In this document: positions 1-64,000 of the stretch, piece by piece
Layout: each line of letters starts with the position of its first letter
How positions within the stretch are numbered: the first letter of the stretch is position 1
Source: Liolophura sinensis
Lineage: Eukaryota > Mollusca > Polyplacophora > Chitonida > Chitonidae
Length of the DNA stretch: 64,000 nucleotides
Direction of reading: 5' to 3'
Assembly: GCF_032854445.1 (NCBI RefSeq)
Contig: NC_088307.1
Coordinates: forward strand, 10,664,001-10,728,000
Program-made: the position numbers and the translations under genes
Notes under the pieces: model-generated
What the model was told of the DNA's origin: nothing
Databases searched by the model: none
Seen by the model: only the letters and a program-made list of their open reading frames with translations

Positions 1-450
1 TCATTTACACATTGTACTTCTGTGAATTACACATTGTGCCTTTGTGAATAACACATTGTGCTTCTTTGAATTACACATTGTGCCTCTGTGAATTACACGT
101 CACCTATGTGAATCACGCATTGTGCCTTTGTGAATTACACATTGTGCCTCTGTGAAATTACACATGGCACCTATGTGAATCACGCATTGTACCTCTGTGA
201 ACTACATATTGTACTTTTGTGAATTACACATTGTGCCTCTGTGAATTACACATTGCGTATCTGTAAATTACACATTGCGTATCTGTGAACTGCATATGGT
301 ACCTCTGCGAAGTACATATCGTATATGTACCTGTGAAATACATATGGCACCTATGTGAATCAAATGTGATGCCTACGTGAATCACCTATGAAACCCCTGC
401 GAATCACTAATGAAACCCCTGTGAAACACCCGTTTGAATTACACAGGATC
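1..450. repeat. Minisatellite, unit about 22-24 bp
   Basis: Tandem units built on tgaattacacattgtgcctc with many substitutions, decaying towards 450. By comparison with NTF2-like copy 3, where a related gaataac/tattg array lies at 26560-26860 between exons 2 and 3, this is probably intron 2 of copy 1, whose first two exons would then lie just left of the window. Confidence 0.85.
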
Positions 451-1228
451 CCCTTGTGACTTACATGCGGTACCCTTGTGAATTACATATATGGAATAAA
501 ATTGGCGAGAGACGAATTCGAGCATTGGACTTTTCGATCAAAGACCGATCGCCTTCGGAACGTAGAATGCATACGCTTAATTCAGTTACGTACATGTCGT
601 GCAGGATAGCTGTAGTCTATTCCATTAACCTGGTTATATTCAGCAATCTGCATACTAGCTAGTCAGCCATACTAGCTTTCGTGTCCTTGTACATAGAGTA
701 TACATTCTGGAAAGAAGAATCGGTATTGTGAACTATCAAACCATCCATAATTTTCTTTACGATAGTCTATAAATATGATCGACGGTTTTCGTGTTTCTTT
801 GTTTGATCTTTTGTAAGGCCTATCGCTGGTCTGCGAGTTGAACAAGGCAGTTGTTTCTCATCTTTATTCTCCGCTAGTGATACTCTTACAACGCCATTCA
901 TACAGCATCCAACTTGTTTTGGAATAATTATGACGTCTCCCAAGGCAATGCTTTCCTTATGGCGAAACTAGGCTTATGGAGTTTAACATTATGAATTAAA
1001 AAAAAACATATTCGTATTGTATTTTTCTGGCAATAATGTAGACGTACGGAATATCATTGTGTAAAGCTTGTTGTGTTACGTGTCACTAACGAAAAACAAT
1101 TTTGTTAGTGAGTATGGCTGACTTTACAGACAGCTGAACGTAGGCGACTGGCTAAAAGAAACAGACTATAGTTCTTGATTTGCAATACTTAGAGGTTTGG
1201 GCAAACAATGGCTATCTTTCATTTATAG
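451..1228. other. Probable intron sequence, no feature recognised
   Basis: No domain-like open frame is seen. The short frame at 456-662 overlaps the end of the repeat and matches nothing I recognise. The stretch ends in the acceptor atttatag at 1221-1228. Confidence 0.4.
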
Positions 1229-1387
1229 ATCTCCGCTCCGAGGTGATGGACAGAACTGTGGAATTGAAGGCTGCTACACTTCGTAGTACAATAGAGAATA
1301 CAACCCTAAGCGACTTCTACACGGACGACACTTGGTTCTTGTTCCAGTTGTCTAGATTAACCAGGGGCCCCCCAAGTGGAAGAACGG
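1229..1387 (+). CDS. NTF2-like copy 1, exon homologous to copy 3 exon 3
   Basis: 159 bp, flanked by acceptor atttatag and donor g|gtacgt. It has the same length, phases and donor as copy 3 exon 3 (27676-27834), and both share LRSEVM, SDFYTD and RGPP at the protein level. Confidence 0.78.
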
Positions 1388-4300
1388 GTACGTTGATATT
1401 TCGTCGGTCATGCTTTTTTGTTTGCCCTGAAAGTATGAATCTCTCATTCTGTTTGTCCAAGCTTTAAGGCACCCAGATAATAACGTTCTCCACTTACAAA
1501 CTGGGACACCGTTTTCCAGTCGCAAACTGGGACAATAACGTTTTTCAGTCGCAAATTGGGACAACACCGTTTTCCAGTCGCAAATTCCAGACAACAACAG
1601 TTATTTATTCTAATTGTTCCTAAATTAATAGAAACTTAGACTTCCCCCGGCACCACGGCTTAAGAATAATTAGTTATTTTGCTAATAATTAGACGCTGGT
1701 CTTGAATTCCTCAAAATGTTTTATTTATTTATTTATTTTTATTTATTTGATTGGTGTTTTACGCCGTACTCAAGAATATATCACTTATACGACGGCGGCA
1801 AGCATTATGGTGGGAGGAAACCGGGCAGAGCCCGAGGGAAACCCACGACCATCCGCAGGTTGCTGGCAGACCTTCCCACGTACGGTCGGAGAGGAAGCCA
1901 GCATGAGCTGGGCTTGAACTCACAGCGACCGCATTGGTGAGAGGCTTTTGGGTCATTACGCTGCACTAGCGCGCTAACCAACTGAGCCACGGAGGCCCCA
2001 AATGTTTTATTTAACAAACAGTCACAATGTAAACCAGTGCAAAGGGAGCATGTCTGGAGGAAATGTGGTCCACTGGCAGAATCCTGCTTTATGCAGGAAT
2101 ACAATATAAAAGGGTTACAGAGTAACACCACAGCAGTGACAGCAGGATAATACTTGGCGGACGCTCAAGCATAGCGGGTGAAATATGACTTCATATTCTT
2201 TTTCTCATATTCTCCTGATTGTTTCATCTTTTTTTTGGATGTTTCCCACATAGAGTCTAACTCACGGATAATTTTCTCTTATTCTCCCGCAATTAGTGTT
2301 TCTTAAATTCAATGTTACCATTTTTCCACTGAGAGTTTAGCAAACGGGTAAGTTTCTCATAATCTGCTGGCCACTTCTCATATTCAGCATTTCATTTCGC
2401 TACACATAGATAAATTACTCCTATTCTCCCGATTGTTCCCCCTTTTTACTGTTCCTCACAGAAAATCACAGAAACTCACGGATAATTTTCTCATATTCTT
2501 CCGCAAGTATAGTGTTACTTAAGTTTAATGTTTTGATTTCCCCTCACAGAAAGTCACAGAAACTCACGGATAATTTTCTCATATTCTCCCGCAAGTATAG
2601 TGTTTCTTAAGTTTACTGTTCCGATTTCCCTCGCAGAAATTCTAACAGACAGATAATTTTCTCATATTCTCCCGCAAGTATAGTGTTTCTTAAGTTTAAT
2701 GTTCCGATTCCCCTCACAGAAAGTCACAGAAACTCATAGAAACTCACAGATAATTTTCTCATATTCTTCCGCAAGTATAGTGTTTCTTAAGTTTAATGTT
2801 CCGATTTCCCCTCACAGAAACTCACAGAAACTCACAGATAATTTTCTCATATTCTTCCGCAAGTATAGTGTTTCTTAAGTTTAATGTTTCGATTTCCCCC
2901 CACAGAAAGTCTAACTCTGTTTTCTCATATTCTCCCGCAAGTATAGTGTTGCTTAAGTTTAATGTTCCGATTTCCGCTCACAGAAAGTCTAACAGACAGA
3001 TAATTTTCTCATATTCTCCCGCAAGTATAGTGTTTCTTAAGTTTAATGTTCCGATCCCCCCCCCCCCCCAACAGAAAGTCTAATAGACGGATAATTCATT
3101 CATATTCTCCAGATTGTTTCTTTTTTAGATATTCCCACAGAGAGTCTAACTCACGGAAAACTTTACCATATTCTCTTGATTGTTTCCTTTTTTATTGTTT
3201 CCCACGGAGAGTCCAACTTACGAAAAATTTTCTCACATTCTCCTGATTGTTTCTTGTTTTTAGATATTCCCCTCAGAGAGTCTAACTCACGTGTAATTGT
3301 CTCATTCTCTCCTAATTGTTTTGTTTTTAATATTTCCACAGGGAGTCCAACTAACGAAAAATTTTCTCACATTCTCCTGATTGTTTCTTTTTTAATGTTT
3401 CCCACAGAGAGTCTAACTCACGGATAATTTTCTCACACTCTCCCGCAGTTAGTGTTTCTCGTATCTAATGTTCCGACTTTCCACCGAGAGTTTAACACAG
3501 GCGTAATTTTCTTATATTCTGCTGGCAATTTCTTATATTCAGTATTTTAATTTCCTCACAGAAAGCTCAGCGAAGAGCTTTATTAGCATCTTTACCTCAT
3601 GGATTATGGGTGAAGTCTCTGGTTCACCGTCTACACTGAATGTGGAAGAAATCTTCATTTTGAGCGATGATCTAGTCCTGGCATTCAACCTGATCGAGGC
3701 TACCAGTCATGGCACTGGGTTCGGCGCTGTGTAGTAAGTATAGACTTTTATCATATTAGTACAGCTGTAAACTGACAATGAAATATCTATTTCTTTAATT
3801 TTATTTTTTTCTGTAATCGTTGTTTAACGCAATATTCATTAAGTTGTCACTTACTCAATGGCGGTCGGTCTTATTGGTAGAGAAATTCGGAGTATTTGGC
3901 GTAAACCACCGACCTTTGGCAAGATACATGTGTCCCAAATTTGACGTACACGTACATGTGCTATGTACCATGTTGCTGGAAGACACGCGATCACACGAGC
4001 GCTACCGATCCGTTAATGTCAGCAAAACCCGACAAGCAGAAAGAAGGGTGTTGGAGGCCGGGGAAGGGGGGGGGGGCGCTGGGCGCCTCAAGTAGCCTGA
4101 AGTGTCCATTTTTCGAGCCAAATAAAACATAGGCCTTTTAACAAAATTTTCAAACTTGTACAGGTTTGAATTACAACTTTAAAGTTTAAGCGGGTCATAG
4201 TCACGTGGTAAAAAGGATTACATTTCAAATGAAGCGGTTTATTCCCAGTCTCGGACTTGGCATTTTCATCATTTCCCCTCCCTCTACTGTTTTTCCGCGA

Positions 4301-4591
4301 CTTGATGGTAGCAGTGCCCAGCGTGCGCTCCTGGGTAGGTCTGGGAGATACATTCATTATATGACAATTCATTTCATCTTGCCACTTAACCTTGTGACTC
4401 AGGTATGTGTCACACTGGACTTTCCACATGCCCAACTCCCCACCCTACCCCAAATTAAATCACATGGGGCTGGAGCGACCTCGACCATCACGAAGAACAT
4501 GTTACCAATCTGATAACTGGATCAGCCAGGTTCCTCCGGCTAAATATATATATTTAGATTATATTTTAAATATATATTTTTAGATATATTT

Positions 4592-4690
<99 letters not shown>

Positions 4691-4848
4691 CCCCAAACAG
4701 ATGCTCACATAAAGCCTCAGATATAATTATCCATGTTCTCATTTTTTACAGTGAGTTGGTTCTGTGGAGAAGAGAAGAAGGTGTTTTGAAGACTGCTGTC
4801 CAAACTTTGAATTTCGTGCCGCGGCCCAGGCCTCCACCAGAGAAGTAG
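1229..4848 (+). CDS. NTF2-like (SnoaL/DUF4440-type) protein, copy 1, 5' partial
   Basis: Three exons join in frame: 1229-1387 (phase 1 in, phase 1 out), 3562-3733 (phase 1 in, phase 2 out) and 4752-4848, which ends in TAG. Together they encode about 142 residues of an alpha+beta cone domain. The first carries LRSEVMDRT, the helix pair and SDFYTDD; the second carries LNVEEIFILSDDLVLAFNLI; the third carries YELVLWRREEGVLKTAVQTL, the usual last two strands of DUF4440/SnoaL-like proteins. The polyadenylation signal AATAAA is at 4873-4878. The signal peptide and the Cys-rich exon seen in copy 3 are not in the window. The family includes enzymes and non-enzymatic binders, so no reaction can be assigned. 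Intact donors and acceptors suggest a live gene, but the canonical WN helix motif of the family is lost. Confidence 0.72.
1490..1602. repeat. Short imperfect tandem repeat, about 30 bp
   Basis: Three to four units of cagtcgcaaactgggacaa followed by a variable cgtttt tract, within the intron of copy 1. Confidence 0.75.
1722..1997 (-). mobile_element. tRNA-derived SINE, family A, full length
   Basis: Read on the minus strand, the element begins ggcctccgtggctcagttgg, a tRNA box A, with a box-B-like gagttcaagcccag about 60 bases later. A conserved central part (accttcccacgtacggtcgg in window sense) follows, and the tail is taaaacaccaatcaaataaa plus AT-rich TTTA units. At least a dozen more copies of this family occur in the window. 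It resembles SINEs that are common in molluscs. The short frames it yields on both strands are artefacts. Confidence 0.9.
2200..3560. repeat. Minisatellite, unit about 80 bp, with diverged flanks
   Basis: The core units carry aattttctcatattctcccg, then gcaagtatagtgtttcttaa, then ttccgatttcccctcacag. At least eight clear copies lie at 2490-3060, with shorter and more diverged versions on both sides. It fills the intron between exons 1229-1387 and 3562-3733. The last unit leads directly into the acceptor tttcctcacag of the next exon, so that splice site looks repeat-derived. Confidence 0.9.
3562..3733 (+). CDS. NTF2-like copy 1, second visible exon
   Basis: 172 bp, phase 1 to phase 2. It encodes a helix followed by the beta strands LNVEEIFILSDDLVLAFNLI. 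Acceptor tcctcacag and donor ta|gtaagt. An apparent TAG spans the exon end and is removed by splicing. Confidence 0.75.
3734..4530. other. Intron of NTF2-like copy 1, no feature recognised
   Basis: It contains a short G run near 4067-4077 and unremarkable AT-rich sequence. Small open frames on both strands (for example 4088-4435 minus) show no family signature. Confidence 0.4.
4535..4690. repeat. (AT)n microsatellite
   Basis: About 100 bases of pure AT dinucleotide, preceded by diverged tatattttaaatatat units. It lies 60 bp upstream of the last exon of copy 1. Confidence 0.97.
4752..4848 (+). CDS. NTF2-like copy 1, terminal exon
   Basis: Acceptor attttttacag, 97 bp, phase 2 in, stop TAG at 4846-4848. 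It encodes YELVLWRREEGVLKTAVQTL plus a Pro-rich tail. AATAAA follows at 4873. Confidence 0.78.
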
Positions 4849-4989
4849 CAACCTCAATGACTGTTTGCTGTGAATAAAGCTCACTGATTCAGACGAGACA
4901 TGTCTTGTCAAGCTTGTTTGTCAAACCTTGTATGTTGACGATAAGTTAGAGTACAAGTAAACTGTCATGTAAAACTAAATACATTATAA

Positions 4990-5270
4990 AACAAACACCG
5001 GCACCTAAGACCTTAAAAGAGGAAGTTGTAACTTCCCCGCTTGGCGTGCAGTATGACGGGGATAGTGCAACGACTGGTTGACCCATATCAGTATAATGGC
5101 TCGGGCGGGACGCCTTAATTGTTTTCGGTCAGGCGTCTCAGTGAAGCAGCACTAGGTAAAAGAGAGGTGGAGATCCGTCCTGCGACAAGGAGGCACATGC
5201 ACTTTAAGGAGTGAAAAATTGTTAAGTACGACGTTAATCCCAAACACTCACTCACTCACTCAATCAAGAA
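4990..5270 (+). mobile_element. SINE, family B, 5' truncated
   Basis: It contains cacctaagaccttaaaagag, then agtgcaacgactggttgacc, then gtctcagtgaagcagcacta, and the tail aagtacgacgttaatcccaa followed by CACTCACTCACT. The tRNA-like head is missing here. It is complete in the copies at 30838 and 34797. Confidence 0.85.
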
Positions 5271-5685
5271 ATAGCCTTATGCAATCCAACCGACGTCCTG
5301 TCATGTCTTATTCGACCCCAATGTGACTCCAAGTTTACAGCGTCAGTCTGTGGCACGGGAAAACGGTTCAAACCCAAGTGAAGAGAGAACCCAAGTTAAG
5401 AAAGTATCCAAGTGAAAAGAGGGTTCAAATGACGAGAGAACCCAAGTGAAAAGAAGAATTATGATTACCCCGACGAAACGAGCGGCCAACATATCTTAGA
5501 TCTAATCCAAATAGTAATCGACTAAACTCCAAAAGAGATACACACCACAGGGCATACCGTGAAAACCAATCAGCGAGAAGTCCCTAATCCAACTAGAGGC
5601 CTGTCAGTTTAATTGTTGTCTTACTCTTTACTGGCAAGACGAGTTATATCATACAGCTGCCACTTGCAGAGAAAGCAAACGTATT
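5271..5685. other. Intergenic, no gene seen
   Basis: It includes a weak repeat of aacccaagtgaagagaga-type units at 5370-5450. Nothing else is recognised. Confidence 0.4.
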
Positions 5686-5689
5686 TATT

Positions 5690-5925
5690 TACATATTTAT
5701 TTGATTGGTGATTTTCGCCGTACTCAAGGTGGAAAGAAACCGTATAGAGTCTGGGGGAAACCCATGACCATCCGACTTTAGGTTGCTATCAGATCTTACT
5801 TACGACCGACTTAGGACCAAAGAAGAAGCTAGCATGAGCTGGAACTGAACTCACAGTGGCCACATTGGTGAGCGGTTCCTTGGTCAATGTTCTGCACTTG
5901 AAATCTAACCACTAGGGCACTGATT
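5690..5925 (-). mobile_element. SINE family A, old degraded copy
   Basis: It keeps tatttgattggtgattttcgccgtactcaag and patches of the centre (agcatgagctggaactgaac), with internal deletions. It abuts a younger copy of the same family directly to the right. Confidence 0.8.
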
Positions 5926-6215
5926 TGTATTTATTTATTTTGATTGATGTTTTATGCCGTAGTCAAGAATATTTCACTTATACAACGGCGGCAAGCATTA
6001 TGGTGGGAGGAAACCGGGCAGAGTCTGGGGGAAACATACGACCATCCGCAGGTTGCGGCCAGACCTTCCGGCGTACGGCCGGAGAGGAAGCCAGCATGAC
6101 CTGGACTTCAACTCACAGCGACCGCATTGGTGAGAGGCTCTTGGGTCATTACGCTGAGCTAGCTCACTAACCAACTGAGCCACGGAGGCCCTCACTAATC
6201 CACGGAGGCCGCCTA
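5926..6215 (-). mobile_element. SINE family A, near full length
   Basis: The complete tail, centre and tRNA head (minus strand) are present. The head end is partly repeated (ccacggaggccctcactaat ccacggaggccgcc). Confidence 0.9.
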
Positions 6216-7720
6216 ATGAAGAAAAAAAAAATAATAAAAAGAAAAGAAGAAGTTGAGACGTCTCATGACTTATTCGCCAGTTAGGCGAATATCAATAAAA
6301 CGTACAGTTCCGACAGTTCATGAAAGCTGAAATTGCTTACGTTTTATTGACGACAAATGCATTTGCAACGGAGATGTGTTGTAACAACATTTCGGGAAAG
6401 TTGTGGGGTTATGCTTTATTTATAACAATTGCTTCTGCGACGGAGATGTATATCCTGCTTGCCTCTATGCAGGTAGGTTGGAAATCCCGTACTGAATGTA
6501 GTATATTCCGTCTATTTTCCTCCACAACAGGAAATCCCTGTCAAAAAAAAAAAAGAACAAAAACAATTGCACAACTCATTAGTGGTCTTGCTGTATGGCA
6601 CCTACGCACTTAACGCATGGAATCGTGTCTAAAATGGTATAAATGGAAAACAAAAAACGGATGCAATGGATGTGTAAGCGTCAAAGTTGTTAGCAAAGTA
6701 ATATGGTAATGAATAGAAATGAATGGGACGACCAAGCGCCAATGACTTCGTACTAAAACAGGTCATGAATTGGACGTGTTTGGGCCAATAATCTCAACAG
6801 AGGTACGCTTATTTGAAAAACAGATCACGACCTGGATGTGTTTGGGACAATTATCGGAACAAAAATACGCCTATTTAAAAACCAGGTCATGAAATGGACG
6901 TGTTTGGGTCAATCATCTCAACAGCCTATTTGAAAACCATGAAATTAGTTGGATGTGATTGCGGTCAGTGATGAGGGCAACAAAGTCATCTACAAAAAGT
7001 AAGTGAGAAAATAATATACATAAGTACAATGTAGTTTGTGATTCAATTTTCAATGACCTTTAGCCTCAACTCACTTAAATTTTGTGATTTAGTTCGTTTT
7101 AATTGTTTAAAACCTTTGAACAAATTTGATAATGTTTTAATGTCACACACAAGACAAGGTGTTCTTGGCATCCAGTGGAGCTTTTCTAAAAACGTCATTT
7201 CTAAAAGGGAAACAGACGTTTACCAGAAAAATAATCATTATGAGAAACAATACAAATGCATACATTCATTTATTAGATTTTTGTTTAACACAACTTTAAA
7301 AGAAGCACTTTAATGCCTTTAATGCAGTAGATAATGCCTACTGGACACGTCGTTTATGAACACACATATCTGTGTTTCATGCTGCTGTCAGTATATTAGT
7401 ATAGACGTACATCACAGAGAGTAAGACCAGAGCAGCGACGACACTGTAATAGCTGGCAAATGGTCACACGTAGCCTGGTGAAATACGGCATCTTGTCAAT
7501 CTATCCCAGTTAGGGTTTTATTTTAACTGTTTATGTAAATGCTTAAGCAATAGCCAATTACACACCCCCTAGCACCATGTTTTAAGCAGAATTAGGTAAA
7601 AAAGCAGTGATGTAAATTGCAATTGATTAGACGTCACTGGTCTACAATTACTCAAAATGCTGTGTTGTCATCAGATTTAAAATAGAGTAACATCTAAGAC
7701 CTTTTCAATACCCTTCTTCA
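6216..7720. other. Gene-poor stretch downstream of NTF2-like copy 2
   Basis: Between 6730 and 6960 there are four imperfect copies of a block containing caggtcatgaattggacgtg and gtttgggacaat (about 65 bp). The last exon of minus-strand copy 2 (the YELVLW-type exon) should lie here, but I could not find it. A block at 7370-7530 (aatggtcacacgtagcctgg) resembles one at 36216-36270 and is probably an old dispersed repeat. Confidence 0.45.
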
Positions 7721-7724
7721 ATTA

Positions 7725-7985
7725 TTCACTTATTTATTTGATGGGTGTTTTACGCCGTACTCAAGAATATTTCACTTATACGACGGCGGCCAGTATTAAG
7801 GTAGAAGGAAACTGGGCAGAACCCTTGGGAAACTGACGATCATCCGCAGGTTGCTGACAGACCTCCCCACGTACGGCCGGAGAGGAAGCTAGCATGAGCT
7901 GGATTTGAAATCACTGTGACCGTGAAAGGCTCCTGGGTCAATGCGCCGAGCTATCGTGCTAATCCTCTCGGCCAGGAAGCCCCCT
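7725..7985 (-). mobile_element. SINE family A
   Basis: The tail gatgggtgttttacgccgta, the centre and the diverged head ending ggccaggaagccccc are present. It ends about 40 bp from the donor side of the copy 2 exon. Confidence 0.88.
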
Positions 7986-8025
7986 CCAACGCCCCACCCC
8001 TTCTTCAAGCAAGAGCGATACTTAC

Positions 8026-8179
8026 TTCAGAGTTGCAGCAGGCTGGCCTTCACGTTCTATCTCAACTGTGTCAATTGTAAAGACTAGTTCGTCTGTGACA
8101 TAGATCACATCCTGTATGGTCCATTTGGCAGCTCCCAGACCTCTTCCAGTGATGAACTCCTCCAGAAAAGCAGCAATCG
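8026..8179 (-). CDS. NTF2-like copy 2, downstream exon
   Basis: 154 bp, acceptor tttcctgaag and donor aa|gtaagt on the minus strand. An upstream frame (to 8255) begins MKKMDFFKCLIFVS and looks like a signal peptide, but the phase match with copies 1 and 3 places the splice acceptor after it. I treat that leader as intron. Confidence 0.72.
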
Positions 8180-11100
8180 CTTCAGGAAACACAGAGCATG
8201 AGATTAGGAAGTGAGAAACGAAAATTAAACATTTGAAAAAGTCCATTTTTTTCACATAATCTGTATGCGTAAAGTGTAAAGATCTCTAGAAGCAGCCTAG
8301 TGCTGGGCTACTAGTCTGTGAGTGGTTTGTCTGTGTTAAGCTTGTAGTGAAGCGGTCCAGCTGCTGAACACAACAATTATCCCGCTATAATATCTCCTTG
8401 GTAATAAAGAACACAACAATTATCCCCCTATAATATCCCTTTGGTAATAAAGAACACAACAGTTATCCCGGTATAATATCCATTTGGTAATAAAAAACAC
8501 AACAATTATCCCGCTATAATATCTCCATGGTAATAAAGATCACAGCAATTATCCCCCTATAATATCCCTTTGGTAATAAAGAACACAACAATTATCCCGG
8601 TATAATATCCATTTGGTAATAAAGAACACAATAATTATCCCGCTATAATATCTCCATGGTAATGAAGATCACCTCAATTATCCCCCTATAATATCCCCTT
8701 GGTAATAAAGAACACAACAATTATCCCCCTATAATATCCCCTTGGTAATGAAGAACACAACAGTTATCCCGGTATAATATCCATTTGGTAATAAAGAACA
8801 CAACAATTATCCCGCTATAACATCCCTTTGGTAATAAAGAACACAACAATTACCCCCCTATAATATTCCCTTGGTAATGAAGAACACAACAATTATCCCG
8901 CTATAATATCTCCTTGGTAATAAAGAACACAACAACTATCCCCCTATAATATTCCCTTGGTAATGAAGAACACAACAATTATCCCGTTATAACATCCCTT
9001 TGGTAATAAAGAACACAACAATTTCCCCGCTATAATATCCCCTGGGTAATGAAGAACACAACAATTATCCCGCTATAACATCCCTTGGTAATAAAGTAAC
9101 TCTCTAAAACCTGTTCAAAACGGAAATTTGTTTGATTTTAAAAAAAAAATGGACGAGGTTGCAGGCAAGGACATCAGGCATCTCCGTATCTTTTTTATCT
9201 TATGTGCTGAGGTCCTTGGAAATATGACTAAGCAAAATGCAAACATTACGGGTATTACACTGGGAGAAGAACATAAAATTAGTCAGTATGCTGATGCTAC
9301 TCAACTAATCCTTGATGGCTCTGAAAACTTTTTAAGACAAGCCCTCCAAAGCCTTGATTAATCTTACAAATTATAAGGATTGGAATGAAATGAAAGAAAG
9401 GCATCTAGGATTGGGTCGTTTACAGGTTCTGAAATAAGGCTGTGTAGTGATGTAAATTTAGACTGGATAACTGATTTAATCTCCTGGGAATACATTTTTC
9501 AACGGTTAATATAGTTTGTATATATGTAAACTAAATTACTTCCCTAAACTCGACGATTTAAAAAAAAAAGAACTCAGTAAGTGAAAATTGAGGAATTTAA
9601 CCATACTAGGGATGGTTACAATTATTACATCAGCTGCTTTGTCCCAAATTACATACCTTTCCCTGGCTCTACCAACTCCACCAGATGAATACATAAAGGA
9701 GCTGAATGCGGTTTTACTTAAATTTATTTGGAACAAGGGAAGTGATCGGATTCAAAGAAAGTTATTAACGCAAACATATGATGAGGGTGGGTAAAAATGT
9801 TACAAATTTTATCCATAGTTTAAAAATATCATGGATGAAAAGAATTTTTTTACAGGAAATGAAAAGTGGAGAACTCTCTTGTTTCGACGCATTCCAAATG
9901 CTCATATGTTATACACTCTAGAAAAATAAATATTTAAAAATATTATCCACGTAATAAAAATCCTTTCTGGAAAGATGTTTTTAGAGCTTGGTACCTATGT
10001 CAAGACAAAATGAGCTCTTTACCACTAAGTAACTACCTGGATGAGCCTTTATGGTACAACTGTCATTTTAAAAACTCTACCTTTTCTGTTAATGAGTTGT
10101 ATAAGAAACGGGATCACATATATCAGATATATAGTAGATACTGGTGGAAAACTAATGTCTTTTCAAGACTTTAAAACTAACTACGCTGTACAAGTTACAG
10201 CTTTTTTTTTTATTTCATTCTACTTGTAAAAAGAATTCCACCCTCACGGAAGAAAACCCTAAGTAAATAGCTACAGAGTTGAACTCGCCACATTTAGGTA
10301 AATCTCTGGAGGTTTTGATAAAACGGGGAAAAAGGATGTGACAGATTCTATGATATATCAAATGTACAACATGGGCTACTAAAGAAAACTCAGAAAAGAT
10401 GGGAAGAAGTTGTAGAATTGAAGTATAATATAACATGGTCACAAATTTATATGTGGCCATTTGTTTGTACAACAGAACCCAAACTTAATTTAGAAATTTG
10501 AAGCACAAAATTCTTCACAGAACTTAAGTCACAAAATCTTTTCTGTTTAAGATCAATATTTCTGACAATGACAATTGTTTATATTGCAAAATGGAAAGTG
10601 AAACAATAGATCATCTCTCATTGTATGGCAAAGTTGTTCAAGGTTTTTGGCCGGAACCAAAATACTGGTCTATGAATGCTGTCAACTACAAAGGTGCATT
10701 CCTTGATCACCACATTATTTCTGAATATAAGCGTCATGTCCGACATTCATATACCATTCGTGGTCCGTAAAAGGCGTTCCAAGTCGATAATCGTAAGATC
10801 CATTATCAAAACAACGTTTAACACTAGCTCCCAAAGACAAAAGAATGTAAGAAATTATACAAATAAGAAATAAAGCCGGTAACGTACAAGAGAGAAGCGG
10901 TCATCAGTTTTCAATGATGCCGGGGAAGCAGGGGATATTCCACGCATGAATTCCATATCAAAGTTTAAATTCGTAGTCCGTAAATGAGTTCCAGGTCAAA
11001 TAACAGGTGGAATACTCTTTCGTTATTAACTAAGCAGCTTAGTTGCAACAATGAACCAGAGTTTTAGAATATTTCACACTTAATGGACATTTGTAAACGA

Positions 11101-11805
11101 TATAATTTAAAGGGTTCACGCTGTATAGCTTGTGTTTGGATTGTAAGGATAATTACTTATTTTAATGGGTTTATATTTCAGATACATTTCACGTTTCACA
11201 AATTAATTTCCGTTGTTTTGGGGCTATAGGTAAAAAATCGCTACCAAATGTATAATTTCCCCGAATATCTGTAAGATATAAATTTGAAAATGTATGTACT
11301 CCTGTATCATTCTATGTGTTGTGCAAATAAAAAATGTATTTAAAAAATATTAATTGTTAAAAAAATTAACTTATTTATTTGGCTTTTGCCTAACTCCATG
11401 CTCAAGAAATATTTACTACCGCTAATGCGATGGCACTTAATTTTAGGGGTAGACAAAACCGGAGAGAAAAACTGCCTACCTTTGGCAAGTTACTGACGGA
11501 CTTTCTTACATGTGACGTACAGATATGTTCTCCGCATTGGTGGATGAGATGTGGTTTTCATCGAACGTTAGACCGCCCAGGCGACCCCAGGAACACTTGA
11601 TATTATTTATTAAGGCCACAAAAAGCGAGTCAAGATCATCCGATAGCAGGGAGTTGATACGTACCTGCACTACCTCTTTGAATATCTGCACGAGGTGGTA
11701 CAAAGACACTGTCTCCCCTGTAGAAATCTCCCAAAGCCTCGAAATTATTTGCATTCCAGGCGGCTTCATATTCGTCTAGACGTTCTCTTAGCATGTTCTG
11801 GATGT
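8026..11805 (-). CDS. NTF2-like (SnoaL/DUF4440-type) protein, copy 2, partial
   Basis: Two minus-strand exons join in frame. 11805-11665 is phase 1 in and 1 out; 8179-8026 is phase 1 in and 2 out, exactly as in copies 1 and 3. The first reads DIQNMLRERLDEYEAAW then NANNFEALGDFYRGDSVFVP, which is the textbook start of a DUF4440/SnoaL-like domain (helix, WN-x-F-x-ALGDFY, D-VFVPP). The second reads AIAAFLEEFITG then WTIQDVIYVTDELVFTIDTV. This copy keeps the family's consensus best and anchors the assignment of the other two. A last exon and a first exon were not identified. A possible N-terminal minus-strand exon at 13075-13040 (acceptor ttttacag, 36 bp, donor gaa|gtaagt) has phases that do not connect directly. 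The substrate is unknown. Confidence 0.7.
8355..9105. repeat. 43-bp minisatellite, about 17 copies
   Basis: Unit: aacacaacaattatcccgct then ataatatctccttggtaata then aag. The units differ at few positions (ccgct/ccggt/cccct, ataaag/atgaag). It lies in the intron of minus-strand copy 2. Confidence 0.97.
9110..11345 (+). pseudogene. Degraded non-LTR retrotransposon (LINE), 3' part of reverse transcriptase ORF
   Basis: Conceptual translation shows a reverse transcriptase core: FILCAEVLGN, ITGITLGEEHKISQYADATQ, then TILGMVTIITS..ALSQITY, NAVLLKFIWNKGSDRIQRKL, and a late segment with NCLYCKMESETIDHL. The catalytic YADD is YADA here, and several frameshifts and stops break the frame, so the copy is dead. 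The C-terminal layout fits the L1/Tx1-like LINE groups. The 3' end is AT-rich (about 11320-11350). The copy is 5' truncated and sits in the intron of NTF2-like copy 2 on the opposite strand. Confidence 0.8.
11365..11520 (-). mobile_element. SINE family A, ancient remnant
   Basis: It keeps attaacttatttatttggct, ctcaagaaatatttactacc and the gcaagttactgacggacttt segment in the family order, strongly diverged. Confidence 0.55.
11665..11805 (-). CDS. NTF2-like copy 2, upstream exon
   Basis: 141 bp, acceptor ttcgccag and donor cag|gtacgt on the minus strand. It has the same phase pair and the same g|gtacgt donor as the 159-bp exons of copies 1 and 3, but is 18 bp shorter. Confidence 0.78.
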
Positions 11806-12285
11806 CTGGCGAACAACAACGGCAGAATTAGCGAGATTCTCGTGACCCGAAATAAAACGGCGTTTAATACGATCATCATAATGCAAAGTATGGCTAGATG
11901 CTGTAGTGGCTGAGATGTGTGATAGGGAAGTATATTAGAAAAGTGCGTCCACCGCACTTACCATTTATAGCTAGGTGTATGTGTTTCTCAATAGTTTGAA
12001 TATTGATTAAACACTGATTTAATAAGAAGTTGGTTTCTGGGGATAGTTAAGGTAATGTACACTAACAGAAGAGACAGGATGCAAAAAGACTGAAACAATG
12101 ATTAAGGCCTACCGTTACATCGACAATATTTCAGCCATATTGTGGCGTTTTACGTGACACGGAGAACAGAACAGTAGGATATGAATGAAGTCGCCTTTAA
12201 CTTATTGTAGACAGGAGGTTTGTCGGTGCTCTTATGAAAGGTAAACAGGAATGTACAAAAGTGCTGTTCGTAGCTACAGTCGTCC
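11806..12285. other. Intron or flank of copy 2, nothing recognised
   Basis: No repeat family and no exon with a compatible phase was found on the minus strand. Confidence 0.3.
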
Positions 12286-12287
12286 TA

Positions 12288-12435
12288 GGCCTTATTTATT
12301 TATTTATTTGATTGGTGTTTTACACCGTCTCAAAAATGTTTCACTTATACGACGGCGGTCAGCATTATGGTGGGAGGAGACTGGGCATAGCTCGGGGAAA
12401 ACCCACGACCATCTGCACGTTGCTGGGAAACCCGT
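12288..12435 (-). mobile_element. SINE family A, tail-side fragment
   Basis: From ttatttatttatttgattgg to catctgcacgttgctgggaa. The tRNA head is absent. Confidence 0.85.
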
Positions 12436-12769
12436 CCTAGGCCTTCATGTTTTCCTTTTTTTCTACATTTGCTGGATGCAAAACCAGTGGAAATGTTGCA
12501 CGAGGAGAAGATATGTGTGACTTGTGAAATTGTCAACTACTAACCCGGGAGACATCTAGGGAACTTGGCCGATTTAAGAAACTGTTCTCTTCGGCACTCG
12601 GATCCTGTGGGGCAACCACCAGTCTGAAATTTTAGTTGAAATTTAAGATAATTAGATATAAAACATTGAAATATTTTTCACTTAAAGTGCTCTCATTCGA
12701 ATATGGATAAAAACCCCTTGCGAAGTACATGTACGTTTACTACGATGTTTTAGCTCAGAGTTTATTTTT

Positions 12770-12990
12770 TGCTGAATTTGTTGCTGAGGTTTCAGCTCAG
12801 AGTTTATTTGTTGCTGAATGAGTTGTTGACCAGTGAATTCGCTGGCTCGAATCCAACTCTCGATAGGTCTGCTGTGTCTATTAGTCTGAAGTTTTGTCAG
12901 CTAAATGTACTGGCTTTTTTCTCGGGAACTCCGGTTTCCTCCACCCATAAATCTGGCGGATACTAGGTCAGTGAAAAATTTATGATTCAT
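12770..12990 (+). mobile_element. SINE-like element, third family (C)
   Basis: It carries gaattcgctggctcgaatcc (box-B-like), then ctcgggaactccggtttcct then ccacccataaatctggcgg and gtcagtgaaaaatttatga, an order known from dispersed SINE-type repeats of molluscs. A related minus-strand fragment is at about 30390-30445. Confidence 0.55.
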
Positions 12991-13477
12991 GGTACTGCAA
13001 GTCATAGATCGAGTCAAAGAAATATTTACTTACTTCGCAAGATCGCTTAGCAGTGGTGACAGCAATGCTCTGTAAAACAGCAGACAATAACAACACCGTT
13101 AAAATCAGACCGATATAAACATCGAAACAGATTGAAATGTGTAGTTAATGACAGATTCCCTTGTTCAATTTGAACCCTCTAATCATGTGCCCTAAAATAT
13201 CATCAAATCGGCTTAATCAATCGCCACTACCCGTTGCAGGAGGCACTTCAATAGCTGTCATAACATTCAGTGAAGTTAACTCTCAGTTCCCAGTTCAATA
13301 TTAAACACTGAATATGGAGCCAGGAAGTGAGAACTGGGACTTGTTCTAGAGGCATTCAGAAGTTGGTACGGAAGTACACTAAACAAGGCATTGCTTAGGC
13401 ATTTACAACTTCTTGGTTTATTGTCACGACCTTTCGATGCAGATACTAACACCGTTTTCAAGTGAATGGCATTTTTT

Positions 13478-14290
13478 TTAAATACTGGTTTTAGGGTTAC
13501 TTTCCTGGCGGATATAGTGGCCCATCAAATCAGTGTTTTATTTTTTTAACACATGAGTATTTCTGATAGATAATAGCAGTACGTTGGTATACTATTTACA
13601 TATGTACACGAGTGTCATTGAAAGTGTCCAGAATCCCATTCGCTTCACCTTTTCTACATAGGTGGATATCAAACAAAAGTATGGTTAACAATTTTATAGC
13701 TCTGCAGCAAAATACACAAATGGTTCAAAGGTATATTTAAGTGTCATCAGATTTACTTTACAACTGACAACTCAGTCAATATTACGTTAATTACAAGCCA
13801 AAGCCAATTAATTTCAATTACTGGAATTAATCCTTTTTGTGGTAGTATGTATATAGCTTATTGTATAGGTTCAAATGTTGCCATGGTTATTTAACAGAAA
13901 AGTTACAGAGATTTACGTTATCTTTACATTAGAAGTACATAGACGAACATTACAGAATTACATTGAGTTGCCTATACACATATTTACACAGACAGAAAAC
14001 AACAGTAGTGTTTTTATTTATTGATTAACAGTTTTGTTCTCTTGCTTCCTCCTCTCTGACGTGCAGTTCAGGAGCTCCCGCCACTTATACCAGACGCCGT
14101 CCAGGAAAAACCAGTGTACTGGAAACCTGTGCCTGTAACAGGTGTGACAAGTATAATTGAGGAGCAAGGATGTCAGGCCTCATCCACTTAGTTGAAGCAA
14201 GAGACAGTCCTATTGTTATGAAGTCTTTTAAGTTTCTGGTCTTAGTTTCATTGGTGTTAATTTTCCTTGGTCCCACGTGTCTTCTTATTG
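13478..14290 (-). repeat. Copy 1 of a duplicated block flanking a Penelope-like element
   Basis: It shares long stretches with 14416-15030: the start at tttaaatactggttttaggg, the middle at aacagttttgttctcttgct, and cttataccagacgccgtcca near the end. The minus-strand frames 14276-14085 and 15058-14840 encode near-identical peptides. Several intervening bases are present only in this copy (for example 13620-13800). Direct repeats at the end of a Penelope-like element are a family hallmark. Confidence 0.75.
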
Positions 14291-14415
14291 TTTTTCCTGT
14301 CTTCTTTTTTAGTTGATTTCTTTTTCTATTTCCAGTTTTTATTCGTGGTCTCCCATGGCGGCACAGACAGCACGTTTCATAGACCGGTAGAACAGTAAGT
14401 GAATGACACTGGTTT

Positions 14416-15055
14416 AAATACTGGTTTTAGGGTCACTTTCCTGGTGGATATCGTGGCCCATCAAATCAGTGTTTTATTTGTTTTTAACACATGAATATTT
14501 TGGATACATAATAGCAGTGCGTTGGTATACTATTTACATATGTACATGAGTCAATTAGTGAGGTTAAACCTTTTTGTGGTAGCATGTGTATAGTTTATTG
14601 TATAGGTTCAAATGCTGTCATGGTCATTTAACAGAAAGGGGATAAATAGTTAGCTATTTACAGAGATTAACGTTATCGTTACATTAGAAATACATAGATC
14701 TACATTACAGAATGACATTGAGTTGCTTATAAAGAAATATAGACAGGGAGAAAACAACAGTAGTGCTTTTATTTATTGGTGAACAGTTTTGTTCTCTTGC
14801 TTCCTCCTCTGTGACGCGCATTTCAGGAGCTCCCGCCACTTATACCAGACGCCGTCCAGGAAAAACCAGCGTACTGGAAACCTGTGCCTGTAACAGGTGC
14901 GACAAGTATAATTGAAGAGCAAGGATGTCAGGCCTCATCCACTTAGTTGAAGCAAGAGATAGTCCTATTGTTGTGATGTCTTTCATGTTTCTGGTCTTCG
15001 TTTCCTTGGTGTTAGTTTTCTTAATGACATCGTAACATAAAGTGCTTAAATATAA
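14416..15055 (-). repeat. Copy 2 of the duplicated Penelope-flank block
   Basis: Same orientation as the block at 13478 and shorter by internal deletions. It lies between that block and the coding part of the element. Confidence 0.75.
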
Positions 15056-15199
15056 CAAGTAGAGCTAAAGGTGTCAACAGCTAAGAAAACAATAGAGTTA
15101 CGTAGGGAAGAAATGGTCAGAGGATAAGGGGGGATTAAGGGATAAGGTGTGGTGAAGAGGAGTGTACTAGTTAAGCTCGGTGGGGTTACTGGTCGGTTT

Positions 15200-16310
15200 G
15201 GAGGATTAGCAGATCATAGACTGAAGGGAGATAGACACCTTGGTCTCTGTTCAGGTTAGGCTTCAGTCTTTTGATCTGGATGGCTTCCTGTGGTATTCGT
15301 TTTTTCCAGTGGGGCTGATTAATGTTCGATATCTTAGCTGTGTTCCAGTTGATGGTGTGGGATGGGTTCTCCTGGATATGGTCAGCTATGGCAGATTTGG
15401 AGTCAAGATTTTTGAACGGATGATTTGTGTTTCCTTCATGCGGGTTTAGGTTTTATTGCAGCTACATTCTGTTTGGTGTACAACACCTTAGGGAAGATGG
15501 GTTTGTGTTGCTGTTTTCTGCCCTGTGGCGTGTAGGTGAGTTTTCAGTGTGCTTTGGCCTTTGAACACTGTTTCTATACATGTGGACTGTTACAGAATGC
15601 GTGCGATTTTTTGGCTGGTGGGGCCAACGTATGGGAGGCTAACATTTATCCCAGAGCCCTCGTCACGTGCCCTCGGCCGCGGTCTGGTTGCGGGCTGAAA
15701 GGCATCCTGGATTGTTTTGTTGACTTTTTGGGCTGGGTATTCATTTAGGTGGGTGAAGACATTACGTTGATGTCGAATTTTCTCATCCAGCTTGTTGTTA
15801 CACCTGGGTTTAGCTCTCTTGGTGAGGGTGGAGATGATGCCAGTTTTAATCTTGGGTGGGTGGTGGCACTTGTAGTGAATATACTGGTCGGAGTGGCTTC
15901 CGGTATACTATAGTTTTGATGCTACCGGGTGTTCTCTTCACATTTACGCCTAAGAAAGGTATTTGGCCCTCTTTCTCCGTTTCCATGGTGAATTTGATGC
16001 GATGATGTTGTAGGTTAAGGTGGTTAAGTAGTGTTGTTGGATCATCGTCTTGATGTAGTGCTACAAAGGTGTCATCAACTTTCCGCATCCAGCATATGTG
16101 TTGGATGGGTGAAGTAGTTAACGCTCTCTTCTCTAATTCAATTAGGTAGATTTCAGAGACTATTGGTGATAGTGGGGATCCCATGGGGAGACCATGGATC
16201 TGTTCGTAAATTGAGTCACCCCATACGGAGTAGGTTGCGGATAAGCAGCTGCCTAGTAGTCGTATGATGCTCTCTGGGGATAGGGATATTTCTGGAGGTG
16301 AAACCGTAAG
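15200..16310 (-). pseudogene. Penelope-like retroelement, truncated reverse transcriptase
   Basis: The minus-strand frame from 16310 to 15849 reads YEQIHGLPMGSPLSPIVSEI, then a catalytic DD in RKVDDTFVAL, then HHRIKFTMETEKEGQIPFLG and TIVYRKP. These are the reverse transcriptase motifs of Penelope-like elements, with the PLE signature GxxMGSPLSP. A frameshift near 15890 breaks it, and the frame resumes as IHYKCHHPPKIKTGIISTLT, KRAKPRCNNKLDEKIRHQ, SLPYVGPTSQKIARIL and finally DSKSAIADHIQENPSHTINW near 15350, the region around and after the GIY-YIG endonuclease. Stops and frameshifts plus loss of the 5' half make it inactive. The 5' end abuts the tandem repeat at 16310. Confidence 0.8.
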
Positions 16311-16800
16311 TTTTAACACATCTGAATGTCGAACCAGGAACTGGGGGCTATTAGCTAACATCACATCTGAATATCGATCTAGGAACTGGGAACTTGGAAG
16401 TCACGTCACATCTGAATATCAAACTTTGAACTGGGAGCTAACTTCACATCTGAATATCGATCTAGGAACTGGGAACTGGGAGCTAACATCACATCTGAAT
16501 ATCGACCTAGGAACTGGGAACTGGGAAGTCACATCACATCTGAATATCAAACTTTGAACTGGGAGCTAACTTCACATCTGAATATCGAACATATCAAACA
16601 GGAAATGAGAACTGGGATCCAACATCACATCTGAATATCGAACCAAGAAGTGGAAACTTGGAACTGGGGGCTGACTTCATATCTGCATATCAAACAGGGC
16701 AGTGGGAACTGGGAGCTAACATCACATCTAAATATCGAACCAGGAACTCGGAAGAACTGGAATCTAACATCTCATCTGAATATCAAACCAGAAACTGAGA
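16310..16800. repeat. Minisatellite, unit about 45 bp
   Basis: Units of catctgaatatcgaaccagg then aactgggaactgggagctaa then catca, with internal 7-base variation (aactggg repeated or not). It overlaps the apparent start of the Penelope frame, whose first residues are therefore repeat-derived. Confidence 0.92.
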
Positions 16801-17260
16801 ACAAACATCACGCCCGATTGCGTGGTTGTATTGTTTGCTTGGGATATAGTGTCGCTTTCAAGATTTATTTTGGCCATATCACGAAGTATCTCTTTGCGAC
16901 AGGTCGGACCCAATAACCACATATTTGTAGTGCTGACTCACTGTAACGCCATGCCGAGGACACCAGACACGACGTCTCAGCTACATCGTGTTGTATGATA
17001 GTGCACGAGTACTGTAACATCATAAACATTCCTTGCAATATAATATCGCCGTGTAACGTATAGACACACAGGCGGGCAAACAAATGCCTGAGGTAAATAT
17101 GTCAGCCATGGGTTCGACTTGTAATGAAGAGATTTTGTCAGGATTATGACCAAAGACCTGTTTACAAACCACGAAACAGCTATGACAGATTCTCAAGCAC
17201 TTGTAAAAACTCGTAGGATAATGTATAAAACCTCTATAATTACACGGAAACATACCAGTA
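16801..17260. other. Non-repetitive stretch, possible SINE-like remnant
   Basis: 16920-16995 (ctgactcactgtaacgccat then gccgaggacaccagacacga) resembles a dispersed block also seen at 55600-55690. No gene is seen. Confidence 0.35.
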
Positions 17261-17264
17261 TGAA

Positions 17265-17690
17265 GACGGTACTGGTGCCCAGTTCCAAAGTATTAGTATC
17301 AGGACGGTGTCCAGAACCAACGTAGAGTTATCAATATAATGTCCAGTACCAGCGCACCAATGTCGTGGTGACGTTCACTACCAACGTACCAGTACCATGG
17401 CGATGTCCAGTACTAACGTACCAGTATCACGACAGTGTTTAGTATCAGCGTACCAGTTAAACGGCGATGTCCAGTACCGTGCTAACAGTACCATGACTGT
17501 GTCCACTACCAACGTACCAGTATCACGACAGTGTCCAGTACCGTGGTTACAGTACCATGACTGTGCCCGCTACGAACGTACCAGTATCATGACGGTGTCT
17601 AGTAACAGTGAAGAAGTATCGTGGCGAGATCCGATACCAACGCGCAACTACCGTGATGTCCAGTACGGATGTATCAGTATCAGTGAAGGC
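17265..17690. repeat. Minisatellite, unit about 36 bp, first block
   Basis: Degenerate units around gtccagtaccaacgtaccag then tatcatgacggt. The same family reappears at 18605-19195. Confidence 0.9.
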
Positions 17691-17699
17691 AGACCTACA

Positions 17700-18600
17700 C
17701 AACGCCAAATTTATAAAAATAAAATATACAAAATACAACCTTGGTATACAGGAAAGAGAACTGAACTAAATTAAATTCCCTTTGTCTTTAAAGCCAGTAT
17801 TTCAAACGATCAGCTCCGGTCTTTAACTAAGCTGCCATGTTTATACCTGGTTGTGTCAAACACCACATGGCCACGCAAAAGTGTTTCAAAAATGCGTCTC
17901 GTTTATCTCGTTAAAACATATCCTGTAATGTTTAGATGTTTCACAAAAATTAAATGAACTATTTAAGATTAGTCCACTGCCAATAACGACACGTTTTTAG
18001 CGGAGATTTTGGTGGCGAGTGTTTTGACCTGTTCCTGCAGCTAGATAGATCTAGGATTTCTTAGCGTCCTGTCTTTCAAATATTGAACAAAGGTCTGAGA
18101 CGAAGTGCATATAGGTTACAATAAGGTTGTCTTCTAGTTACGGATGATAGATTACACATGGGTAAGAAGAGTTATTCCATCCATCAGTGTCGTGATTAGA
18201 GTTGAGAAAACTTAGAATTCAAATGAATTCAAACCTTTGACTCTTTTCATAAAAATCTAAAAAAAATCAAGGAAAGTATGTTTATGCAGAGTTTTAAGTG
18301 GTCTATTTAGTTATAAATAGTTTGATTCTTAGACGTCATTTCCATTAAGCTTATGCCGTGCCATTTTGCTATTCGAAGAGCTGTCGTGTGTTAAACAGCT
18401 GTCTACGTGTGACGTCACTCCATCCATACCACGTTTTGCGGTGGGTTCAAAGCGCACTTAAGATATCTCATACGACACCAAAATAGTTCACATTTATAGC
18501 ATGTACACATTCCTCGTATGAGTATGCGTAGTTTCGTACATAATGAAATTTTTATTAAAAGTATTTTCAGTGAAGTAACACTTTATGCACCAATCAAATA
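17700..18600. other. Unique spacer inside a split minisatellite
   Basis: About 900 bp with no repeat units, no clear terminal repeats and no recognised gene. A gtgacgtcac palindrome is present near 18410. Confidence 0.4.
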
Positions 18601-18604
18601 TATT

Positions 18605-19195
18605 TTTTCAGTACCATGTCGATGTCCAGTACTGATGTACCAATACAGTGACGATGTCCAGTACAACCGTACAAGTACCAAGACGATATCCAGTACTAGT
18701 GAACCAGTACAATGACGACGTCCAGTACCAGCTTACAAGTACCATGACATCTTCAGTACCAGCGTACAAGTATCAAGACGATGTCCAGTACCAGTGTACG
18801 GGTACCATGATGATGTCCAGTACCAGTGTACAAAGTACCATGGTGATGTCCAGTACCAGCGAACCAGTACAATGACGATGTCCAGTACTGATAGACCAAG
18901 ATAGTGAAGATGTCCAGTCCCAGCGTACCAGTACCAAGACGATGCCCAGTACCAGGGTACAGGTACCATGACGATGTCCATTATCAGCGTACCAGTTCCA
19001 TGACGATGTCCAGTACTGATATACCAATACTGAGACGATATCCAGTACCAGTGTAAGTACCATGACTATGTCAAGTACTTATGTACCAAGATAATGACGA
19101 TGTCCAGTACAAGCGTATAAGTACCATGACGATGTCCAGTACTGATGTACCAGTATTATGATTATGTCCAGTACTAATGACCCAGTACAAAGGTC
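18605..19195. repeat. Minisatellite, unit about 36 bp, second block
   Basis: Units of gtccagtaccagcgtaccag then taccatgacgat, about 16 copies, the same family as 17265-17690. Confidence 0.92.
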
Positions 19196-19199
19196 CCTG

Positions 19200-21355
19200 G
19201 ATTACATCATATTTTCAAGTTAGAGCGTAACATTTTGAAAAGAAAATCAACAAACATCCATGCATATGTACTTACCCAAGCCAATAAAGCAACTGCCAAC
19301 GAAAACCTGTTTGACATCATTGTGTTTCTGCAAAATTTGTTTCTGCACGAGAGAAAACTTTTACATAAAGACAACCGGTTTCAGTCCTTGTACAACGACG
19401 GATGGACTGTTAAATACCTCGAGATTTATAAAACTGCGAAGGCATGCAGAGGGCGTGTCACACGCAAGCGGGGCCAATCGCTTGTTGCCAACGCTCTGAA
19501 ATTATTAACTGCGACCATGACTTCTTGTCAGCTTTGTAACATACCTAGCACGTGTCTGAAAGTTGAACAAACACGTCAGTTTTAAGAAAATAAACAATTC
19601 TATGAAATTTAAAACTATAAAAGACACTACTGAAGATTCGTCTAATATTCAGCGATGAAAGAAAACGGCAGCATAACATTAAAAATCCATTATTATAAAC
19701 GGCAAATTTATAGTGAGATCAAAAGTTTACAGCAGTACGAGAGCTAATCTTATGCTCACCCTCAGGTTGGCTGAGGTTCTATTAAAATAATTACGCAAAA
19801 AAACTCTATGACATATAAAGGTTTAGCGCGTTTGACTGACACAGCTGTTGCGACGTCCCAGGCTATTAAAATTGACTTACGTATATTCAGTTTATCATCG
19901 TGTGGCTAGATTATAGAGGTAGTCCGAAAAATATGCGTGACGTTCAAAACACTTCTTCTGTACCGTGTTTGTTGATGTTAGCGATGTGGTGATGCGGTGG
20001 ATGCCAGAAAGGAGAATCAAGCATTTAAACACTACACATGTTTTTGAATGGTCTGACAAAGGTAATGTCAGCATTTCAAGGAAAGTGAAACAAGCGGGTT
20101 TTTGAATGATGTGACGAAAACAAAGTCAACAGTTCACGCACAATACCCAAATCGCAAAATTTCAAGCAGAGAAGTACCCAACAGAAACATAGCAGGCCAT
20201 ACTGGGTTGAAGGCAAAAACTGCACACCAGTCGATTTTGCCCTGATACCAGACCCATAAATAAGCTCAAGTAATACGTAAACTGTAAGTTTTGCAAGCCA
20301 AAACTATTCTAAGAAAGTGCATTGATCTGTAAAGAGCAAATGAGAAGAAACATGAGGGGACCCATTGCTTATACAAATGTTAACATTGTGTAATGTACAT
20401 ATGCCCTTCCACAACAGCCTAATTAAAAGCTCCCCAGCTCCTTTATATTATTTTTCGGCATTATAATTTTAACATTATCCAAGCTGAAACACGTGAACTC
20501 AATAAAGAGTCCCCCCCTCCCCCCCCAAAAAACAAAAACTTTTAATGTAAATTAGGTGATTATTGGGTACAATTCTGCTCTGTATGCAAAACCTCTTTCT
20601 AAAACCTTAAAATGAAAAAAAAATAGAAAACAAGTCTGAATTTTTAAACATAATGTATTTGATCGATTTGAAAATTGATACAACATGCAACAGTCCATTT
20701 TTTATGGCGTCTGTGACAAGTTAACAAATTGAATGAAGTGAAGGAGCATACTCTGTCCCTCCCGTGGGGAATAAATAGTTTTAAATAGACTGAAGTCTTA
20801 ATATCAGAGAGATTTATGTGGCACCTGGAGAAGAGCCACAGTGACATCGCTCACTTTCACCACAGTGGGGCCTTTGCCTGTCTGGTTGTTACCTGTTTTG
20901 AACGACTGAGCTAAACGGTACCTGCCTTCAAACTGGAATGTTTCGTGAAACGAAACTTATTGTGATAGAAATATAATTCCTATACCTAAAATCTGTTTTC
21001 ATGCACCCTGTCATGGTACAAAATGGCTTGGCGCTAAACATAAGTGGAATGAACCAAGTATTGCAAATATTAACGACGCATGACATGCTTATATATAAAA
21101 CACACGCATTAATGTTCAAACGTCTTGCTGTTTTTATTTGAACGCTGATGTCTTATCCTTAAACGTGTCACATGTACAAGGTGTGACTATACACGCATAC
21201 GTTTTTGTTAAAACATAGGCTGGCATCCTTTTTATAGCATTTTTATAACGTTTTCAGTAAATCATTTCTAACGTTTTCCCCTAAAACATTGCCGTTTTAT
21301 GGAAAACATGAGACATGTCTACTAGAATTGTCGAATAGCCGTTTTTATTTTCACA
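19200..21355. other. Gene-poor stretch
   Basis: The frame at 19235-19585 (116 aa) has no recognisable motif and lacks exon-like boundaries. No SINE or tandem array is seen. A short C run lies at 20510-20526. Confidence 0.35.
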
Positions 21356-21359
21356 TGCA

Positions 21360-21590
21360 TATGCCTAGCAGAGCTTGCTGTGTACAAGTCGCCCAGTGTC
21401 AGTGTGATAAGACAGGGAAGGGGCGTCGTGTCTGGGTCCACGGCGTGGCGTTCTAGTCAGGCAGCACTGTGGGTTTGTCAACACTGGATCTGGCCTGCTG
21501 AAAGGAGACACCATTCTGATATCAACGAAACGATGATGAATGCGACGTTAAATTCTAATGAAACAAATGAAGTAAAAAAAATACGCACAA
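21360..21590 (+). repeat. Dispersed SINE-like repeat with ACGTTAAA tail
   Basis: It contains cccagtgtcagtgtgataag, ggggcgtcgtgtctgggtcc and gtcaggcagcactgtgggtt, ending with gcgacgttaaattctaatga. The block at 55500-55760 (minus sense) looks related. I read it as a SINE-type element whose head is not resolved. Confidence 0.5.
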
Positions 21591-22228
21591 TGCTTTAAGT
21601 TATTATAGGCTTATTTAGAGGTATTTTCAAAAATCTTAAAAGTTGCATCAGTTTTAAAACTTTTTATTTTTGTAATCATTAAACTCTTTTTATTTTCTTT
21701 GTACAGCATGCGTGGCTTTTAAACTAAAAGAAACTAGGCCCACTATAACTTTTAATGTCGCCCTTGTATATCCTGATGAAAGATTTGCGCATTTCCAACT
21801 ACATGTACCTGTTGTTTCAGGCTGTCTTAGTTAAGACAGATTTGCAGAGGTATGTAAATTTACTACGTAGATATAACAATGCCCCATCTTTCAGAGCAAC
21901 ATGCAAACTGCGCGAGGAGAAAAGCACTTTAATTAGACGGTTATTATGATGCTATTTATCATCTTTCTCTCGAGACATAATGCACATGCCGTCGTAAAAA
22001 ATATATATATATATAATAAGAAGTTTTGCGCATATAAAGATTTATGATAAACCAAGATTTGACACGAGCGCTTCAGTCACCTAAAATAAGAGGGCATTTA
22101 ATAAGAGCCATCTGTTACTGTCATGTCAGTTTTATATGTTAAGCTTGAGTGTTCAGCGATGAAGGACGATATCTGGTTTAACCGCGCCTACAAAAAACTC
22201 TTTCAAAGCGCCCAGTCCGCTGGGTACA

Positions 22229-22262
22229 TATATAATGCAATCAAGTACAGAGTGAACTCAGT
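22229..22262 (+). promoter_or_regulatory. Probable TATA-box promoter of NTF2-like copy 3
   Basis: TATATAA at 22229-22235 is followed about 28 bases on by an initiator-like ctcagtctc. The first ATG in a signal-peptide frame lies at 22297, giving a short leader. Confidence 0.5.
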
Positions 22263-22296
22263 CTCCAAGAACAGCCTTTTTCAGTCAACTCTAATA

Positions 22297-22335
22297 ATGC
22301 TGTTCAGGCCGTTGATCACGTTTCTGCTGACTGCC
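22297..22335 (+). CDS. NTF2-like copy 3, exon 1 (signal peptide)
   Basis: 39 coding bases, phase 0 out, donor gcc|gtaagt. It is short and hydrophobic. The assignment rests on the phase match to exon 2, the promoter-like sequence just upstream and the direction of the array. The 4.1-kb first intron makes it less certain than the others. Confidence 0.5.
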
Positions 22336-25300
22336 GTAAGTATACGCATCTGACTGTCAACTTTGTTTGAACTAGTTAGTTAGACTGTATCAAATCTGTG
22401 AGCTTATACATGATATTTTGTCGTATTTTAAGGCGGAGAAAATTCCTGCAAATATATGTGTGTGCATTTACTTGTAAGACAAATGGAGAAAACTGTCGCA
22501 CAAGTACGCAGTATGCCTATATTGTGTTTACAGAATTTTACAGAATTACAGTTGACAGAAGTTTACAGAATTATAAATCAAGTGAGAAGAAAATATATAC
22601 ATGATGGCAAAATAGGCGCGTCGAAACAATTTGAAACTTCTACGGCCATTGGCCGCAGCAGAAAATGCGAGGGTCCGCAGGCCGCCTAGGCCTCGGAAGC
22701 TTTGGAATGCTAGACGGCTGGAGATACTCGTTTTACTTAGTTTTATTTTCCCAAAGATCCAACACAGTTTTATATGCTCAACAGTCTACAGTGCAGATGT
22801 ATTTGCATGGGATTTCGCTTTGTTGGTGGCCATTAAATTGGTTCGACTTACTTTTGAATTCCTTTTTTTAGGTTTTTTTTTTTTAAGTTATTTTTGACGG
22901 AAAGTGGTACGGTCGTGGCCGTACCGGTCGTGCTGCTTTCGACTCCGCTGCAAAATAGATGAAAAAGAGTAAAAACTTACTTCCAAATATGGTCTTTAAT
23001 ATTTTTTTGATTTTTTCTTTTAGGAGGAAAGGGTATTTGAAATTACTTTTGTATGGTAGGTATTTAGGAGCATCTCTTGGTGCGTAACGTTTTTGCATAA
23101 TAATACTCTAAATATGAATATGATGCTTGTCTGTTGAATTTATTTGATTGTAAATTTGTTGTTTATATTCAAACAGATGCATTCATTCTGAATTATGATA
23201 TTATTTATATGATATTATTTTCAGGTATCTTGCGAAACACTTGAACTTGTAATATAATTGAAACATTTTTTGACCATAATTGAAATTTATTTCTGAAAAA
23301 TTTATTGCCTCATCACAGTGACAACAGTGATCTCGGCATTGTTCAAGAGTTGTGTAAAAAAATTTACTGGTGGTGGCAGTGATGTAAAGCGAATAGTAGA
23401 GAGCGACGCATGCGCTGTAAGGAGAATGTCAATCAATATGAGGCTTTCTAACGAGCTTTTTTCGCCAGGAACATTCGACGGCTGTCGGAAAAAAGGGGAT
23501 TCCCCATTTTCCTGCAGCGGAAGTAGGTTGGCTTGGCAACATGGTGGACATATTGTCATTTTCCTTCAAACGAGTGCTTGTTCTGCGGATTTACGTTCAT
23601 CTAAGTGAAACAACTGGCTGATAGGAAAACAGCAATAATAAAACGGTACGATATGCTTTGCGGCGAGATGTTGACTTTGCCGCCATGCTGTTGCGTGGCT
23701 GTGGCTTCACGACTCATGATTTTCCGTAAGTTACCCCAGTTTCGCCTCTGTCCGTGACTGCTGCCTTGTTTCGATCAGCGCGTTTATGATTGGCTTAAAG
23801 AGACACACCTCTTGAACGCTCTAGCATGGCCGGGGATAGGAAGTGAGTCAGATCGTTGTTAGCGAAGCGATGTACATACGTTGTGTTTTTAGTCAGGTTA
23901 GCGCTGGACATTAACACCACAATATCTGATACAACCGTATCCAAACCTTATCAGTGAAGAACAGGTCGGCTACATGTAAATAATCACTGAAGAGAGTATA
24001 CGCCTTTACACATACTACTTACAGCGCATGTGCCGCTCTCTTCGTATCACTGATTGTGTAAAGCTCCTAGACATTTAGTCTTAGCCTCACCACTTGTGTC
24101 CTTGCGATGAACTACATGTTCTCAATCAGCATCATCAATAAAATTGCGTCAGGTTTTTGCTTAGAATCACAATGCACCTATTGTACATTAACAGAGTGCA
24201 TGTGCTTTAAAGCGTTGTTAGAATGATAGGTTGAGACCGAGTTTTTGTGCTTTCTAACGTCACATCCTGTCGCATCACCGCGACCCCAAAGACCTCAGCG
24301 CTGCTAGCAGTAGCAGGGATGTAAAAGAACGCAGATGGCGGCACGTGCGTTGTAAGGAGTAGTCTTGACACACCTTGACGCACCACCAACTTGACATGTT
24401 GGTGGTGCGTTGAGAGTGAGGCTTTTGTGAATGATAACAGAAGTCTATTACCTAGAAGTATACAACTTCCCTATAGCTAATCTCCACGGCATTTTACAAT
24501 TTTACATATTATGTGACGTTTCTGCGCAGCCATCTATTTTTCTCTCTATTTCGCAGCAAACCTTTGAGAAACGGCTGACGCATGGTGGGAAAAATGTTCC
24601 AAATGGGTTGTGTTAAAGTAGATTTTAAAAAATTACGACAACAGAGAGTTTTGTGAAAGGACAACAGTGTCTTTGATAGTAATTATTTTAGAGTTTGCTT
24701 GGAAATGTAAAAAAATTCCCACACTGCAATAATACGCAGTTTCGGTTGCAAGGTGTGGGCAGTTCTTACATTAGATTTCCCATGGTTCAGTACAAAATTT
24801 CTACACATACGGTTGGCATATTTCTCCACCTAGTGGCGCGTGCTCCTCCAGATGACGTAACATGTTTTAGCTACAGGTATTTATTTATTTGATTCGTGTT
24901 TTACGCCGTAATAAAGAATATTCACTTATTCGACGGCGGCCAGCATTATATTGGGTGGAAACCGTGCAGAGCCCGGGGGAAACCCACGACCATCCGCAGG
25001 TTGCTGAGAGACCTTCCTACGTACTGCCGGAGAGGAAGATAGCATGCCCTGGACTTGAACTCACAGCGACCGCATTGGTGAAAGGCTCCTGGGTCATTAC
25101 CAACTGAGGTCCTCCGTAAGCTGCAGGGAAGTTGCATACTTGATACATATGTGTGAACGATTCGGACAGACACCATCACAACTCAGTTTGCTTTCAGTGG
25201 CCTCTGGTCAGTGTCTGTGGCATGGTCGTCGGAATCCCGATCTTCGTCTGGGTCCTTCCAGTGAGTCCCGAAACAAACCGAATTCCAGAAAGGCGAAGGG

Positions 25301-28300
25301 AAATGCGATGTAAGTTTTCATTTACATGAACCTCTGAACCATAGTGTTCCATGGTATGGTGAGCTTGTAAAGATGTTTGTCTATATATATCAGTGAGTAT
25401 ATGTTTAATAAAGCAGACAAATAATGCCTGCCATCCACAGTCGCGAAGAAAACATAAAAATGATGCCAAAATCAGACGAAAGAGCGTCAAAACTTATGTA
25501 ATCTCTCTTATGCAAATGTAATCTTTAATATGTTTTTTTGATTTCTTTTTCCGAGGGAAAAAGGTATTTGAAAATATTTTTGTATGGTCGGTATTTGGGA
25601 CCAACTTTTGGTATTTATCGTTGTTGCATAATAATGTTTTATATAAGGATGTGATGACATTAGTAAACAAAGACTATAAATACCAAAAGGTGGTCCCAAA
25701 TACCTACCATACAAAAATTATTTTCAAGCGTCTTTTTCTACTTAAGGAAAAATCGGAAAAAATATTGAAGACCGCATTTAGGAGTAACTTTTCGCACTCT
25801 TTCATATCATTTTTATGTTTTCTCCACGTTTAAGCCATACTTTAGAACAGACATGGGCCTCTGACGTCCTCAGAGACCGTGAATATGGGTAAGTAGGCCT
25901 ACATGTGTGTATGAGTTAAACAAAGTTGATAACTGTTTAACATAAACACAATACTTCCATAATGCCAAACCTCCCCCACCCACCATTATCATCCACCACC
26001 ACCACCCAGCACCACCCGCCACCGGCGGGTGGTGCTGGGTGGTGTGTATCAAAAATATAGCTGCTAAAGCGGCAATGCCGGGGTTCAAGCCAGTATTGCC
26101 AGCCTATGCGGGGTCACTTCGGGTTACCTTAATGGTGTCCATGCATGGATACATAATTAACCTAATTAGAAAGCCTACATTCTTTAAAGTCATTAGTGCA
26201 TTGTAAAAAAAATTTTTTTTTTTGCACGATTGCGTTCTAATTCCTTACTTTATGTACTTTCTATGGAGTCTTGTGTTGAACGTAGTTGATTCCGAAATAA
26301 GTCTATTTTCTTTGACGACTGGTATACGAATGTCTGTTTTTGACGATTAGTTTTGCGTGTACTTTTTTATACACTAGCTCTCTGTTGTTTGATTTGAATA
26401 TTGTGTTTCATTTTCATTACAGAAAGGTCAAGTGTGTCCAACAGGATTTGAATGTAGAACAGAACAGATCATTGTGACCTCACGCTTCCCGGAATGCAGT
26501 GGTGAGGCCTGTTTAACAGTTGTCGTTAGCGTAGTACACTGTGTGGTTAATATATTTTACTCATGTGAATATTGAACTGTTTCACTGTGAATAATGTATT
26601 GTTCCTCAGGGATTTCGAACTGTATCCCTGTGAATAACAAATTCTACTATGGGAATTTCCCTGTGAATAACGTATTGCACTCTGGGAATATTGAACTGTA
26701 TTAATGTGAATAACATATTGGACCCTTGGAATTTCGAAATGTATCCCTGTGAATAACGTATTTCACTCTGGGGGTTAAAAACTATACCACTGAGAACAGC
26801 GCGTAGTACTCCGGAAATTTACAACTGTAGCAACGTGAATAACATGTTGTACGTTGTCTCATTCAGTTCATGAGGATAATTTATTAATTTATTTATTTAT
26901 TTTATTGTTGTTTTATGCCGTATTCATACTGCATTCTTATAAATAGTTCCCTGTAAATATCTTATGCCATATATTCCTGGGAAACCACTCCATGGATAGA
27001 CTTGTCAGAAAGCTATAATAGATATCTGTGAATCATGTGACAGTGACGTAGTTTACATGTACGTAGCAATGGCCGTGACATTATATACCAACAGCAGAGG
27101 CCCTGAAGAGAGCGCTTGTATGCAATGGGCCAGCGAGATACACAATACCAAGACGTCAAGTAGGGTAGCTTTGCAATGCAGCATTTAATACACGTGCCTG
27201 TGTTTCACAAACAAATCCGTCTGTCTGTTAAATAAAAAGACAACAAATCACATAACTTGAGTTATTTCAGAACCTACACAGCCACAGGCGTGTTTTTCTG
27301 ACATGTCTGATAACTCTAGAAATCCAGTTTTATTCCGGAATACTTACGAGACTATATGAGATGCGCCATTAGAGAGCAACGAGAAACGCGATGTCGCGTC
27401 ACTCGTACAACATGGTCATATGATTAAAAGGCTAAAACAAGTTTCGGGTACCGTAAGCAGAAACGGTTGCGTCTTCGGGTTATACAAATAACGCGCATTA
27501 TTAGTTATAACTTTCGCTTTCGATTGTCTCCATGTGCGTGAATTTGCTTACTTTGAAGTACGATATCACAGCCGTGCTATGTTATAAATCAAAAAGTCGT
27601 GCTTTTTAAACATACTATGGGATAATTCATCGATGCATACATAAATCTGGTCTAGTGTTGTCTTTTCTTTCATAGATCTGCGTTCGGAAGTGATGGCTAG
27701 AACGGATGTGTTGAAGAATGCCACTCTCCGCACTACAATAGCTTCTACAACCCTGAGCGACTTCTACACAGACAACAGTGTGTTCCTAATCGAACTGAAT
27801 TCACTGCTCAGGGGGCCCCCCGACGGCAGCCCAGGTACGTTTGTATCTTGTCAATAATATTTTCTTTTTACGATAACCAACATATATCTATACCACTTGT
27901 GTGTCAGTTCTCCACAGTAAAACATGATTTTTGTCATAAACCCCTCCATTCACACACTGAAACTACAATGCTCTCCAGTCACGAACACAGACAACTACGC
28001 TCAACAGTCACGCACACAAACCACAACGCTCTACAGTCACACATCCAGACCACAACGCTCTCCGGTCACACATTCAGATCACAACGCTCTCCAGTCACAC
28101 ATCCAGACCACAACGCCCTCCAGTCACACATCCAGACCACAACGCTCTCCAGTCACACATCCAGACCACAACGCTCTCCAGTCACACATCCAAACCACAA
28201 CGCTCCCCAGTCACACATACAGACCACAACGCTCCCCAGTCACACATTCAGACCACAACTCTCCCCTGTCACACATCCAGACCACAACGCTCTCCAGTCA

Positions 28301-31300
28301 CACATCCACACCACAACCCTCCCCAGTCACACATCCAGACCACAACACTCCCCAGTCACACATCCACACCACAACCCTCCCCAGTCACACATCCAGACCA
28401 CAACGCTCCCCAGTCACACATCCAGACAACAACGCTCTCCAGTCTCACATCCAGACCACAACGCTCCCCAGTCACACATCCAGACCACAACGCTCTCCAG
28501 TCTCACATTCAGACCACAACGCTCTCTGGTCACACATTCAGACCACAACGCCCTCCAGTCACACATCCAGACCACAACGCTCTCCACTCACACATCCAAA
28601 CCACAACGCTCTTTAGTCACACATGCAGACCACAACGCTCCCCAGTCACACATCCACACCACAACGCTCTCCACTCACACATCCAAACAACAACGCTCTC
28701 CAGTCTCACATTCAGACCACAACGCTCTCTGGTCACACATTCAAACCACAACTCTCCCCAGGCACACATCCAGACCACAACGCCCTCCAGTCACACATCC
28801 AGACCACAACGCTCTCCAGTCTCACATCCAGACCACAACGCTCCCCAGTCACACATCCAGACCACAACGCTCTCTGGTCACACATTCAGACCACAACGCT
28901 CCCCAGTCACACATCCAGACCACAACGCCCTCCACTGACACATCCAGACCACAACGCTCTCCAGTCACACACTGAGACCACAATGCTCCCCTGTCACACA
29001 TCCAGACAACAACGCTCTCCACTCACACATACAGACCACAACGCCCTCCAGTCACACATTCAGACCACAACGCTCTCCACTCACACATCCACTCACACAT
29101 CTCCAGTCTCACATCCAGACCACAACGTTCCCCAGTCACACATCCAGACCACAACGCTCTCCGGTCACACATCCAAACCACAACGCCCTCCACTCACACA
29201 TACAGACCACAATGCTTCCCAGTCACACATTCAGACCACAATGCTTTCCAGTCACACATTCAGACCACAACGCTCCCAGTCACACATCCAGACCACGACG
29301 CTCTCCACTGACACATCCAGACCACAACGCTCTCCAGTCACACACTGAGACCACAATGCTCCCCTGTCACATATCCAGACAACAACGCTCTCCACTCACA
29401 CACCTAGACCACAACGCTCCCCAGTCACACATCCAAACCACAACGCTCTTTAGTCACACATGCAGACCACAACGTTCACCAGTCACACCTCCACACCACA
29501 ACGCTCTTCAGTTACACAATCATACCACAACGCTCCCCTGTCACACATCCAGACCACAACGCTCTCCAGTCACACATCTAGACCACAACGCTTCCCAGTC
29601 ACACATCCAAACCACAACGCTCTTTAGTCACACATCCAGACCACAACGCTCCCCAGTCACACCTCCAGACCACAACGCTCTTCAGTTACACAATCATACC
29701 ACAACGCTCCACAGTCGCACATTCACACCACCACTTTCTCCTGTTACACCTTCAAGCTACAACACTCTCTTGTTACACACATTCACACCACAGCGATCTC
29801 CTGTCACACCTCCAAGCTGCAACACTCTCCTGTTACACACATTCACACCACAGCGATCTCCTGTCACACCTCCAAGCTACAACACTCTCCTGTTACACAC
29901 ATTCACGCCACAACGCTCTCGTGTCACACCTCCGGACCACTCCTTTCATACAATTTCACCACAACGCTCCTCTTTTACACAACTTGATCACAACGCGCTC
30001 TCCTTTTACAGAGCTTGAACACACCGCTCTCCTTTTACACACCTAGACCACAGCGCTTTCCTTTAACACAACTTGACCACAACGCTCTCCTTTCACACAA
30101 CTTGACCACACCACGTTCCTTTCGCACAACTTGACCACCAACGCTCTCCTTTCACACAACTTGACCACAACACGTTCCTTCGCACAACTTGACCACCAAC
30201 GCTCTCCTTTCACACAACTTGACCACAATACGTTCCTTTCGCAAAACTTGACTACAGCGCTCTCCTTTTACACAGCGCTCTCACTCAAATTATCATTCCA
30301 ACTAAAGACAAATAGCTCTTAATTTATTTATTTTTCTTTATTTGTTGATCTCTTTGCTTGGCCTTTGACTTACATGGGATTCCTTACTTCTATGATGGCG
30401 GTCAGGTTTATGAATGAATGAAACAGGGGTGCCCAGTGTAAACAACAATCCTTGAGCACTTCGAGCTCGCGTTACCCTTTTCCATGGGCCATTAGTTTCA
30501 GTCAAAAACACTTGACATTTTATAACTGGTTTAATTCTAAAATATGTTATATTGGATGAACTTATGTTGATTGGTGTTTTACGACGCACTCAAGAATATT
30601 TCACTAATACGACGGCGGCCATCGTTGTGGTAGAAGGAAACCGGGCAGAGCCGGAAGGAAACCCACGAAATAATATTGTGTATGGCGTTAATCAGTTAAC
30701 AAGCAAATCAATACATTTAACGGTACCATAAATAAACAAAAGCCGAAAGAGTCTTTATCCTGGTCATGTGATCCTTTAACATTTGACTAGTATCTGTAGT
30801 TCCATCTGAAGACGACACATCTGTATAAGTTATAACCGGCTCTGATAGCTCAGTTGGTACAGTTGGTGTCCTGAGTCAAGTCACACCTAAGACCTTAAAA
30901 GAAGAAGTTGTAACTTCCTCGTTTGACCTTCATCATTAGCGGGGTAGTGCAACGACTGGTCGACCCGTATCAGTATAATTTGTTGTGTGGGACGCCATCC
31001 TTGCATTCGGTAAGTCGTCTCAGTGAAGCAGTACTAGACAAAAGGGCGGTGGAAATCCGTCCTGCAACAAGGAGGCACATTGCGTGCACTCTAAGGACTC
31101 ACTCGTCATCACTTGTCTGAAAAATTGTTAAGTACGACGTTAAACCCCAAGCGATCACTTATTTCAGTATTGAAAGTATGTTGACTGCTTCTGTTTTCAT
31201 GATTTCTTACTTCCTATGCCCAGGAGAAACCTACCACCATCCGCAGGTTGCTGATAGACATATGAAATACGAGTAAGTTGCTTATATCCTCCAGTTCTTT

Positions 31301-33094
31301 TGTTCTTGTATTCAATGCTTATATTTATCCCCTACAGAGGATATCGTGAAAGGCAGAATCAGCCTCTTCAATTCCCTGGTTCTCGGAGAACTGGCAGGGT
31401 CTCGCTCGATATTGACCGTAGAAGGATCTCGTCTACTTCAGCGATGATCTCGTCTTGGCTCTGAACCTTATCCAACCAACTACTCCCAACGTTGGGTTCG
31501 AAGTAGCTTAGTGAGTAATGTCCCGTTGTTCGAAAGTGTCTAAAAACTTTATATCAGATTGAAGTAACTTAAATCATATTTTAAGTTTTGTACTTAGTGC
31601 AAAATTAATGATGTAACTCAGTATACACTCAAAAATTAATCTGTTAATATTAGCAGAAAGTCTTATTTAAGTGATGCTAGAATGAAGTTTGTTAATACAG
31701 CCGATTATTCTGTTAAATATACACACACATTCTAGTCATTCAACATAGCCATTCTGTTAGACTAACAGGATATTATGTTGAATGTGACACAATATTGTGT
31801 TATGATAACAGAGCACATTCTAGAATCAATCAGACGATAGACTTTTGGTTAAATTTAACATATTAAATTTTGGAGTTGTGGCCTTTGTACAACTGTGTTG
31901 ACTGAAAAATTTCGCTAATTTTTTAAACATATAATATGACATAATACCAGTGTTAGCTAATACACTTTTGAATAATCGGGCCCTGTCTTGTTGGTGAACA
32001 GACGACAGGTCTGTTTCACAAAAAGACTTCGGTCGTGAGAACATTTGTTATGTATTTATTTGATGGGTGTTTTGTGCCGTACTCAAGAATATTTCATTTA
32101 TACGACGGCGGCCAGCATTATGGTGGGAGGAAACCGGGCATAGCTCGGGGAAAACGCACGACCATGCGTAGGTTGCTGAAAGACCTTCCAACTTACGGCC
32201 GGAGAGGAAGCCAGCATAAGCTGGACTTGAACTCACATCGACCGCATTGGTGAGAGGCTCCTGGATCATTGTGCCACGCTGTCGTGCTGACCCCCTCGGC
32301 CGCTGAGGCCCCGGCATGAAAATAAACTTTGTAATTCAAGTTAATCTTAAATATAAAAATTGATGCGATTTTGACTGCTGCTTCTGTGCACTGTTCAGCC
32401 AGTTTTGAGCCTTCAGATTCAATTTTTATTTGTTTGTGCACAAAACTGTAGTCCAGTTTGTTTTGACAAACATGATTCAGGGCTGGCTGTCCAAAGGTGA
32501 CCAGAGTTAAGCCAGGCTTAAATCTTAAGGCCAATCTCGACCTACAGCAAAACTAGGGGCACTTTACTCCAGACTAAAGCTAAAACCGGGCTAAACTGCT
32601 AATACATGTATACTTGTGGACAGCTGGGCGTAATCAAAGCAAATGTAACTTGACTTGGTTACGAACTACTAGAATTTTTGATGGTTTTGTCACAATGTTA
32701 CACGTATATACCCAACAGAATCAAAAACTTCATATTTGCTTAATTAAACCTCGCGGTGGAGGTATTGTTCGCATAAAGATGGAAATGTAGGCTTACCATG
32801 CTGTCATAACCGGAGAAACAGTGCAGAAGAAACAGAAGTAGATTACGCCATAGGACAAAATATGAATAATGTCCTTGCATGACACCAGACAAATTAGTTA
32901 TCATTCAAACAGCCTGGTCCCTGTGCTCAAGTAAATTGGCAAAGAGACAAATAAATGCATACAGAGAATATCCTTTAATTATCGATATGATACTTTTTTC
33001 CAGCGAGTTGGTTCTATGGAGAAGAGAGAATGGCATCCTGAAGGCCGCTGTCCAGACATTAAATCTCGTTCCGTTTATGATACCCTCAGCATGA
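22297..33094 (+). CDS. Secreted NTF2-like (SnoaL/DUF4440-type) protein, copy 3, frameshifted in this sequence
   Basis: Five exons have matching phases: 22297-22335, 26423-26501, 27676-27834, 31338-31510 and 33004-33094 (TGA). AATAAA is at 33249. Exon 1 (MLFRPLITFLLTA) is a signal-peptide core. Exon 2 adds a Cys-rich segment, KGQVCPTGFECRTEQ then ending FPECS. Exons 3-5 form the NTF2-like domain, with SDFYTDNSVFLIEL, then FSDDLVLALNLIQP, then YELVLWRRENGILKAAVQTL. Exon 4 has one extra G at 31424-31425 relative to copy 1, which shifts the frame into a stop within ten codons. Without it the product would be about 179 residues. Either the gene is a recent pseudogene or the base is an assembly error. 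The function is unknown; secretion is inferred from exon 1. Confidence 0.68.
22955..23105. repeat. Half copy of a long-inverted-repeat (foldback) element
   Basis: gaaaaagagtaaaaacttac then ggtctttaatatttttttga then gtatggtaggtatttaggag matches one arm of the hairpin element at 25475-25825. Confidence 0.65.
23106..24877. other. Intron 1 of copy 3, mostly unique
   Basis: No exon was recognised. The frame 23318-23608 (96 aa) has no family signature. A perfect hairpin at 24378-24410 is listed separately. Confidence 0.35.
24378..24410. repeat. Perfect 13-bp hairpin with 7-nt loop
   Basis: The arm acgcaccaccaac (24378-24390) and its exact complement gttggtggtgcgt (24398-24410) are separated by ttgacat. 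It is not followed by a T run and lies in an intron. Confidence 0.9.
24880..25115 (-). mobile_element. SINE family A
   Basis: The tail tatttatttgattcgtgttt, the full centre and the remains of the head (accaactgaggtcctccg) are present. It lies in intron 1 of NTF2-like copy 3. Confidence 0.9.
25475..25825. mobile_element. Foldback / MITE-like element with about 110-150 bp inverted arms
   Basis: The left arm (25520-25622) carries tttttgatttctttttccga, gtatggtcggtatttgggac and caacttttggtatttat. The right arm (25676-25790) carries the reverse complement ataaataccaaaaggtggtc, ccaaatacctaccatac and cggaaaaaatattgaag. The spacer is about 50 bp. The outer ends (gacgaaagagcgtcaaaact and agtaacttttcgcactcttt) also pair imperfectly. 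No coding capacity. Confidence 0.75.
26001..26043. repeat. Perfect GC-rich 20-bp hairpin, 3-nt loop
   Basis: The left arm accacccagcaccacccgcc (26001-26020), loop acc and right arm ggcgggtggtgctgggtggt (26024-26043) are exact complements. The arms grow out of a CCACCA-rich tract just to the left. Confidence 0.95.
26423..26501 (+). CDS. NTF2-like copy 3, exon 2 (Cys-rich segment)
   Basis: 79 bp, phase 0 in and 1 out, acceptor ttttcattacag, donor g|gtgagg. It encodes 26 residues with three cysteines (VCPTGFEC then PEC). Its phases fit between the signal-peptide exon and the NTF2-like exons exactly. Confidence 0.62.
26560..26860. repeat. Degenerate tandem repeat, about 45 bp
   Basis: Units carry ctgtgaataacgtattgcac, tctgggaat and a variable ttgaactgtatccc. 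It is related in motif to the array at 1-450, which holds the same intron position in copy 1. Confidence 0.75.
26880..26940 (-). mobile_element. SINE family A tail fragment
   Basis: It carries taatttatttatttatttta then ttgttgttttatgccgtatt and stops there. Confidence 0.7.
26941..27675. other. Intron 2 of copy 3, remainder
   Basis: Unique sequence with nothing recognised. It ends in the acceptor tttctttcatag. Confidence 0.4.
27676..27834 (+). CDS. NTF2-like copy 3, exon 3
   Basis: 159 bp, phase 1 in and out. It aligns end to end without gaps with 1229-1387 of copy 1. The shared segments include LRSEVM, STTLSDFYTD and LLRGPP-like residues. Confidence 0.8.
27945..30290. repeat. Large minisatellite, unit 29 bp, about 60 copies plus a variant tail
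   Basis: Unit: accacaacgctctccagtca then cacatccag. The array is tight from 28000 to 29700, then shifts to longer units (ttacacacattcacaccaca, then acaacttgaccacaacgctc) to 30290. Since 29 is not a multiple of three and the unit has no stop in any frame, it produces long overlapping plus-strand frames (375, 268, 241 and 230 codons) of Thr/His/Ser/Pro repeats. I regard these as artefacts. It fills intron 3 of NTF2-like copy 3. Confidence 0.97.
30560..30670 (-). mobile_element. SINE family A fragment
   Basis: Tail and first half only: gttgattggtgttttacgac through gcagagccggaaggaaaccc. Confidence 0.85.
30838..31165 (+). mobile_element. SINE family B, full length with tRNA head
   Basis: It starts ccggctctgatagctcagtt, a tRNA box A, followed by a degenerate box B (gagtcaagtcacacc), the family core and the tail aagtacgacgttaaacccca. 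Confidence 0.88.
31338..31510 (+). CDS. NTF2-like copy 3, exon 4 with one-base frameshift
   Basis: 173 bp against 172 in copy 1. Translation runs EDIVKGRISLFNSLVLGELA then SRSILTVE, shifts at the extra G (31424-31425), and resumes in another frame as DLVYFSDDLVLALNLIQP. Acceptor cctacag and donor ta|gtgagt are intact. Confidence 0.7.
31618..31822 (+). repeat. Dispersed repeat D, about 210 bp
   Basis: It begins acactcaaaaattaatctgt and contains agtgatgctagaatg, tcattcaacatagcc and gactaacaggatattatgtt. A second copy is inverted at 35355-35566. Possible MITE; no clear inverted termini seen. Confidence 0.65.
32046..32315 (-). mobile_element. SINE family A, near full length
   Basis: All family parts are present, ending with cctcggccgctgaggccccg. 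It lies in intron 4 of NTF2-like copy 3. Confidence 0.92.
32316..33003. other. Intron 4 of copy 3, remainder
   Basis: Unique sequence, ending in the acceptor gatacttttttccag. Confidence 0.4.
33004..33094 (+). CDS. NTF2-like copy 3, terminal exon
   Basis: Phase 2 in, stop TGA at 33092-33094. It encodes YELVLWRRENGILKAAVQTL then a short hydrophobic tail. It is followed by three to four imperfect copies of gcaaaggaagtaacaacgcc (33095-33240) and AATAAA at 33249. Confidence 0.78.
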
Positions 33095-33259
33095 GCGAAG
33101 TAACATCTATCAGGGTCTATCAGGGAGGTAACAACGCCCAGGATGGTTTGCAAGGGAAGTAACAACGTCCAGGTTTGTTTGCAGGGGAAGCAACAACGCC
33201 CATGATTGTTTGCAAAGGAAGTAACAACGCCCTTAAGTGTCTGCTGCCAATAAAACTAA

Positions 33260-33775
33260 TTGCTTCTTATGATATGTTTGTTCATAGAACTTATGTGTCC
33301 CTCCGCAAAATATTAATTGTTGGTCAGTTTGTTGGAGGCTGATCTGAACACAGGAAAAAAAAAACTAGCAGATTGACTTGCAATCCTTTGTGCATGTAGA
33401 TCATGAAATAAGCTAGGAGTAGGTAAGCAGTACTCCCTGTCTTGTCTTATGACACTGCTGTGGTTGCAAGGTTGAGACACCTGTCCCGGGAACTGGAAAC
33501 AATTGTCAAAGCCGAGTTGAGGCGTGTCATGTTGCTCAAAAATAGGCTAACGCTGGAACATGCACTTCATTGATTTGTTCCCATACTAAAAAAAATAGGC
33601 AACAGGTACTGGTCGAACAATTGACACACGATACTGTGACTGGATGTAAGCTGTCAAGTTTGGTGTTTTTAACACGGCATTCCACTGAAATTGCATCATA
33701 AGGCATAAAGGGAGAATTTCAAGTTGATAAGAGACATTATCTTCGATTATTAATGGCCCGTGTGTACACACAGAA
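33260..33775. other. Intergenic, nothing recognised
   Basis: Downstream of the copy 3 polyadenylation signal. No repeat or gene signature was seen. Confidence 0.4.
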
Positions 33776-33777
33776 AC

Positions 33778-34500
33778 ATACACCTAAATAGAGACATACA
33801 CCTTAACAGAGGCATACACCTAAACAGAGAGATGTAGAGAAACAGACAGTGAGATACGCAGAAACAGACACCTAAACAGAGATATACAGAAACAGACTGA
33901 GATACGCAGATACAGACACTGAAACGGAGACATACATAGAAACAGAAAGAAACAAAGTATACACAAAAACAGACCTAAACAGAGAGATACACAGAAATTG
34001 ACAGGGGAACAGAGATACATATAAACACAGGAAAGAAAAGTAACAGTAATAGACCAAACTCACACGAAATCAGTTTAATGCAACAAAAGGCTCTCACTGC
34101 TTTTGGGATCTTGGTGACAATGAGTGGTCAACCGGCTTTGGTCAGTAACTTGCCAGAGGCCCTGGGTTTATGCCGAGCGCTTCGGTTCGCTGACAGAAAT
34201 ATGCACAGAAACAGGGAGATACACAGAAATAGACTCGCTGACAGAAATATGCACAGAAACAGGGAGATACACATAAATAGACTCGCTGACAGAAATAAGG
34301 CATACGAAAAAACAGATATACACAGAAACAGAGAGAAGCACAGAAACAGATATACACAGAAACAGAGAAATGCACAGAAACAAAGATACACAGAGACAGA
34401 AAGGTGCACAGAAACAGAGATGCACAGAAAGAGACAAATACAGAGAAACAGACTGGGAAACTCAGAGATGCACAGAAAAAAGAGACATGGAAAAGACAAC
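33778..34500. repeat. Low-complexity ACAGAAACAGAGATACAC tract
   Basis: Degenerate short units (acagaaacagagatacac-like), interrupted by a unique island at 34045-34180. The long minus-strand frames rich in Cys, Leu, Phe and Ser, and the plus-strand frame 34078-34560, come from this repeat and are not genes. Confidence 0.9.
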
Positions 34501-34654
34501 GCGTATTCTACTTGTGGATTTGTAGAGTTGGTAACAATCGGCAAAATTTCAAAGCGTTAGTCTGGGTGCTCGTGCTAGTTCTCAGAAGCCGGTGTAATAA
34601 ATGAATCGGGAATAAACATGTATATGTGCATGTAATTGGACATAGGATAGGCTA

Positions 34655-34725
34655 TTTGATTGGTGTTTAACGCCGTGCTCACACAAATTTCACTCGTGTT
34701 CGATGGAACCCAATTTTTTATAGGC
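34655..34725 (-). mobile_element. SINE family A tail fragment
   Basis: ctatttgattggtgtttaac then gccgtgctcac and tttcactcgtgttcgatgg. Confidence 0.65.
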
Positions 34726-34796
34726 TTGATAGGTAGCCAGCCAGAATCTCCGGAGCAACCTATCCCGTTTGCTACATATCAGAAAAAAAAAAAAAC

Positions 34797-35135
34797 ACCG
34801 GCCCCAATAGCACAGTTGGTAGAGCGATAGATCCAGGGTCAATCCTGGGTAGAGTCACACCTAAGACCTTAAAAGAGGAGGTTGTAACTTCAACGCTTGG
34901 CGTTCAGCATGAAGGGGATAGTGCAAGGACTGGTTAACCCGTATCAGTATAATGGATCGGGCGGGTTACTGGCCTTCGGTAGGCGTCTCAGTGAAGCAGA
35001 ACTTAATAAAAGAGCGGTGGAAATCCTTCCTGCAACAAGGAGGCACGTTACATGCTCTTTAAGGATTACTTCGTCGTCACATGACGGAAAAATTGTTAAG
35101 TACGACGTTAAACCCCAAGCACTCACTCACTCACA
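34797..35135 (+). mobile_element. SINE family B, full length
   Basis: The head ggccccaatagcacagttgg (box A) and gatccagggtcaatcctggg is followed by the core and the tail ttaaaccccaagcactcact. The frame at 34897-35358 is read through this SINE and the next one. Confidence 0.9.
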
Positions 35136-35164
35136 TATCAGAAACATATCTGAAAACCTTCGTA

Positions 35165-35355
35165 CCCAGAAGCTTCTCACCAATGCGGCCACTGTGAGTT
35201 CAAGTCCAGCGCTTGCTGGCTTCCTCTCCGGCCGTGCGTGGGGGGGGGGGGGGGGGGTCTGTCAGCAACCTGCGGATCGTCGTGGGTTTCCCCCGGGCTT
35301 TGCCCTGTTTCCGTTCACCATAATGCTGAGCGCCGTCGTATTAGCGAAATATTCT
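35165..35355 (+). mobile_element. SINE family A, plus orientation, 3' end interrupted
   Basis: From agcttctcaccaatgcggcc to gcgaaatattcttgag, where dispersed repeat D begins. It contains a run of about 20 G at 35239-35258. Confidence 0.88.
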
Positions 35356-35566
35356 TGAGATGCTACAGTGTATTCGGTTATTATAACATAATATTCTGTC
35401 CTATTCAACACTATCCCGTTAGTCTAATAGTATCATTATGTTGAATTAATAGAATTTGTGTGTTGTTTTTAACAGAACAATCTGTTGCAAAGGAGAATAC
35501 ATCCTAGCATCACTCAGGCAACAGACTTTCTGTTAAAAATATCAGATTAATTTATCGAGTGTAAAA
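35355..35566 (-). repeat. Dispersed repeat D, inverted copy
   Basis: The reverse complement begins tacactcgataaattaatct, with agtgatgctaggatg and gactaacgggatagtgttga, parallel to 31618-31822. It sits at the broken end of the SINE to its left. Confidence 0.65.
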
Positions 35567-35569
35567 ATG

Positions 35570-35990
35570 AATTTTATTTATTCATTTGATTGAAGTTTTA
35601 CGCCGTGGACAAAGATATTTCACTTACATTTGACGTATATGGCCTCGGCCACGACCATCCCATGTATGACCGAAAAACTGAATCTGAAAATTACTTTCAC
35701 TTTTATTGGGGTCAACGAGGTAAATACTGTCAAATGCTTTGATTGTAAGATGGACTTTAATTTATTTATTTATTTGATTGATGCTTTACGTCGTACTCAA
35801 GAATATTTCACTTATAGCTTTGGCCGAGGGAGGTAAAACGCGCTTGCGAGGGGCAATGATCTGGGAGCCTCTCACCAATACTCATACTCGCTTCCTCTCA
35901 AAAAGGTCTGAGAGGTCGTGGGAAGGTCTGTCGAATAAGTGAAATATTCTAGCTTAGTACCGGTACGGCGTAAAACACCAATCGAATAAA
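35570..35990. mobile_element. Cluster of SINE family A fragments in both orientations
   Basis: Tail pieces on the minus strand at 35570-35625 (gattgaagttttacgccgtg) and 35757-35820 (gattgatgctttacgtcgta), and a plus-strand piece at 35890-35988 (taagtgaaatattc to cggcgtaaaacaccaatcga). Confidence 0.75.
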
Positions 35991-37795
35991 TAAATCACAT
36001 AAATATAAAACGACGGTCAGCATTGCGCGTGGGAGGAAAGCGGGTGCATGGTGAGGTTTAGGCTTAAGAGTCATATCCATGATGTACAGGCGATATTTGC
36101 CGTCATTGACGACGACGCAACATTTTGTACATCATACACCTATATGTACTTCTTGTTCAATAGGTTTAATCGTGAACTGTAAAGGCATGTAGACTGTAAT
36201 GTGTGCATGTTTGCAATTGTGATAGATAGCAAATGGTCATACGTATAACCAGTGAAGTACGGCCTCCTTATAACGAATTATTCCAAAATCGTAATCCATT
36301 ATTATTTAGGCCTATGGACACATTTACTCACACGGCACATATAGGCCTAGCCTATAACATACAACAACGATGTGGACTATTGCATGCAAGGATAACCTAC
36401 ATTTTTGGAAAATATTCTCTCATCTGTATTACACTACTGGCAAATAAGATGTAGACGTATTGTCTAAAGGTTTCAAATGGTTTATTGTATAGTAAAGTGG
36501 TAACCTTAAGTTCCATGACTGGTGAAAACAAATTTCGTTGTGCTGTCACAAGAAAAAAAAACCCTCAGTCTTGAACACGCGTCTACGCGGTTATCTGAGA
36601 GACCAGAACTTCCAGCTTCACTCGCCTCAATCTCCTGTTTCGACTTAATATTAGGCTACATGTTGATAATCCTACTGCTTCGATCGGAACCTCAAAATTG
36701 TATGGCGTACTTCGAATGATTCTAGTTATCGTCAAAAATCGCTCAAAATGCGCCTCCTGCCATACCTGCCAGTTGAAAGGCATGATCGAGCTCCCCCGGC
36801 CTATAGAAAGACGGCTCTTGGAATAATTGGCTAGTATATAGGGGTAGATATGTCAGTTATCGGCCACTTAACCAATACCACCCAACAATGTAAATTTTGG
36901 TTCGGAAACGTTTGCGGCCTAGAGATGGTTATGGCCGATAACTGACATCATGTATTCCAAATACTACGTTTCTGGTGTGGTTTGTAGAGATAAACGCGAA
37001 TTTATGATGAATAAACGCATTCATCATTACTTGATAAATGCTTTCAGTGTTCGGCCACAAGTTTTTAAAATTCCGGCCATGAATTGCTCAGTCATGGGCC
37101 GCACTATCGGATCTGCTATCGGCCACACTATTTCACGCATGTCCTTTACTGCATCATATACGCATGGGTAACATTATAGTCGACAATTCTTTCTATCCAT
37201 ATTCTACCTGGGAATTAAAGCAATGGTTTATTAATACATAGACTATACTGGTCACCACGGGCTTCATAAAATATACGGCCTACCCATGCACGACAAAGTT
37301 CTTAGGACATTTGAGGACAATTGTTGAATATAATATGTCTGTCCCATATAAGCCACTATCGGAATTTTCCACATAAAGTCACACAAATGCAAACGACAAC
37401 CGTGATTGATTGATTGATACTTTAGAAGCACATTGGTAGAAAAATTTTAATCACTTGAACGATTGTGACATGGTTGCACGTGACCAATTCATCATGGTTC
37501 AACGGACTTTCCCACATACGGTCTTCAAAAAATCCCACACTGAAAATAGAACAGATTGAATACTTGATCTAAATTAACGTTGACCATCTCTCCATGTAAG
37601 GCATTTTTTTGAACATATAGATGACATATCCCTGTTTGTGAATCCAGAGCCTCCTTCACTGAGGATAACGTCCATTAAATTACGTTGATAATCGAGTGTA
37701 ACTTATCGCAAACACACACTGCTTAATTCAAAAGTACTGAAGGTTTGTCTACAAATTAAAGAATGAGCGCTACACAACCCAATTAATTCGCGAAA
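35991..37795. other. Gene-poor unique stretch
   Basis: No gene is recognised. It includes an inverted repeat (36850-36948, listed separately) and a block at 36210-36270 similar to one at 7440-7490. Confidence 0.35.
36850..36948. repeat. 17-bp perfect inverted repeat, 65-bp spacer
   Basis: atgtcagttatcggcca (36850-36866) and its exact complement tggccgataactgacat (36932-36948). Inside the arms accaat and ggttat pair partly. It could mark a small MITE. Confidence 0.85.
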
Positions 37796-38225
37796 ATTGT
37801 TAAGATTATTGTGCTTCATTTTAATTTTACAAAGCTCGCAAATGAACGACTCTTCGGAGGAAGTTTCATCACAACTCTCGTTAGCCGAGCGTGCGCACAT
37901 GAATCATTGGATCCAAGAATCACGAACCTTGGACTGGTTGAAGTATTCCCCGCAGTACGAACAAGTGTCATCGTCTGTTTCTTCAGTAGTCAGGTCATTA
38001 TTAGTGTCAACGCTTCTCTGAGCTGATGTTGACGGAGTTGGCTGTTTTCCTTTTCAATGTGGTGTTGAAGAGACCAGTTTCGATCACCGTTCTGTGGTTG
38101 GTTTCTGTCACGTTGTTACTTTCTTCTTCCTTCTTTTTCCGTTTAGCCTCCTGCTGTTTTTCAATTTCTTCTTCTTCTTTCTCTCTATACTCTGAACAGG
38201 TACATTTGAGCTTTAATTTTCTGCA
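37795..38225 (-). pseudogene. Remnant of a pogo-like DDE transposase C-terminus
   Basis: The minus-strand reading shows a Lys/Glu-rich stretch (EEEEIEKQQEAKRKKKEEES), then about 60 residues on EETDDDTCSYCGEYFNQSK, SWIQ, a stop, CARSANESCDE and SFICELCK. The cysteine pattern C-x2-C, WIQ, C-x5-C, C-x2-C resembles the PHD-like zinc module that ends many pogo/CENP-B-type transposase-derived proteins of invertebrates. A stop at the WIQ position and substitutions of the expected W and H show decay. The catalytic part is absent, being cut by the tandem repeat at 38216. The family assignment is an inference. Confidence 0.45.
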
Positions 38226-39280
38226 TGTTATATTTAAGATGTCTAAAAACTCTTGAATATTGGACAATCTAACCTACAATGTTCTATCTCCAGTACCAGA
38301 ACTTCGTATTGGCAAAACTGAATGTTTCAATGTAGTTAAATTTTGTTTCATTTAATTATAATATATAGAAAAAAATATACCATGATCTGGAAATCGAAAA
38401 ACGTAGAGGCCTATAAGTAAATTTTATCACAAATATTTGGTGTGTGCCGTTATTTCAAACCTAACGTTAGCCACTACTACGAGAGTGTGTGAAACCATAG
38501 CAGGAATGTACATCTGGTGAAGATTATATAACAAATTATCAACTCTGTTTTTTTACAGAGTTATTGGCAATTTTCTGCATGTTATATTTAAGATGTCTAA
38601 AAACTCTTAGAATATTGGACAATCTAACCTACAATGTTCCATCTCCAGTACCAGAACTTCGTATTGGCAAAACTGAATGTTTCAATGTAGTTAAATTTTG
38701 TTTCATTTAATTATAATATATAGAAAAAAATATACCATGATCTGGAAATCGAAAAACGTAAAGGCCTATAAGTAAATTTTATCACAAATATTTGATGTGT
38801 GCGGTTATTTCAAACCTAACGTTAGCCACTACTACGAGAGTGTGTGAAACCATAGCAGGAATGTACATCTGGTGAAGATTATATAACAAATTATCAACTC
38901 TGTTTTTTTACAGAGTTATTGGCAATTTTCTGCATGTTATATTTAAGATGTCTAAAAACTCTTAGAATATTGGACAATCTAACCTACAATGTTCCATCTC
39001 CAGTACCAGAACTTCGTATTGGCAAAACTGAATGTTTCAATGTAGTTAAATTTTGTTTCATTTAATTATAATATATAGAAAAAAATATACCATGATCTGG
39101 AAATCGAAAAACGTAAAGGCCTATAAGTAAATTTTATCACAAATATTTGGTGTGTGCCGTTATTTCAAACCTAACGTTAGCCACTACTACGAGAGTGTGT
39201 GAAACCATAGCAGGAATGTACATCTGGTGAAGATTATATAACAAATTATCAACTCTGTTTTTTTACAGAGTTATTGGCAA
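38216..39280. repeat. 355-bp tandem repeat, three nearly identical copies
   Basis: Each unit starts ttttctgcatgttatattta and ends tacagagttattggcaa. Copies start near 38216, 38571 and 38926 and differ at only a few positions. Each unit ends with a hairpin, aactctgt then a T run then acagagtt. Confidence 0.95.
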
Positions 39281-39339
39281 CCCCGGGCGAACACTGAATT
39301 TTGTTACCATTTCAATCAATCTGGATTAGAAGAAGGGAC

Positions 39340-39930
39340 GCGGTGCAATGACCCAATTGCAGAAGCCTCTTACCAATGCGGTCGCTGTGAGTTCAAGTCC
39401 AGCTCATGCTAACTTCCGCTCCGGCCGTACGTGGGAAGGTATGTCAACAAACTGCGGATAGTCTTGGATTTCCACGGTTCTGCCAGGTACCCTCTCACAA
39501 GAATGCTGGCCGCCGTTGTATAATACTCCGTTCACACAGTCAAAGTTCACCTGGAATACCTTGCGAAAGTTGCTTTGAGCCAGTTTGACGTCGCCCGTGT
39601 GAACGCAACGTAGGGGCATTTTAATCCGGTTGATTTGCCCCTGCTAGTGACGTGGCTTAAAGCCAGTTTCAGGGCTTTAGCGGGTTTATCAGTGCCGTGT
39701 GCACGGTAACTGGATTAAATGCCACGGGTACTTGGAGGTCAGAATGACGTGGTAATTACTAAACTGACTTAAATGTGACTGTGTGGACGGACAAATACCT
39801 GAACTGGCGTAAAACCGGCTTGGCCATACCGTCGTGTGAACGCACGCATTTTCACAACTGGCCGTCTGTACGGTAAATAAGTGAAATATTCCTGAGTTCG
39901 GCGTAAAACATCAATCAAATAAATAAAAAA
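39340..39930 (+). mobile_element. SINE family A interrupted by a MITE-like insertion
   Basis: The SINE head and centre run from aatgacccaattgcagaagc to ctggccgccgttgtata (39521). The tail resumes at 39874 with aaataagtgaaatattcctg then cggcgtaaaacatcaatcaa. Joined, the two parts restore the family order without loss. Confidence 0.85.
39522..39873. mobile_element. MITE-like insertion, about 350 bp
   Basis: It lies inside a SINE. The termini are imperfect inverted repeats: ccgttcacacagtc on the left, and ccgtacagacggccag read inwards from the right. Interior motifs (gtgtgaacgcaacg, gtgtgaacgcacgc) face each other. No coding capacity. The target duplication is unclear. Confidence 0.6.
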
Positions 39931-40505
39931 AATATACCGGTACAGTATAGGCCTCTGTGTCTTGGGATAGAACAAGTCTTAATGACTTGAATCCAGCTAT
40001 CATCAGGAGACTCTCCTGATGATGGCTAAATAGAATGTCGAAATATTGAGTCACAATGATGTCTTTTTTCGGAGTCATGCTACCCGTACTCGTGTATTAC
40101 GTAAAACTCACCAGTGGCACTACGGGATTAATCCAGCCATTACGCACCTTTCTGGAATGAATATAAGCGTCTGTTTCAAATTCACGGTGAATAAAATCAA
40201 TCAATAATTTTTTTCGTTGTCCTAGATCAACATGTACGCCAAACGTGAACATAAGAACTCTCCTGTCCTGGAGGTAAAGAAGATGTGGCCGGATATAGTG
40301 AAGCCGACAGACCAGCACTACTGGAGACTTTCCTTCAATTGAAAATCGGGTGATGTTTGTCATATCCTGCCAATGAAACCTTATCTCGGAACCCACGCCC
40401 AGCACATGAAAGCAGCTTGAGTGAAATAACACTAGCTGAAAAACAACACCGAGTGAGGTGAAGTTTGCATAACCGGACAACGCTGTCCGTTGGCTCAACT
40501 TTACT
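39931..40505. other. Upstream region of the CCP gene
   Basis: It holds the antisense frame 40630-40097 (177 aa, no recognised family) and no clear TATA box. The inverted pair atcatcaggagactctcctg(atgat) lies at 40000-40025. Confidence 0.35.
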
Positions 40506-40578
40506 ATGTGGGTTTTAGGAAAAGAGATCTGTGTTAGTGTAGTCCTCGTCATCGCGTACATAGTGTGTGCCGTGAAAG
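40506..40578 (+). CDS. CCP gene exon 1, signal peptide
   Basis: ATG at 40506, 24 codons plus one base, donor g|gtaagc. A charged start (K6, E7) is followed by a hydrophobic core VSVVLVIAYIV and a small-residue end CA-V. Confidence 0.75.
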
Positions 40579-43500
40579 GTAAGCTGTCAGATTTTGTTTT
40601 AGAAATATTGCTCGAGAATATAATAATCATTAGCCCCAGGTGGCTTCTTCAGCTTTTCTTTTTATACCAGGCTGGCAAAGTATCGGGCAATATCGTGTTA
40701 TAGCTACCCTAGATGACAACGCTCGTAGGGCCTCGCGTAGTCTTGGCTGGTTCCCCTTTGGCTGGTAGGATGAATTGTAAAATGTCGGAAAACAGTCGAT
40801 TATGAACGTACCTCGCCCACTTCGCCACTCCTTTACAATGCTTAGGGTCGTAGGGCACCTGACTTTTAAAATCCTGAGATGTCGATCATCCCAAAGGTTG
40901 AGATGTTTATTGTGGTCTCCACTGACTTTTCATTTTCGAAATGGCTGCAGCCAGGCAGCTGAATAGGAAACTGTCCCTCCCTTCAGTTATGCTGATTTTG
41001 AAGTCCTTTTGTTGTTATGCGGTCATGCGCAGGTTGGGTTGAGTCCCATTTACTTTAGATGGTACAAATAGCGCGCCAGGAAACCAAACCAGAGCACGTG
41101 CCGTTGTTTTGACATGCCTGACCACCACAAATGAAGCCAGTAAAGGTCAGCCATTTTGTATCCAGCAGCCCACGTATTTTTCCTTGATTAGTCATGCTGC
41201 ATGAGATGTTGCATTTGCGGGCGAGCTGAGAGGTAAGAGCCAAAGTCGACACGAGTTTTGGACCAGAGCCATTGTTTAGAAAGGACTTATTGGACATGGC
41301 ATGAATCAGTGTATGGTTTACCTTTGGATACTCCTGTGACTACGATACCGGCCAACCAGTATAAAGAGAGGAGTTGAAGTAGCCACCTGGGGCTCATGGA
41401 GGGTGATATCTGCCCAAAATCCTGTTGTCAACTTGTTCATGTTGTATTATTCTTTGTGGTGTAATGCTTAGTCTCATATTTCGTGTCAAACTGCCAGGTC
41501 CTTTCTTATATATGCTAAAACCTCTGTGGGGAAACTTTTTGGAACATTTTGGCTGAATTGCTTACATGCCGGTTAACCACTCCCGTATGAAAGCATGATA
41601 TATATCTTGTTTATGTTAGGTGTGTCAGTGGGCTGTTATTTTGGCGTTGTCACATTTTTCTCATGCTTTTAAAAAGTGTGTCTTTTTTTTCCTGATAGAA
41701 TTATTATCAAAATAAGAGTAGTTCATGTAGGTGTCGAAACAATCCAAGAAAAATTGCAGATTTGTCTGCAAGATTTCATAGTCTTGCTACGTGTACATTT
41801 GGTATTGCGATGCACATACATGTATTTACACCGGTCTGAACAATTGCTTTTGTGGCCCTTGTTAAAGCTTTCGTTCATGACCACTGCCGTTCAGCATTAA
41901 TGAGATAATGCAGCGACCGGTTGACCCGTATCAGTATAATGGCTCGTGCAGGGCGGCTTACTTACCTTCAGAAAGGTGTCTCAGTGAAGCAGCACTAGAT
42001 AAGAGCAGTGGAAATCCGTCCTGCAACAAGGAGGCACATGACATGTATATGCACCCTAAGGACTTCTTCGTCGTCATATGACTGAAAATTTGTTAAGTAC
42101 GACAAACTCCAAGCACTTACTCACTCACTCACTCACTCACTCACAACTACTGCACTGGATCCAGTTTTTACTTTCACAGAATGAACATACGGGCTGGTTC
42201 CGTTTCAAATCTAGCTCTCGCTTATAAAGGCAGGGTTTTAAAAAGTCAGGAGTTTTATCAAGATGCATGTGCGAACTTAGTGAAAGACAGTAGTTTACTC
42301 CTAGTGCACGGGTTACCTCGAACACTACACATGTTTAACCCTGTCTGCATGGTGTTGTATCAGTGAGTGATATTCCTAATTTAGAACATCAGATAAATAA
42401 ATACATATGTAAATGGTTATTTGTGCAGTGGTAACATGATTGGACATTCCTAAGGGCAGTCTAAGTCTATATTTTTCTGTTAACAGCTGACTGTGGTGAG
42501 ATACCTCCAGTTGACCATGTCGGTCATAATTTGACAAATGTGAATCCGCCTTACCCCAGAGGCACGGTGGCAAGCCTCTCTTGTCAGCGAGGATTCACCC
42601 AGTCTGGGTTTCCCTACAAAGTCTGTGGAGATAATGATACTTGGACGATTCCGTCTGGTTATCCCCCTTTTCAGTGCAGGCGTAAGTATACAGTACAGTA
42701 TATATTTTAGGCCATTCTCAAAACAGTTTTTGTTGGGCATAACCTGTCCCTAGAAGAAGAAATAGGGTAGTGAAATGAAAAATGAAGAAGATTTTTAAAA
42801 AATTACTCTTTAGAGAGGGAAAAGTTTTTTTTTTTTTTTTAAAAATCCGAATAGAAACTTTAGGGTAGAAAAGAACTTTTATTAGGAAGTTCTTTGGGCT
42901 GTGCCCAGGTGATATATTTTTAATGAACGTGTGCATCTAATGTACACGTGGAAATAGTAACCTGCCAAAGATTTGTGGATTATGTCAGGAGCTTCACTTT
43001 CATAAAACACCATCGTTGAAGTGAAAAATCTTGAGAGTGGTGGTATATACAAGAATCAAAATAAATGACATAAATAGCATTCTTAACTCATCATTGTTTT
43101 GTGTGGTTCTGACCACTAGTATAGGGGTGAAAATGTTCGATATTTTGAGTCTTCAGGCTCATAAAAAAATTGAGGTTGTCGAGCATTGATTTAAAAGTTC
43201 CATTCGTATCATTTTATGAACAATATACAAGTGGATAAAGTACTACAATCATAAATTTATATCTGAAATTATGAACATGTCGATGTGTATTTGTATCTTA
43301 CAAAATCACCTTCCTTGATGATCTGGGCACAGTTTGAGGTCATCTTTTTTACTCTGAGCTCTGAAAAACATTTAAATAACAAATCATTTTACCCCTTACA
43401 GGAAAGGTAAAAAAGATTACAATTTTACATGCACGTACATGCCTTCATAGTATGACCTCATTAAGTTAAACAAGGGTTGGTTTGCTTGTACAGTACAGAC

Positions 43501-43952
43501 TTGTATAATCTGGAGTCGCCCATATCCTGTTACATCTTGTAACTGGCTTCTCTGTAGGCTTGGTTTATCTCTGCGGACATTTGATTGACCACATTCCAAC
43601 CCACACCCCGGGCCAGGATATATGCAACAAAGTGTAATTGTTTATGTATCTGATCGTTGGTATTCTGGACTGTTCTCAAAAACAAACTTGTGGCTGTAAG
43701 GTCATCAGTAAAACGTGTTTGTTGAAGGTTATTGAACCCTGCAAATACTCTAAAATAGTATTTTTTTTAATTTGATTTTTATTTTAGTTTGTTTATTCTC
43801 TCAATATTAATTTCTTTATTATAAAACCTTATCTTTTTCACATACACCCAGAATAAAACTAAGATAGTTTCTCTACTAACATACTCTTTTTTGGATAGTT
43901 CTTGATTTCGTCCAAAAAAGAATTACTTATATAGGGTGACATAATCATGACT

Positions 43953-44051
<99 letters not shown>

Positions 44052-47000
44052 GTACACTACCAATGCTTTAAGTGAAATCCTGTATTAACCACATGTACAT
44101 GCATATCAGGTTTACAAGTGTGTCCAGGAAATAGCGAGTGGGGTGATAAACATATGAGTAGCTACAGTTACATGAGCCTACATGAACATTAATGATTAAT
44201 AGACATCGCAGAACACATGTGTCCTTTAACGCCAAGATGTACTCCCTGTACATGTAAGCCTTGTCTGTACCTGTGTAGGTCTGTCAGCAACCTGTGGCTG
44301 GTTGTGGGTTTCCCCCGGGGCTTTGCTCGGTTTCCTTCCACCATTATTTTGGCCACTGTCATATAAGTGAAATGTTCAGTTTTTTTGAGTACGGCGTAAA
44401 ATTACTAATCTGATAAATAAATCAGTAAATAAATATATTAAGCCAGGCTAGCTATGTAACCCTGGTATTAAGTTTTGGCCAAAACTTACTGTTGACATTT
44501 GTATGACTGAGTGAATTAAGGAAACCAAGCGAAGAGGATACTCACAATATGCTCTTCACAGAGGTTCTAGAGCAATACATTAACAAGTGTAAACAGTTAT
44601 ATATATACAATTGCATTTTTGAAACCAGAAGAAGGAAGCTGATAACACATGTACACTGCTACGTGTACATTTTCCATAAGCTGAAGTCATTATTTTTTAT
44701 TGTTGTGCACAGTTTACAATTTTATATTGTATTTTATATTTTATATACAAATATTAAAAATATTTTGGCTCAAATGAGCAGACCAGGTGTCCCAAATTTT
44801 AGAAGAAATAGGTTAAACACACTCCATGACTCATATCCTATAGAACTTAAAAATTATTCAGATTGACATAAAACCTCAAGTATGCATACATGCGTAAATT
44901 TTTCTGTGTTAATATGCACCTTACAGATTTTGTCAATGGAAAGCGACATCACTGGTACAATCAAGAAGGAATACAAACAAAAGAAAAAAATATTTGGTTA
45001 TGTATTTATTGAATAAAATGAAATCAGGTTTTGAAATTCTGTGATGGGCTGACTGTTGGGACATCTTATAATGTTGTAGAAAATGAGAATGTTTGTCATA
45101 TGTTTTGTATACCCAAGGGTTTTCAAATCACTACATAAAAATTATAGCAACATCTATCAATTTGGTCTGTTGAATCCACCATAGAATTCAAGCGTTTAAC
45201 AGCATTGTATTTAGTAACAAAGAAAAGAATAAAACTCTTGCTTGTAGGACTCTCTAGCAAGGATGCAACTGAGCTAAATTTTAAATTTTTTTGAAAATTT
45301 GTTTTTTCAATTTTCATAGATCACTGACTCAGTCTGCTAAAAGTCTTTCAGCTTCAGGTCAAGCTCTGATCAGTGTGGTTGCTATTTTAGCAGAGCTGCA
45401 TCTGTAAGTCACAAGCATTTTATAGGTATCCAGCCAAAATATAAATTTTTTTAAAACTGGTTTCAAAGACATTTTCAAAGGTCTTTGACTCAGTCTGCTA
45501 AAGATCTTTCAGCTTCAGATCAAGCTCTGATCAGTGTGGTTGCTATTTTAGCAGACCTGCATCTGTAAGTCACAAGCATTTTATAGGTATCCAGCCAAAA
45601 TATAAATTTTTTTAAAACTGGTTTCAAAGACGTTTTCGTAGGTCACTGACTCAGTCTGCTAAAAGTCTTTCAGCTTCAGATCAATCTCTGATCAGTGTGG
45701 TTGCTATTTTAGCAGAGCTGCATCTGTAAGTCACAAGCATTTTATAGGTATCCAGCCAAAATATAAATTTTTTTAAAACTGGTTTCAAAGATGTTTTCGT
45801 AGGTCACTGACTCAGTCCGCTAAAAATCTTTCAGCATCAGATCAATCTCTGATCAGTGTGGTTGCTATTTTAGCAGGGCTGCATCTGTAAGTCACAAGCA
45901 TTTTATAGGTATCCAGCCAAAATATAAATTTTTTTAAAACTGGTTTCAAAGACGTTTTCGTATGTCACTGACTCAGTCTGCTAAAAGCCTTTCAGCTTCA
46001 GGTCAAGCTCTGATCAGTGTGGTTGCTATTTTAGCAGGGCTGCATCTGTTAGTCACAAGCATTTTATAGGTATCCAGCCAAAATATAAATTTTTTTAAAA
46101 CTGGTTTCAGAGACGTTTTCGTAGGTCACTGACTCAGTCTGCTAAAAGCCTTTCAGCTTCAGGTCAAGCTCTGATCAGTGTGGTTGCTAGTTTAGCAGAG
46201 CTGCATCTGTTAGTCACAAGCATTTTATAGGTATCCAGCCAAAATATAAATTTTTTTAAAACTGGTTTCAAAGACCTTTTCATAGGTCACTGACTCAGTC
46301 TGCTAAAAGTCTTTCAGCTCCAGGTCAAGCTCTGATCAGTGTGGTTGCGACTTTAGCAGAGCTGCATCTGTAAGTCACAAGCATTTTATAGGTACATATG
46401 TATGGCATTTAAGGGTCACAGTTTATTTCTACAGATACCCTGGATTCCTCCAACGTTAAACCTAACCACCCTTCCAGAAGTGTGTCTTAAACACTAATAC
46501 ATGTATCTTAAAAACTTAGTAAATAGACATCGTTTGTTGTCATTCTTTCAGCAAAATCCTGCGGCGATCCTGGGGCCATACGCAACGGAGAGAAAGACTC
46601 GTATGTGTACACAGTGGGTCAGACAGTCGGGTATTCTTGTTATGAGGGCTTTGAGATGGTTGGAAGGGACACAACACTATGCCTGGCATCAGGGTCCTGG
46701 TCTGTTCCAGCACCCACATGTAACGGTAAGAGTTTACAGATGCATAAAGGAGCCACCGTGGCCGAAAGTTTAACGTGCTAGTGCAGCAGATTACCTTAGG
46801 AGTCTCTCGCCAATGTGGTCACTGTGAGTTCAAATCCAGCTTGTGATGGCTTCCTCCCCTGTTGCATGTGGAGAGGTTTATCGGTGAAATGGTGGTAGGT
46901 TTTTCCTGGTGTCCTTTGCCTGGTTTCATCTGATCATAATGCTGACCGCTGTCCTAGAAGGGAAACATTCGCATGTAAAACACCAATCAAATAGATAAAT

Positions 47001-50000
47001 AAAATCAGATGCATTTACAGTGATAAAAAATACAAGTGAATCAACATTTTTTTGTTGCTAAGGAGTGATTGAGTGAGTGCTTGGGGTTTAACATTGTATT
47101 TAACAATTCTTCATTCATATGGCAACGAAGGAGTCCTTAGAGAGCATGTACATGCACTGTGCCTCCTTGTTGCAAGACGGCTTTCCACTGCTCTTTTATC
47201 TAGTGCTGCTTCACTAAGACGACTTAGTGAAGATGTCTTTTAAGTTTGACACATGTGATGGAATCCCTTTTAGGTTTGACACATGTGATGGAATCCCTTT
47301 CAGGTTAGGGTTAGGTTTGACACGTGATGGAATCCCTTTAGGTTAGGGTTAGGGTTAGGTTTGACACGTGATGGAATCCCTTTAGGTTAGGGTTAGGGTT
47401 AGGTTTGACACGTGATGGAATTCCTTTAGGTTAGGGTTAGGGTTAGGGTTAGGCTTTAGGTTTGACACATGATGAAATCCCTTTTAGGTTTGACACATGT
47501 TATGGAATCCCTTTTAGGTTAGGGTTAGGGTTAGGTTTGACACGTGATGAAATCCCTTTTAGGTTTGACACACGTGATGGAATCCCTTTTAAGTTTGACA
47601 CATGTGATGGAATCCCTTTCAGGTTTGACACATGTGATGGAATCCCTTTTAGGTTTGACACGTGATGGAATCCCTTTCAGGTTTGACACATGTGATGGAA
47701 TCCCTTTCAGGTTTGACACATGTGATGTAATCCCTTTTAAGTTTGACACATGTGATGGAATCCCTTTTAAGTTTGACACATGTGATGGAATCCCTTTTGG
47801 GTTTGACACATGTGATGGAATCCCTTTCAGGTTTGACACATGTGATGGAATCCCTTTTAGGTTTGACACATGTGATGGAATCCCTTTCAGGTTTGACACG
47901 TGATGAAATTCCTTTTAGGTTTGACACACGTGATGAAATCTCTTAAGTTTGACACATGTGATGGAATCCCTTTTAAGTTTGACACATGTGATGGAATCCC
48001 TTTCAGGTTTGACACATGTTGTGGAATCCCTTTTAGGTTTGACACGTGATGAAATCCCTTTTGGGTTTGACACATGATGGAATCCCTTTCAGGTTTGACA
48101 CATGTTATGGAATCCCATTCAGGTTTGACACATGTGATGGAATCCCTTTTAGGTTTGACACAAGATGGATATATAGGTATACATGTACATGACATGCATC
48201 ACAGACCTGACAACCCCAGTAATTGAGGCAAACAACTTTTTCTTTCTTCAGGTAGGGAATAATTTGGAAAGTGATTTTCCATATTCTAGGGGGCAGTACA
48301 GCAATGGTCGCCTGTTTGGGTTGAGCGAAATTAAATTCCATGTTTCTTGCTTTCTTAATGGACGAAACATTGTGTTTGTTTTAAGGACAAATGTCGTGAT
48401 ACTGATAAATGTAGCTGTACGTTGTCAGTGAGAGATTCTTCCATTATTTTGATCCATAAATAGCTGACCTGTTTGCAAAAATGAGGCTGTAAGACAGGTT
48501 TGCCAACAGTCAAAGTACAGGAATCACCATCTCTATTAGGCCACACCTTTTTAAATTTTTGTTTTTTTTGACAGGCAAAATAAATGGTTTTTCATTGTCA
48601 AGGCAGGGTATAGAAATAAAACTTGGAAATATTTAATTTATGCTATCCCGGAAAATTTTCCTTGGGAAGACACATTTCCATATTCAAAAAGCCTTGTAAA
48701 ACAGGAAATTCACAAAAACCTTGATTGAACAAAATGAAAAATTTTAGTTTTGCATTTTACTCTGGTATAAAAATTGGTGTACCCTTTTATATAATAATTA
48801 TAAGTAATAGCAATACGTTTTATAATTGTTCATGATTTTGTTGTTTCTGTAGCTATCCAGTGTCCAGTGATACAGTCCCCCACAAACGGCTATTTGGTTG
48901 GCAGTGATAGAGGCTATGACAGCACCATCAGATTTGAGTGTAGTGAGGGCTTTACACCTGCAGGTCCTAACACAGCCAAATGTCAGCTAGACAAGACCTG
49001 GACTAACCAACCCTTTGAATGTCAAGGTAAAGTAAAATTACAACATTCATGTGTGGCATGCCTGCAAATTGTCAGGCATCAAATCCCATCTTATCTGGTA
49101 CCGGTAAAAGCTAAAGTGGTGCCTGACAAACAGAAAACGTACATAACATATCTAGCTGGGTTGAATGGGTTTCTAAAATTGTTATCTACACTTAAAAAAA
49201 AAAAAAGGTTTTATTCTGCCAGTATTAAAGTCACGAAATTAAATTTTTGTTGAGATGTCTTAGAAGGCAACACTGCATGAACTTGTACGAAGCTTTTCAA
49301 AGAATGTCATTGATGTTGAAAAATGATGGACAAAAATCATACTGAGGTACCTTAAATCTTCAACTTTGTCAGTCACTAATGCACTTTTTTTCAGTGGAAA
49401 ATAATGATACGATTATTATCAGAATGCTGCAAAAATGATTCGTTTGTGTCACTAAAGGTGCAGGCTTCATAGAACTGTGAAAAACTAGTTCTCTACACTG
49501 ATACATGTAGTTCTCTCAGAGCGTTTCAAAATATTGGTGCAAGAGGTGGTTGAAAAGGTTAAAGAACTAAAGGGTAGCTAAATTAGACAGTAAAAATATT
49601 GGGAAGAAAAAATAAATTAAATCAAAGTTGTTATCTGACAATGTTTCCGGGGTCCACGTGACTAAACTTTTACAACTTCTGGTTGCTTGGTGCCTATGAA
49701 GTTCATGATAATTGTAAAAAAAAAAACGAAAAAAAAAAATTAGGGTAAAAGAATGTACTGGATTTGAACCCTAGACTGCCAAGCATCATGTACAATTAGC
49801 CAAGTACTGAAGACTAGAATAGAGATTAAGAGGTTTTGATCTTCTGCTGATACTGGAGGACAAAAGGCAGAATTGTTGTGAAGTTGGTGACCAAGAGAAA
49901 AAGACAGAAAGAATACATGTTGATTATTGCAGAGCTGTTGATCTTTCCCACAGTAAACTGCAGTCAATGGTTTCATGCAATGTAGCACGAAGCTTCCGTG

Positions 50001-53000
50001 CTATATACATAAGATGGTCTTTTGTTGGTTTTTTGATCAAAACATGAAAACAACACAAAGTACAAAAATAATTCTTGCAGATTTGTAATCGTGATGTCAT
50101 TGGGCATCAGATAGTGTGTTTATTTAACGATTTTGAGCAGTTTTAAGAATTGACCTACTTTTGAGCTAAGTTCATTTGTCAGTTTTAGCCTTGTTTGCAT
50201 ACCAAACTAAAATTTTTTCACAATATAAAAAGGGCGATCCACCTAAAAACTGTGAACGAAAAGTTGATCTCGACAGGTTTAGCCATTTTGGAGAAGAAGA
50301 TTTTTGTAGCTAATCAATAAAATTCAAAATGGGCGCTAAATCATGTGACTGGTAAAATGGCATGAAACGTCAATAATTGCTTAATATGTTCCTCATTAGG
50401 ATATTTCAATTTTTCGAGTTGACCAAGAATAATAATGGTAATGATCCAAACGATTTCAAGAGGTGTCCTGCTAAGATACTAGAGTGGACCCCTAATAATA
50501 ATTAGAACAATTTCAAGAGGTGTCCTGCTAGGATACTAGCATGTACCCCTAATAATCTAAATGATTTCAACAGACGTCCTACTAGAACACTGGCATGGAT
50601 CCCTAATAAGACAGCCTTTGGAATATTTAAGTTCTTGATTTTCATTAAGTGAAAATTGTAGGGGGAAAAAGCTGCTTCTCTGTGGTGCTTTCCTACTAAG
50701 ACAGTGTGCAAGAACAGTACGTCATTTGCACAGATCTACAAAATGTTTCATTGTTGTCTTGCACAGATCTACAAAGTGTTTTGTTGCTGTCTTGCACAGA
50801 TCTACAAAGTGTTTCATTGTTGTCTTGCACAGGTCTACAAAGTGTTTCATTGTTGTCTTGCACAGATCTACAAAGTGTTTCATTGTTGTCTTGCACAGGT
50901 CTGCAAAGTGTTTCATTGTTGTCTTGCACAGGTCTACAAAGTGTTTCATTGTTGTCTTGCGCAGATCTACAAAGTGTTTCATTGTTGTCTTGCACAGATC
51001 TACAAAGTGTTTCATTGTTGTCTTGCACAGATCTACAAAGTGTTTCGTTGCTGTCTTGTAGTGATACATGTACCTTAAAGGAATACTGTCAAGAAAATAA
51101 ATTATTTGTGCCTCCAAACTGTTTAAAAAGATCATATTGATAGTATTTGGGCCCCTGTAACCACAAACGGCCTGCTTGTAGTCGTTCTGATGCAACCGGC
51201 GACGAATACCGCTCGGCTGAATATGCATATTGTGAATTTCAAAGCGAGGCTGTTGAGCCCGTGACGTCACGGTAAGAAGACTCTGGCTCCATGCGTGCAG
51301 AAGTTCTATAATAGAAGGCTATAAACACGCGACCAAAAGGCATTTATTTCGACCCAAATTTGCTGTTGTTTGAGAAATTTTTGAAAGGTAGTTATGCCTG
51401 TGATCTGTGCAGCTTACGGATGCAACAGTCAGCTTGTCAAGGGAGGTGGAATTTCTTTCTTTGCCTTTCCAAAAGATGCGACCACGAGGAAAGTCTGGCT
51501 TCATTATTGCAAGAGGGACTTCGATCTCAAGTACCACCACAAACTGTGCAGTAAGCATTTCTCCAAATGCATGTTTGATCGAGACCCAGAGAAGTTGGCG
51601 AGCCTGGGCTATGAAAATGCAGTAGCACGGCTAACAACAGGTGCTGTACCGGACATTCCCCTGTCAATTGAGATATCGAGTCCTTTGTCTGAAGTACCGA
51701 AACAACAACAACAACAGTCTGTTCGACCTGTCAGCACACCCCACAGAAAAGCTTTCACAAAACGTAACAGGAAGAGGGTAGGTGTCAAAATGATTTCGCA
51801 AATATTGTAAAAAACTGAATTTTCCCAGTTAATTTTTTCAACAATAAAACTGTTGAAAACTACAGTAAAAGTCTCAGAGCAAAGTATAGAGTACATAATG
51901 ATAATATATAGGCCTATATATAGCTATGTTGTCATGTAGTCCAGTTACTATTAAAAAGTAGTATACGGTGTTATTTTTAATTTATAATAATCCTGCGGCG
52001 TGTCTGCAAAGTTATATGTACTTTTGGTATGGTTTTTCAGTTTAGCCCTGTATAACTGCGACTAAAGATGTTAAATTATAAACAGTTTGTCACATCTTTA
52101 CATTTTTTTTATAGAAACAATAGTATTCACCAGTTCACTTCTACCTAGTATTAAAGCTACCACAATGCTACCATATGTGGAATATTTTTTACTGTGGTTC
52201 AACATAATCAATAAGCATTAGTTCATAAAATTATTATTTTTTTATGTATATTGTATTTAAACACTTATTTCACTATTTAGGCACTGGATGAACTCCTGGA
52301 GGAATTCGAAAAAGACAAGGAAAATGCTGATCCTGAGACATCTGGAGAAAATAGCCATTTACCTTCTGAAGCTGAAAGCTTTCAAGTGATGACAGAGAAG
52401 GTTGTTATAGAAGCACCTGTAACTAGATCAGTGGCAACCCAAATTGGAAAGGCACCCTTGAAGACAATATCTAAGAAGTGACTATCTTTCATGACGTGTA
52501 TACATACATAACATGATGTAAAACTTATTTTTGCTATTAGGCCAAAGATATATGTCAGTAAATAATGTGTCATTTAAGTTTGTCTTCTCTTGATAAAGTT
52601 TGTATGTTGATCTAGGTGCATTTTATTGTACCTGAACTGTATCACCTATGGCTGCAAAGATTCAAAACAAGTGCACACTGGAAATAATGATGTGATATTA
52701 TTTACCTATTTCTATAGGACACGGCGGATCCATCGTGTAAATCTCCTGTATGCGATAAACCTGTACAACCTGGATGAGAAAAGACACAAATATCTTACAT
52801 GTTTGCAGATATAAAGCTAAAATTGTTTATTTATAGATCTATGTATATGTGGGGTGGAGAAGGGGTTGGTGCTATGAGACAATTGATATACTTGGTAAAA
52901 TAAACAGATCTGTTGTATTTTGTATACTTGATTATGCATGTATGCAGGTCTGGTGTTAATATTTTCATCATTACCCTGTCTTGAGTTTTTTTTTTTATTT

Positions 53001-55997
53001 TTATGTTTTTTTTTTAGCAAAAGTTGCTAACTACTTTTCAATGCAAATAAACTGAGCTGATATCAAATTGTTAGCCCACACGGATACAGCAGTGATGGAG
53101 TAATGTTGCCAGGAGCTCTGAAATTAAATCATGCTGGCTTCGATTCATTTCTAGATGTTCATTTTCTTGTCTAATACATGCAATTATGTACTACACATTC
53201 GTATAAATGCTATTAAATTAGAAATTTATTCCATGTCACTTACTTGTGTGGTGGATCATTGTCATCGGTGGGGCCATAGTCTTCCAAAAACTCATAAATG
53301 GACGTTAGGATGACATGTCTGTTTGTACAGTTTACAATAAAGCCTTCGTGTTCTGTGATGCAATTTATATCTAGCTGCTCTTCGTCAGTCATTTCTATTA
53401 TCCTTGGCACTTCCTGACAGCAAAGGCATTCTACGTTAGTTGGCATAATATCACAGTTCTCACAATCACACCTGAAAATAAACAGATTTGATATTCAGAG
53501 AAGATCATACATATGTTGGTACAGATTCCTTGATACGATGAGAAGTGGATTCAAAGCTTCAGCTGTCGGCGTAACATATTTGCTGTTGTACAAATATGCA
53601 CCTCGATAAATTTTTACATATTCGGACATTTAGACCAAGTTTACGTGAATCTCAAAAGACTGAATCTTATGATTTAATCGTAATATTTGACATGTGGGTT
53701 AACACAGACCTCTGAATCAAGGCATTACCTCAAAGCCGAGGATATTAGGGCACTAACCTGCTTGAGGCATCGGCAGGGACAAAGTGATAAATAACACAGG
53801 AAGGGAAAGAAAAGTGACAAACACCGGGCCATAATTTGAGAGCTACGGCTTATAGGCCTAGTAACCAGAAATTACAGTATGCTTATCGTTTTCTGTTTGT
53901 GAACTTCAACAAAACCTAGTTTTGCACTTAAAATGCTGTAATTTAAAGGTCTGTATTAACTCCCGTGATATTTTGAAAATGCCAGGATACCTGCGACCAA
54001 TTTATTTGATAGGCTGTTGAAGCCGTACTCAAGAATATTTCATTTCTGCCACGGCGGCCAGCATAAGGCCATATAGTGCCAGCAAATCGGAAAATAGCAA
54101 GGAATTAACTGAGATAAAATGTAGTCACCAGGTCAAATTGTCGGTCCGAAAATCTTCTGGTTTCTGACAGCTGTCGACGTGGTCAGACTCGCTGTCGGAT
54201 GAGTGAGGGGAACGGTTTACTGGGCTGAATTCATGGGTTCCATGCGCTGAATCCGTTCGTATAGGATCATACATGTACGGGTCTATAGGTGGTATACACA
54301 TTGGAATTTCTAGTATGTCCGTTTCACAGTCTGACATTATTTTATTTTGGTATTTTCGCGCCTAAGATCGTATGTGGTATGTGAAACAGTGTTGTTCAGT
54401 ATGGGCCCGTTCTTACGGTGACGTCACTGGGATCACGTGACGGGCACCTCATTAACTCCACTCTGGCTGACGGCTCCCTAGCGTGAGAGCCGACTATCGC
54501 CGTGGGAAGCGAGTCCAGGGGTAAACAAACATCCAGGTTCGTTATAATGAGGGATTATGAGGTAATTATTAAATAAATACTGATGATCATAAGACCTTGA
54601 CAGTATTCCTTTAATTCCTCAACCTTTTCACACAAAGAAGAGCAACTTTCAAGAGCAGGGTTTTCACAAAAGTACAGTTTTAGCAGTCAACACAGACTAA
54701 TGCCCTGAGAATATACTTGAATAAACACTTTACATACATGTGAAAAGTTTGAAGAATTACATGTACAGTAAATGTATTTATATGCAGACATTGTTTTCAC
54801 GCCATGTTTTTTTTTCTCATTTTCTGACTGGGAGGTGAATCGTGAATGCTTCTGTTTTCGCTTGTAGAGATAGACTGTGGTCCTCCCCCAGAGGTAGCCA
54901 ATGCGGTGGTCACCCTTCAGGGAGGTACCACGTGGGGAGAAAGTGCCAGAGTTCGGTAAGTAGCATAATACATGCACACTGCGAGAGTTGAAATATGAGT
55001 ACCCACTGGAGACTGTATACCATACACGTACATGTAGATTTGTTCACTGTCAGTCAGAACAGTTGATCTCATTTATTAAGTGAAACTTACATGTAGGTTA
55101 TGTACAGGTTACCATGACGAGTTAGAGATTTTCTGTTTTAGACAAAATTGCAACACTTTTTAATTACTTCTGAAGGAAGTATTAAAACGGCAATATTTCC
55201 CAGGCCCCCATGCTTTAATGCTGAAATCACAGACACCTAGTGTCAAAGGAGGTAAATCCTTTGAATATATTCTGAAAATACAGAATATAAAGTTCTTTGA
55301 TTGAATGATTATCACTTCACTCCACAACGGAAAAATTCTTTTACTGTGGTGTGAAATAAATACTGTACCTCAACTCATGTTTAGTGTTTAGTCAAAATTT
55401 ATTCATCAAACTTCAACAAAAAACTCTTAAGTCAGATTCAATGGTGGAGTAATCAACCCATATCAGGCGAAATATTCCACTTGTATAAATGGATGTATGT
55501 GTGCTGGGTGTTTAACGTCGAACTTTAAGATGCTTCAGTCACATGACAATGAGTCATTAGGTAGGTGTGTGTACATGTACACACATTGTGTCTTCTTGCA
55601 GCAGGGTGAGTCCATGCCGCCAAAGTGCTCCAGCCACTGAGGAATCATGCCGAAGACACCAGACATGACACCCCACCCAGTCACATTATGCTGACACCAG
55701 GCCAACCTGGTTGCACTATTAAACCTCTCATTGCTGATTGCCAGGCAAGGCAACAAGTACCTTTTCGGTTCTTGCTATGACTTGACCTGGGTTTGATCCC
55801 GGGTCCTTCGATGTTCCACTTGTGAAATGCTATTATTGTTGTAAATAAATAAATTTGAGTTTTGATACATGTGATTGAATCTAATATTTTTATCCATTTC
55901 AGTTGTTTTGAGAATGCGACGTCCTCTAGCGACCTTGCTTTCAACACGATTTTCTGTGGTGATGCAGGTGATTGGACGCGTCCACCTGAATGCATGG
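40506..55997 (+). CDS. CCP/sushi-repeat protein, 5' part (signal peptide plus four CCP domains)
   Basis: Six exons join in frame: 40506-40578, 42487-42681, 46552-46725, 48853-49026, 54868-54955 and 55903-55997, ending phase 1 at a donor, so the gene continues beyond the window. Exon 1 gives MWVLGKEICVSVVLVIAYIV then CAVK, a signal peptide. The next three exons each hold one whole CCP domain with phase 1 borders, and the last two hold one split domain. Every domain has four cysteines, the conserved W near the third-fourth pair and the central Gly-Phe. CCP modules bind proteins in complement regulation, adhesion and receptors. Four alone do not name the protein. No membrane segment is seen yet. 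The third CCP intron contains a 3.5-kb two-gene insertion. Confidence 0.85.
40579..42486. other. CCP gene intron 1
   Basis: Contains a SINE B copy at 41885-42145. The minus-strand frame 41297-41055 has Cys-rich text (SCSMTN, CGGQACQNNGTC) but no exon-like borders. Confidence 0.5.
41885..42145 (+). mobile_element. SINE family B, head missing
   Basis: From ttcagcattaatgagataat through ctcagtgaagcagcactaga to a (CACT)n tail. It lies within intron 1 of the CCP gene. Confidence 0.88.
42487..42681 (+). CDS. CCP domain 1 exon
   Basis: 195 bp, phase 1-1, acceptor tctgttaacag and donor c|gtaagt. DCGEIPPVDHVGH then TVASLSCQRGFTQSG, KVCGDNDTWTIPSG and FQC give the four cysteines, the W and the GF of a sushi fold. 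It has one N-glycosylation sequon (NLT). Confidence 0.88.
43955..44052. repeat. (TA)n microsatellite
   Basis: About 95 bases of TA broken by two ttta interruptions. Confidence 0.97.
44270..44432 (+). mobile_element. SINE family A, 5' truncated
   Basis: taggtctgtcagcaacctgt through gagtacggcgtaaaattact and a TAAATAAATC tail. Confidence 0.88.
45315..46395. repeat. 162-bp tandem repeat, seven copies
   Basis: Units contain gactcagtctgctaaaagtc, aagctctgatcagtgtggtt, agctgcatctgtaagtcaca and atataaatttttttaaaact. The copies differ at a few percent of positions. It lies 160 bp upstream of CCP exon 2. Confidence 0.97.
46552..46725 (+). CDS. CCP domain 2 exon
   Basis: 174 bp, phase 1-1, acceptor cattctttcag, donor g|gtaaga. 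SCGDPGAIRNGEKDSYVYTV then VGYSCYEGFEMVG, TLCLASGSWSVPAPTC. All four Cys and the W are present. Confidence 0.9.
46750..47005 (+). mobile_element. SINE family A, diverged full-length copy
   Basis: The head gagccaccgtggccgaaagt, the centre aatgtggtcactgtgagttc and the tail tgtaaaacaccaatcaaata are present. The centre is diverged. Confidence 0.85.
47060..47230 (-). mobile_element. SINE family B, tail half, inverted
   Basis: Window sense: gattgagtgagtgcttgggg then tttaac, ccttgttgcaagacggcttt and tctagtgctgcttcactaag. Confidence 0.85.
47235..48170. repeat. 30-bp minisatellite with embedded TTAGGG blocks
   Basis: Unit: tttgacacatgtgatggaat then cccttttagg, about 30 copies. At 47304-47530 several units are extended by two to four copies of ttaggg. 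Long frames on both strands (GIPFRFDTCD and SNLKGIPSHV repeats) arise because the 30-bp unit is a multiple of three and lacks stops. They are not genes. Confidence 0.97.
48171..48852. other. CCP gene intron 3, right part
   Basis: Unique AT-rich sequence ending in the acceptor ttgtttctgtag. Confidence 0.5.
48853..49026 (+). CDS. CCP domain 3 exon
   Basis: 174 bp, phase 1-1, donor g|gtaaag. IQCPVIQSPTNGYLVG then TIRFECSEGFTPAG, AKCQLDKTWTNQPFEC. Reading continues past the donor for some codons, but the domain ends here. Confidence 0.9.
49027..50405. other. CCP gene intron 4, left part
   Basis: AT-rich, with A runs near 49193 and 49717. No exon or repeat was recognised. Confidence 0.45.
50410..50625. 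repeat. Imperfect tandem repeat, about 60 bp, three copies
   Basis: Units share aacaatttcaagaggtgtcc then tgctaggatactagcatg and acccctaataat. Confidence 0.85.
50734..51060 (+). repeat. 33-bp tandem repeat, ten copies, resembling 3' splice sites
   Basis: Unit: atctacaaagtgtttcattg then ttgtcttgcacag, exact period 33. In the sense of the host gene each unit ends in a pyrimidine-rich stretch plus CAG, preceded by a ctac branch-point-like motif. Since 33 is a multiple of three, all frames stay open, giving the false frames on both strands. It ends 15 bp before the TTAA-bounded element. Confidence 0.97.
51075..51093 (+). repeat. Left terminus: TTAA plus TIR
   Basis: ttaaaggaatactgtcaag. It pairs without mismatch to 54596-54614. 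Confidence 0.9.
51261..51270. promoter_or_regulatory. GTGACGTCAC palindrome (CRE-like), left
   Basis: It contains the CREB/ATF consensus TGACGTCA, 124 bp upstream of the THAP start codon. ggtaagaag follows. The mirror copy is at 54418-54427. A weak TATA-like ctataaac lies at about 51319. Confidence 0.6.
51394..51777 (+). CDS. THAP gene exon 1
   Basis: It holds the whole THAP finger and the basic stretch. The frame runs ten codons past the donor before a stop. The gtaggt donor and the good fit of exon 2 argue for splicing. Confidence 0.85.
51394..52481 (+). CDS. Small THAP-domain DNA-binding protein (194 aa), two exons
   Basis: Exon 1 is 51394-51777 (128 codons, donor agg|gtaggt) and exon 2 is 52281-52481 (66 codons plus TGA), both phase 0. 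Residues 1-90 form a C2CH THAP zinc finger: C5 and C10 in VICAAYGC, W35, C52 and H55 in LCSKHF, and the closing AVP box at 84-86 (TTGAVPDIP). FFAFPKD carries the expected FP. A QQQQQ run and a basic stretch (KRNRKR) follow, then an acidic, probably helical tail (LDELLEEFEKDKENAD). THAP fingers bind specific DNA, and P-element transposases and many host factors use them. There is no catalytic domain here, so a role as regulator or end-binding factor of the surrounding element is inferred. Confidence 0.87.
52281..52481 (+). CDS. THAP gene exon 2
   Basis: Acceptor cactatttag, then ALDELLEEFEKDKENADPET and a Ser/Thr/Lys-rich end KTISKK before TGA. No known domain. Confidence 0.7.
   Translation, partial: ALDELLEEFEKDKENADPETSGENSHLPSEAESFQVMTEKVVIEAPVTRSVATQIGKAPLKTISKK
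52712..52769 (-). CDS. Ballast gene exon 3
   Basis: Acceptor tctcatccag. It encodes KLYRFIAYRRFTRWIRRVL and a TAG stop. Without this exon the domain would lack its conserved AYR-x-F-x-x-W end. Confidence 0.8.
52712..54337 (-). CDS. Stand-alone P2X7-type ballast-domain protein (164 aa), three exons
   Basis: Minus-strand exons 54337-54129, 53471-53244 and 52769-52712 join at phase 2 borders. Residues 1-70 are acidic, Ser/Pro-rich and without a fold signature. The ballast domain spans 70-164: W70-C71-x-C73-x2-C76, MPTNVECLCCQEVP (C85, C87, C88), CITEHEGF (C107, H111), C118, then KLYRFIAYRRFTRW near the end. The pattern WCxCGxC, CCxE, CITxHxGF, AYRxFxxW is that of the cytosolic C-terminal ballast region of vertebrate P2X7, which binds zinc and guanine nucleotide. 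There is no channel part here. AATAAA on the minus strand lies at about 52826. The gene runs towards the THAP gene inside the TTAA-bounded element. Confidence 0.82.
53244..53471 (-). CDS. Ballast gene exon 2
   Basis: Acceptor gtttattttcag, donor aa|gtaagt. The stop seen in the unspliced frame is formed by the donor itself. It carries the cysteine cluster and CITEHEGF. Confidence 0.85.
53472..54128. other. Ballast gene intron 1
   Basis: It holds a SINE A remnant at 53995-54080 and is otherwise unique. Confidence 0.6.
53995..54080 (-). mobile_element. SINE family A tail fragment nested in the element
   Basis: ccaatttatttgataggctg then gccgtactcaagaatatttc and cggcggccagcataaggcc. It inserted into the ballast gene intron or was carried with it. 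Confidence 0.75.
54129..54337 (-). CDS. Ballast gene exon 1
   Basis: ATG at 54337, MSDCETDILEIPMCIPPIDP and onwards to TDNLTW, donor tg|gtgact. Start chosen as the first ATG of the frame and the only one near the palindrome-marked promoter. Confidence 0.75.
54418..54427. promoter_or_regulatory. GTGACGTCAC palindrome (CRE-like), right
   Basis: It lies 81 bp upstream of the ballast start codon. Read towards the gene it is gtgacgtcaccgtaagaac, the inverted counterpart of gtgacgtcacggtaagaag on the left side. Confidence 0.6.
54596..54614 (-). repeat. Right terminus: TIR plus TTAA
   Basis: cttgacagtattcctttaa, exact reverse complement of the left terminus. Confidence 0.9.
54868..54955 (+). CDS. 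CCP domain 4, first half exon
   Basis: 88 bp, phase 1 in and 2 out, acceptor tcgcttgtag and donor cg|gtaagt. It encodes IDCGPPPEVANAVVTLQGGT then TWGESARVR. Confidence 0.85.
54956..55902. other. Intron splitting CCP domain 4
   Basis: Contains the dispersed repeat at 55500-55760 and is otherwise unique. Confidence 0.5.
55500..55760 (-). repeat. Dispersed SINE-like repeat, minus orientation
   Basis: Window sense tgctgggtgtttaacgtcga, then ccgccaaagtgctccagcca and cgaagacaccagacatgaca, ending near attgccaggcaaggcaacaa. Related in layout to 21360-21590. Confidence 0.5.
55903..55997 (+). CDS. CCP domain 4, second half exon
   Basis: 95 bp, phase 2 in and 1 out, acceptor tatccatttcag and donor g|gtaagt. 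RCFENATSSSDLAFNTIFCG then DAGDWTRPPEC completes the four cysteines. One NAT sequon. Confidence 0.85.
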
Positions 55998-58900
55998 GTA
56001 AGTCCGACACTGTACATCGAGTGGAGAACAAGTCTTTCTCATCTGTCACAAGCTGGCCCTCATCTCTGCACACTGTTTTGTATTCTTGTCTAATTTCTAC
56101 TGGTTCCAATGTAGGCATGCGGCTCTCCCCGCATGAGTTTCTATGATACCTGGTCTCTATAGCTGCTCACTTTCAATCGTTCAAGTCTGTAATGTTTCTA
56201 CACTTTATTTCTATTATGACATCAGTTGCCAAATTCATTTTTAATACCAAACAAGGTGTCTGTACATAAGTGTTTTTCATCAGAAATTTTGTAAATACAA
56301 ATATAGTTTTCGAAGCACATGAAGGGCCTAATTAAAATGACAATTTGATGCCAACTCTTAAATATTTGTGATAAGAAAGTATGTCTGAAAACATGAGGTT
56401 TGCTCACTATGCAGTGTACATACATTGTAGTTTAATTGTTTTCTGCTTATTGTTGTATTACCTGTGCTTTAACAAGGTGGTATTACAAGCAGCCATTGAA
56501 GTTACACACCACCAAGATGGGAATTCTAATATTTCTGCAATTTCGTCCATGTTTTACCACTTTCATTGCTTACTAAACACGATAAAGGTGCACAGCCATG
56601 TCAGTGGAAAAAAATGTCCTTGTTTCTCCAGGAATTTTACATTTTAATTTAACTATGAGATTATAATTTTTTATGCTTCCAAGTGCATTTCGTTTTTTGG
56701 ATGTGCATATTGATGGAAGATCAGAGAACTGTGGTACATGTAGTTCAAACTTCGTGCCAGCTAAAATATTCCACGGTTTATAATTTTAGTTCTTTTTGTA
56801 AATTCCCTGTCCAGTTTTTTGCGATTTGTTCAACAATGTTTAAGTACTTTTACCAGCATAATGAAACATGCAGTACTTGTACATGTAACTCTGCATGGCT
56901 TTATTTTTGTAATGCAATGCTTTGTACGTTTTATGTAAGCACATGCAATGTCCTCCATATCCCTCTTGATTAAGCTTTATCTGCATGTACAGATAGAACG
57001 CTTCATGTTGTAAAACGTTAATTGTAGGCTACATACATATCATAAGCATGTAGGAACCCGCTTTCATCAGAGTTAATTGACCGGAGACTTGAGTTGTGAG
57101 GCTTCAAATTGTGGCTAAGTTGTCATGAGGTGCTTTTTCTGGCCGCGAGTGGTCCCTTTTTCAATCTCTCTGTGTAATGTGAGCCTGCATTGCTATGATG
57201 GACAGGAAGTAGCCCAGCCGATGAATTACCTGTAGGATAGAAAGCCAATCAAGATCCTTGTCCAAGGAAGTTGTGATTCATATGAAATTCGGCTTCTGAG
57301 ATTCGTTTGTTTGCAGGGCTGTAGTGGAAGTTGTATTTAACACTTACCGCATAGTACTCATAGGTTAGGGGAGATAACTCAAACTGAAAAGTTGAGAGTA
57401 CCTTGTTCTCTCACTTCTTTTTTCCATATTTTGCAGATACCCCAATCACTCAGTGCTAGTCCATATGTTTTAAACAAAAAGGTTGAGGGATTATGATAAT
57501 TTTGACTTTTCAAAGTAAATGATTAGAGATTAGATCTGTGTGAAACACCAAATGTCAACATTTGTTTGATGAAATGACATTAATACTAATTAATAAAATT
57601 ATTAAAGGTAAATCGGTTCTCATAACAGAAATTGGTGGGAACCGAAAAAACATTTCCCATCACTTTCGAGGTCAAAAGTACACGGAACCGAAGATGTGTT
57701 TCCCAGCAATTCTGAAATCCTCATGCATGCTTTCATCATGCACATATCAAAGCTCCATATGGCTCCATATATCCCTTATTTTGTTAAACTGATGTACGTT
57801 TGAAATCCATATAGCCTTTTGAATACAGCTTCTAGTCTGAAACTAGTCTGTGCTTTAAAGCTTTGATGAATATGTACATATTAAGTAAAGTCTTCCAGTT
57901 TGTACCAGTTTGCTGCAAAAACTGATTTTTGAAGTCTTCCTGTTTATTAGACTATCAGCATTCTGCATACCATTTCATGGTTTTATCTATCAACACATTT
58001 AACAGTGTTTTCCTTCATGCGACTCTGATCAGTGTATTTGTATGACTACCATCTCCCAGCGTAACATTCCTTTCTGTCTTCATGTATTTAACACTCCTTC
58101 ACTGTAAACCTCCACTTGTCTGTTCATATTGACTAACATACTCCAGCATAACATTTCACAGCTTTATCTGTCAGTTATTTGAAGGTGTTTGCTTGAATGT
58201 ATTACAGGTGTAATAAAGTTTTTGATTATTTTTTTTTTATTCTTTTCACTTTGTATGTATTGATCTCTTCTGCCTTTAGATTAGTAGTTCATGATAACAG
58301 TAGATGTTGTACTACTATTATCGGAGTATTATCAACTGATTATTGTGTTCTCTTGACCTGATATACATGTAGCCGTGTGGTTTACTCTGATAATATAAAG
58401 TACCCTTACTTCTAAATATTGCACTCAGGTGAAAACTTTGACCAGAGTGTATGTGACTGAAGTACAGCCATCTAGCTGTATCATTCATTCATTTATTTAT
58501 ACCTTTATACATAGTATTGAAAAAAAAATTAGAAGAAATGATTTAAAACTTTTCACATGGACAATCTGCAGAATTGTCCCCATTTTTGACATACCTGTTG
58601 TTGACATGGTTAATCTTACATGCACATTGTTTGGAAACTAGTGTGATATTCCACTAGGAAAATGTACATGACCATGTAACAGGTTTCAGCTCCAAAAGCA
58701 ATGTCTTATGACATTTGCGTGTCATAATTGACTTTCGTTGACATAAATATTAGATCATTTTTATTTACCATTGACGTGTAATCTCATCAATGCTTTCACA
58801 TCCTACCTCTTTATACGTGTACATGTTTCACCACGATATGGTTGAAATACTGATGTCTAGGCAGATAGGTGTAAAGCCGTATCGGACTCACTCATTCATT

Positions 58901-59020
58901 TATCGTTTGTAAATGTGTACTCTAATGAGGACTGTGCCATTTTACCTTTTTATCTTCTTTGTCACAATGGGGCTGAAATACTGAGATGATTACATAGCCA
59001 CAAATAAATTCTATTCATTC
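55998..59020. other. CCP gene intron after domain 4
   Basis: No further CCP exon was found up to the window end. Small frames (for example 56683-56973) lack signatures. Confidence 0.45.
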
Positions 59021-59021
59021 A

Positions 59022-59235
59022 TGTATTTATTTATTTGATCGGTGTTTTATGCAGTACTCTAGCATATTTCACTTATACTACAGTGGCCAGCATTATGGTG
59101 TTAGCAAACCAGGTAGACCTTGGGTAAAACCGACGACCATCCTCAAAAGGTTGCTGAAAAACCTTCCCACGTACACCTGGACAGGATGCCAGCAAAAGCT
59201 GGACTTGAACATCAACCACATTGGTGTGAGGCTCC
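59022..59235 (-). mobile_element. SINE family A, diverged
   Basis: catgtatttatttatttgat through the centre (accttcccacgtacacctgg) to cacattggtgtgaggctcct. The head is lost. Confidence 0.85.
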
Positions 59236-59309
59236 TGGCTATGCATTCCAATACATGTGCCTACTCATTGATGGCATTATTGCCAAACTTTGATAAATAC
59301 TCTTTAATA

Positions 59310-62300
59310 TAATTCCACATCAGGTACTCACAGTGTACCATGTACAGCTGTAGCCCAGTGTGATAATACCACATCAGGTACTCTGATCATACTGTACCAT
59401 GTACAGCTGTAGTCTGGTCTGATAATTCCACATCAGGTACTCATACTGTACCATGTACTGCTGTAGTCTAGTCTGATAATACCACATCAGGTACTCCGAT
59501 CACACAATACCATGTCCAGCTGTAGCCCAGTGTGATAATACCATACCAGGTACTCATACTGTACCATGTACAGCTGTAGTTTAGTCTGATAATACCACAT
59601 CAGGTACTCACACTGTACAATGTACAGCTGTAGTCTAGTCTGATAATACCACGTCATTTACTCATACAGTACCATGTACAGCTGTAGCATAGTCTAATCT
59701 GATAATACCACACCAGATACTCTGATCATACTGTACCATGTGCAGCTGTAGTCTAGCCTGATAATACCGTACCAGGTACTCATACTGTACCATGTACAGC
59801 TGTAGTCTGGTCTGATAATTCCACATCAGGTACTCCGATCACACAATACCATGTACAGCTGTTGCCCAGTCTAATAATACCACATCAGGTACTATGATCA
59901 TACTGTACCATGTACAGCTGTTGCCCAGTCTAATAATACCACATCAGGTACTCTGATCATACTTTACCATGTACAGCTGTTGCCCAGTCTGATAATACCA
60001 CATCAGGTACTCTGATCATACTGTACCATGTACAGCTGTTGCCCAGTCTAATAATACCACATCGGGTACTATGATCATACTGTACCATGTACAGCTGTTG
60101 CCCAGTCTAATAATACCACATCAGGTACTCATACTGTACCATGTACAGCTGTAGCTCAGTCTGATAATACCACATCAGGTACTCATACAGTACCATGTAC
60201 AACTGTAGCCCAGTCTGGTAATACCACATCAGGTACTATGATCATACTGTACCATGTACAGCTGTAGCCCAGTCTGATAATACCACATGAGGTACTCTGA
60301 TCACACAATACCATGTACAGCTGTAGCCCAGTGTGATAATACCATACCAGGTACTCATACTGTACCATGTACAGCTGTAGTTTAGTTTGATAATACCACA
60401 TGAGGTACTCTGATCATACAATACCATGTCCAGCTGTAGCCCAGTGTGATAATACCATACCAGGTACTCATACTGTACCATGTACAGCTGTAGTTTAGTC
60501 TGATAATACCACATCAGGTACTCTGATCATACTGTACCATGTACAGCTGTTGCCCAGTCTGATAATACCACATCAGGTACTCTGATCACACAATACCATG
60601 TACAGCTGTTGCCCAGTCTAGTAATACCACATCGGGTACTATGATCATACTGTACCATGTACAGCTGTTGCCCAGTCTAGTAATACCACATTGGGTACTA
60701 TGATCATACTGTACCATGTACAGCTGTAGCCCAGTCCAATAATACCACATTAGGTACTCTGATCATACTGTGCCATGTACAGCTGTTGCCCAGTCTAATA
60801 ATACCACATCGGGTACTATGATCATATTGTACCATGTACAGCTGTAGCCCAGTCTGATAATACCACATCGGGTACTATGATCATACAATACCATGTCCAG
60901 CTGTAGCCCAGTGTGATAATACCATACCAGGTACTCATACTGTACCATGTACAGCTGTAGTTTAGTCTGATAATACCACATCAGGTACTCACACTGTACA
61001 ATGTACAGCTGTAGTCTAGTCTGATAATACCACATCGGATACTCTGATCACACAATACCATATACAGCTGTAGCCCAGTCTGATAATACCACATTTGGTA
61101 CTCTGATCATACTGTACCATGTACAGCTGTTGCCCAGTCTGATAATACCACATGAGGTACTATGATCATACTCTACCATGTACAGCTGTAGCCCAGTCTA
61201 ATAATACCACATGAGGTACTCTGATCACACAATACCATGTACAGCTGTAGCCCAGTCTGATAATACCACATCGTGTACTACGATCATACAATACCATGTC
61301 CAGCTGTAGCGCAGTGTGATAATACCATACCAGGTACTCATAATGTACCATGTACAGCTGTAGTTTAGTCTGATAATACCACATCAGGTACTCACACTGT
61401 ACAATGTACAGCTGTTGCCCAGTCTGATAATACCACATCGGGTACTATGATCATACTCTACCATGTGCAGCTGTAGCCCAGTCTAATAATACCACATGAG
61501 GTACTCTGATCACACAATACCATGTACAGCTGTTGCCCAGTCTGATAATACCACATCGGGTACTCTGATCATACAATACCATGTACGGCTGTAGTTTAGT
61601 CTGATAATACCACATGAGGTACTCTGATCACACAATACCATGTACAGCTGTAGCGCAGTGTGATAATACCATACCAGGTACTCATACTGTACCATGTACA
61701 GCTGTAGTTTAGTCTGATAATACCACATGAGGTACTCTGATCATACAATACCATGTCCAGCTGTAGCCCAGTGTGATAATACCATACCAGGTACTCATAC
61801 TGTACCATGTACAGCTGTAGTTTAGTCTGATAATACCACATCGGGTACTCTGATCATACTGTACCATGTACAGCTGTTGCCCAGTCTGATAATACCACAT
61901 TAGGTACTCTGATCATACTGTACCATGTACAGCTGTTGCCCAGTCTGATAATACCACATCAGGTACTCCGATCATGCAATACCATGTACAGTTATGTCCT
62001 TCTCTGATAATACCACGTGAGGTACTCTGATCACACACTATCATGTACAGCTGTTGCCCAGTCTAATAATACCACATCGGGTACTATGATCATACAGTAC
62101 CATGTACAGCTGTGTCCTTCTCTGATAATACCATGTCAGGTACTCTGATCACACACTATCATGTACAGCTGTTGCCCAGTCTGATAATACCACATCGGGT
62201 ACTATGATCATACAATACCATGAACAGCTGTGTCCTTCTCTGATAATACCACATCAGGTACTCTGATCACACACTATCATGTACAGCTGTTGCCCAGTCT

Positions 62301-62580
62301 GATAATACGACATTAGGTACTATGATCATACTGTACTATGTACAGGTGTTGCCCAGTCTAATAATACCACATCGGGTACTATGATCATACAGTACCATGT
62401 ACAGCTGTGTCCTTCTCTGATAATACCACATCAGGTACTCTGATCACACACTATCATGTACAGCTGTTGCCCAGTCTGATAATACGACATCAGGTACTAT
62501 GATCATACTGTACCATGTACAGGTGTTGCCCAGTCTAATAATACCACATCGGGTACTCTGACCATGCCGTGCCATGTACA
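59310..62580. repeat. Satellite-like array, unit about 52-59 bp, close to 60 copies
   Basis: Unit: ctgataataccacatcaggt then actctgatcatactgtacca then tgtacagctgttgcccagt. The ctgatca segment is present or absent, giving the two lengths. Higher-order groups recur (gtagtttagt type, ttgcccagt type, gtccttctctg type from 61985). The repeated minus-strand 90-codon frames come from the array. Confidence 0.97.
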
Positions 62581-63250
62581 GTTCTTTGCTTGTTTTTTTT
62601 ACCACTCACCTGAGAAAACATAGTTTGATTTGACACCTATAGATCTGAAATGATTTGCTGTTTTTTGCACAGAATTGAGGGTGCAACACAAAAGCTAAAG
62701 ATTTTTACTTAATTCTATAAATGGCAAATCCTCCTTTTTTGTAACTGAAGAAAGAGGGCAAGAGTAAACTTGTGACCCTTTGTAAAATTGCATGTTTTGA
62801 TCTGTAGCTAAATCATTGGTCTATATCTAATTTACCAATCAGTACCACATTATTTGTGTGGATGAATAAAAATTATTTATTTTTTTTTATTTTGTTTTCT
62901 TTATTTTATAAAACCACACACTGTATTCAGACAGTACCGCATTGTTCAGTAATACTACTTGTACATTAGCTCTCATCCGGACAGTATCATATATAGTGTC
63001 ATCAACGGTGTACTCTATTTCTGACAGTACTCCATTTCTGACAGTACTCCTTTGGTTAGTTGCAAGCCTGCAATTGTGTATACAGAATTACATTCACACT
63101 GCAGAGGCTTGTAAAACCATGTGCTTTCTGAGAGTAAAATTGTACACATTTGTATTCATGAAGTTTTGATAAAACTAGTTTGTGAGAACTGTACATACTT
63201 GTTTTGACATTACCACACATTGAAGTGCTTTTTAAAACCATCTACATGTA
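62581..63250. other. Unique spacer between two arrays
   Basis: No gene is recognised. Near the right end short motifs (ctgacagtactcc) foreshadow the next array. Confidence 0.5.
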
Positions 63251-63252
63251 CC

Positions 63253-63820
63253 GGTACTGTAAATTCTGACAGTACTTCACTGTAGAGTACTTCATTCTGA
63301 CAGTGCCTCACTGTAGAGTACTTTATTCGGACAGTACCTCACTACATTGTACTGTATTCTGACAGTGCCTCACTGTGGAGTACTTTATTCTAACAGTACC
63401 TCACTGTAGATTACTTCATTCTAACAGTACCTCACTGTAGTATACTTTAATCTGACAGTACCTTACTGTAGAGTACTGTATTCTGACAGTAACTCACTGT
63501 AGAATACTTTATTCTGACAGTACCTCACTGTAGAGTACTTTATTCTTACAGTACCTCACTGTAGAGTACTTTATTCTGACAGCACCTCACTGTAGAGTAC
63601 TTTATTCTGACAGTACCTCAGTGTAGATTACTTTATTCTGACAGTATCACACTGTAGAAAACTTTATTGTGACAGTACCTGACTGCAGTGTACTTTATTC
63701 TGATAGCACCGCACTGTAAAGTACTTTATTATGACAATACCTCACTGTAGTGTACTTTATTCTGATAGTACCTCACTGTAGAGTACTTTATTATAACAGT
63801 ACCTCACTGTAGGTTATTTA
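63253..63820. repeat. 31-bp minisatellite, about 18 copies
   Basis: Unit: ctgacagtacctcactgtag then agtactttatt. Variation is mild and the period nearly constant. Confidence 0.96.
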
Positions 63821-64000
63821 TAGGTTATCATGGTTGATATTGAAAAGCTATGATGTGCCTGGTAAAACTCCTCTATAGAGGTGACCATAATTTTCATCCA
63901 TGACTAACTTGCTCATTTTTCCTGATTCCGAGAGTTCTACTGAGTTTAGAAAAAAGGTGTTTTGAGGCTGGCTTGGAACATTGGATACTATTCTGTTGGA

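Follow-up and report, generated by a model that had tools for sequence, protein, structure and literature searches.

The window analysed here, a stretch of 64,000 nucleotides of the Liolophura sinensis genome, contains at positions 51075-54614 a 3,540-bp unit with TTAA and a 15-bp terminal inverted repeat (TIR) at each end, between which lie a gene for a THAP protein and a gene for a ballast-domain protein. What kind of unit would carry these two genes and no transposase is the question that this locus raises. Comparison with relatives in the same genome leads us to conclude that the unit is very probably a recent, non-autonomous, internally deleted copy of a Kol0-type Kolobok DNA transposon, as judged from genomic sequence. 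The kind of element is already known, and the window copy is a further member of it, as a deletion derivative.

The sequence TTAAAGGAATACTGTCAAG occupies the left end of the unit and its perfect reverse complement the right end (Table 1). With up to three mismatches allowed, the window held two matches to it against a chance mean of 0.05, and 0/100 shuffles had two; the 19-base perfect inverted match (TTAA plus 15-bp TIR) reported by the first-pass annotation is present and lies beyond chance. An exact search of the genome (609 Mb, 632 contigs) finds the 19-mer at 37 positions, 20 forward and 17 reverse, versus no match for the same pattern read backwards as a control, and a 17-mer with one mismatch allowed gave 58 matches versus 4 for the backward control. 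Thirty of the 37 exact copies fall in 20 stretches, which make 19 loci (two stretches form the locus on contig C11), two are the window's own, one came from a later search and four on contig C13 were left out. Long TIRs were considered and rejected: the match between the ends stops after 19 bp and resumes at positions 180-205, for about 25 bp, so that the TIR is not continuous. A CRE-like palindrome, TGACGTCA, lies in the subterminal inverted patches, at 183-184 bp from the two ends. At a similar distance, copy L021 has the palindrome only on the left and L034 only on the right; L036 has it on both sides (the right one imperfect), and L017 has it on the left, with the right partner shifted. 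This patch is possibly a shared promoter or a transposase site.

Table 1. Coordinates of the window element (window positions), of the exons of its full-length relative L025 (parent positions) and of the deletion junctions in a second family
Feature	Position	Strand	Basis or remark
Left end: TTAA target and 15-bp terminal inverted repeat (5'-AG...)	51075..51093	+	sequence read; 37 exact genome copies
Left subterminal inverted repeat with palindrome GTGACGTCAC	51258..51278	+	183 bp from end; upstream of THAP start codon
Transposase exon 1 (ATG, THAP DNA-binding domain)	51394..51777	+	Pfam PF05485; same exon in L025
Transposase exon 2	52281..52481	+	splice donor after 52477, or stop 52479-52481 if intron retained (194-aa product)
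Transposase exon 3, first 12 bases	52718..52729	+	remainder of gene, including all of the DDE core, deleted
Deletion junction	52729..52730	.	L025 bases 1661-5164 missing; microhomology AT
Ballast (KolX) exon 3, truncated	52712..52769	-	authentic from 52769 to 52730, then IRRVL codons and stop
Ballast (KolX) exon 2, CxCxxC...ECLCC cysteines	53244..53471	-	comparison with L025, Pfam
Ballast (KolX) exon 1 (ATG)	54129..54337	-	comparison with L025
Right subterminal inverted repeat, same palindrome GTGACGTCAC	54410..54430	-	184 bp from end; upstream of ballast start codon
Right end: 15-bp terminal inverted repeat and TTAA	54596..54614	-	sequence read
L025 transposase exons 1-5	320-709, 1212-1408, 1649-2139, 2276-2527, 2706-2889		
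L025 transposase exons 6-9	3046-3294, 3585-3756, 3992-4143, 4843-5042		
L025 ballast exons	6774-6566, 5904-5677, 5204-5045		opposite strand to transposase
Second-family junctions	L043 1914/7742; L044 2226/8707; L045 2243/8404; L042 2349/9584		

A full-length relative, L025 (G000:C10:50419-57469; 7,051 bp), has 19-base ends identical to those of the window element and serves as the parent for coordinates. The two are 99.2% identical over parent positions 1-1663 and 99.1% over 5163-7051, with nothing matched between. Letter-level comparison shows that the window copy lacks parent bases 1661-5164, or 3,504 bp, with AT common to both breakpoints, and the extra sequence of L025 (about 3.5 kb) sits exactly at the window junction. 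With two mismatches allowed, the 26-mer spanning this junction has a single match in the genome. In L025, eight GT-AG introns join the THAP exons to a DDE part in a transposase gene of nine exons, which were predicted by eye and reading frame from the genomic sequence alone. Exons 4-8 carry GGDARCDSPG, ITDRH, DVWH, an H-H-C-H finger (H..H..C.H) and NENS. The ballast protein of L025 (198 aa, three exons) is encoded on the other strand and runs towards the transposase, and the stop codons of the two genes lie 2 bp apart. It matches Pfam PF20478 (P2RX7_C) with an E-value of 2e-12 and aligns to residues 471-594 of the P2X7 chain with E 0.0055, a weak match if taken alone. In that search P2X7 sequences took the first three places (E 0.0055-0.03); the next three were cyanide dihydratases (E 0.07-0.1), regarded here as chance matches.

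The products of the window copy can be read against this parent. Exon reading confirmed the two small convergent spliced genes that had been described between the ends, and the DDE core is absent there, as had been stated in the first-pass annotation. The predicted THAP domain was borne out by Pfam (PF05485, E 4.6e-14), and AVPDIP was read by eye near the position of the AVPTIF-like box. The claim that both products are complete did not hold: the THAP gene consists of exons 1 and 2 of the nine of the transposase plus 12 bases of exon 3, and what had been taken for a separate accessory gene is the transposase N-terminus instead. Its product would be 194 aa long if intron 2 is retained and 225 aa if it is spliced to the exon 3 remnant. 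Of the ballast gene, exons 1 and 2 survive along with 40 bases of exon 3, after which five codons (IRRVL) contributed by the sequence across the junction lead to a stop. The resulting protein has 164 residues versus 198 in the parent; the first 160 follow the parent, and the last 38 of the 198 are lost with 4 others in their place. The lost part includes the cysteine of PSC, which aligns with LPSC of P2X7. The ballast domain had also been claimed for the window copy; it is clear in the L025 protein, and the window protein scores 23.0 bits against PF20478 (E 8.2e-05), just below the 23.5-bit cut-off. Pfam gave no match to single ballast exons, and the spliced protein was required. Those exons that the window copy still has are open, and both products are truncated because parent bases 1661-5164 are absent.

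Young copies of the family were collected from 13 loci with at least 95% identity to the parent and both ends, together with the window element (n = 14); L015, L016 and L023, with one end read, and the older L014, L017 and L021 were left out. All parent segments are held by two of the 14, namely L025 and the C11 locus (18.5 kb, with insertions). The other 12 are internally deleted and fall into six junction classes, i.e. five deletion classes of the parent besides that of the window. The junction 646/5767 is found in six copies and 385/5814 in two, and the single-copy classes are 368/5712, 160/6507, 1796/5706 (also with an insertion) and the window's own. The 19-base match recurs in the genome (37 exact occurrences), which a check on copy number had asked about; the 3,540-bp two-gene unit itself is single-copy. 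A DDE-transposase relative sharing the TIR exists in the same genome, and the loci on C10, C11 and C4 hold most exons. None of these three has a fully open transposase: the C10 gene (L025) shifts frame by one base close to the end of exon 3, the C11 gene is interrupted by a stop in exon 1 and loses its frame in exon 6, and the C4 locus begins at parent position 1201 and thus has no exon 1. A fourth locus, on C8 (L023), keeps parent positions 4717-7051.

An older set of copies bears on whether the two genes form a self-standing selfish unit, with both proteins accessory to a foreign transposase. Six such copies (L017 and L034-L038; about 3.0-3.6 kb, with pieces about 67-84% identical to the parent) lack the parent segment that begins at about 1749 (at 1600 and at 1744 in one copy each) and ends at 5315 (at 5353 in one copy), and with it the transposase core. 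This deletion is shared or closely similar across at least six places, and the spread of a transposase-less class favours the self-standing unit. Both genes, however, are damaged in 6/6 copies. THAP exon 1 is absent in L035, L037 and L038 and has frame changes in L017, L034 and L036, and the ballast exons have stops or frame breaks in all six. A net loss of 28 nt in ballast exon 2 is common to five of the six, L036 being without it, which indicates that a broken ballast gene was itself multiplied and that part of the spread, at least, needed no intact ballast gene in cis.

A second, diverged Kolobok family provides a further comparison. Its element on C4 is 9,397 bp long, has the ends TTAAAGTAAA[C/G]GACCG and carries THAP, transposase and ballast sequences in the same convergent order; its THAP exon is damaged, with a match to positions 17-87 and one stop. 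Four relatives (L042-L045) are without the core and keep THAP and ballast, each with a different junction (Table 1). In the genome scans, no stop interrupts the THAP and ballast matches of these four. TTAA-bounded TIR pairs delimit 3,020 bp in L044 (perfect) and 3,739 bp in L045 (with one mismatch); none was found in L043 or in L042, for which the stretch is incomplete on one side. The retention of open THAP and ballast matches in these four forms again favours a self-standing unit, but four different junctions are what separate deletions would give. Moreover, the window form is unique and its proteins are truncated parts of the genes of the 7-kb parent. With a unique junction here and both genes damaged in all six copies of the older class, we rejected a self-standing two-gene family and regard it as very improbable.

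The convergent arrangement was also surveyed across the genome, using clusters built from the 45 transposase and 96 ballast matches listed, with chosen gaps of 4 and 8 kb. A convergent ballast cluster lies within 12 kb of 12/20 transposase clusters; these 12 cases are not independent, as four belong to the window's own family and four to one tandem array. Of the remaining clusters, one of the 20 has only a divergent ballast cluster and seven have none, and 0/20 have one on the same strand. No transposase match lies within 12 kb of 41 of the 53 ballast clusters. The THAP scan yielded at least 127 matches, with the best 150 of 248 candidates scored. Two tandem arrangements were seen besides. At G000:C13:2560497-2627512, THAP, transposase and ballast matches recur in a constant order, some of them interrupted by stops, in a run of diverged Kolobok units spaced mostly about 10 kb apart. 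Multimers have been described for KolobokP (PMC9587614); the C13 units have a ballast gene. L042 (G000:C16:22600-25000) is one unit of a tandem array on C16, where C16:599-435454 holds at least nine THAP and at least eight ballast matches in a 759-kb contig. Several of these are about 23.7 kb apart and represent a tandemly repeated segment with a deleted Kolobok copy whose THAP and ballast exons are open.

The superfamily can be read from the ends and from the parent transposase. Inside the TTAA, the window element begins with AG and finishes with CT, in keeping with 5'-RR ... YY-3' termini, and a 5'-RR rule is given for Kolobok in the available text of PMC9587614 (Kojima and Bao 2022). TTAA is present at both ends in 13/13 tabulated young copies (C11 left out), partly by construction because the search pattern contained TTAA, and their 8-bp outer flanks differ. 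Kolobok transposases are described with THAP, DDE, C/DxxH and H2CH features (PMC6004289, PMC9587614). The N-terminal THAP domain (C2CH, P-W-F, AVPTIF-like box) is found here, and L025 has a DDE with C/DxxH between the second D and E and an HHCH zinc finger, which are absent from the window copy; these catalytic features were assigned by motif, and the catalytic D and E are putative. The sole Pfam match of the L025 DDE part is a sub-threshold one to Mutator (E 0.031), so it is the motifs, the TTAA target and the termini that place the element in Kolobok, rather than a family model or a tree.

PiggyBac elements have termini of CCY type. A non-autonomous piggyBac-type element, as proposed in the first-pass annotation, would share the TTAA target, which is common to the piggyBac and Kolobok superfamilies, but the 5'-AG ends fit the Kolobok 5'-RR rule (PMC9587614), and the matching transposase of the full-length relative combines THAP, DDE, DxxH and HHCH features as given for Kolobok. 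The ballast protein here also has cysteines, which the piggyBac versions are said mostly to lack (PMC9587614). We consider a piggyBac origin to be highly implausible; by the sequence characters of TTAA, 5'-AG ends, DDE, DxxH and HHCH, the element is a Kolobok and not a piggyBac. The part of the proposal that stands is a non-autonomous TTAA transposon needing a transposase in trans.

It had further been stated that no described DNA transposon with this cargo was known to the first-pass annotation. Such a transposon is described: according to PMC9587614, families of the Kol0 group of Kolobok code not only for the transposase but also for a protein named KolX, whose fold is that of the cytoplasmic ballast domain of P2X7, and P2X7 itself is attributed there to a fusion involving KolX. 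A literature search for the ballast domain of P2X7 together with transposon or transposase, or for KolX, found nothing beyond PMC9587614. The elements described here resemble the Kol0 group (type Kolobok-1_XT), as far as its published text was compared, in TTAA, 5'-AG termini, a THAP/DDE/HHCH transposase and a KolX with the P2X7 ballast fold. The second gene for such a protein is recognized in L025 by sequence match and is truncated in the window copy, which, in contrast to L025, lacks both the DDE core and the end of KolX. KolX is convergent to the transposase here; the Kol0 orientation is not stated in the text of PMC9587614 that was compared.

A CCP-like exon was read by eye on the right flank at 54868-54955, and its 29 aa gave no match in Pfam; the claimed location inside an intron of an unrelated gene is supported to this extent, by eye and on the right side only. 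With the right-flank probe, no empty or paralogous site was found among the 42 matches listed (best 40 of 1292 candidates scored), and the probe recovered its own site and a dispersed repeat of about 100 bp. This repeat covers window positions 54656-54780 and occurs in at least 39 other places of the genome at 81-88% identity. On the other side, a 33-bp tandem repeat (50726-51058, 10.1 copies) ends 16 bp before the insertion. Elsewhere in the window, a 59-bp tandem repeat at 59309-62581 has about 57 copies and a 403-bp higher-order period, and positions 28001-30000 show strong strand asymmetry (GC 0.53, GC skew -0.65), the other 2-kb steps having GC 0.34-0.43. A captured or domesticated host gene pair, lying in an intron and flanked by repeats by chance, might be imagined from the open retained exons and the nearby CCP-like exon, but it has next to no probability given the ~99% identity to dispersed TIR-bounded copies with different outer flanks and the cutting of both genes by the deletion.

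The Kolobok deletion derivative that we favour is explained by the order of parts in the parent. The full element of about 7.05 kb carries a nine-exon THAP-DDE transposase and a three-exon KolX gene running towards each other from the ends, so that both genes have their 5' exons close to a terminus, with the catalytic exons between them. Given this layout, internal deletions tend to leave THAP and ballast between intact TIRs. The comparison with L025 shows that the window copy goes back to a 3,504-bp deletion, at which 2 bp of microhomology are seen; its cause would likely be imperfect gap repair after excision, by analogy with P elements. Since its ends are intact, a complete Kolobok transposase could mobilise the window copy in trans.

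Similar derivatives are known from other systems, here compared with the text available for each. Xenopus T2 elements have TTAA and an AGGRR end motif (PMC6004289), and the window copy, with TTAA and AGGAA, resembles the T2-MITE and other non-autonomous Xenopus Kolobok elements, which are presumed to be mobilised in trans (PMC6004289). In contrast, T2 is a MITE family with many subfamilies; the form seen in the window is one deletion copy of 3.5 kb, and it still has exons. Internally deleted P elements, including KP with a 207-aa product, likewise have a THAP transposase gene cut internally to give a short product (194 aa here) (PMC7776569), and non-autonomous P elements may stop an invasion (PMC12393704). 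They belong to another superfamily with another target. We know of no ballast gene in P elements. By analogy with KP, which damps transposition of P elements, THAP-only proteins from deleted Kolobok copies with a THAP exon that is still open, such as the 194-aa product of the window copy, might bind the terminal regions and damp transposition of the family, a speculative reading that we consider unlikely.

If this were true, the layout would make self-limiting derivatives an almost automatic product of every Kolobok invasion. A TTAA element with THAP and ballast genes and no transposase is what an internally deleted Kol0 Kolobok looks like, which closes a tempting but mistaken lead. Kojima and Bao trace the P2X7 tail to KolX (PMC9587614), and the full-length and deleted copies in this genome could be used to ask what KolX does for transposition.
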